Assembly (NCBI RefSeq): GCF_030812675.1
Contig: NZ_JAUSTE010000021.1
Location: 1 to 35,658 of the forward strand
From: Sinomonas atrocyanea
GTDB lineage: Bacteria; Actinomycetota; Actinomycetes; Actinomycetales; Micrococcaceae
Direction of reading: 5' to 3'
Length of the DNA stretch: 35,658 nt
Shown in pieces: positions 1 through 35,658 of the stretch (position 1 is its first letter; each line of letters begins with the position of its first letter). The notes under the pieces are model-generated. The model searched no databases. It saw only the letters and a list, made by a program, of their open reading frames with translations, and had not been told where the DNA came from. The translations under genes were made by a program, and so were the position numbers.

Positions 1-47
1 CCCCGGGTTAACCCCGGGGCCCCTGCCCCCACTCCCCCACCGGCTGT

Positions 48-90
48 CCCCCCCCCCCCCCCCCGGGGGCCCGCCCCCCCCCCCCCCCCC
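48..90. repeat. Twin 17-nt poly-C tracts
   Basis: Two runs of exactly 17 C residues (48-64 and 74-90) are separated by a short G/C linker. Homopolymers of this length are rare even in high-GC genomes and are prone to slippage and to assembly or sequencing error. The 398 bases before the first gene hold no convincing coding sequence; they consist of these tracts, an inverted repeat and a 14-bp tandem repeat. Confidence 0.85.
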
Positions 91-127
91 GGGCCCCGGG
101 CCGCCGTCGTGCTCGGGGGAGGCCCGG

Positions 128-223
128 GCGGAGTCCGACCACCCTTCGCGCGCTGCCGCGGCCGCACGCGGCGTGTCGGGAACGGCGCGCCCCCGGGTGG
201 CCCGAAACCAGGTCGGACTCCGC
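128..223. repeat. 13-bp inverted repeat bounding a 96-bp element
   Basis: GCGGAGTCCGACC at 128-140 is the exact reverse complement of GGTCGGACTCCGC at 211-223. Just inside, CCACCC and GGGTGG (139-144 and 195-200) can also pair. It could be a large terminator-like structure from an upstream gene outside the window or a short non-coding repeat; nothing in the sequence decides. Confidence 0.6.
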
Positions 224-322
224 GGAGGCGACTCCCAGGAGGCGATCCCCAGGAGGTGACCCCCAGGAGGTGACCCCCAGGAGGTGACCTTCAGAAGGTG
301 ACTCCCAGGAGGTGACCCCCAG
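221..322. repeat. 14-bp tandem repeat carrying Shine-Dalgarno sequences
   Basis: About seven units of 14 bp, consensus CCAGGAGGTGACCC, run from roughly 221 to 322. Four copies contain a perfect AGGAGGTGA (251-259, 265-273, 279-287, 307-315), and two more differ by one base (237-245, 293-301). The period is not a multiple of three, so it is not a protein repeat. AGGAGGTGA is the full complement of the 3' end of 16S rRNA. It lies upstream of the dehydrogenase gene at 399. Confidence 0.85.
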
Positions 323-398
323 ACGGGGTGGGTCGGCCGAGCGGGACGAGCGGGAGTAGGTTGGACCTGAACGCAGCCACGCAACGCAAGGAGCCCCC

Positions 399-1493
399 AT
401 GCGCGCCACCATGATCCACGGAACCCGCGACATCCGCGTCGAAGACCGGCCCGAGCCCGAGGTCCGCCTCCCGGGCGACGCCGTGGTGCGCGTGACCGCG
501 GCCTGCGTGTGCGGCTCCGACCTGTGGCCCTACCGCGGAGTGCGCGCTACCGAGGAGCCCCACCCGATCGGGCACGAGTTCGTCGGGATCGTCGAGGCCG
601 TCGGCGACGACGTGACCGCGGTCAGGGTGGGCGACTTCGTCGTGGCGCCCTGGGCGATCTCCTGCGGCGAGTGCCCGCCCTGCCGCAACGGCGTGCAGGT
701 CGCCTGCGAGCACCGGGCCGCGTGGGGCGGCGCCGACGAGCAGGGCCTCCCCGTGGACGGCGGCCAGGGGGAGCGGGTCCGCGTGCCCCTCGCCAACGGC
801 ACCCTCGTCGCGGTCCCCGGCGTGAGCGACCCGGACGAGGCCCTCACCAAGAGCCTGCTCACCCTCTCCGACGTCATGGGCACCGGCCACCACGCCGCCG
901 TGGCCGCCCACGTGGGCCCCGGGCGGAGTGTCGTGGTGGTGGGCGACGGCGCGGTGGGCCTGTGCGCGGTCCTCGCCGCCAAGCGGCTCGGCGCCGAGCG
1001 CATCATCGCCATGTCGCGGCACGAGGACCGGGCCGCGATCGCCCGCCAGTTCGGCGCCACGGACGTGGTGGCGGAGCGCGGCAAGGACGCCGCGGAGAAG
1101 GTCCGCGAGATCCTGGGGGGCGTCCTCGCCGACTCCGTGCTCGAGTGCGTCGGCACCAAGGAGTCCATGGAGCAGGCCTTCGCCTGCACCCGTCCCGGCG
1201 GCAGCCTTGGATTCGTGGGCGTCCCTGCCGGTGGCGCCGAGCTGCCGATCGGCACCATGTTCTCCAAGAACATCTCGGTGGGCGGCGGCGCGGCGTCCAC
1301 CCGCCAGTACCTTCCCGAGCTGCTCGCCGACGTCCTCTCGGGCGCGATCAACCCCGGCCCGGTGTTCGACTCGGTGCTGCCGCTCGAGGACGCCGCCGAG
1401 GCGTACCGGGCGATGGACGAGCGGCGCTCGACCAAGGTCATGCTCGTCCCCGCCGGCGTCGGGCACGGGACCCGGCACGGTGCCCAGCAGTGA
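399..1493 (+). CDS. Zinc-dependent medium-chain alcohol dehydrogenase
   Basis: This 364-residue protein is a member of the medium-chain dehydrogenase/reductase family, NAD(P)-dependent oxidoreductases that interconvert alcohols and carbonyls. Catalytic zinc ligands C38, H59 and E60 are visible (the GHEFVG motif), as is the structural zinc tetrad C89, C92, C95 and C103. The nucleotide-binding fingerprint GDGAVG follows near residue 180. An AAGGAG ribosome site precedes ATG 399. Its stop overlaps the start of the downstream deaminase by 4 bp, so the two are translated together. The substrate cannot be read from the sequence. Aldehyde handling beside the creatinine pathway (which yields formaldehyde) is possible, but it does not look like a mycothiol- or glutathione-type formaldehyde dehydrogenase, so this remains a guess. 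Confidence 0.9.
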   Translation: MRATMIHGTRDIRVEDRPEPEVRLPGDAVVRVTAACVCGSDLWPYRGVRATEEPHPIGHEFVGIVEAVGDDVTAVRVGDFVVAPWAISCGECPPCRNGVQVACEHRAAWGGADEQGLPVDGGQGERVRVPLANGTLVAVPGVSDPDEALTKSLLTLSDVMGTGHHAAVAAHVGPGRSVVVVGDGAVGLCAVLAAKRLGAERIIAMSRHEDRAAIARQFGATDVVAERGKDAAEKVREILGGVLADSVLECVGTKESMEQAFACTRPGGSLGFVGVPAGGAELPIGTMFSKNISVGGGAASTRQYLPELLADVLSGAINPGPVFDSVLPLEDAAEAYRAMDERRSTKVMLVPAGVGHGTRHGAQQ

Positions 1494-1921
1494 GCGCAGG
1501 GTTCGAGGCGGCCCTCTCGGCTGCCCGGGAGGGCCTCGCCCAGGGCGGGATCCCCATCGGCGCAGCCCTGGTCCGCAACGGCGAGGTGATCGCCGTCGGC
1601 CACAATGAGCGCATCCAGAGCGGCGATCCCATCGCCCACGGCGAGATGGCCGCGCTGCGGGCAGCGGGCCGCCAGCGCACCTACCGCGACACCGTGCTCT
1701 ACACGACGCTCGCCCCGTGCGCGATGTGCACCGGGACGGTCATCCAGTTCAAGATCCCCAGGGTCGTGGTCGGCGAGGCGCGGACGTTCGGCGGCGAGCT
1801 CGAGCTGCTGCGCTCCCGCGGCGTCGAGGTCGAGGTGCTCGACGACCCGCGCTGCGCCGAGATGATGGCGGACTTCCAGCGCGAGCACGCCGAGCTGTGG
1901 GCGGAGGACATCGCCGAGTAG
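1490..1921 (+). CDS. Small zinc deaminase, yeast cytosine deaminase-like (candidate creatinine deiminase)
   Basis: The protein has 143 residues from GTG 1490, which overlaps the previous stop as GTGA. It belongs to the CDA/APOBEC-fold deaminases with zinc motifs H50-x-E52 and P-C77-x2-C80. It resembles yeast cytosine deaminase over its whole length, including N39 (in GHN), the YTTLAPCAMCTG stretch and the C-terminal WAEDI element, whose Asp matches the cytosine-binding Asp of the yeast enzyme. It is therefore a cyclic amidine/pyrimidine deaminase. In this creatinine island, which has N-methylhydantoinase and carbamoylsarcosine amidase but no other deiminase, inference points to creatinine to N-methylhydantoin plus ammonia. 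Plain cytosine deaminase is the conservative alternative. The family call is strong; the substrate is not established. Confidence 0.88.
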   Translation: MSAGFEAALSAAREGLAQGGIPIGAALVRNGEVIAVGHNERIQSGDPIAHGEMAALRAAGRQRTYRDTVLYTTLAPCAMCTGTVIQFKIPRVVVGEARTFGGELELLRSRGVEVEVLDDPRCAEMMADFQREHAELWAEDIAE

Positions 1922-1966
1922 GCTCGGGCGCCGAGCTGGCCGGGACGCGGTCCGGCTTTGCGCGCG

Positions 1967-2776
1967 TCAGCCCGCGGCGGCACGGCCTCCCGCGTTGCCG
2001 CCGAGCCGCCGGGTCACGTCCACGGCGGCGCGGGCGCAGGCCTCGCAGATCTCTGCGAGCCGCTCGGGGGACACCCGGTAGCGCGGCGCGGAGATCAGCA
2101 CGGCCGCAACCACATCGCCCCGGTGGTCGTACACGGGGGAGGCCACGCCCACCTCGTCCGGGGAGGTCTCGCCGTAGTTGACCGCGTAGCCCTTGCCCGC
2201 GGCGTCGGCTAGGCGCGCGGCGTAGGCGTCGAGCGCGCTGCTGTCGGCCTGCGGCAGCTGCACGGCGCCGGTGCCCAGCAGCTCGCGGACCCGCTCGGGC
2301 GTCTCGGTGGCGAGGAAGACCTGCACCGAGGCGGACAGCGCCGTCGCGTAGCGGGTCCCGAGGGTCGTGGTGTGCTTGACCTGATGGCGGCTCGGGATCT
2401 GCTCGACCGAGATGGCCTCGTGGCCGTTCCAGAGCAGGAGCGCGGAGGTCTCGCCCGTCTTCTCGCCGAGTTCGCGGAGCACGGGGTACGCGACCCGGCG
2501 CACGTCCAGGTCGGCCAGCAGCGGGCCGGCCACGGCGATGATGCCCAGCCCGAGCCGGAACCTGCGCGTCGGCTCGTCGCGCTCCACGAGCCCCTCGGAC
2601 TCGAGGGTGCTCAGGATCCGGGACACGGAGCTCTTGTGCAGGCCCACCTGGGCGGCGATCTCGGTGACGCCCAGCAGCGGCTCGTCGACGCTGAAGCAGC
2701 GCAGCACCGCCACGGCGTTCGAGATGGGCGAGGCCGCGCGCCCCTCGCCGGCCTCACCGTTGCCGTTCTCAGTCAT
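1967..2776 (-). CDS. IclR-family transcriptional regulator (copy 1)
   Basis: The 269-residue protein has an N-terminal winged helix-turn-helix (about residues 20-80, with GVTEIAAQVGLHKSSVSRIL) followed by the IclR effector-binding domain. It is closely related to the second IclR protein at 18616-19422: both share near-identical HTH segments, the GPLLADLDVRR linker, GETSAL and a HQVKHT motif. The pair are paralogues, one at each end of the creatinine/N-methylhydantoin genes. The ATG at 2774-2776 has no clear ribosome site, but a TAGGGT -10 hexamer ends 6 bases upstream, which suggests a leaderless mRNA. It faces the deaminase convergently. It is likely a regulator of the adjacent creatinase or hydantoinase genes; the ligand is unknown. 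Confidence 0.92.
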   Translation of the reverse strand: MTENGNGEAGEGRAASPISNAVAVLRCFSVDEPLLGVTEIAAQVGLHKSSVSRILSTLESEGLVERDEPTRRFRLGLGIIAVAGPLLADLDVRRVAYPVLRELGEKTGETSALLLWNGHEAISVEQIPSRHQVKHTTTLGTRYATALSASVQVFLATETPERVRELLGTGAVQLPQADSSALDAYAARLADAAGKGYAVNYGETSPDEVGVASPVYDHRGDVVAAVLISAPRYRVSPERLAEICEACARAAVDVTRRLGGNAGGRAAAG

Positions 2777-2782
2777 GGCTCA

Positions 2783-2788
2783 ACCCTA
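2783..2788 (-). promoter_or_regulatory. Possible leaderless -10 box of iclR copy 1
   Basis: On the minus strand TAGGGT is followed by six bases and then ATG, the spacing at which transcription would start on the A of the start codon. No Shine-Dalgarno sequence is present. No good -35 is visible. Confidence 0.45.
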
Positions 2789-2855
2789 TGCGCCGGGGCG
2801 CCGGTGTGGGCTCGGTCATCGTGGTGTCCTCTCCTGGTGGCGCCCCGCGGGGCGT

Positions 2856-2903
2856 ACGACGGCGGCGCCGCACCCCGCGTGAGGCGAGGTGCGGCGCCGT
2901 CGT
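2856..2903 (-). terminator. Long GC hairpin after creatinase
   Basis: ACGACGGC..GCCGCACC (2856-2874) pairs with GGTGCGGCGCCGTCGT (2888-2903), with a 3-base bulge on the left arm. It lies between the creatinase stop and iclR copy 1, and no U-tract follows. It probably acts together with the next hairpin to end the MFS-creatinase transcript. Confidence 0.55.
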
Positions 2904-2909
2904 GCTCAC

Positions 2910-2940
2910 CGGGGCCGGCCCCCGTGACGGGCCGGCCCCG
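2910..2940 (-). terminator. 12-bp perfect hairpin directly after creatinase
   Basis: CGGGGCCGGCCC (2910-2921) and GGGCCGGCCCCG (2929-2940) form a perfect 12-bp stem with a 7-nt loop, 21 bp past the creatinase stop. It is a likely terminator of the MFS-creatinase operon, although there is no U-run. Confidence 0.6.
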
Positions 2941-2961
2941 GAACTGCGGCATCGGGGCGGA

Positions 2962-4212
2962 TCAGGCCTCGATGATGTTCTTCTCGGGGCCGAACGGGAA
3001 CTTGGTGATGTTCTCCACCGTGTCCTCGCCGATCACCAGGATGTCGTGCTCGCGGTAGCCGCCGGCGCCCGGGAGGCCGTCGGCGACCGTGATCATGGGC
3101 TCCATCGAGACGACCATGCCGGGCTCGAGGACCGTCTCGATGTCCTCGCGCAGCTCGAGGCCCGCCTCGCGGCCGTAGTAGTGCGAGAGGACGCCGAACG
3201 AGTGGCCGTAGCCGAACGTGCGGTTGGCGAGGAGGCCGTGCGAGATGTAGATCTCGTTCAGCTCGGCGGCGATGTCCTTGCAGACGGCGCCGGGCTTGAT
3301 CAGCTCGAGCCCGCGGCGGTGGACCTCGACGTTGATGTTCCACAGCTCGAGGGAGCGCTCGTCCGGCTGGCCCAGGAACAGGGTGCGCTCGAGGGCCGTG
3401 TAGTAGCCGGAGGTCATCGGGAAGCAGTTCAGCGAGAGGATGTCGCCCCGCTGGAGCTTCCGGGTGGTGGCCCAGTTGTGGGCGCCGTCGGTGTTGATGC
3501 CGGACTGGAACCAGACCCACGTGTCGCGGACCTCGCGGTCCGGGAAGGTCTTGGCGATCTCGTGGACCATCGCCTCCGTGCCGATGAGCGCGACCTCGTA
3601 CTCGGAGATGCCCTCGCGGATGGCGTTGCGGATGGCCTCGCCGCCGAGGTCGCCGATGCGGGCACCGTGCTTGATGACCTCGATCTCCTCCGCGGACTTG
3701 ATCATGCGCTGGCGCATGGCGTCCTGGGAGACGTCGAGGAGCTCGGCGCCCGGGAAGGCGGCGGCGATCTTCTCGCGCGTCAGGCCCGGGAGGAAGTCGT
3801 CCTCGACGCCGAGGCGGGTGGCCTTGACGCCGCGCTGGCGCAGGGCCTCCTGCAGGCCGAAGAAGAAGTTGTCGCGGCGCCAGTCCGTGTAGACGATGTT
3901 CTCGCCGTAGGAGGTGCGCCACGGCATGCCGGCATCGATGTTCGCGGTGACGGTGACTGAGTCGTCGGCGGTGACGACGAGGGCGTAGTTGCGTCCGAAC
4001 GTGGTGTAGAGGAAGTCGGAGTAGTACTTGATGCCGTGGTAGCTGGTCAGGATGACGGCGTCCAGGTCCTTGGCGGCCATGATCTGGCGGAGGCCTCCGA
4101 GGCGGCGCTCGAACTCGGCGTCGGAGAACGTGAGCTTTCCCTTGGTGCCGTTGTGGAGCACCTTGAGGCGCTCGAGCTCGGTGACGTTCGTGACGTTCGT
4201 GTCGACGGACAT
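2962..4212 (-). CDS. Creatinase (creatine amidinohydrolase)
   Basis: Creatinase hydrolyses creatine to sarcosine and urea in the cytoplasm. The 416-residue protein has the two-domain pita-bread architecture of the M24 family: an N-terminal domain (to about residue 170) and a C-terminal catalytic domain. The creatinase motif GINTDGAHN places the catalytic histidine at H245 (His232 in the Pseudomonas enzyme). The C-terminal MEPMIT glutamate and the FGYGHSFG segment are also present, whereas the metal ligands of M24 peptidases are not kept as a set. The ATG at 4210-4212 is preceded by AAAGGAGA. It lies 56 bp behind the MFS carrier at 4269-5642 and shares its promoter. Sarcosine made here feeds soxBDAG at 21-27 kb. 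Confidence 0.96.
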   Translation of the reverse strand: MSVDTNVTNVTELERLKVLHNGTKGKLTFSDAEFERRLGGLRQIMAAKDLDAVILTSYHGIKYYSDFLYTTFGRNYALVVTADDSVTVTANIDAGMPWRTSYGENIVYTDWRRDNFFFGLQEALRQRGVKATRLGVEDDFLPGLTREKIAAAFPGAELLDVSQDAMRQRMIKSAEEIEVIKHGARIGDLGGEAIRNAIREGISEYEVALIGTEAMVHEIAKTFPDREVRDTWVWFQSGINTDGAHNWATTRKLQRGDILSLNCFPMTSGYYTALERTLFLGQPDERSLELWNINVEVHRRGLELIKPGAVCKDIAAELNEIYISHGLLANRTFGYGHSFGVLSHYYGREAGLELREDIETVLEPGMVVSMEPMITVADGLPGAGGYREHDILVIGEDTVENITKFPFGPEKNIIEA

Positions 4213-4268
4213 GGTGGGTCTCCTTTTCAGGGGTTGTGTGTGCGTAGAGGTGAGGAAAGTCGGAAAGG

Positions 4269-5642
4269 TCAGTGGGCCAGCGGCCGGCGGGAGGTCTCCT
4301 TGGCGCACAGGACGGCGATGAGGGAGACGATGGCGGCGGCGACGAGGTACCAGGCGGGTGCCAGCTTCGTGTGCAGGAGCCCGATCAGCAGGGTCGCCAT
4401 GAACGGGGCCGTGCCGCCGAAGACGGCGTTGGCGAGGTTGAAGCTCACGGCGAAGCCGGAGTACCGGATGCGGGTCGGGAAGAGTTCGGCGAGGAAGCTC
4501 GGCAGGGTCCCGTCGTTGAGGGTGAGCATCGCGCCGAGGAAGACCTCGACGAGCAGGATGACCGCGAAGTTGCCGGAGTCGAGCAGCATGAACGCCGGGA
4601 CCGTGAGGAGGATGAACAGGATCGAGGCGGACAGGAGCACGCGCTTGCGGCCGAAGCGGTCCGAGGCCATCCCGGTGAGGAAGATGAAGCCGATGTAGGT
4701 CAGCAGCGCGATCGTCGTGGCGAAGAAGGACTCCGTGGCCCCGAAGCCCAGCTCCGTGGAGAGGTAGGTGGGCATGTAGGAGAGGATCACGTAGAAGCCG
4801 ACGGCGTTGAGCAGCACCGCGCCGACCGCCAGGATGAGCGAGCGCCAGTGCTTGACGAACATGTCCTTGACCGGGGCGTGGGTGACCTCGTCCTCCTGGG
4901 CCAGTTCGCGGAACACGGGGGTGTCCTCGAGCTTGGTCCGGATGTACCGCCCGATCAGGCCCATCGGGGCCGCGAGCAGGAACGGCAGGCGCCAGCCCCA
5001 GGCCGCCATCTCCGAATCGGTGAGGACGATCGAGAGCAGGGCCGCGAGGAGCGAGCCGAGCAGGAGGCCGGCGGCCGTGGAGGCCGGGACGACCGCTGCG
5101 TAGAGGCCACGGCGGTGGGCTGGGGCGTACTCGACGAGGAACGCGGAGGCCCCGGCGTACTCGCCTGCGGCCGAGAAGCCCTGGATCACGCGGATCACGA
5201 GGAGGATGATCGGGGCCCCGACGCCGATCATGGCGTAGGGCGGGATGAGGGCGATGCAGAACGTCGCGCCGCTCATGATGAGGATGGAGAGGGAGAGGGC
5301 CGTGCGGCGGCCGAGGCGGTCGCCGATGTGGCCCCACACGAAGCCGCCGAGGGGCCGGACGAAGAACGAGATCGCGAAGACTGCGAAGGTCGCCAGCAGC
5401 GCGGTCTGCTTGTCGGAGTCCGGGAAGAAGGCCGCGGCGATCGTGGAGGCGAGGTAGCCGTAGACCGCGTAGTCGAACCACTCGACGAAGTTGCCGATGA
5501 AGCTGCCCCACAGGACCCGACGGCGGGCGTCTTTGCCGATGCCGTCGGACCCTGCCGGGGAGGGCTGTCCGCTCAGCGGCACGTCTGCCTCGTGCCCTGC
5601 GCTGGTCGGGGATGCCAGGCGGGGGGAGTGTTCAGTGCTCAT
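4269..5642 (-). CDS. MFS transporter, metabolite:H+ symporter (MHS) subfamily
   Basis: This 457-residue, 12-helix-type carrier opens with the MHS signature GSFIGNFVEWFDYAVYGYL near residues 47-65 and carries the loop motif GDRLGRR about 80 residues later. MHS members import organic acids, betaines and similar small zwitterions by proton symport across the cytoplasmic membrane. It is first in a two-gene transcript with creatinase, so creatine is the most economical substrate guess; creatinine is an alternative. The start has only a weak ribosome site (GGTGG). A clear -35/-10 promoter and paired palindromic operators precede it. Confidence 0.9.
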   Translation of the reverse strand: MSTEHSPRLASPTSAGHEADVPLSGQPSPAGSDGIGKDARRRVLWGSFIGNFVEWFDYAVYGYLASTIAAAFFPDSDKQTALLATFAVFAISFFVRPLGGFVWGHIGDRLGRRTALSLSILIMSGATFCIALIPPYAMIGVGAPIILLVIRVIQGFSAAGEYAGASAFLVEYAPAHRRGLYAAVVPASTAAGLLLGSLLAALLSIVLTDSEMAAWGWRLPFLLAAPMGLIGRYIRTKLEDTPVFRELAQEDEVTHAPVKDMFVKHWRSLILAVGAVLLNAVGFYVILSYMPTYLSTELGFGATESFFATTIALLTYIGFIFLTGMASDRFGRKRVLLSASILFILLTVPAFMLLDSGNFAVILLVEVFLGAMLTLNDGTLPSFLAELFPTRIRYSGFAVSFNLANAVFGGTAPFMATLLIGLLHTKLAPAWYLVAAAIVSLIAVLCAKETSRRPLAH

Positions 5643-5664
5643 GGGAAACCACCAGAAGCTTGGG

Positions 5665-5681
5665 GTTGCGTTTACCGCAAC
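5665..5681 (-). promoter_or_regulatory. GTTGC-N7-GCAAC operator in the leader of the MFS-creatinase operon
   Basis: The sequence GTTGCGTTTACCGCAAC is a perfect instance of the 17-bp palindrome shared with the amidase and hyuAB promoters. A half-site GTTGC starts exactly 20 bp on (5685). It lies just downstream of the predicted transcription start, a position expected for repression. Confidence 0.65.
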
Positions 5682-5690
5682 TCGGTTGCA

Positions 5691-5710
5691 CCAGACTACG
5701 TGTGGTCTGG
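5691..5710. promoter_or_regulatory. CCAGAC palindrome overlapping the -10 box
   Basis: CCAGACTACGTGTGGTCTGG is symmetric at 16 of 20 positions and covers the -10 hexamer of the MFS-creatinase promoter. It differs from the GTTGC-type operator and could bind another regulator, for example the PucR-type protein. The regulator is not known. Confidence 0.45.
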
Positions 5711-5721
5711 GTCACGGTCAA
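5693..5721 (-). promoter_or_regulatory. Promoter of MFS-creatinase operon
   Basis: On the minus strand TTGACC (5716-5721) and TAGTCT (5693-5698) are separated by exactly 17 bp, a good sigma-70-type promoter. The predicted start is near 5686, giving a leader of about 45 nt that contains the operator at 5665-5681. Confidence 0.7.
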
Positions 5722-5735
5722 TAAGTCGCACCGAT

Positions 5736-5752
5736 GTTGCGGCAGTTGCAAC
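5736..5752 (-). promoter_or_regulatory. Upstream GTTGC-N7-GCAAC operator of MFS-creatinase
   Basis: GTTGCGGCAGTTGCAAC is a second full match to the palindrome, 14 bp upstream of the -35 box and touching the creatininase stop codon. A degenerate copy lies 20 bp away (5716-5732, ending GCACC) over the -35. Together with 5665-5681 the promoter is flanked by operators on both sides. Confidence 0.6.
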
Positions 5753-6543
5753 TAGATGACGGCGAGGGGCGAGCTGGAGCGCAGCTCGGCGTCCACCTCC
5801 GCCGCGAGCGCCGCGGAGGTCCGCTCGAGGAGCAGTGCGCCGGCCTCGCCCGACGCCGCCGCGGCGGAGGACAGGCACCCCGAGGCGGGGGTGAGCTCTG
5901 CCCGCACCGGCAGGACGTCGTACTTGGGCAGCTGCGCGGCGGGCAGGTCCATGACCCGGTCCAGCTGCACCCGCTCGGGATGCAGGTGGAGCATGAGCGA
6001 GGTCTCGAGGACGCCGCCGTGCTCCACGTCCCACCCGGGGAAGGTGCCGCGGTAGATCTGCTCGATCGTGTCCTCGTCCACGAAGTCCCAGTAGGAGAGC
6101 AGGAGTGCCGAGACGTCCTGGCCCCGCAGGACCAGCTCCGAGGTGGCCTGCTCGACGCCCTCGTAGAGGAACTGGTAGTTCTCGAAGTGGCCGTTGAGGA
6201 AGACGAGCCGCCGGGCCCCGTGCCGCGCGAACTCGAGGGTGAGCGTGCGGGCGATCGAGATGAGCGTGGCCGCGTCCAGGCTCGTCGTCCCGCCGAGGTG
6301 GTTGCCGCCGCCCGAGCGCTGCTGCGACTTGTAGCCGTACACGATCGGTGCGGCGACCAGCCCTCCCACGGCCTCGGCGAGTCGCTCGCTCATGGCCCGC
6401 GACAGGACGACGTCCGTGTTGAGCGGCAGGTGCGGGCCGTGCTGCTCGATCGAGCCCACGGGGATGATGATCGGCGCACCCGCCGCGATGGCCTCGCGGT
6501 AGGTGAAGGCATCGATCTCCTCCATGAAGACGCTGCTGGGCAT
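5752..6543 (-). CDS. Creatininase (creatinine amidohydrolase)
   Basis: Creatininase opens the creatinine ring reversibly to creatine, the entry step for creatinase. The 263-residue protein is very close to the Pseudomonas enzyme along its length. Metal ligands are in place: E33 and H35 (GSIEQHG), D44 (LNTDV), H119 and E121 (NGHFEN). The Trp pair W152 (SYWDF) and W171 and the general acid/base H175 (GWDVEHGG) are also present. The motif YGYKSQQRSGGGNH is characteristic of true creatininases rather than MftE or FAPy hydrolase relatives. The ATG has a strong AGGAGGAG site. It is downstream of the NCS1 permease with a GC hairpin between them, and ends beside the MFS-creatinase promoter. Confidence 0.95.
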   Translation of the reverse strand: MPSSVFMEEIDAFTYREAIAAGAPIIIPVGSIEQHGPHLPLNTDVVLSRAMSERLAEAVGGLVAAPIVYGYKSQQRSGGGNHLGGTTSLDAATLISIARTLTLEFARHGARRLVFLNGHFENYQFLYEGVEQATSELVLRGQDVSALLLSYWDFVDEDTIEQIYRGTFPGWDVEHGGVLETSLMLHLHPERVQLDRVMDLPAAQLPKYDVLPVRAELTPASGCLSSAAAASGEAGALLLERTSAALAAEVDAELRSSSPLAVI

Positions 6544-6582
6544 GGCTCCTCCTGGGAACGTGTTCGGGGGGTGTGTCTGGGG

Positions 6583-6612
6583 CGCCGGCGGCGGGCAGGC
6601 CCGCCGCCGGCG
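6583..6612 (-). terminator. 14-bp GC hairpin between permease and creatininase
   Basis: CGCCGGCGGCGGGC (6583-6596) pairs with GCCCGCCGCCGGCG (6599-6612) around a 2-base centre. It sits 22 bp past the permease stop and has no U-tract. It may lower read-through into creatininase rather than stop it, since no separate promoter for creatininase is obvious. Confidence 0.5.
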
Positions 6613-6633
6613 GTGTTGGGGTGCCGGAGGGGG

Positions 6634-8196
6634 CTACGGCGCCACGGCGGCGGGCGAGCCGGCGGACGACGCCGGGTGCTCGCCGTCGTGCGTCGAGGCG
6701 TCACCGTGGGAGGCGAGGTACTCCTCGTCGCTCACGTCGGCCCGGATGCCGAGCGGGACCCCGTGGTGGATGCGGCTCTTGAAGCGCGGGTAGCCGAGGG
6801 CGAGGTAGAGCAGGCCCGAGGTCAGGGTGCCGGCGAGCCAGGAGAGGTCCACGCCGCCCATGGCGGTGGCGATGGGGCCCTGGAGGAGCGGATCGCCGCC
6901 GTACATGAACAGCCACGTCATGATCAGGCCGGCGAGGAAGGAGATGAGGGCGATCGGGTTGACGGCCTTGAGGCGCGTGTCCTTGGGGTCCAGGAAGAGG
7001 TAGCCGAAGTTCTTGTGCTTGCGCTCGAACACGAAGTAGTGGACCGCCATGATGCCGCCCCAGGTCGCGACCCACGCGACGATGGCGCCGAGCCAGCTGT
7101 CCAGGAGCGCCGCGAAGTCCTCGGCGAAGAGGAAGAAGATCACCGCGACCATGGACAGGCAGCCCACAACGATGGAGAGCGCGCGCCGGCCGATGCGGAT
7201 GTCGAGGGCCTGGGCGGCCACGCCGAACGTGTAGAGGTTGATGATGTTCGTGGCGATCGGGCCGTGGATCACGAGCAGGATCACCGGGATCGCCATGACG
7301 CCGAAGCTCTTGACGATCAGCTCGCCCGGGTCCGCCGTGCCGTTCATGGTCGCGAGGCTCGCGCCGAGCAGGCCCAGCCACACGACCGGGAGGAACTGGC
7401 CCAGGACCGAGGTGAAGTAGAGCTTCTTCTTCGGGATGCTCTTGGAGACGAAGCGGGAGTAGTCGGGGGCGTAGGTGAACCAGCCGATGCCCCAGCCGAT
7501 GCCGATCGCGGTCATGATCCCGGACATTGCGGCGATGCGCTCGCCGCCGGTGAGGATCGCGCCGGCCGGGCCCGCGTAGTGCCAGTCGATGGGCAGCTGG
7601 GTCCACGCGATGATGGACATCGCGACGAGGACGAGGAGGGTCGGCGGCATGGTGATGCGCTCGAACTTCGCGATCGCGCCGTAGCCGCGGTAGCAGATGG
7701 TCACCTGGATGCCCATGATCACGGCGGCGATGCCGATCTTCCAGGCCAGGTTCTGCTGGGTCGGATCGACCCAGCCGATCATGCCGAAGAGCGCCATGAC
7801 GAGGTCGAGGATGACCCACGTGTTCACGGCGGACCAGCCGACGGCGACGAGGGCCTGGATCGCCGCGGGGAGGTAGGCGCCGCGGCGGCCGAACGCCCCG
7901 CGGGCCAGGAGCATTCCGGTGGCGCCGGTCTTCTGTCCGAGCAGGACGAAGAAGCCGAAGCCGACCATGCCGATGACGTTGCCGAGGACGAGCACGGTCA
8001 TCGTGTCGGCGAGGCCGAGGCCCATGTTGATGCCGAGGGCACCGAGGATCCAGTTGATGGGGGCGACGTTGGCCCCAGCCCAGATCCAGAACTGCCCGGA
8101 GACCTTGGTGGTGCGAGCGGACTCGGGGACGGGCTGCAGCACGTCTTCGACGACGTGTGTGGCGTCCTCAGTCTTGCTCTGAGTGCGAAGGCTCAT
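6634..8196 (-). CDS. NCS1-family nucleobase/cation symporter (CodB-like), probable creatinine permease
   Basis: This 520-residue membrane protein of the nucleobase:cation symporter-1 family imports cyclic nitrogenous compounds such as cytosine, uracil, allantoin or hydantoins. An N-terminal tail of about 30 residues leads into the first helix (WIWAGANVAPINW, typical of the purine-cytosine permease branch), followed by many hydrophobic segments and a hydrophilic C-terminus. It lies directly upstream of creatininase on the same strand and divergent from the PucR-type regulator, which suggests that creatinine, a cytosine-like ring, is the cargo. This assignment is from context; cytosine or hydantoin transport is also possible. 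Confidence 0.9.
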   Translation of the reverse strand: MSLRTQSKTEDATHVVEDVLQPVPESARTTKVSGQFWIWAGANVAPINWILGALGINMGLGLADTMTVLVLGNVIGMVGFGFFVLLGQKTGATGMLLARGAFGRRGAYLPAAIQALVAVGWSAVNTWVILDLVMALFGMIGWVDPTQQNLAWKIGIAAVIMGIQVTICYRGYGAIAKFERITMPPTLLVLVAMSIIAWTQLPIDWHYAGPAGAILTGGERIAAMSGIMTAIGIGWGIGWFTYAPDYSRFVSKSIPKKKLYFTSVLGQFLPVVWLGLLGASLATMNGTADPGELIVKSFGVMAIPVILLVIHGPIATNIINLYTFGVAAQALDIRIGRRALSIVVGCLSMVAVIFFLFAEDFAALLDSWLGAIVAWVATWGGIMAVHYFVFERKHKNFGYLFLDPKDTRLKAVNPIALISFLAGLIMTWLFMYGGDPLLQGPIATAMGGVDLSWLAGTLTSGLLYLALGYPRFKSRIHHGVPLGIRADVSDEEYLASHGDASTHDGEHPASSAGSPAAVAP

Positions 8197-8311
8197 GTGA
8201 GACTACTTTCTCGTAGTGTTCGCTGGGGGAGCGAGTAGCCGGCTGCCTTCAAGCGTAGATGTGCGGCGCGTCACCACCTAGATACGTTGTGTCGCCCAGC
8301 CGAGGACTTGT

Positions 8312-8331
8312 GGGTGACAATCTGTCTACCC
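8312..8331. promoter_or_regulatory. Imperfect palindrome in the permease/pucR divergent gap
   Basis: GGGTGACA (8312-8319) and TGTCTACCC (8323-8331) form an inverted repeat with one extra base, 30 bp before the pucR-type start. It is a candidate operator for the PucR protein controlling itself and the permease. No second copy was found in the window. Confidence 0.4.
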
Positions 8332-8360
8332 GTGTTATCCCCGGCCGAGAGTGAGGCCCC

Positions 8361-9866
8361 ATGTCCCTGCCCCTGATCGAGATCCTTGCCGGCGGCGTGC
8401 TCGCCAGCGGGGCGCCCGTCGTGGTGGGCGGCCAGCGCGCGGTCGAGGGCGCGCGGGTCCGGTGGGTGCACTCGAGCGAGGTCCTCGAGATCGCGCCCCT
8501 CCTCTCGGGAGGCGAGCTCCTGCTGACCGGGGGCGCGGCGCTGCTCGCGCTCAAGCCCGGCGCGCAGGCGGAGTACGTCTGGAGCCTGGCCTCCCGGCGC
8601 GTTGCCGCGCTCGCCGTCGAGACCGCCGGCAGCGGGCGGCATCTCCCCGCCGAGCTCGTGTCCGCCGCGGACGAGGCCGGGCTGCCGCTCATCGAGCTGC
8701 GCCAGGTAGTGCCGTTCGTCGACGTGGCCGAGGCCGTGAACCGCAGGATCGTCTCGGGACAGGTGCACGCGCTCCAGGTGGCGGACGGCCTCTCGCAGGC
8801 GCTCACCGAGAGGATTGCGAGCTCGGGAGCGGTGCTGGGGCCGCTCGTGGGGCTCATCGCCGAGACCCTCGGGGTGCACGCGCGGGTGGTGGACACGCGC
8901 GGGGCACTGCTCGCCGCCGCCGGTCCGGACCCGGCGCCGCACGCCCACGGGCCCGACACCGAGCTCACGGTGGGCGGCATCGGCGCCGCACGGCTCGAGC
9001 TGGTGGGCGGCCCCCAGGCGGACGGCGAGCTGCTCGAGACCGCCCTCGCCCGGGTGCGGAGCATCGTCGCGCTGGCCCTCGCCCAGCAGCACCGGCCGAG
9101 CCTGGCCCGGCTCGCGGAGGACGAGCTCCTGCGCCTCATCGGGGCGGGGGGCGGAGGGGACCGTCTCATCGAGCTCTGCCAGGCGGCCGGGGTGGCACCC
9201 GACCAGCCCCTGGCCATGGCGGTGATCCGCCGCCCGGCGGACGGGGCCGCGGAGTTCGAGCAGCGGGCCCGCACCGCCCTGCCGACGGCTCTGCTGATCG
9301 TCGACGGGGCGTGGGTCGACATCCTCCTGGCCCTGCCCGCGCGCGCCGGCCACGGCGAGCGCGAGCGGCTCCTCGGGATGCTCCGGGACTCCGTGGAGGG
9401 CAAGGGGCTCACCGGGGCGCTCGGCCCGACGGCCCCGACCATCCGGCAGGCGGCCTTCTCGCTGGCGGAGGCGCGGGCCACGTGGCGGATCGGCCGCTCT
9501 TCGAAGTGGACGGACGCGATCTACGATGCCTCCGACTTCCTGGTCGAGCGCATGGCGGAGCGCTCGCTGTCGCGCGGCGCCGTCGATGCGCTCGTCGAGG
9601 AGTCGCTCGGCGAGCTGATCCGGCTCGACCAGCGCACGGGCGGCGAGCTGGTGCGCACGCTGGACGTCTGGATCACCGCCGGGTGCAATGCGACCGACGC
9701 GGCCGACATCCTCTTCCTCGAGCGCCAGTCGCTGCACAAGCGGCTCAGGCGCATCTTCGCGGCGATCGGCGGCGACCCGCGGGGCCGGGGGAAGCTCGGC
9801 GCGCTCGCCTTCGCGGTCAAGCTGGTCCGGGGCAACGCCCAGCTCCGCGACGACCCCCGCCCCTGA
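8361..9866 (+). CDS. PucR-family transcriptional regulator
   Basis: The 501-residue protein has an N-terminal PucR (purine catabolism regulator-like) domain over about residues 1-125, a middle GGDEF-like region, and a C-terminal PucR-type helix-turn-helix near residues 430-490 (ATDAADILFLERQSLHKRL). Members are usually activators of catabolic operons for purines, allantoin or related nitrogen compounds. It is divergently transcribed from the NCS1 permease-creatininase genes, the typical arrangement for a local activator. The ATG at 8361 follows a GAGTGAGG site. The ligand is plausibly creatinine or a metabolite, by context only. Confidence 0.9.
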   Translation: MSLPLIEILAGGVLASGAPVVVGGQRAVEGARVRWVHSSEVLEIAPLLSGGELLLTGGAALLALKPGAQAEYVWSLASRRVAALAVETAGSGRHLPAELVSAADEAGLPLIELRQVVPFVDVAEAVNRRIVSGQVHALQVADGLSQALTERIASSGAVLGPLVGLIAETLGVHARVVDTRGALLAAAGPDPAPHAHGPDTELTVGGIGAARLELVGGPQADGELLETALARVRSIVALALAQQHRPSLARLAEDELLRLIGAGGGGDRLIELCQAAGVAPDQPLAMAVIRRPADGAAEFEQRARTALPTALLIVDGAWVDILLALPARAGHGERERLLGMLRDSVEGKGLTGALGPTAPTIRQAAFSLAEARATWRIGRSSKWTDAIYDASDFLVERMAERSLSRGAVDALVEESLGELIRLDQRTGGELVRTLDVWITAGCNATDAADILFLERQSLHKRLRRIFAAIGGDPRGRGKLGALAFAVKLVRGNAQLRDDPRP

Positions 9867-9876
9867 CCCGGCGCCA

Positions 9877-9960
9877 CCCGTTTCGGGTACGCATCTCGTC
9901 GTGTTCTTCCCGTTTCGGGTACGCATCTCGTCGTGTTTTTCCCGTTTCGGGTACGACGGC
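9877..9960 (+). repeat. 32-bp tandem repeat, 2.6 units
   Basis: Units start at 9877, 9909 and 9941. Each begins CCCGTTTCGGGTACGCATCT and ends with a T-rich tail; the third unit is cut short. The first two differ at one base. The same motif with the same 32-bp period occurs in reverse orientation at 19434-19481, so it is a dispersed element of this genome. It is too short and too few to be a CRISPR. Confidence 0.85.
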
Positions 9961-10044
9961 GGCTGCGGCCTCCCGGAGGGCGGTGTCGCCCTCGGCGGCA
10001 CGTCGGACGAGCGGACCCTGCTCCAGGGGGTGCACAGTGGAGCC

Positions 10045-10506
10045 ATGCAGCACGTGATCCAGCTCCTCGCCGCCCTCGCGAATGGCCGCGCCCGCGCGCG
10101 CTTTGCCCGCATTGCGCTGGCCGGCGAAGAGGGGGTGGCGGCGGACCCCTCAGCGGACCGGCTGCTGCGCGCCGCCGGGGTGCTCGAGGAGCTCCCGGGC
10201 GGTGCGGTGCGGATCGACGAGGCTGCGCTCGCCGCGCTGCTGGCCCGGGCCAGGGCAGCGGCGCCGGCCAGGCCGGCGGGGAAGGTCGACCTCCTCCCGC
10301 GCCAGCGCGGACGCCGGCTCCAGCTCCTGCAGGAGCTCGCCGCGGCCGTCCTCGGCGAGGACGAGCGCGTGGCCGAACGCGAGCTCAATGCGCGCCTCTC
10401 CGAACGCGTGCTCGACATCCCCGGGGTGCGGCGCGCGCTCGTGGATGAGGGGATCGTGGCCAGGGAGGTCGACGGCAGCGCGTACTGGCGCTCCAGCGCC
10501 GGCTGA
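10045..10506 (+). CDS. DUF2087 domain-containing protein
   Basis: The 153-residue protein carries a C-terminal DUF2087 module (about residues 85-150). The line LPRQRGRRLQLLQEL, an ERELN motif and the ending DGSAYWR are characteristic. The N-terminal part (residues 1-70) looks like a small helical regulatory domain. DUF2087 is often found in ArsR-like or stand-alone putative DNA-binding proteins, but no function is established. The ATG at 10045 was chosen because the 32-bp repeat ends well upstream. No strong ribosome site is seen, so the start is uncertain. It converges with the MFS gene at 10616. Confidence 0.75.
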   Translation: MQHVIQLLAALANGRARARFARIALAGEEGVAADPSADRLLRAAGVLEELPGGAVRIDEAALAALLARARAAAPARPAGKVDLLPRQRGRRLQLLQELAAAVLGEDERVAERELNARLSERVLDIPGVRRALVDEGIVAREVDGSAYWRSSAG

Positions 10507-10541
10507 TGCCCCCATCGCGGGGGGCGTGCGTCGGACATGCA

Positions 10542-10580
10542 GAGACGCCCCGTCGCCGGGGACGACCTTGCGGGCGTCTC
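10542..10580. terminator. Probable bidirectional terminator between convergent genes
   Basis: GAGACGCCC (10542-10550) and GGGCGTCTC (10572-10580) form a 9-bp outer stem enclosing a smaller CCCC/GGGG hairpin. GGGCGTCTC is repeated at 10591-10599 and could compete for pairing. It lies between the DUF2087 gene and the convergent MFS gene. Confidence 0.55.
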
Positions 10581-10615
10581 CCCGGCAGCAGGGCGTCTCG
10601 CGAGGCGAGCGGCGC

Positions 10616-11974
10616 TCAGGCGCGCTGGGAGACCGAGCGGTTCGGCGCCGTCGTGCCTGCGTCGAGTGATCGGTGCGCCGTCTCCGGGAGCAGCCACGCC
10701 GCGACGAGCGCCCCGGCGGCGACGACGGTCAGGTAGATCGCGGGCGCCATGGGGTTGCCGGTGGTCGCGATGAGCCACGTCGCCACGAACGGCGCTGTCC
10801 CGCCGAAGACGGCATAGCTCACGTTGTAGGTGATGGCCGACGCGGTGTAGCGCACCTCGGTGGGGAAGACCTCCGAGAGCAGCACGGCGGTCACCACATT
10901 CGCGGTCACGGCGCCGACCGCGAGCAGCGCCTGCCCGCCGAGGGCCGCGCCGAACGCGCCGCCCGAGGCCAGCAGGTACGCCGGCACGGCGAGGGCACCG
11001 AGGAGCAGGGACGAGGCGACCATGGTGGGCCTGCGCCCGATCCGGTCGCAGACCCGGCCCAGGACCGGGGCGAGGGCCGCGGCGAACCCGAGGGCGATGA
11101 CGTTGCTGAACAGCACGAGGTCGGCGGGCATCTTCACGACCTCGCGCAGGAACGTGGTCATGTACGTGGAGAACGTGTAGAAGCTGAGGGCCGTGAGCGC
11201 GATGTACCCGCCCAGGATGAGCATCGGGCGCCACTGGAGCGCGAACGTCTGGCGGAGGGGAGCGTGCTCCTTGCCCCGCTGCGCTTCGAGGGCCGCCTGG
11301 AAGACCGGCGACTCGTCGAGCCGGCGCCGGATGTAGAACGCCACGATCCCCAGGGGCGCGGCGACGAGGAACGGGATGCGCCAGCCCCACGCGTTCATGG
11401 CGGCCGCGCCGAGTCCTGCCGTGAGCCCCCAGCACAGCAGGGCGGCCCCGCAGAACGAGCCGAACGTCGCGGCGGGCATCCAGGAGGAGTAGCGCGAGCG
11501 CTGGTCGGCGGGAGCGTGCTCGATCACGTACGCGACGGCGCCGGCGTACTCGCCGCCGGCGGAGAGGCCCTGGACGCTCCGAGCGAGCGTCAGGAGGAGA
11601 GGCGCGACGACGCCGACCGCGCCGAACGTCGGCAGGAGGCCGATGGCCATGGTGGCGCCCGACATGAGGAGGACGGTCAGGGCGAGCACGTGCTTGCGGC
11701 CGATCCTGTCGCCGAGGACGCCGAAGACGGCGCCGCCGATGGGCCGGAGCGCGAACGCGACCGCGAAGACGGCGAAGGTCTGGAGCAGGCCGACGACGTT
11801 GTCGCCTGCGGGGAAGAAGGCGTGCGCGAGCTGGGTCGCGAGGAAGCCGTACACGGCGAAGTCGAACCATTCGACGACGGTGCCGGCGGCTGCCGCGCCG
11901 GTGACCTTGCGGAGCACCGACTGGGGGACGGGGGCGGTCTGGCTGCCAGGGGTGGAAGAGGCTGCGGGGTTCAT
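10616..11974 (-). CDS. MFS transporter, MHS subfamily (second copy)
   Basis: The 452-residue 12-helix-type carrier has the MHS entry motif (AAGTVVEWFDFAVYGFLATQL, residues about 31-51) and GDRIGRK in the first cytoplasmic loop. It is related to the carrier at 4269-5642 but clearly diverged. It lies downstream of the N-carbamoylsarcosine amidase on the same strand, with a strong hairpin between. A substrate from the creatinine/N-methylhydantoin route is likely by position; which one cannot be told. Confidence 0.88.
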   Translation of the reverse strand: MNPAASSTPGSQTAPVPQSVLRKVTGAAAAGTVVEWFDFAVYGFLATQLAHAFFPAGDNVVGLLQTFAVFAVAFALRPIGGAVFGVLGDRIGRKHVLALTVLLMSGATMAIGLLPTFGAVGVVAPLLLTLARSVQGLSAGGEYAGAVAYVIEHAPADQRSRYSSWMPAATFGSFCGAALLCWGLTAGLGAAAMNAWGWRIPFLVAAPLGIVAFYIRRRLDESPVFQAALEAQRGKEHAPLRQTFALQWRPMLILGGYIALTALSFYTFSTYMTTFLREVVKMPADLVLFSNVIALGFAAALAPVLGRVCDRIGRRPTMVASSLLLGALAVPAYLLASGGAFGAALGGQALLAVGAVTANVVTAVLLSEVFPTEVRYTASAITYNVSYAVFGGTAPFVATWLIATTGNPMAPAIYLTVVAAGALVAAWLLPETAHRSLDAGTTAPNRSVSQRA

Positions 11975-12036
11975 GGGGCTCCCGGGAGGGTGGGATCGTT
12001 CGGGGGCGTCCGAGGTGCTCGACGCCAGAGTATGCG

Positions 12037-12071
12037 CAGCGCCCGCCGTCGGGCGAAGACGGCGGGCGCTG
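12037..12071 (-). terminator. 14-bp perfect hairpin after the amidase gene
   Basis: CAGCGCCCGCCGTC (12037-12050) pairs perfectly with GACGGCGGGCGCTG (12058-12071) across a 7-nt loop. It starts 11 bp past the amidase stop and has no U-tract, as is common in high-GC actinobacteria. It probably ends or attenuates the amidase transcript before the MFS gene. Confidence 0.65.
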
Positions 12072-12082
12072 GATGGTGCGGG

Positions 12083-12862
12083 TCAGGCCGGATCCGCGGG
12101 GGCCTCTACCTCGCGCTGGGGGTCCGAGAGGGTCTTCGGGACCGTCTCCTCGAACCGCGGGAGGCCATTGAGGTACTCCACCACCGAATCCGTGGACTCC
12201 ACGTCACCGAACTTGTTGTCGATGTCGTAGAGGTTCCACTGCACGACGCCCGGGACTCGGTCGCCGATGGTCTCCCTCGCGATGATCGGGCGGAACCCCT
12301 TGGCGATCGCGTCCTCGACGGTGTGGCGCACGCATCCGGCCGCGGTCGCGCCGGTCACGATCAGCGTGTCGATGCGGTTGGAGGTCAGGAAGAGCTCGAG
12401 GTTGGTCCCCGGGAATGCCGAGGCGCGGTTCTTCTCGATCACGACCTCGCCTTCCGCGGGCGCGATGCGGTCGTCGATCTGGGCCCAGTAGGAGTCCGCG
12501 GGAAGGGTCTCCACGGGGATCTTCGAGTACCACAGGCCCATGTCGTTGGTCCCGGAGGTGGCGTCGCGGTTGCGGTACACGTTCGTGGTGTAGAAGACCG
12601 GGACACCCTTGGCGCGCGCGGCCTCGTTGATCCGCTGGACATTCGGGATGATCTCCTCCATGCCCGGGCAGCTGAACGGGTGGCCCGGACGCGTCCAGGC
12701 GTTCGCGAGGTCGATGTGGATGACGGCGGGACGGTTGCCGTAGCCGATCCGACGCTTGAAGCCGCGCTCGTTGTAGATGCCGGTGCCGGCTTCGAATGCC
12801 TCCTCCAGCACGGCGGCGAGACGGGTCTCGATGTCCTGGCCCACTGCGATGTCCTGGCTCAT
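12083..12862 (-). CDS. N-carbamoylsarcosine amidohydrolase
   Basis: This enzyme hydrolyses N-carbamoylsarcosine to sarcosine, CO2 and ammonia, the last step of the N-methylhydantoin route. The 259-residue protein is a cysteine hydrolase of the isochorismatase-like superfamily. Its triad D51 (IHIDLANAW), K144 (VIEKNRASAF) and C177 (TAAGCVRHT) falls at exactly the numbers of the crystallised Arthrobacter enzyme. The ATG at 12860-12862 has a GAAGGAG site. It has its own promoter, with an operator filling the -35/-10 spacer. Its partner hyuAB is 1.6 kb away on the same strand, separated by an MFS gene. Confidence 0.95.
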   Translation of the reverse strand: MSQDIAVGQDIETRLAAVLEEAFEAGTGIYNERGFKRRIGYGNRPAVIHIDLANAWTRPGHPFSCPGMEEIIPNVQRINEAARAKGVPVFYTTNVYRNRDATSGTNDMGLWYSKIPVETLPADSYWAQIDDRIAPAEGEVVIEKNRASAFPGTNLELFLTSNRIDTLIVTGATAAGCVRHTVEDAIAKGFRPIIARETIGDRVPGVVQWNLYDIDNKFGDVESTDSVVEYLNGLPRFEETVPKTLSDPQREVEAPADPA

Positions 12863-12898
12863 GGCGTACTCCTTCGAATTTGCTCTAGATGAGGGTTG

Positions 12899-12915
12899 TT
12901 TGCTGCAGTAGCAAC
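12899..12915 (-). promoter_or_regulatory. Downstream GTTGC-N7-GCAAC-type operator of the amidase gene
   Basis: TTTGCTGCAGTAGCAAC matches the shared palindrome in 9 of 10 arm bases and lies in the amidase leader, about 40 bp past the predicted transcription start. Confidence 0.55.
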
Positions 12916-12946
12916 GACCGGAAGGCATGTGATCCAGCTCTCGTTC

Positions 12947-12989
12947 GTTGCTGTGTGACCAATCTATTTGCTGCCGGCGCAACAGACAA
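12947..12989 (-). promoter_or_regulatory. Amidase promoter with embedded operator pair
   Basis: On the minus strand TTGTCT (12984-12989) and TAGATT (12961-12966) are spaced by 17 bp. That spacer (12967-12983) is exactly the palindrome TTTGCTGCCGGCGCAAC. A second, weaker copy (GTTGC-N7-CCAAT, 12947-12963) starts 20 bp away and covers the -10 and start point. Binding here should block RNA polymerase. Confidence 0.7.
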
Positions 12990-13022
12990 GAGGTTCGGCG
13001 AACTTTCTCTCCCGGCCTCTTC

Positions 13023-14372
13023 CTAGTCTTGGCGGACGGTACGCGGGTTGACGTTCCGGGCCGCGAGGATGAGCAGCCCGGAGGCAAAGATGGGCACACA
13101 GCCGATCCAGAAGGCCGCCGTGCTCCACGTCCAGCCGGCGCCCAGGGCGAGCGTGACGAGGAAGCTGCTGATGATTGCCCCGACCTGACCGCTGGCGTTG
13201 ATGATCGAGCCGCCGGTGGCCCTCGTCCGTACGGGGAAGCTCTCGCCGTTGAAGAACAGCAGCGCGGAGAAAGGGCCGATGAGGAAGAACAGGCCGGCGC
13301 TGTAGAGCGCGACGACGATTCCGAAGTTCCCCGACGGCGCGAGCAGCATCGCCGTGAAGGAGGCACCGCACAGGACCCAGCCGATGGCGATCGTGTTGCG
13401 CCGGCCGATCCGGTCGCCCAGCCAGCCGTGGAACACGTAGCCGGCGAAGGCGGTGGCGTTGGAGACCACGAGGATCACAAGGGCGTTCGTGAACGGGATG
13501 TCCTTGCCGTCCGGGGCGCTCAGGAGGGACGTTCCGAGGATTGCGAACACGAGGACGCCCACCCAGTTCAGCAGGAACGAGAGGCCGATCACCACGGTCG
13601 AGCGCAGCGACTCTCCCCGGAACGCCTCGGCGAGGGGGGAGCCGTTGGTGTTCGCGTGCCGGTGCGCCTCGAACTGCGGGCTCTCCTTGAGCCAGCGCCC
13701 CGCGATCACGATGAAGACGGCAGGGAATGCCGCGACGACGAAGCACAGCGCCCAGCCGCCCACAGGGAACAGGAGGTAGATCGAGGCGGCCGCGAGCACC
13801 GAGCCGATGGGCCAGCCGGACTGGACGAGGGAGTAGATGAGGCCGCGGCGCCGTGCCTTGGCCGGATCGGCGTAGGCGTGGGCGAAGAGCTCGTTGAGGT
13901 AGGCGGCGTTGACGGACTGCTCGGCGTAGCCGAGGCCGGCGGCCGAGCGCACGAGGATGAGCAGGACGACGCCGATCCCGCCCACGAGGCCCACGGCCCA
14001 GCCCGCCACGGCGGTGAGGAGCGAGGCGATGGCCGCACCGACGACGGAGATAAGGATGCCCTTCCGGCGCCCGATCCGGTCCACCAGGGGGCCGACGGCG
14101 AACGCCACGAGCGCCGTGCCCGCGGTGACCCACGTGTTGACGGCCGTGGACTGCGCAGGGGCCCAGCCCACCTCGGTGGCGAGGACCGGCAGCAGGTTGC
14201 CGAACAGGACGAAGTCGTACACGGCGAACGTCCATGCGAAGAAGCAGATCCATGTGGCGATGCGGACGTCCCGGGGGGTGAGCTGCCCCGCGGTGGTAGG
14301 GGCCGCCGTCGTGCGCGCGGCGGGCGACCCTGACGCCTTGGTCGGGTCGAGGGTGCTTTCCATCGGTTCCAT
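13023..14372 (-). CDS. MFS transporter (third carrier of the island)
   Basis: The 449-residue carrier starts at the ATG 14370-14372, which has AGGAG five bases upstream; upstream in-frame ATGs lie in a hairpin region and were not chosen. After a Pro/Ala-rich tail of about 45 residues it has 12-helix-type hydrophobicity, with ICFFAWTFAVYDFVLFGNLLP as the first segment and GPLVDRIGRRKG and GWLGDRIGRRN in the two half-repeats. It sits between hyuAB and the carbamoylsarcosine amidase on the same strand, so N-methylhydantoin, hydantoin or creatinine are plausible cargoes. No residue settles this. Confidence 0.87.
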   Translation of the reverse strand: MEPMESTLDPTKASGSPAARTTAAPTTAGQLTPRDVRIATWICFFAWTFAVYDFVLFGNLLPVLATEVGWAPAQSTAVNTWVTAGTALVAFAVGPLVDRIGRRKGILISVVGAAIASLLTAVAGWAVGLVGGIGVVLLILVRSAAGLGYAEQSVNAAYLNELFAHAYADPAKARRRGLIYSLVQSGWPIGSVLAAASIYLLFPVGGWALCFVVAAFPAVFIVIAGRWLKESPQFEAHRHANTNGSPLAEAFRGESLRSTVVIGLSFLLNWVGVLVFAILGTSLLSAPDGKDIPFTNALVILVVSNATAFAGYVFHGWLGDRIGRRNTIAIGWVLCGASFTAMLLAPSGNFGIVVALYSAGLFFLIGPFSALLFFNGESFPVRTRATGGSIINASGQVGAIISSFLVTLALGAGWTWSTAAFWIGCVPIFASGLLILAARNVNPRTVRQD

Positions 14373-14427
14373 GAGTACTCCTGGGGTGAGGTGGCTGGTG
14401 AGCCGGAGGTGTGGATGGGCATGGAAA

Positions 14428-14467
14428 GGGCGGCCGGGTGGGACGCTGTGCGTCCCCCCGGCCGCCC
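14428..14467 (-). terminator. 18-bp hairpin between hyuAB and the MFS gene
   Basis: GGGCGGCCGGG..GGGACGC (14428-14446, with one bulged T) pairs with GCGTCCC-CCCGGCCGCCC (14450-14467) around a TGT loop. In the minus direction it is followed by a short T run (TTTCC). It lies about 40 bp past the hyuAB stop and about 55 bp before the MFS start, so it may be a partial terminator that sets carrier expression below hydantoinase. Confidence 0.65.
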
Positions 14468-14508
14468 CAGTGACTGGATTCAATGCGGTACTGCTGGGTG
14501 TTGCGGAA

Positions 14509-17500
14509 CTAGACGGTGGCGTAGGTGGTCGCCGGGGACCGGCGCTCTGCGGTGCGTGTGGCGTCGACCGTCATGCTGGCGGGGTCGATCACCACTCCGT
14601 AGTCGCGCTCGGCGGCCTCGAGGGTGGTGAAGCCGTCGAGGACGTCCTCGAGGACCTTCTCCGGATCCCGCCGATGCGGGTCGCCGAAGCCGCCGCCGCT
14701 CGGAACGGTGATCTGGAGGGAGTCGCCTGCCAGCAGCTGGCGACCGGTGACCTTGGACGGCCAGGACTCCTCGCCGGGGCGGCCCGGGTTCTTCACGAGC
14801 GAGCCGTTGAGGCCGTCCTGCCCTCCGTACGCGCCCCACGGCACGTCCGACTCGTGGCGTTCGCCCTCGCAGGTGATCACGGTGTCCGTGAGGAAGGTGT
14901 TCTCCCGGACAATGCCGATTCCTCCGCGGAACTCACCGGCGGCCGCCGGCTCGGGCCGCAGCTCGTAGCGGTCGGTCCGCATCGGGAACCGCCACTCGAG
15001 CTCCTCGATCGGGTTGTTGCGGGTGTTGGCGATGAGGTTGTCCACGGAGTCCGGCCCGTCGCTCGTGGCGCGGGCGCCGTAGGAGCCTTCGTTGACCTCG
15101 AGGTACACCCAGTACTCGCCCTGCTTCTCGTCCCATCCCGAGTAGGAGATGAAGTGGATGTGGGCGGAGTTGCCAGCGGTGACGCGGTCGGGGATGACCG
15201 GGGCGAGGGCCCGGAGGGCAAGGTCGACCGCGCGCTGGACCTGGGAGAACCGCGAGAAGGTCGCAGCCGGGTACTTCGGGTTGAAGATGGTGCCCTCCGG
15301 GGCGATCACCTTCAGCGGCTTGAGCATCCCCTCGTTCTGCGGCACGAAGACCGGGAACGCGACCTCGTCGAGGAACATCATCCGCGTGATGAAGGTGAAC
15401 GCGGAGACCGTGGTGCCCTCGAAGGCACAGTTGTAGGCGGTGGGCACCTGTTCTGAGGATCCGGTGAGGTCGTAGGTGATCTCGTCGCCCTGCACGATCA
15501 CCTTCACCGCGATCGGAAGTTTCTTTCCGTAGTTGCGGCCGTCGTCGTCCAGATAGCCGACCTCGGTCTCGTAGACGCCGTCCGGGATCTTGGCGATCTC
15601 CTGGCGCAGCATCCGCTCCGAGTAGTCGATCCAGCTCTGGCCGGCATCGCGCACCGCGTCGAAGCCGTATCGCTCGATGAGGGCGAGATAGCGGGCCTTG
15701 GCCAGCTCGCAGGCTGCGATCATCGCCTGGAAGTCGCCCTCGTTGGAGGTGGGCGTCCGGGTGTTGTTGAGGATGTGGCGGATCAGCGATTCCTGTCGCA
15801 CGCCCTTCTCGTAGACCTTGACAGCGCGGAAGATGGTGCCCTCGGACTGGATGTCCTGGATGTCCACCATCAGGCCGGAATAGGCGCCGCCGTTGTCGAT
15901 CAGCTGGCCAGAGGCGCCGGCGAAGCCCACGAGCAGGCCGTCGTGGAAGATCGGCTCGATGATCGCCACGTCCGGGGAATGGGTGGCACCGAGGTAGGGG
16001 TCATTGTGAAGGATGACGTCGCCCTCATGGATGTCGTCGCCGAGGACCGAGATGACGCCCTTGACGATCTTGGGCATGGAGCCCATGAACATCGGCGTGG
16101 AGTCGGACTCGGCCAGCACGTTGCCGTCCCTGTCGAACAGGCCCGCGCCGAGGTCCTCGGACTCTCGGATGATCGAGGAGTAGGCCATGCGGAACAGCAC
16201 CGAGGCCATTTCCTTCGCCGCGGAGTTCAGCGCGCCGCCGATCACGCGCATCAGGATTGGGGTGGCGAGCTTCTCGGCGGTCTGGGCGGCGGCCGGGCAC
16301 TCGATGACGAGGTTGCCGGCCGGGTCCACGGTCCCGGAGAATCTCGGGGGGACAACAACGGTGGAGTCGTACTGCTCGATGATGGCGGGCCCCACGAAGG
16401 TGGTGCCCACTCCCATCTTGTCGCGGTCGTAGAAGCCGGTGTCCACGGTGACCGGCTTGCCATCCTGCTCGAACGTCACCGGGCGGGTCTCCACGAGCGC
16501 TTCCTCGAGGGAACCGGACGTGGTGGTTTCCGGCGTGGGCAACTCGTCCATCACGGCGCTGGCGTCGACGCGGATGTTGATGACTTCCACGGCGCCGTCC
16601 TTGAAGCGGTGGCCGTACTCCTCGAAGTGGGCGTCGTGGAAGGAGGCCTCGGCCTTCTCCAGCCAGGCCTGGTCGACCGGCCCTTCAGGTGCCACGAAGC
16701 GGATCTCGTACCCCTGGCCCTCGTAGCGTGCGTCGGCGAGCCAGACGAGCTTGCGTCGCCCGGCGGGCACGTCCTCGGCGTCGAGCTGCGCGTTGGCCTC
16801 CCGCTCCAGCGCCTCGTAGGAGGCCTGGATGGCGGCGGGGTCGGCATTGGCGAACGTGAACCGTCGGGTGGCGACGAACTCGTACTTCTCGTCGGTGGCC
16901 AGCAGGCCCGTGGCGGCAATGATGCCGGGGTGGGCCGGAATCAGCACCTTCGGGACCTCGAGCTCGGCCGCGATCTCGCACGCGAACAGGGCACCGGCAC
17001 CGCCCGCCGCGACCAGGGTGAAGTCGCGCGGATCGTAACCGCGGCGTACGGAGTTCTGCTCGATCGCCTGGGTCATGCCGAACTTCTGGATCTGCAGGGC
17101 GCCGAGGGCGGCCTCCTCGATGCTCATGTCGAGGCGGTCTGCGACCTTGGCCATTGCGGCCCGGGCGGCGTCGACGTCGAGCTTCATGTCGCCGCCCGCG
17201 AGACTACGGCGGGCGCGCATGCGCCCGAGGATGAGCTGGGCGTCGGTCGACGTCGGCTCCGTGCCACCGCGGCCATAGCAGACCGGACCCGGAACGGCGC
17301 CCGCAGACTGGGGGCCGACGCGGAAGACCCCTCCCGCGTCGACATACGCGATGGAGCCACCGCCAGCACCGATGGTGTCGATGTCCACCATGGGCACCAT
17401 CGCCTGGTGGTCGCCGATCTTGGTGTCCAGCAGGTGGCGCATGCGCAGTTCACCCTGGTAGGCGACCCCGATGTCCGCCGAGGTCCCTCCGATGTCCAAG

Positions 17501-18363
17501 GTGACGACGTTCTCGAAGCCGGACTGGCGACCGGCCCACATGCCCCCGATCAGGCCGCCCACCGGCCCGGACATCATCAGTGTGACGGGCCTCTTGGCGG
17601 CCTCTTTGATCGGGACCATGCCGCCTGAGGACTGCATGAGGAGGACTTCGCGCTGGTAGCCGAGCGCCCTGACCTGGGAGGCGAGCCGGGCGAGGTACTT
17701 GGAAACCTTGGGTCCCACGAAGGCATTGAGCGCGGTGGTGGAGAACCGCTCGTACTCCCGGTACAGCGGCACGATGTCGCTCGAGAGGGAGAGGTAGGCC
17801 TCGGGGAACTCTTCGGCCACGATCTCCCCGATCCGCTGCTCGTGGGCAGGGTTCAGGTAGGAGTGCAGGAGGCAGACCGCGATGGCCTCGACGCCGGCGT
17901 CCTTGAGCTGGCGGACGCGCTCGCGGACCTCGTCGGTGTCCAGAGGGACGAGGACATCCCCGTTCGGGGCAGTGACGCGCTCTCTGACGGTGAGACGATG
18001 ACGGCGCTTGATGAGGGGCTTGGTCTGCCACGGCATGTCCTGCTGCAGCGAGAAGTTGTGCGGCTTCTTGTGCCGCGCGATGTGCAGGATGTCCCGGAAG
18101 CCCTCCGTGGTGATCATGCCCACCTCGGCGCCGGTGTGCGTCAGGGCGATGTTCGTCGCCACCGTGGTGCCGTGCACGAGCTGGTCGATCTCGGCGAGGT
18201 CGGTGCCGGCCTTCGCGACGAGCCGCTGGAGGCCCTCGATGACGGCATCAGACGGATCGTGCGGAGTGGAGGGCACCTTCTCGATGACAGCTCTCCCGGC
18301 TTCATCGTCGGAGAAGTAGAGGTCGGTGAATGTGCCGCCGACGTCGACGCCGATACGCTTCAT
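14509..18363 (-). CDS. ATP-dependent N-methylhydantoinase, HyuA-HyuB fusion
   Basis: This 1284-residue protein joins both hydantoinase/oxoprolinase subunits. HyuA (residues 1 to about 700) starts with the ATPase phosphate motif GVDVGGTFTD and contains HGTTVATN and DIGGTSADIG. HyuB begins near residue 704 (ILMRVIGGALNSAAKEM) and includes HNDPYLGATHSPD and a C-terminal GGGFGDP. The family opens cyclic imides with ATP hydrolysis. Given the carbamoylsarcosine amidase nearby, the expected reaction is N-methylhydantoin to N-carbamoylsarcosine. Bacterial N-methylhydantoinases are usually two polypeptides; the fused form and length resemble eukaryotic 5-oxoprolinase, which is the main alternative. 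AAAGGAAAG precedes the ATG at 18361-18363. It is divergent from iclR copy 2, with four operator-like palindromes between. Confidence 0.92.
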   Translation of the reverse strand: MKRIGVDVGGTFTDLYFSDDEAGRAVIEKVPSTPHDPSDAVIEGLQRLVAKAGTDLAEIDQLVHGTTVATNIALTHTGAEVGMITTEGFRDILHIARHKKPHNFSLQQDMPWQTKPLIKRRHRLTVRERVTAPNGDVLVPLDTDEVRERVRQLKDAGVEAIAVCLLHSYLNPAHEQRIGEIVAEEFPEAYLSLSSDIVPLYREYERFSTTALNAFVGPKVSKYLARLASQVRALGYQREVLLMQSSGGMVPIKEAAKRPVTLMMSGPVGGLIGGMWAGRQSGFENVVTLDIGGTSADIGVAYQGELRMRHLLDTKIGDHQAMVPMVDIDTIGAGGGSIAYVDAGGVFRVGPQSAGAVPGPVCYGRGGTEPTSTDAQLILGRMRARRSLAGGDMKLDVDAARAAMAKVADRLDMSIEEAALGALQIQKFGMTQAIEQNSVRRGYDPRDFTLVAAGGAGALFACEIAAELEVPKVLIPAHPGIIAATGLLATDEKYEFVATRRFTFANADPAAIQASYEALEREANAQLDAEDVPAGRRKLVWLADARYEGQGYEIRFVAPEGPVDQAWLEKAEASFHDAHFEEYGHRFKDGAVEVINIRVDASAVMDELPTPETTTSGSLEEALVETRPVTFEQDGKPVTVDTGFYDRDKMGVGTTFVGPAIIEQYDSTVVVPPRFSGTVDPAGNLVIECPAAAQTAEKLATPILMRVIGGALNSAAKEMASVLFRMAYSSIIRESEDLGAGLFDRDGNVLAESDSTPMFMGSMPKIVKGVISVLGDDIHEGDVILHNDPYLGATHSPDVAIIEPIFHDGLLVGFAGASGQLIDNGGAYSGLMVDIQDIQSEGTIFRAVKVYEKGVRQESLIRHILNNTRTPTSNEGDFQAMIAACELAKARYLALIERYGFDAVRDAGQSWIDYSERMLRQEIAKIPDGVYETEVGYLDDDGRNYGKKLPIAVKVIVQGDEITYDLTGSSEQVPTAYNCAFEGTTVSAFTFITRMMFLDEVAFPVFVPQNEGMLKPLKVIAPEGTIFNPKYPAATFSRFSQVQRAVDLALRALAPVIPDRVTAGNSAHIHFISYSGWDEKQGEYWVYLEVNEGSYGARATSDGPDSVDNLIANTRNNPIEELEWRFPMRTDRYELRPEPAAAGEFRGGIGIVRENTFLTDTVITCEGERHESDVPWGAYGGQDGLNGSLVKNPGRPGEESWPSKVTGRQLLAGDSLQITVPSGGGFGDPHRRDPEKVLEDVLDGFTTLEAAERDYGVVIDPASMTVDATRTAERRSPATTYATV

Positions 18364-18414
18364 GTGGCTTTCCTTTCGATCGCTCCGCCCTGGGGCTGGC
18401 GGAAACGGGATTTT

Positions 18415-18451
18415 GTTGCTTTCCCATCAAGCTAGTTGGGCGGTGAGCAAC
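18415..18451 (-). promoter_or_regulatory. Operator pair and -10 box of hyuAB
   Basis: GTTGGGCGGTGAGCAAC (18435-18451) and GTTGC-N7-TCAAG (18415-18431) are 20 bp apart. A minus-strand -10 hexamer TAGCTT (18429-18434) directly abuts the stronger site, the same geometry as at the amidase promoter. The -35 (ACCAAG at 17 bp) is poor, so expression may depend on an activator, or the real -35 is elsewhere. Confidence 0.6.
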
Positions 18452-18497
18452 CTTGGTTTCGAACAGGTAAGACGTTTCGCACGTGAGCTGAATCACA

Positions 18498-18540
18498 TAT
18501 GCTGTTGCTGTGCTCCCAAAGTAGTTGCTTGCACAGCACC
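18498..18540 (+). promoter_or_regulatory. -10 box and operator pair of iclR copy 2
   Basis: TATGCT (18498-18503, with a weak -35 TTTCGC 17 bp upstream) is followed at once by GTTGC-N7-CCAAA (18504-18520) and, exactly 20 bp on, GTTGC-N7-GCACC (18524-18540). The sites would cover the transcription start, which suggests autoregulation. Confidence 0.5.
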
Positions 18541-18615
18541 GCACAAGAGGTCACGCCGACATGACACAGGACTCTAAGATGAGAGCCACGCATCCGGCCG
18601 GAAGAGGAGTGGACC

Positions 18616-19422
18616 GTGGCAGGACGACCGCGCACCAGTGATGACGCACCCCAGGGGGCGGCGGCGTCCCTTCTCAACGGCCTCGGCGTGCTCGAGGCGT
18701 TCTCTATCGAGAAGCCCGTGCTCGGGGTCACGGAGATCGCCCAGAAGGTCGGTCTGCACAAGAGCACCGTCTCGCGGATCCTCACCGGGCTCGCCGATGC
18801 CGGCTACGTGCAGCGCGACGAGGCCACCGGGAGGTACCGGCTCGGGCTCGGTCTGCTCGCCCTCTCCGGACCGCTCCTGGCCGACCTCGATGTCCGGCGG
18901 GCGGCGCTTCCCTACCTCGAGGACCTCACCGAGCGGACGGGGGAGACGAGCGCGCTCGCGGTGTGGAACGGCCAGGAGGCTGTTGTCGTCGAGCAGGTTC
19001 CGAGCCCACACCAGGTCAAGCACACCGCGTCGATCGGGACCCGGTACAACAAGTTCGCCTCGTCGTCGGTGCGGGTGTTCCTCGCGGGTCTGGCCGAGGG
19101 CGCTGTGCGCGAACTGGTCGGCTCGGGCGCCGTGCTGGTGGGCGCGCCCTTCGACAGCGACGCTGCGGCGGCGGCAGAGCTCGCCGCGGTGGAGAAGGCG
19201 GGCGTGGCTGTCAATGACGGCGCGACGACACCCGAGGAATTCGGTGTCTCGGCGCCCGTGTGGGATTACCGGGGGCGCATGGCCGGATGCGTGACGGCGT
19301 CCGCTCCCCGCACGCGCGTGCAGGGCGAGGTTGCGGCCGAGCTCGCCGCGGCGGTGATAGAGGCGGCCGCCGGCGTCTCGGCGCGCCTCGGGTACGGGGC
19401 GAAGCGCGCCGCGGAGGCCTGA
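18616..19422 (+). CDS. IclR-family transcriptional regulator (copy 2)
   Basis: The 268-residue protein starts at GTG 18616, preceded by GAGGAG. The wHTH (about residues 18-78, with LGVTEIAQKVGLHKSTVSRIL) and IclR effector domain (about 85-260) are complete. It is a paralogue of the regulator at 1967-2776, with long shared blocks (VGLHKS.VSRIL, GPLLADLDVRR, GETSAL, HQVKHT). It is divergent from hyuAB, and the intergenic gap contains four GTTGC-type sites in two 20-bp-spaced pairs, so it is the prime candidate for the protein binding the palindrome shared with the creatinase and amidase promoters. The effector is probably an intermediate such as N-methylhydantoin or sarcosine (inference). Confidence 0.93.
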   Translation: MAGRPRTSDDAPQGAAASLLNGLGVLEAFSIEKPVLGVTEIAQKVGLHKSTVSRILTGLADAGYVQRDEATGRYRLGLGLLALSGPLLADLDVRRAALPYLEDLTERTGETSALAVWNGQEAVVVEQVPSPHQVKHTASIGTRYNKFASSSVRVFLAGLAEGAVRELVGSGAVLVGAPFDSDAAAAAELAAVEKAGVAVNDGATTPEEFGVSAPVWDYRGRMAGCVTASAPRTRVQGEVAAELAAAVIEAAAGVSARLGYGAKRAAEA

Positions 19423-19433
19423 CCCGGCCCCCC

Positions 19434-19481
19434 GCGTACCCGGAACCGGAGAAGGGGCGCGGGATGCGTACCCGAAACGGG
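19434..19481 (-). repeat. 32-bp-period repeat, second locus, reverse orientation
   Basis: Two GCGTACCCG-type cores begin at 19434 and 19466, exactly 32 bp apart; the second reads GCGTACCCGAAACGGG, the reverse complement of the motif at 9877-9960. The spacer between cores is diverged. It lies between the convergent iclR copy 2 and gntR-type genes and may serve as, or have been inserted at, their 3' ends. Confidence 0.75.
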
Positions 19482-19508
19482 GGAGGAGCGGGGCGGGGTG
19501 GGAGAGGG

Positions 19509-20171
19509 TCAGAGCACGGTGCGGATCGTCGCCTCGAAGCTCGTGACGTGCTCGAGCGCCATGCGCCCGGCGGTCTCGACATCGCCGTCGGCGATCGCGC
19601 GCAGCAGCTGGGCGTGCTCGTGGATGTGCCCGGCCACCGAGGGGACTTTGTCCAGGACCAGGCACCAGATGCGGGTGGCGAGGTTGTCGTAGCGGATGAG
19701 CGCGTCCGTGAGGTGCGGGTTGCCGGCCGCGGCATAGATGAGCCGGTGGACCGTGATGTCGTAGCGCATGAGCTCGCGCTGGTCGATCGGCTCGCGCAGC
19801 GCTTCGATCGCGTCGGCGGTCTCGCGCAGCCGCTGCCGCATGGAGGCCGAGGCGTCCCGCGCCGCGCGCCGGGCCGCGAGCGGCTCGAGCTGCTCGCGGA
19901 TCTCCGAGACGTCGGCCAGCTCGGTGATGTCGACGGCGGTCGCGAACGTGCCGCGCCTTGGGTAGGACACCACCAGGTGGTCCACCTCGAGCCGCTTGAG
20001 CGCCTCGCGCACGGGGGTGCGCCCCACGCCGAGCTCCGCGGCGAGCGCCGTGTCGTTGATGGGCGCGCCGGGCTTGATCTCGAGCATGATCAGCCGGTCG
20101 CGGAGAGTCAGGTACGCCTGCTCCGCCAGCGACACCGCCGACGCCGCGTCCTCCAGTGCTGTGACCGTCAC
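19509..20171 (-). CDS. GntR-family regulator with FCD domain
   Basis: The 220-residue protein starts at GTG 20169-20171 with a strong AAGGAGG site. It has an N-terminal winged HTH (residues about 14-80; INDTALAAELGVGRTPVREALKRLE) and an all-helical FCD ligand domain (about 88-215) with the Asp/His residues that usually bind a metal (DITVHRLIY and HIHEHAQLL). The FadR/VanR-type subfamily regulates catabolic operons in response to carboxylates or amino acids. It is divergent from glyA-soxBDAG-purU and is the likely local regulator of sarcosine use. An AT-rich inverted repeat lies in the shared gap. Confidence 0.92.
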   Translation of the reverse strand: MTVTALEDAASAVSLAEQAYLTLRDRLIMLEIKPGAPINDTALAAELGVGRTPVREALKRLEVDHLVVSYPRRGTFATAVDITELADVSEIREQLEPLAARRAARDASASMRQRLRETADAIEALREPIDQRELMRYDITVHRLIYAAAGNPHLTDALIRYDNLATRIWCLVLDKVPSVAGHIHEHAQLLRAIADGDVETAGRMALEHVTSFEATIRTVL

Positions 20172-20234
20172 CTTCCGCCTCCTTCCGGGACTGCTTGACT
20201 CTGTGTGATCTCAACCATACTATCGATCTCAGAA

Positions 20235-20269
20235 CTAATATATCAGTTGATTATTAGTCAGATATCAAC
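20235..20269. promoter_or_regulatory. AT-rich overlapping palindromes between gntR and glyA
   Basis: CTAATA-T-ATCA-GT-TGAT-TATTAG (20235-20257) and GTTGAT-N12-ATCAAC (20246-20269) overlap. The gap is strikingly AT-rich against its GC-rich surroundings. Such a site is a good candidate for GntR binding over the glyA promoter; the exact -10/-35 boxes are not clear. Confidence 0.55.
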
Positions 20270-20292
20270 GTCGACGTCAGACCGAAGGAGGC

Positions 20293-21612
20293 ATGATGGA
20301 GAACCTTCTCGATCTCCCACTGGCCCAGGCCGATCCCGAGGTGGCCGAGGCCATCGCCGCCGAGCTCCGCCGGCAGCAGGGAACGCTCGAGATGATCGCG
20401 AGCGAGAACTTCGCGCCCACGGCAGTCATGGAGGCCCAGGGCTCCGTGCTGACGAACAAGTACGCGGAGGGCTACCCGGGCAGGCGCTACTACGGTGGCT
20501 GCGAGCACGTGGACGTCATCGAGCAGCTCGCCATCGACCGGGCCAAGGCCCTCTTCGGCGCCGAGTTCGCCAACGTCCAGCCGCACTCGGGCGCCCAGGC
20601 CAACGCCGCCGCGATGCACGCGCTCATCCAGCCCGGCGACACGATCATGGGCCTCGACCTCGCCCACGGCGGCCACCTCACGCACGGGATGAAGATCAAC
20701 TTCTCCGGCAAGCTCTACAAGGTGGTCCCGTACCAGGTGTCCGAGAAGGACCACCGGATCGACATGGCACAGGTCGAGCGCCTCGCCGAGGAGCACCGGC
20801 CGCAGCTCATGATCGCCGGCTGGTCCGCCTACAGCCGCCAGCTGGACTTCGCCGAGTTCCGCCGCATCGCGGACAAGGTTGGCGCGTTCCTGCTCGTGGA
20901 CATGAGCCACTTCGCCGGCCTCGTCGCCACGGGCCTGCACCCGAACCCGGTCCCGCACGCGCACGTCACCACCACGACGACCCACAAGACCCTCGGCGGC
21001 CCGCGCGGCGGCATCATCCTCACCAATGACCCCACACTGGCCAAGAAGGTCAACTCGGCCGTGTTCCCGGGCCAGCAGGGCGGCCCGCTCGAGCACGTGA
21101 TCGCCGGCAAGGCCGTCGCCTTCAAGTTCGCCGCGACCGAGGAGTTCGCCGACCGGCAGCGCCGCACCCTCGAGGGTGCCCGCATCCTCGCCGACCGGCT
21201 CACCCAGCCCGACCTCGCCGAGGCGGGGATCGGCGTCGTCAACGGCGGCACCGACGTCCACCTGGTCCTCGTGGACCTGCGCCACTCCGAGCTCGACGGC
21301 CAGCAGGGCGAGGACCGCCTCCACCGCATCGGCATCACGGTCAACCGCAATGCCGTCCCGTTCGACCCGCGCCCGCCGATGGTGTCCTCGGGCCTGCGGA
21401 TCGGCACCCCGGCCCTCGCGACCCGCGGCTTCGGCGCCGCGGAGTTCACCGAGGTCGCCGACATCATCGCGGCCGCCCTGGCGCCCGAGTTCGACGACGA
21501 GCTCGCCGCCTCGCTGCGCTCCCGCGTCGCCGTCCTGGCCGACAAGCACCCCCTCTACCCGAACCTGACCCCGGCCGAGTCCGGGGCCTCCACCGAGAAC
21601 GGAGCCCAGTGA
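20293..21612 (+). CDS. glyA: Serine hydroxymethyltransferase
   Basis: SHMT is a PLP enzyme that combines glycine and 5,10-methylene-THF into serine. The 439-residue protein has the family segments [23 protein letters not shown] and the PLP lysine K232 in [11 protein letters not shown]. Two adjacent ATGs (20293 and 20296) follow AAGGAGGC; the second has the better spacing, so the protein may be one residue shorter. It heads a tightly packed operon with soxBDAG and purU, where both of its substrates are made by sarcosine oxidase. This is therefore probably a pathway-dedicated copy rather than the housekeeping enzyme. Confidence 0.96.
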
Positions 21613-22829
21613 TGGCGGACCTCCTGCCCGAACACCCGGACTTCCTCTGGCGCAACCCGGACCCGAAGCCCTCCTACGACGCCGTGATCGTCGGCGGTGG
21701 CGGCCACGGCCTCGCCACCGCCTACTACCTCGCGGCCCACCACGGCATGACCAACATCGCGGTCCTCGAGCGCGGCTGGCTCGCCGGCGGGAACATGGCC
21801 CGCAACACCACGATCATCCGCTCGAACTACCTCTGGGACGAGTCCGCGGCGATCTACGAGCACTCCCTCAAGCTGTGGGAGGCCCTGCCCGACGAACTCG
21901 AGTACGACTTCCTGTTCAGCCAGCGCGGCGTCATGAACCTCGCCCACACGCTCCAGGACGTGCGCGAGTCGGTCCGCCGCGTGGGCGCGAACAAGCTCAA
22001 CGGCGTGGACGCCGAGTGGCTGGACGCGGACCAGGTCAAGGAGCTCTGCCCGATCATCAACACCAGCGAGGACATCCGCTACCCGGTCCTCGGCGCGACC
22101 TACCAGCCCCGCGCGGGCATCGCCAAGCATGACCACGTGGCCTGGGCGTTCGCCCGCAAGGCGGACGAGCTCGGCGTCGACATCATCCAGAACTGCGAGG
22201 TCACCGGCTTCGTCAAGGACGGCAACCGCGTGGTCGGCGTGAAGACGAACCGCGGCACGATCAACACCGGCAAGGTCGCGCTCTGCGCCGCGGGCCACTC
22301 GAGCGTCCTGGCCAAGCTCGCCGGCTTCGACCTGCCGATCCAGTCCCACCCGCTCCAGGCGCTCGTCTCCGAGCTCCACGAGAAGGTCCACCCCACGGTG
22401 GTCATGTCCAACCACGTCCACGTCTACGTCTCGCAGGCGCACAAGGGCGAGCTCGTCATGGGCGCCGGTATCGACTCGTACAACGGGTACGGCCAGCGCG
22501 GCGCGTTCCACGTCATCGAGGAGCAGATGGCCGCGGCCGTCGAGCTGTTCCCGATCTTCGCCCGGGCGCACCTGCTGCGCACGTGGGGCGGCATCGTGGA
22601 CGTCACCCTCGACGCGTCCCCGATCGTGGGCAAGGCCCCGGTCGAGAACATGTACGTCAACTGCGGCTGGGGCACCGGCGGCTTCAAGGGCACCCCCGGC
22701 GCCGGCTGGACCATGGCCCACACGATCGCCACCGGCGAGCCGCACGCCCTCAACCTGCCCTTCGCCCTCGAGCGCTTCGAGACCGGCGCCCTCATCGACG
22801 AGCACGGCGCCGCAGCCGTCGCCCACTGA
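21612..22829 (+). CDS. soxB: Sarcosine oxidase beta subunit
   Basis: This is the beta subunit of heterotetrameric sarcosine oxidase, which oxidises sarcosine to glycine with O2, giving H2O2 and a C1 unit. The 405-residue protein has the dinucleotide fold [14 protein letters not shown] near residues 27-40 and carries H173 and H175 in [11 protein letters not shown]173 matches the histidine that binds FMN covalently in the Corynebacterium enzyme. ATG 21612 overlaps the glyA stop by one base and gives the standard family length. An in-frame GTG at 21609 is the alternative start. Confidence 0.95.
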
Positions 22830-22851
22830 CGCACCCGAAAGGAGCACGAGC

Positions 22852-23154
22852 ATGCTGCTCATCACCTGCCCGAACTGTGGGCCGCGGGACGAGACCGAGT
22901 TCCACTACGGCGGCCAGGCCCACATCGCCTACCCCGAGAACCCCGCCGAGCTGACCGACGCCGAGTGGTCGCGGTACCTGTTCTACCGGGAGAACCCGAA
23001 GGGAGCCTTCGCCGAGCGCTGGGTGCACTCCGCCGGGTGCCGGAAGTGGTTCAACGCCGTCCGCGACACGGTCACCTACGAATTCAAGAGCATCTACACC
23101 GGCGCCGCACCAGCGACGACCACCGCAGCAGCCACGAATGGAGGCCAGAAGTGA
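22852..23154 (+). CDS. soxD: Sarcosine oxidase delta subunit
   Basis: This 100-residue zinc-binding subunit of heterotetrameric sarcosine oxidase has ligands C6 and C9 (CPNC), H59 and C63, at the positions known for the family. The motif [13 protein letters not shown] is typical. It is preceded by AAAGGAG and its stop overlaps the soxA GTG by 4 bp. It has a structural role in the alpha-beta-gamma-delta complex. Confidence 0.95.
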
Positions 23155-26120
23155 GCCCCGCATCCCAGAGCCACCGTCTCCCCGCCGAGAAGGCGCAGGG
23201 CGCGCGGATCGACCGCGAGAAGGCCCTGAAGTTCACCGTGGACGGGACCGAGTACACGGGCTTCGCCGGCGACACCGTCGCCTCGGCCCTGCTCGCCAAC
23301 GGCGTCATCGAGACCGCCCCGTCCCTGTACCTGGGCCGTCCCCGCGGCATCCTCGCCGCCGGCGTCGAGGAGCCCAACGCCCTGCTCAAGGTCCTCCAGC
23401 GCGGCGCCGGCGGCATCGACGAGTCGATGCTCCCGGCCCCCATCGTGGAGCTCACCGACGGCCTGGCCGCCGAGTACCTCTCCGGTCTCGGCAAGCTGGA
23501 CCCGCGCAAGGACGAAGCCCTCTACGACAAGAAGCACGTCCACACCGACGTCCTCGTCATCGGCGGCGGCCCCTCCGGCCTCGCCGCGGCCCGCGAGGCG
23601 GCCCGGACCGGCGCCCGCGTGATCCTCATCGACGACCAGCCCGAGCTGGGCGGCTCCCTCCTCTCCGCCCCGGCGGAGACGGTCGACGGCGTCCCCGCGC
23701 CCGAGTGGGTCGCGGCGGCTGCCGCCGAGCTCGCCGCGGCGGACGAGGTCACCGTGCTGACCCGCACGAACGCGTTCGGCTCCTACGACTCGAACTACGT
23801 CGTGGCCCTCGAGTCCCGCACCGACCACCTCGGCACCGAGGCGGCCCGCGAGCTGGGCGCCCAGGGCGTCTCGCGCCAGCGGCTGTGGCACATCCGTGCC
23901 GCCCAGGTGGTCCTCGCGACGGGCGCCCACGAGCGCCCGATCGTGTTCGCGGACAACGACCGCCCGGGCATCATGCTCGCCTCGGCCGCCCGCACCTACC
24001 TCAACCGCTACGGGGTGCGTCCGGGGTCCTCGGCGGTGGTCTTCACGACCAACGACTCCGCCTACGCCACGGCCCTCGACCTGGCCGCCGCGGGCGTTCC
24101 CGTCGGCGCCGTCGTCGACGCCCGCGCCGAGAAGACCGAGGCCGCCCGCGCGGCCGAGGCCGCCGGCATCCGCGTCCTCGCAGGGTCCGCGGTGAGCGGC
24201 ACCGAGGCCGGCACCGGCACCCGGCTGGGCGCCGTCGTCGTCCGCGGCCTCACTGCCGCAGGCGACGGAACGGTGGAGCTGACCGGCGAGGCCGAGCGGA
24301 TCGAGGCGGACCTCCTGGCCGTCTCGGGCGGCTGGAGCCCCGTGGTGCACCTGTTCAGCCAGCGCCAGGGCAAGCTGCGCTGGGACGAGGACCTCGCCGG
24401 CTTCATCCCGGCCGGCACGGTCGAGGCACAGCAGGTCGTGGGCTCGGCCCGCGGCTCCTACGCCACGGCGGACGTGGTCTCCGAGGGCGCCCACGCCGGC
24501 GCCGTCGCGGCCTTCAACGCGGGCTTCATCACCGAGGCCGGCCAGCACGCCACCGCCGTGTCCTCCCACCCGGCCGTCGCCTCGGCCCCGACCCGCCAGC
24601 TCTGGCTCGTGCCGGGCGAGAGCGGCGGCCCGGCCGACTGGAACACCCACTTCGTGGACTTCCAGCGCGACCAGACGGTCCACGACGTCCTCCGCGCGAC
24701 CGGGGCCGGCATGCGCTCGGTCGAGCACGTCAAGCGCTACACCTCGATCTCCACCGCCAACGACCAGGGCAAGACCTCGGGCGTGAACGCGATCGGCGTC
24801 ATTGCCGCCGCGCTCAAGGGGGACGGCGACGCCCCCGGCATCGGGCAGATCGGCACGACGACGTTCCGCGCCCCGTACGCCCCCGTCGCCTTCGCGGCGG
24901 TGGCCGGCCGCAAGCGCGGGGAACTGTTCGACCCCGAGCGGATCACCTCGATCCACCCGTGGCACGTGGAGCACGGCGCGAAGTTCGAGTTCGTCGGCCA
25001 GTGGCTGCGCCCGTGGTACTTCCCCCAGGGCGAGGAGACCATGGACGAGGCGGTGCTGCGCGAGTGCGCCGCCGTGCGCGAGTCCGTGGGCTTCATGGAC
25101 GCCACCACCCTAGGCAAGATCGAGATCTGGGGTGCCGACTCCGGCGAGTTCCTCAACCGGATCTACACCAACGCGTTCAAGAAGCTCGCCCCGGGCATGG
25201 GCCGCTACGGCGTCATGTGCGGCCCGGACGGGATGATCTTCGACGACGGCGTGACCCTCCGGCTCGACCAGGACCGCTACTTCATGACCACCACCACCGG
25301 CGGCGCCGCGAAGGTCCTGGACTGGCTCGAGGAGTGGCACCAGACCGAGTGGCCCGAGCTGGACGTGAACTTCTCGTCCGTGACCGAGCAGTGGACCACG
25401 GTCGCCGTGGTCGGCCCGAAGTCCCGCGCGGTCATCGCCAAGGTGGCCCCGGAGCTCGACGTCGACAACGACGCCTTCCCGTTCATGGCCTGGCGCGACA
25501 CCGTCCTGGCCTCGGGCATCCCGGCCCGTGTGTGCCGCATCTCGTTCTCGGGCGAGCTCGCCTACGAGATCAACGTCGCCGCCTGGTACGGCCTGCAGGT
25601 CTGGGAGGACGTGGCCGAGGCCGGCGCCGAGTTCGACATCACCCCGTACGGCACCGAGACCATGCACGTGCTGCGCGCCGAGAAGGGCTACCCGATCGTC
25701 GGCCAGGACACCGACGGCACCGTGACCCCTCAGGACGCCGGCATGGAGTGGATCGTCTCCAAGGCCAAGGACTTCGTGGGCAAGCGCTCCTACTCGCGGC
25801 TCGACACGGCCCGCGTGGACCGCAAGCACCTCGTGTCCCTGCTGCCCGTCGACCCGGCCTTCCGCCTCCCGGAGGGCACCCAGGTGGTGGAGCAGGGCAT
25901 CGCCCTCAACCCCGCCTACGGGCCCGTGCCCATGCAGGGCCACGTCACGTCGAGCTACCACTCGGCGGCGCTGGGGCGGTCCTTCGCCCTCGCACTCATC
26001 AAGAACGGCCGCAACCGCATCGGCGAGACGCTCACCGCCGTCGCCGGGGACCGGGTCGTTGACGTCCTGGTCGGTGAAACCGTCCTCTTTGACCCCGAAG
26101 GGAAGCGCCGTGATGGCTGA
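23151..26120 (+). CDS. soxA: Sarcosine oxidase alpha subunit
   Basis: The 989-residue alpha subunit starts at GTG 23151 with GGAGG seven bases upstream. An N-terminal ferredoxin-like domain (to about residue 110) lacks the cysteine cluster of a 2Fe-2S protein. The NAD/FAD-type fold follows, with [15 protein letters not shown] (fingerprint at 138-143). From about residue 600 to the end lies a GcvT-like aminomethyltransferase domain that binds THF and captures the methyl carbon as 5,10-methylene-THF. It overlaps soxD by 4 bp and soxG by 8 bp, consistent with stoichiometric coupled translation. Confidence 0.96.
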
Positions 26121-26790
26121 GACGATTGCTGAAGTGACTGCCGCCCCGAGCACCGCCGGAGCACCGGCCCTGCGCCGCAGCCCCGCGGCCCACCTCTCCG
26201 GTGCGTTCGCCGCGGCGGCCGTTGCGGGAGACCGCGCCGTGGCCGTCCGCGAGGTCCCGTTCCTGACCCAGCTCGGCCTGCGCGCCGTGCCCGGGTCGGC
26301 GGGGGCCGCCGCCCTCGAGTCCGCGCTCGGCACCTCGCTGCCCGCAGGGCACGGGAAGACCTCCGCGGGCGGCGGCTACACCCTCCTGTGGATCGGACCC
26401 GACGAGTTCCTCGCCGTGGCCGACGAGGCCCCGAGCTCCGCCACCGAGGACCGCGGGCCCGCCGAGGCGGCCCGCCTGGGCACGGCGCTCGGCGAGGCCG
26501 GCGCGCGGACCCCGGGCGCCGTCGTCGACCTCTCCGCCAACCGGACCACGTTCGAGCTCACCGGGCCCAGCGCCCGCGCGGTGCTCGAGAAGGGCGTCTC
26601 CTTCGACCTGCACCCGCGGCACTTCGCCGCCGGCACGGCCATCGCGACGATCCTGGACCACGTGCCCGTCCTCGTGTGGAAGACGGGAGAGGAGACGTAC
26701 CGGGTCCTGCCGCGCGCGTCCTTCGCCGACCACGTTGGCCGCTGGCTCATCGACGCGATGCGCGAATTCGCGGCTCCGGAGGTGCGGTAG
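26113..26790 (+). CDS. soxG: Sarcosine oxidase gamma subunit
   Basis: The 225-residue gamma subunit is related to the GcvT fold ([13 protein letters not shown], then [25 protein letters not shown]) and completes the sarcosine oxidase heterotetramer. The ATG at 26113 lies inside the end of soxA (8-bp overlap); a GTG one codon upstream is possible. It is followed after 3 bp by purU. Confidence 0.93.
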
Positions 26791-26793
26791 CCG

Positions 26794-27690
26794 ATGGCGG
26801 GCCAGGCGCGCGAGTACGTCCTGACGCTCGACTGCGCCGAGGGACCCGGGATCGTGTACGCGGTCTCCGGGTTCCTCGCCGAGCGCGGGTGCGACATCGT
26901 GGACATCAAGCAGTTCGGGGACCGCCGCGGCGGGCACTTCTACATGCGGGTGCACTTCGAGGCGCCTGCCGCGGAAGTCGGCGCGGAGGGTGCGCCCCAG
27001 GGCACGGATGACGACGGCGATCGCCTCCGCACCGAATTCGCACCGGTGGCGGCGCGGTTCGGCATGGAGTGGAAGCTGCGCCCGGCGGGCGAGCGGACGC
27101 GCGTGCTGCTCATGGTCTCCAAGTTCGGCCACTGCCTCAACGACCTGCTCTTCCGGGCGCGGGTGGGCGAGCTGCCGATCGACATCGTGGCGGTCGTCTC
27201 CAACCACGAGGACCACCGCGGGCTCGTGGAGTGGCACGGCATCCCCTACCACCACATCCCGGTGACCCAGGAGACCAAGCCCGAGGCGGAGGCCAAGCTC
27301 CTGGCGCTCGTGGACGCGTACGCGGTGGAGCTCGTCGTGCTCGCCCGCTACATGCAGGTCCTCTCCGACCAGCTGGCCACGAAGATGTCGGGCCGGGTGA
27401 TCAACATCCACCACTCGTTCCTGCCCTCGTTCAAGGGCGCCAAGCCCTACCACCAGGCGTGGGAGCGCGGGGTCAAGACCGTGGGGGCCACGGCCCACTA
27501 CGTCAACGCCGAGCTCGACGAGGGGCCGATCATCGCCCAGCAGGTCATCGAGGTGGACCACACCCACGCGCCCGAGGACCTCGTGGCGGTGGGCCGGGAC
27601 GCCGAGTGCAAGGCGCTCTCCAACGCGGTGCGCTGGCACTGCGAGGGTCGCGTGATCCTCAACGGCAGCCGCACCGTGGTGCTGCGGTAG
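26794..27690 (+). CDS. purU: Formyltetrahydrofolate deformylase
   Basis: PurU hydrolyses 10-formyl-THF to formate and free THF. The 298-residue protein has an N-terminal ACT domain (residues about 8-90) and a C-terminal formyltransferase domain with catalytic N204, H206 (INIHHS) and D242 (LDEGPI). It starts 3 bp after soxG, so it is part of the glyA-sox operon. In that setting it recycles folate loaded with C1 units by sarcosine oxidase, disposing of surplus carbon as formate. It converges with the exporter gene at 27710. Confidence 0.95.
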   Translation: MAGQAREYVLTLDCAEGPGIVYAVSGFLAERGCDIVDIKQFGDRRGGHFYMRVHFEAPAAEVGAEGAPQGTDDDGDRLRTEFAPVAARFGMEWKLRPAGERTRVLLMVSKFGHCLNDLLFRARVGELPIDIVAVVSNHEDHRGLVEWHGIPYHHIPVTQETKPEAEAKLLALVDAYAVELVVLARYMQVLSDQLATKMSGRVINIHHSFLPSFKGAKPYHQAWERGVKTVGATAHYVNAELDEGPIIAQQVIEVDHTHAPEDLVAVGRDAECKALSNAVRWHCEGRVILNGSRTVVLR

Positions 27691-27709
27691 CCGCAGCGCC
27701 CCGCGAAGG

Positions 27710-28669
27710 TCATCTTCCGGGGGCGTCCGTCCTCGCGGCGGCGTCCCCCGGGAGGTGGCCTTCTGCCGTGCGGCCGGCTCTGCGCGCGCCGCTGCGTCCG
27801 GCCCGCAGGCCCAGGTAGCTGCCCGCGAGCACGAGCAGGCCGCCGAGGAAGAGAGCAGGGGTGAGCGCCTCGGAATCGAGCAGCGAGGAGACGATGACCG
27901 CCGGGATGGGCACGAACAGGAACTGGTAGGAGGTCGCCGAGGCGCTCCAGCGCCGCAGCACGTACAGGAACGCCGCGAAGAGGATGAGCGTCGAGACGAC
28001 GAGGAAGCCGAACGCCGCGAACGTCTCCCCGCGCACCGGCACCCTCCAGCGCTCGCCGGCCAGGGGCGAGGCCACGGCCAGGGCCACCGCGCCCACCGCC
28101 ATCCCGACCGCGTTGAGCGGGGCGCCCGGGACCGGCGGGAAGACCTTGACGACCACGGCGCCGGCGCCGATGGAGACTGCTGCTGCGGCCATGCAGGCGA
28201 TGCCCAGGAGTGAGGAGGCGGAGAACGCCGTCGTGCCCGCCCCGCTGACCACGGCGATGCCGGCGACGGCCACGAGCGTTCCCGCGAACCGGCGCCAGCT
28301 GAACGCCTCGACCCCGGCGCCGGCGGCGATCAGCAGCGTGGCCAGCGGCACGGAGGCGAGCACGATCTGCGCGAGCCCCGCGTGCACCTCGCGGAGGGCC
28401 TCGTAGATGAAGCCGTAGGCCAGGCCGAAGTTGAGCAGCCCGTACAGCAGCGCCCCGGCCAGGGCCCTTCCCCGCGGCCAGGCCCGGCGGCCGGCGGCGG
28501 CGACGGCGGCGAAGACGAGGGCCGCGACCGCGAAGCGCGCCGCGGCGCCGAACAGCGGGTCGAGCTCGCGGTTGCTGTAGCGGATCGCGACGGCGTTGCC
28601 GCCCGTGACGACCACCGCCGCCACGAACACCGCCGCAGTGTGCACGTCCCGGCCGCCTGCAGCGCTCAC
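27710..28669 (-). CDS. EamA/DMT-superfamily transporter
   Basis: This 319-residue protein has two EamA repeats and about ten hydrophobic segments. The start was placed at GTG 28667-28669 (VSAAGGRDVHTAAVF), just before the first helix, with GAGGGG upstream; longer in-frame reading has no hydrophobic or family-like sequence. DMT exporters pump amino acids or other metabolites out of the cell, and the substrate is unknown. The reading frame ends in a polar Arg/Gly tail. It lies 32 bp behind the flavodoxin-like gene and may be cotranscribed with it. Confidence 0.85.
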   Translation of the reverse strand: MSAAGGRDVHTAAVFVAAVVVTGGNAVAIRYSNRELDPLFGAAARFAVAALVFAAVAAAGRRAWPRGRALAGALLYGLLNFGLAYGFIYEALREVHAGLAQIVLASVPLATLLIAAGAGVEAFSWRRFAGTLVAVAGIAVVSGAGTTAFSASSLLGIACMAAAAVSIGAGAVVVKVFPPVPGAPLNAVGMAVGAVALAVASPLAGERWRVPVRGETFAAFGFLVVSTLILFAAFLYVLRRWSASATSYQFLFVPIPAVIVSSLLDSEALTPALFLGGLLVLAGSYLGLRAGRSGARRAGRTAEGHLPGDAAARTDAPGR

Positions 28670-28701
28670 CCCCTCAGTGTGCGCCTGCCCGGGCTCCCGG
28701 G

Positions 28702-29457
28702 CTATCCGCGGTATTCGGGGTTGGGGTGGTCGGGGTTGGAGAGGTCCCAGTTCGCGACGACGTTGCCGTGCGCGGGGATCCCGCCGGCATCCCTGATCCG
28801 CCGCGCCGTGTGGAGCATGTTCCACGCGGCGAAGACCGCATTGCGCGTGGTCCAGTGGTTGCGGGCGCCCCGGTTGTCGTCCAGGTAGGACGGTCCGGGG
28901 CCTGCCTCGCCGTTCCAGTACGCGTCCGCCTGGGGCGGGATGGTGAAGCCGATGTGGCTGAGGGCGTACAGCAGCTGCGCGGCGCAGTGCTTGCCGCCGT
29001 CCTCGTTGCCGGTGACGATCACGCCGCCGACCTTCCCGTAGTACGCCCACTGGCCGCGCTCGTTGGCCTCGCCCGAGTACCCGTAGAGCCGCTCGACCAC
29101 CTTCCGCGTCACCGAGGACTGGTCGCCCAGCCACGTCGGGGTCGCGAGGACCACGATGTCCGCGGGCTCGATGAGCGAGCGGTACAGGTCCGGGAACGCG
29201 TCGGTCTCCCACCCGTGCCCGCGCATGTCCGGGTAGACGCCGGGCGGGATGTCGTGGTCCACGGCCCGGATCTCGTCCACGCGGGCGCCCACGCCCTCGA
29301 GGACATGCCTGCTCACGGCGATCAGGCCGTCGGTGTGGCTCTGCTCCGGGCTGCGCTTGAGCGTGCCGTTGAGGTACACGGCGCGCAGGTCCGAGAAGTC
29401 GGCGGTGCTCGCCGCGATCTCGGCGTCGATGAACGCCTGGACTGATGGCGGCAGCAT
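28702..29457 (-). CDS. Flavodoxin-like / NADPH-dependent FMN reductase family protein
   Basis: The 251-residue protein has a flavodoxin-like fold: a first strand and phosphate loop (VYLNGTLKRSPEQSHTD, about residues 28-44), then VVLATPTWLGDQSS and GVIVTGNEDGGKH, the segments that cradle FMN in this family. It probably reduces quinones, flavins or similar acceptors in the cytoplasm. The ATG has GAAGGAG upstream. Its relation to the neighbouring pathways is not clear. Confidence 0.85.
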   Translation of the reverse strand: MLPPSVQAFIDAEIAASTADFSDLRAVYLNGTLKRSPEQSHTDGLIAVSRHVLEGVGARVDEIRAVDHDIPPGVYPDMRGHGWETDAFPDLYRSLIEPADIVVLATPTWLGDQSSVTRKVVERLYGYSGEANERGQWAYYGKVGGVIVTGNEDGGKHCAAQLLYALSHIGFTIPPQADAYWNGEAGPGPSYLDDNRGARNHWTTRNAVFAAWNMLHTARRIRDAGGIPAHGNVVANWDLSNPDHPNPEYRG

Positions 29458-29545
29458 GGGCCGTCTCCTTCCGTACAGGGTCCCTCCCCAGCCACGATGC
29501 TAGGCGCGCCGGCGACCGGAGGGGAGTGGCGGCGTCGTGCGCAAG

Positions 29546-30835
29546 TCAGGCCCGCTGCGGCGCCGGCCCATGGGAGCGGATGGCGAGGAAGCCCGAGGCG
29601 GCCATCACCACGAGCGCGCCCAGGACCAGGGCGAGGGGGGCCTGCCAGTTGCCGGCCGCCTCGTGGAGCCCGCCCATGATGATCGGGCCGGTCGAGGCGA
29701 CGGCGTAGCCGACCGACTGGATGAGCGCCGTCATCCGCCGGTTCTCGTCGAGCGAGCGGGCCCGGTTGATCACCACCGTGAACACGACCGTGAACGTGCC
29801 GCCCTGGGCGATCCCGCCCAGCACCGCCCACAGGATCCACACGCCCGGCGCCACGAGGAGCCCCGCGGGGAGCACGACCCAGCACGCGGCCACGAGGGCG
29901 AACAGGCGCATCGGCCCCCACCCGAACAGGTGGGCCAGGGCCGGGACGAGGAGGGGCCCCGCGATCGCGAACACCTGCAGGAGGCTCGCGCCGAGGCCCG
30001 CCTCGGAGGGCGTCATCCCCTGGGTCTGGACGAGGTAGCTGGGCAGCCACAGGGTCATGGCGTAGTAGCCCACGTTGTGCAGCGCGAACGTGAGCGTGAA
30101 CAGCCACATCATGCGCCGGTTGGCCCGGCTGACCCCGGGCTGCGGGACGATCGGCAGGGGGCCCGTCTCGGTTCCCGGCAGCGCCTGCGCGGCCTTGAGC
30201 TCCGCCCGGCGACGCACCGCCTCCCGGGCGAGCCGGCCCGGGAAGTCGGCGTCCGACCAGCGGGGGCCGTCCTTGCCCGGCGGGAAGACGAAGAACCATG
30301 CGCCCGCGGCGATCGCCGTGAGGCCGAGCCAGGACACGAGCGAGCCCTGCCAGCCGATCGCCGCGGCGAGCGGGGCGGTCAGCGCGGAGGCGAGCGTGGT
30401 GCCCACGTTCACGGCCGCGGTCGTGACACCCGTCATGAGCCCGGCGCGGAGGGGGAAGTCGCGCCCCACGAGCAGCGGCGTGGCCACATTGACGATCGTC
30501 ATCGCCACACCGATCACCACGGTGCCGATCAGCGCCCCCGGCGCGCCGCCGAAGGAGCGGATCGCGACGCCGGCGGCCAGGCCGCCGAAGAAGTACAGGA
30601 CCGCGTGGTTGATGCCGATCCTGCCCATGAGCCAGGCGGCGGCCGGGGTCACGAGCCCGAAGCACAGCACCGGGATCGAGGCGAGGAGGCCGACGACGGC
30701 GGCGCTCAGGCCCGTGTCCCGCTGGATGTCGCCCAGCACCGGGCCGAGGGCGACGACGGGGGCCCGGGAGTTGAGGGACATGAGGCCGACGGCGATCAGT
30801 GCCAGCGCCGCGGTGCGGCTGATCCGGCGGGTCAC
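29546..30835 (-). CDS. MFS transporter, CynX/NimT-like
   Basis: This 429-residue carrier starts at GTG 30833-30835 with AAAGGA upstream. The opening LNSRAPVVALGPVLGDIQRDTGLS and the AAAWLMGRIG loop are typical of the CynX/NimT group, named after a putative cyanate transporter and a nitroimidazole-resistance carrier. Substrates of most members are unknown. It is divergent from the tautomerase gene, and the shared gap holds three copies of a TTTGTCAGGACAAA-type palindrome, so its expression may be tied to the inositol genes. Confidence 0.85.
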   Translation of the reverse strand: MTRRISRTAALALIAVGLMSLNSRAPVVALGPVLGDIQRDTGLSAAVVGLLASIPVLCFGLVTPAAAWLMGRIGINHAVLYFFGGLAAGVAIRSFGGAPGALIGTVVIGVAMTIVNVATPLLVGRDFPLRAGLMTGVTTAAVNVGTTLASALTAPLAAAIGWQGSLVSWLGLTAIAAGAWFFVFPPGKDGPRWSDADFPGRLAREAVRRRAELKAAQALPGTETGPLPIVPQPGVSRANRRMMWLFTLTFALHNVGYYAMTLWLPSYLVQTQGMTPSEAGLGASLLQVFAIAGPLLVPALAHLFGWGPMRLFALVAACWVVLPAGLLVAPGVWILWAVLGGIAQGGTFTVVFTVVINRARSLDENRRMTALIQSVGYAVASTGPIIMGGLHEAAGNWQAPLALVLGALVVMAASGFLAIRSHGPAPQRA

Positions 30836-30910
30836 GGGGATCCTTTCGGCAGGGGAGGGAGCCCTCTCACCTTCTCACGGGCGGGCCCGGGGTCCGCCGC
30901 ATGTGACGCC

Positions 30911-31004
30911 CTTGACCTGACAAAGTTCCCACGGAGGAAAGTTTGTAAGGACAAAGTGTTGCCGCCACGGCGCCGGAGGGGTAGGGTTGATTTGTCAGGA
31001 CAAA
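30911..31004. promoter_or_regulatory. Three TTTGTCAGGACAAA-type operators
   Basis: Matches lie at 30911-30924 (reverse strand, TTTGTCAGGTCAAG), 30942-30955 (TTTGTAAGGACAAA) and 30991-31004 (TTTGTCAGGACAAA, a perfect palindrome with 6-bp arms). Two further copies precede iolC. The spacing suggests a repressor that controls the tautomerase and possibly the divergent MFS gene. The regulator itself is not in the window. Confidence 0.7.
30959..30987 (+). promoter_or_regulatory. Promoter of the tautomerase gene
   Basis: TTGCCG (30959-30964) and TAGGGT (30982-30987) are separated by 17 bp. The perfect operator at 30991-31004 begins 4 bp after the -10, over the expected start of transcription. Confidence 0.55.
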
Positions 31005-31029
31005 GTACCAGAGTGAAGGATCCGCCTCC

Positions 31030-31434
31030 ATGCCCCTCGTCCGCATCGACGTCGCCGCCGGCCGCACCCCCGAGCAGCTTGCCCGCATCAGCCGGGCCAT
31101 CCATGAGGCCATCCTCGCCGAATACCGGATCCCCGAACGCGACTACTTCCACATCGTCACCGAGCATGCCCCGGGCCAGATTGTCGCGCAGGATGCGGGC
31201 CTCGGATTCGAGCGCTCGGGCGGCGTGGTGATGATCCAGGTCTTCACGCAGGGAGGGCGCGGCCAGGAGGCCAAGGGGGCCCTCTTCGCCGCCGTGGCCC
31301 GCAATCTCGCCGACGCCGGCGTGGCAGGCGAGGACGTCTTCATCGGCTACGTCGAGAACACCGCGGGGGACTGGTCCTTCGGGTTCGGCCGCGCGCAGTA
31401 CGTCACCGGCGAGCTGGCGGTGCCCACCCGGTGA
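31030..31434 (+). CDS. Tautomerase family protein (Tautomerase_2)
   Basis: The 134-residue protein belongs to the 4-oxalocrotonate tautomerase superfamily, long (Tautomerase_2) type. After removal of Met, P2 becomes the N-terminal catalytic proline (MPLVRIDV). The conserved IPERDYFHIVTEHAPG and the C-terminal DWSFG are present. The enzymes move double bonds or hydrate/dehalogenate keto-enol compounds. The substrate here is unknown; the neighbouring inositol genes, whose intermediates are diketones and keto sugars, and the shared operators suggest a role in keto-enol conversion of an inositol intermediate (inference). A GAAGG site precedes the ATG. Confidence 0.9.
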   Translation: MPLVRIDVAAGRTPEQLARISRAIHEAILAEYRIPERDYFHIVTEHAPGQIVAQDAGLGFERSGGVVMIQVFTQGGRGQEAKGALFAAVARNLADAGVAGEDVFIGYVENTAGDWSFGFGRAQYVTGELAVPTR

Positions 31435-31456
31435 CCGCCGCCGGCTGACATGGCAA

Positions 31457-31486
31457 GTTGTCAGTACAAACCTTTGACAGGACATT
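31457..31486 (+). promoter_or_regulatory. Two operators and -35 box before iolC
   Basis: GTTGTCAGTACAAA (31457-31470) and TTTGACAGGACATT (31473-31486) match the TTTGTCAGGACAAA palindrome with two and three changes. The second contains a TTGACA -35 hexamer (31474-31479). The -10 is not certain. Confidence 0.6.
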
Positions 31487-31575
31487 AAATCTGTAGCAGA
31501 GTTGGACCTGTGGCCGACGCCACAGGCAGCGAAGCCGGCCCGGGCCACCGGGCGCACGAGGAAAGGCACCGCGAA

Positions 31576-32565
31576 GTGACCTACGACCTTCTCACGATGG
31601 GGCGCATCAGCGTCGACATCTACCCCAACGACATCGGCGTCGGCCTGGCGGACGTGACGAGCTTCGGCAAGTACCTGGGCGGCTCGCCGTCGAACGTCGC
31701 CGTCGCCGCCGCGCGCCACGGCCGCGCCACCGCCGTCGTGACCCGCACCGGCGACGACCCGTTTGGCAGCTACCTGCACCGCGAGCTGGCCAAGTTCGGC
31801 GTGGACGACCGGTTCGTCACCCCAGTCGCGGGGCTGCAGACCCCCGCGACGTTCTGCGCGATCATGCCGGCCACGCACCAGTTCCCGCTCTACTTCTACG
31901 GCCGCTTCCCCACGGCACCGGACCTGCAGATCCGCACCGAGGAGCTCGACCTCGATGCGATCCGGGACGCGCGGATCTTCTGGTCCACCGTGACAGGCCT
32001 GTGCCAGGAGCCCAGCCGCTCGGCGCACGTCGCCGCCCACGAGGCCCGCCCCCGCGCCGGGCTCGCCGAGGGCCAGTTCACGGTCCTCGACCTCGACTAC
32101 CGCCCCATGTTCTGGGATTCCGAGGACGCCGCCCGCGAGCAGGTCGTCCGCGTCCTGCCGCACGTCACGGTCGCAATCGGCAACGAGGAGGAGTGCGCGG
32201 TCGCCGTCGGCCACGGCACGCCGGACGAGCAGGCCGACCGCCTCCTCGCCGCGGGCGTGGAGATCGCCGTCGTCAAGCTCGGCCCCGAAGGGGTCATGGC
32301 CAAGACCCGCTCCGAGCGGGTGGTCTCCGCCCCCGTCCCCGTCGAGACCCTCAACGGCCTCGGCGCCGGCGACTCGTTCGGCGGGGCGTTCTGCCACGGC
32401 CTGCTGGCCGGGTGGCCGCTGGCCCAGGTCCTCGACTACGCCAACGCCGCCGGCGCGATCGTCGCCTCCCGGCTCTCGTGCGCCGACGCGATGCCGACGC
32501 CGGCCGAGGTCACCTCGCTGCTGGCCGAACGAGGCCGGCTCGTGCCCGAGGCGGTGGCCCAGTGA
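31576..32565 (+). CDS. iolC: 5-dehydro-2-deoxygluconokinase
   Basis: IolC phosphorylates 5-dehydro-2-deoxygluconate in myo-inositol breakdown. This PfkB/ribokinase-family protein of 329 residues opens with YDLLTMGRISVDIYP, the usual IolC start, and has GGSPSNVAVAAARHG near residue 35 and the catalytic GAGD (D266) in NGLGAGDSFGGAF. GTG 31576 was chosen because AGGAAAGG precedes it and because the family begins there; an in-frame GTG at 31510 would add 22 unlike residues. It is the first gene of an operon with 4-bp overlaps. Confidence 0.93.
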   Translation: MTYDLLTMGRISVDIYPNDIGVGLADVTSFGKYLGGSPSNVAVAAARHGRATAVVTRTGDDPFGSYLHRELAKFGVDDRFVTPVAGLQTPATFCAIMPATHQFPLYFYGRFPTAPDLQIRTEELDLDAIRDARIFWSTVTGLCQEPSRSAHVAAHEARPRAGLAEGQFTVLDLDYRPMFWDSEDAAREQVVRVLPHVTVAIGNEEECAVAVGHGTPDEQADRLLAAGVEIAVVKLGPEGVMAKTRSERVVSAPVPVETLNGLGAGDSFGGAFCHGLLAGWPLAQVLDYANAAGAIVASRLSCADAMPTPAEVTSLLAERGRLVPEAVAQ

Positions 32566-33527
32566 GCGCCACGACCGAGACGAACGCCGCCGCTGCACCG
32601 CTGCGGGACGCGCACGACGACGACCCCCGCCGCTACGAGCACCTCACCAAGATCCGCCTCGAGGACCCGCAGGCAGTCGCCCGGGCGGCCAAGGCCCGCC
32701 GCCGCCACCCCGGCCCGGTGCTCGGGAAGCAGAACTTCATCGTGGCCGCCGACCACCCTGCCCGCGGGGCCCTGGCCGCGCAGGGCCGGCCCGAGGCCAT
32801 GGCCGACCGGCGGGAGCTGCTCGACCGGCTCCAGGTCGCCCTGGCCGACCCGGCGGTGGACGGCGTGCTCGCGAGCCCGGACATCATGGACGACCTCCTG
32901 CTCCTGGGGGCGCTCGAGGGCAAGCTCGTCTTCGGGTCGATGAACCGCGGCGGCCTCGCCGGGTTCGTCAACGAGCTCGACGACCGCTTCACCGGCCACA
33001 CGGCCGAGGCCCTCGCCGCGCTGGGTGCTGACGGCGGCAAGATGCTCACCCGCATCGCGCTCGGCGACCCGGCCACCGCCTCGATCCTCGAGAACACCGC
33101 GAAGGCGATCGACGCGCTCGCCGCCCGCGGACTCATCGCGATGGTCGAGCCCTTCCTCTCGGCCTGGGTGGACGGCGAGGTCAAGAACGACCTCTCCGCG
33201 GAGGCCGTCGTCAAGTCGGTCGCCATCGCCGAGGGCCTCGGCTCCACGAGCGCGTACACGTGGATGAAGCTGCCCGTCGTGGCCGAGATGGAGCGCGTCA
33301 TGGCCGCCACCACGATGCCTACCGTGCTCCTAGGCGGGGACCCGGCCGGGCACCAGGACGAGGTCTTCGCCTCGTGGGGCCGCGCGCTCGCGCTGCCGGG
33401 CGTGCAGGGCCTGACCGTGGGCCGGACCCTGCTCTACCCGGCCGACGGCGACGTGGCCGGTGCCGTCGCAGCCGCGGCCTCGCTGCTGCACACCGAAGAG
33501 ATCAAGCCGAAGGAGGCTTCCCAGTGA
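32562..33527 (+). CDS. Cgl0159-type class I aldolase of inositol operons
   Basis: The 321-residue (beta/alpha)8-barrel protein belongs to the family typified by Cgl0159 of the Corynebacterium glutamicum inositol cluster, often annotated as a deoxyribose-phosphate aldolase/DAHP aldolase-like protein. It contains NFIVAADHPARGAL, a lysine-bearing GGKMLTRIALGDP segment and GLTVGRTLLYP near the end. By position it could replace IolJ, cleaving 2-deoxy-5-keto-gluconate 6-phosphate to dihydroxyacetone phosphate and malonic semialdehyde. GTG 32562 overlaps the iolC stop as GTGA. Confidence 0.85.
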   Translation: MSATTETNAAAAPLRDAHDDDPRRYEHLTKIRLEDPQAVARAAKARRRHPGPVLGKQNFIVAADHPARGALAAQGRPEAMADRRELLDRLQVALADPAVDGVLASPDIMDDLLLLGALEGKLVFGSMNRGGLAGFVNELDDRFTGHTAEALAALGADGGKMLTRIALGDPATASILENTAKAIDALAARGLIAMVEPFLSAWVDGEVKNDLSAEAVVKSVAIAEGLGSTSAYTWMKLPVVAEMERVMAATTMPTVLLGGDPAGHQDEVFASWGRALALPGVQGLTVGRTLLYPADGDVAGAVAAAASLLHTEEIKPKEASQ

Positions 33528-35479
33528 GCACTACCCGCAGGATGACCGTCGCCCAGGCGGTCGTCGAGTTCCTGGGCCGCCAGTACACGGTCGACTCGGT
33601 GGGCGGCCCGGGCGGCGGCGCCTACCGCGAGCGGCTCATCCCCGGCATGTTCGGGATCTTCGGCCACGGCAACGTGGCCGGGGTGGGGCAGGCGCTCAAG
33701 CAGTGGCAGGTCGCCGACCCGGTCCTCATGCCGTACTACCAGGGCCGCAACGAGCAGGCCCAGGCCCACCAGGCCGTCGGCTACGCCCGCCACACCCGGC
33801 GCCGCCAGACCTTCGCGATCTCGACCTCGATCGGCCCGGGCTCGTCCAACCTGCTCACCGGCGCGGCCCTCGCCACGGCCAACCGCCTCCCGGCCCTCCT
33901 CCTGCCCTCGGACACGTTCGCGACCCGCGCCGCGGACCCCGTCCTGCAGCAGCTCGAGCAGCCGCACGGCTACGACATCACGGTCAACGACGCGTTCCGC
34001 CCGCTCTCGAAGTACTTCGACCGGGTTGCCCGGCCCGAGCAGCTCTTCTCCGCGCTCCTGCACGGCCTGCGCGTCCTGACGGACCCCGCCGAGACCGGTG
34101 CCGTGACGATCGCCCTGCCGCAGGACGTCCAGGCCGAGGTCTTCGAGGTCCCGGAGGAGTTCCTCGCCGAGCGCGAGTGGCGCATCCGCCGCCCCGAGCC
34201 CGAGGCCGAGGACATCGCCGAGGCCGCCCGCCGCATCCGCGCCGCGAAGCGCCCGGTGGTGATCGCGGGCGGCGGCGTGCTGTACGCCTTCGCCACCGAG
34301 CAGCTGCGCGCGTTCGCCGAGGCCACCGGCATCCCGGTCGGCTGGACCCAGGCCGGCGTCGGCTCCCTCGCGTGGGACCACCCGCAGGCCCTCGGCGCAG
34401 TCGGTTCGACCGGTACGACGGCGGCGAACGCGCTCGTGCGCGACGCCGACCTCGTGATCGGCATCGGCACCCGCTACGAGGACTTCACCACCGCCTCGCG
34501 CACCGCGTTCCAGGACCCGGGCGTGCAGTTCGTGAACATCAACGTCGCCCCGATCGACGCCTACAAGCACGGCACGTCGCTGCCGATCGTCGCCGACGCG
34601 CGCAAGGCGCTCGCCGCGCTCACGACGGCGGTGGGCGGCTACCGCGTCGGCGGCGAGCTCGAGCGCGTGGTCGCCGACGAGAAGGCCCGCTGGGACGACA
34701 CGGTGGACGCCGCGTTCGCCCAGGACCACCAGCCCCTCGTCTCCCAGAACGCCATCATCGGCGCGGTCAACCGTGCGATGGACCCGCGCGACGTCGTGAT
34801 CTGCGCCGCCGGGTCCCTCCCGGGCGATCTGCACAAGATGTGGCGCATCCGCGACCCCTTCGGCTACCACGTCGAGTACGCCTACTCCTGCATGGGCTAC
34901 GAGATCCCCGGCGGCCTCGGCGTCAAGCGCGCAGCCCTCGACGGGACGGCGAAGGGCGAGGAGAACAGGGACGTCGTCGTCATGGTCGGGGACGGCTCCT
35001 ACCTGATGATGCACACCGAGCTCGTCACCGCCGTCGCGGAGGGCATCAAGCTCATCACGGTGCTCATCCAGAACCACGGCTACGCCTCGATCGGCGCGCT
35101 GTCCGAGCAGCTCGGTTCGCAGCGCTTCGGCACGAAGTACCGCACCCTGGACCGGGCGCACCACACGTTCGACGACGGCGAGAAGCTCCCGATCGACCTC
35201 GCCACGAACGCCGAGAGCCTCGGCGTCACGGTGTACCGCATCGAGCCCGGCCCCAACGCCATCGCCGACCTCGAGGCCGCGATCGGCAAGGCCAAGGCCG
35301 CCCCGGAGGGCAGCGGCCCGATCGTGATCCACATCGAGTCGGACCCGCTCATCGACGCCCCCAGCTCGGAGTCGTGGTGGGACGTGCCCGTCTCCGGCGC
35401 CTCCGAGCTGGAATCCACCCAGCAGGCCTTCCAGACCTACACCGACCACAAGTCGCGCCAGCGGCCCTTCCTCGGCTGA
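33524..35479 (+). CDS. iolD: 3D-(3,5/4)-trihydroxycyclohexane-1,2-dione hydrolase
   Basis: IolD is a ThDP enzyme that opens the diketone ring in myo-inositol catabolism to 5-deoxyglucuronate. The 651-residue protein has the three acetolactate synthase-like domains: the N-terminal PYR domain with the ThDP-activating glutamate E77 (GRNEQAQAH), a middle domain, and the C-terminal PP domain with GDGS at 489-492 followed by the QNHGYASIG segment. GTG 33524, with AAGGAGG upstream, overlaps the previous stop by 4 bp. Confidence 0.95.
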   Translation: MSTTRRMTVAQAVVEFLGRQYTVDSVGGPGGGAYRERLIPGMFGIFGHGNVAGVGQALKQWQVADPVLMPYYQGRNEQAQAHQAVGYARHTRRRQTFAISTSIGPGSSNLLTGAALATANRLPALLLPSDTFATRAADPVLQQLEQPHGYDITVNDAFRPLSKYFDRVARPEQLFSALLHGLRVLTDPAETGAVTIALPQDVQAEVFEVPEEFLAEREWRIRRPEPEAEDIAEAARRIRAAKRPVVIAGGGVLYAFATEQLRAFAEATGIPVGWTQAGVGSLAWDHPQALGAVGSTGTTAANALVRDADLVIGIGTRYEDFTTASRTAFQDPGVQFVNINVAPIDAYKHGTSLPIVADARKALAALTTAVGGYRVGGELERVVADEKARWDDTVDAAFAQDHQPLVSQNAIIGAVNRAMDPRDVVICAAGSLPGDLHKMWRIRDPFGYHVEYAYSCMGYEIPGGLGVKRAALDGTAKGEENRDVVVMVGDGSYLMMHTELVTAVAEGIKLITVLIQNHGYASIGALSEQLGSQRFGTKYRTLDRAHHTFDDGEKLPIDLATNAESLGVTVYRIEPGPNAIADLEAAIGKAKAAPEGSGPIVIHIESDPLIDAPSSESWWDVPVSGASELESTQQAFQTYTDHKSRQRPFLG

Positions 35480-35532
35480 CCCCTCAACAGTCGGCCAGAG
35501 ACCCCTCAACGGTCCGCCAGAGACCCCTCAAC
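35478..35532 (+). repeat. 22-bp tandem repeat between iolD and mmsA
   Basis: Two full units (35478-35499 and 35500-35521) and half of a third begin GACCCCTCAAC; the full units end GCCAGA and differ at two positions. The first unit overlaps the iolD stop codon. The array fills most of the 84-bp gap. Confidence 0.85.
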
Positions 35533-35563
35533 GCTGAGAAGTACCCCAACAGGAGCACATGAG

Positions 35564-35658
35564 ATGACTGTCAAGACCATTCCGCACTTCCTCAATGGTG
35601 AGGAGACCCAGGGCGTCGGCGAGCGGACGCAGCCGGTGTTCAACCCGGCCACCGGGGA
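35564..35658 (+). CDS. mmsA: Methylmalonate-semialdehyde dehydrogenase (CoA-acylating), 5' part
   Basis: Only the first 31 codons are inside the window. The N-terminus (VKTIPHFLNGEET..., then PVFNPATG) is the standard opening of the MmsA/IolA branch of aldehyde dehydrogenases, which convert malonate semialdehyde to acetyl-CoA at the end of inositol catabolism. AGGAG lies eight bases before the ATG; an ATG five bases upstream is out of frame and stops at once. The catalytic part lies beyond the window. Confidence 0.85.
   Translation, partial: MTVKTIPHFLNGEETQGVGERTQPVFNPATG

Follow-up and report, generated by a model that had tools for sequence, protein, structure and literature searches.

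Among the operators described for IclR-type regulators are those of the GTT-11-AAC subgroup of group 1, for which the part of the source consulted gives the consensus GTTYCRYW3RYGRAAC (PMC8222616). The same part places most IclR sites 20 to 80 bp before genes and describes tandem sites 18-22 nt apart, together with binding of two dimers (PMC8222616). It also presents the TphR operator of Comamonas, TTTTTGCGCATAGCGCAAAAA, which contains TTTGC-N7-GCAAA, and the three-box operators of PcaU, PobR and HmgR. For the creatine/creatinine pathway itself, AmtR has been described in Corynebacterium glutamicum ATCC 14067, with crnA-creT, cshA and hyuB as targets in the part of the paper at hand (PMC8864220). 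One further paper contains both creatinase and IclR, its subject being protein encoding according to its title (PMC12048155). In the literature searched, mostly without subscription papers and supplements, AmtR in Corynebacterium was the only study found of a regulator of these pathway genes, and no description of IclR control of creatinase or creatinine genes was found. SoxR of Bacillus thuringiensis reportedly concerns sarcosine oxidase, and the work of Nishiya et al. (1998) is said to deal with the creatinine cluster of Arthrobacter TE1826.

The window, which is the whole stretch of 35,658 nucleotides analysed here, belongs to a 4.12-Mb genome and carries an island in which, as the preliminary description held, both routes from creatinine to sarcosine have their expected enzymes, apart from a proven creatinine deaminase. 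Judged by their families, these enzymes would have the well-established roles of creatinine and creatine catabolism. Creatinase (2962..4212, minus strand) matches the creatine amidinohydrolase PDB 1chm (E 3.9e-171), and the first gene of its operon encodes the metabolite/H+ symporter-like transporter MFS1 (4269..5642, minus strand; below the NCBIfam cut-off). Creatininase (5752..6543, minus strand; NCBIfam equivalog TIGR04448 above cut-off) and an NCS1-type permease (6634..8196, minus strand; Pfam PF02133) lie next to it. Beyond these lie MFS2 (10616..11974, minus strand), likewise metabolite/H+ symporter-like and below the NCBIfam cut-off, N-carbamoylsarcosine amidase (12083..12862, minus strand; PDB 1nba, E 1.4e-161), the transporter MFS3 (13023..14372, minus strand), which has a weak family match and an uncertain start codon, and HyuAB (14509..18363, minus strand; Pfam Hydant_A_N, Hydantoinase_A and Hydantoinase_B), a 1284-aa fusion of hydantoinase A and B presumed to be an N-methylhydantoinase. 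Four regulator genes accompany them. IclR1 (1967..2776, minus strand), the proposed regulator of the creatine route, has a homologue in the creatinase locus of relatives, and IclR2 (18616..19422, plus strand), proposed to regulate the amidase/hyuAB route as well as its own gene, is divergent from hyuAB, has 94% identity to its Sinomonas atrocyanea counterpart and falls in a separate clade. Both carry Pfam HTH_IclR and IclR_C (PF09339 and PF01614, each above cut-off) and thus belong to the IclR family by domain content. The remaining two are a PucR gene (8361..9866, plus strand) and a GntR gene after IclR2 (19509..20171), downstream of which lie what we take to be glyA and sarcosine oxidase genes, named from their translations.

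Six palindromes built on GTTGC-N7-GCAAC lie in three promoter gaps of this island. Two predicted creatine-type operators precede MFS1. The nearer, GTTGCGTTTACCGCAAC (5665..5681), is exact and has its centre some 31 bp upstream of the MFS1 start codon; the other, GTTGCGGCAGTTGCAAC (5736..5752), is also exact, lies 71 bp farther upstream and shares its final base with the final base of the creatininase gene. Identical copies of the two occur in Sinomonas atrocyanea (L117:6062 and L117:6133). In the amidase promoter, two tandem operators are predicted, one at 12879..12915 (palindrome at 12899, partner half-site at 12879 with one mismatch) and one at 12947..12983 (palindrome at 12967, weak partner at 12947), each with a counterpart in L004 and L020. 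The divergent gap between hyuAB and iclR2 contains two more, at 18415..18451 (palindrome at 18435, weak partner at 18415), which lies 80 bp from hyuAB with counterpart distances of 80 in L004 and 79 in L020, and at 18504..18540 (palindrome at 18524, weak partner at 18504), 84 bp from iclR2. Another GTTGC (three exact, one TTTGC) stands 20 bp to the left of each of the four palindromes in the latter two gaps; at 5665 and 5736 no 20-bp GTTGC partner is present (three mismatches in five bases). The paired operators of the window are spaced 71, 68 and 89 bp. Operator spacings vary among relatives, and looping between paired operators is not claimed. Scans of all three gaps for a sigma-70-like promoter found nothing.

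This arrangement agrees only in part with the preliminary description, which had listed 5665, 5736, 12899, 12967 and 18435 as full or near-full copies and six others as weaker ones. The first two are indeed perfect and the other three have one mismatch each, and 18524, with a single mismatch, is better than was claimed. The copies at 12947, 18415 and 18504 are present with two mismatches, not as independent copies but as weak partners 20 bp from a palindrome. Those at 5685 and 5716 have more than two mismatches and were withdrawn, 5685 consisting of the left half only and 5716 reading GGTCA...GCACC. The placement of the sites before creatinine-pathway genes holds and is conserved in relatives, but the gap with 5665 and 5736 heads the MFS transporter-creatinase operon and does not precede creatinase directly.

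A genome-wide scan supported the motif. With at most one mismatch, GTTGC-N7-GCAAC occurs at 38 places in the genome, six of them within the 524 bp of the three gaps and 32 elsewhere; 0.004 would be expected in 524 bp (Poisson P ~7e-18, for gaps that were picked after the fact). Exact copies number three genome-wide, two of them in the window. The 37-bp composite GTTGC-N15-GTTGC-N7-GCAAC with at most three mismatches gave 13 rows in the window, a figure inflated by overlapping rows, against 0.85 expected and a maximum of 4 in 100 shuffles; with at most two mismatches it gave seven rows at five places in the whole genome, four in the window. The reversed pattern CAACG-N7-CGTTG was often commoner than the motif in genome scans (229 vs 38; 85 and 91 vs 35 and 27), and these counts show no general genome-wide excess of the motif; it was not used as a control because its make-up differs in such a genome. 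That the repeats arose by chance and have no function might be argued from the 17-mer alone, which at two mismatches or fewer is no commoner in the window than in shuffles (16 vs 14.4 expected; 33 of 100 shuffles reach 16), so that weak copies are meaningless singly. This explanation is accepted for 5685 and 5716 but is statistically excluded for the six main sites. Position, composite layout and conservation speak against it, and as a general account it is scarcely credible. The evidence for the sites is their position and layout, not the count of 17-mers.

The conservation of the sites was followed in relatives, where genes were located by tblastn matches and a site was defined by at most one mismatch within 350 bp upstream of the projected gene start. 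Of 396 Micrococcales genomes, 40 have creatinase (E<=1e-120), and the creatinase loci of all 40 were examined. A creatine-side site upstream of creatinase, MFS1, creatininase or NCS1 is present in 39 of the 40 (28 exact, 11 with one-mismatch sites only), as is an IclR homologue (E<=1e-30), which lies within the examined locus in 38 and on a different contig in G141. In 45 of 54 loci, 20 to 85 bp separate the centre of the closest creatine-type site from the projected start downstream of it; for amidase, the closest site lies 26 to 121 bp before the start in 20 loci (36-38 bp in seven of these). In a class-level sample, creatinase was found in 8 of 394 genomes, three of them outside Micrococcales, and these three loci had no site with at most one mismatch within 1.5-kb flanks. 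Wider stretches of two of the three, L133 and L134, contain an exact creatine-type site each, with an IclR1 homologue beside creatinase in both. The one at L133:9372 lies just upstream of a transporter-like frame, presumably of BCCT type from our reading of it, that precedes creatininase and creatinase, and the one at L134:4704, accompanied by a one-mismatch site at 4889, stands before a permease-like frame, which we take to be of NCS1 type, two genes ahead of creatinase. The third of these loci, L135, begins at the end of a contig, and its 10 kb yielded no IclR homologue.

The sole creatinase genome lacking a creatine-side site, G319, which has none at one mismatch or fewer in its 14-kb locus, is also the sole one without an IclR homologue (none at E<=1e-30 or at E<=1e-25). 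It retains creatinase, creatininase, transporters, a PucR-like gene (36%) and GntR (64%). Since both PucR (8361-9866) and GntR (19509-20171) are encoded in the island, either could be proposed as the protein that binds the motif, but this one genome keeps both kinds of gene together with the creatinine genes while having neither IclR nor site, and the length and symmetry of the motif match IclR sites as described in the consulted part of PMC8222616. Binding by PucR or GntR is accordingly regarded as very unlikely, and an IclR-type protein, as first suggested, as the likely binder.

On the other side of the island, IclR2 relatives were found in 18 Micrococcaceae loci, and in 17 of these (L004-L020) sites precede amidase, HyuAB, IclR2 or MFS2 genes; a 60% homologue of MFS2 in L108 is preceded by a site with a GTTGC partner. 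In L021, from Sinomonas sp. ASV486, no site was found before these genes; its amidase and HyuAB are missing and its IclR is divergent. Members of the IclR2 clade occur in only five of the 40 creatinase genomes (G000, G183, G113, G184 and G255), with HyuAB at >=83%, so the creatine-type site mostly occurs without IclR2 in this sample.

Comparison of the promoters revealed two classes of site. Those of transporter-creatinase promoters follow the consensus GTTGC[A/G]-N5-[T/C]GCAAC without a tandem, and those of the amidase, hyuAB and iclR2 promoters follow GTTGCT-N5-AGCAAC, in most cases accompanied by another GTTGC at a distance of 20 bp. After removal of duplicates, 82 creatine-side sites from 53 genomes and 61 hyuAB-side sites from 20 genomes were compared; these counts come from related genomes and are not independent events. 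The inner base (position 6) is A or G in 143 of 164 creatine-side arms and T in 102 of 122 hyuAB-side arms, and a tandem half-site at 20 bp accompanies 2 of 82 creatine-side vs 46 of 61 hyuAB-side sites, the second arm of the hyuAB-type partner often being weak. Nineteen genomes have sites of both classes. In every one of them the hyuAB side has the higher T fraction, and in 18 it also has the higher tandem fraction; the remaining genome, G762, has a partner at none of its three hyuAB-side sites and none on the creatine side either. The split is visible for each target gene (21 distinct sites for creatinase, 44 for MFS1, 24 for amidase, 16 for HyuAB and 9 for IclR2) and, being seen separately in each promoter type, does not reflect one inherited promoter. 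The class counts exclude L108 (from the island already represented by L009), L114 (which coincides with L081), an L083 site tied to a 43% IclR match, MFS2 targets below 55% identity, sites more than 350 bp from the projected start or intragenic, sites repeated in one genome and those with only other genes nearby. Sites from L133 and L134 also stand outside these counts, and L122, a repeat of L007, was omitted from the per-target count. Three sites with a 42-43% MFS homologue as their only target (L089, L093 and L103) were retained in the creatine class.

Set beside the described systems, the sites share with the GTT-11-AAC subgroup a 17 bp palindrome, GTT/AAC ends and C at position 5, and the creatine-type sites alone also share R at position 6; they depart from it at position 4, where both classes have G and not Y, and the hyuAB-type sites do so also at position 6, with T in place of R (PMC8222616, part consulted). 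The geometry of group 1, a 17-18 bp palindrome with GTT/AAC-like ends, is thus present, although the ends are conserved by construction since sites were selected by the motif. The strict consensus GKTYCRYW3-4RYGRAMC does not fit, position 4 being G in 96% of creatine-type and 90% of hyuAB-type arms and position 6 being T in 81% of hyuAB-type arms, and the operators are therefore considered like group 1 in geometry only and not filed in that class. The TphR operator matches the sites in core geometry and shares G at position 6 with the creatine-type class; it differs in the outer base, in serving terephthalate genes and in regulator and organism (PMC8222616, in part). The tandem layout of hyuAB-type sites fits the two-dimer binding described in the consulted part of PMC8222616, whereas the creatine-type class is without this layout. 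PcaU, PobR and HmgR operators similarly combine a palindrome with an extra external half-site (PMC8222616, in part), but here the extra box lies 20 bp from the matching box and several have a weak second arm, for which reasons tandem palindromes fit better than three boxes. AmtR controls the same creatine/creatinine pathway, but is a TetR-family nitrogen regulator with CTAT-N6-ATAG sites according to the part of PMC8864220 at hand, whereas the candidates here are pathway-linked IclR proteins with another motif. IclR regulators, palindromes of such length, tandem sites 18-22 nt apart and the TphR core geometry are known already; for the present pathway in these bacteria, the literature searched gave no description of such regulators, and the split between the paralogues is instructive.

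The differences between the classes bear directly on the number of regulators involved. The preliminary description had united both routes under a single regulator, most simply the IclR encoded beside four of the sites. On that account, IclR2 alone would bind all sites, the differences in base and layout being tolerated variation, and its place next to four sites, the common GTTGC core and the almost identical recognition helices speak for it. However, the inner base separates the classes in all 19 paired genomes, and 34 genomes have creatine-type sites with no hyuAB-side site in the loci examined. Of these, 33 come from the order sample, and none is among the 15 order-sample genomes with a HyuAB match at E<=1e-200; their IclR proteins group with creatinase-linked ones, except that of G315, which is sister to the IclR2 clade. 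The 34th, Sinomonas sp. ASV486, retains a divergent IclR2 relative. Control of all sites by IclR2 alone is thus improbable: the split by base 6 and tandem layout leaves a single regulator for both routes unsupported. Since many genomes that have no IclR2 or no HyuAB match combine creatine-type sites with IclR1 homologues, the binder at 5665 and 5736 is most simply IclR1 (1967-2776), and not the IclR beside the four other sites. The reading judged probable is that of two paralogous IclR regulators, one per route, with IclR1 serving the creatine route and IclR2 the N-methylhydantoin/carbamoylsarcosine route.

A tree of 80 IclR proteins, rooted for drawing only and with several long branches flagged, places IclR2 in a 34-row clade (100/99) whose members mostly lie beside HyuAB or amidase. 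The distant IclR of L019 (35% to IclR1) falls outside it, the creatinase-linked protein of G315 is its sister (98/98), and the remaining creatinase-linked IclR proteins are arranged around it as a grade. The one-mismatch sites of G315 are of the R type, which suggests that R at base 6 is probably ancestral and T derived. Residues were compared between groups of 32 and 41 rows, seven of the 80 rows being omitted (L102, L021, two L006 rows, L007:19281, L019:910 and L105). The sequence of the recognition helix, HKS[S/T]VSRIL, hardly varies in either group, which would explain the common GTTGC core. Consistent differences between the groups lie in helix 1 (E27 vs R26), at the end of the recognition helix (G58 vs mostly T57), at residues 60-66, in the wing (G72 vs R/K71) and in the effector domain. 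The G315 protein has IclR2 residues in helix 1 and the wing, but T at the recognition-helix end, a weak pointer, from one protein, that G58 or its neighbours may track the R-to-T change best. A mapping of operator positions onto HTH residues through the numbering of PMC8222616 was dropped, as the offset to IclR1 and IclR2 could not be fixed.

Several observations weaken the reading of two separate regulators. The recognition helix is shared, 11 of the 39 genomes have one-mismatch sites only, G762 is without tandems, and the sites at 12967 and 18435 have mixed arms, with one T and one G each. G265 has a T-type HyuAB site, yet the single IclR homologue found there is of the creatinase-linked kind; the regulator of this site may be unassembled, more divergent, or IclR1 itself. 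Moreover, an IclR1 orthologue is present in 16 of 16 named, searched genomes behind IclR2 loci, and creatinase-linked IclRs also accompany IclR2 in the five genomes of the order sample that have it, so T-type sites are never seen with IclR2 alone. A possible explanation, overlapping with the two-regulator reading, is cross-talk, in which both proteins bind both classes at different strength and so couple the routes. The near-identical helix, the mixed-arm sites and G265, with its T-type site and only an IclR1-type regulator found, would all be in keeping with this, but the clear separation of the classes in paired genomes suggests selection for discrimination, and cross-talk is put forward only tentatively.

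Under the preferred reading of one paralogue per route, IclR1 would bind GTTGC[A/G]-N5-[T/C]GCAAC at 5665 and 5736 and thereby control the transporter-creatinase operon. IclR2 would bind the tandem operators at 12879, 12947, 18415 and 18504, each consisting of a strong GTTGCT-N5-AGCAAC and a weak partner at a distance of two helical turns. It would probably do so as two dimers on the same face of the DNA, and would control the amidase promoter, hyuAB and its own gene. Because the sites lie close to gene starts, a regulator bound there could block the promoter. Each regulator most likely represses its operons until a pathway compound occupies its C-terminal domain, which for IclR1 could be creatine or creatinine and for IclR2 N-methylhydantoin or N-carbamoylsarcosine. 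The positions of the sites, their enrichment and conservation, the two classes and the joint occurrence of the creatine-type site with an IclR homologue are observed, whereas physical binding by IclR1 and IclR2, derepression by pathway intermediates and two-dimer binding are inferred.

A bolder and rather doubtful extension is that duplication of the regulator rewired the pathway. IclR1, as an ancestral creatine regulator acting on single R-type palindromes, would have given rise to IclR2, which kept the recognition helix and acquired T at base 6 and tandem operators as the N-methylhydantoin/carbamoylsarcosine genes passed under its regulation, and the paralogues, through the shared core, might still compete at some sites, forming a switch between routes. 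G319, G315 and G265 offer natural comparisons for the idea of two codes. The analysis provides candidate regulators and operators for both bacterial routes of creatinine degradation, the enzymes of which are used in clinical creatinine tests, and the predicted sites could serve in sensors for creatine or N-methylhydantoin. For the IclR family, the island would represent a compact case in which paralogous regulators diverge in operator code while the recognition helix stays unchanged.

Creatine-type sites (GTTGC[A/G]-N5-[T/C]GCAAC) were located ahead of glyA in two comparison genomes, 272 bp before the gene in G113 (L072:10907) and 76 bp before it in G315 (L102:6316), positions from which the creatine-type regulon may be read as extending to the next pathway step in some genomes. 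In the creatinase locus L133, from outside Micrococcales, a transporter-like frame (L133:7545-9308; BCCT type by reading) comes first in the creatininase-creatinase-IclR1 gene row and is directly preceded by an exact creatine-type site, and it is possibly a creatine or creatinine transporter. In the window, IclR1, the proposed regulator of the creatine route, is adjoined by two genes (399-1921), one encoding a zinc dehydrogenase and the other a cytidine-deaminase-type protein, and the same pair lies beside IclR1 in three further Sinomonas loci (L117-L119). The cytidine-deaminase-type protein is a candidate for the conversion of creatinine to N-methylhydantoin.

The effector domain in PDB 3obf, deposited solely as a putative IclR-family regulator, matched IclR1 with an E-value of 7.2e-66 over 172 residues, while the match to IclR2, the proposed regulator of the amidase/hyuAB route, was weaker (1.7e-42). 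Since IclR1 is the better match, the source protein is probably an IclR1 relative.

At L132 and L021 (Sinomonas sp. ASV486), the amidase and HyuAB are absent next to GntR-glyA-sox, the IclR2 relative is divergent (52%, on a very long branch), and no sites at ≤1 mismatch remain at these two loci, as if this relative had decayed along with its target genes. Many Arthrobacter-type islands (L005, L006, L008, L009, L011-L017) carry two adjacent IclR2-clade genes that fall into two subclades, an arrangement that suggests an additional duplication.

Genomes of genus g19 encode a third, more distant IclR (30-32% identity to IclR1). Among the matches listed, an exact GTTGC-N7-GCAAC site (for example GTTGCGTACTATGCAAC) lies close to this gene, on its 3' side (G042:C1:547696, G219:C1:280187, G208:C25:7090, G311:C61:172061 and G184:C11:61360), or at a greater distance (G128, G382 and G391). 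Judging from these sites, the GTTGC half-site may be used by a broader group of IclR proteins.
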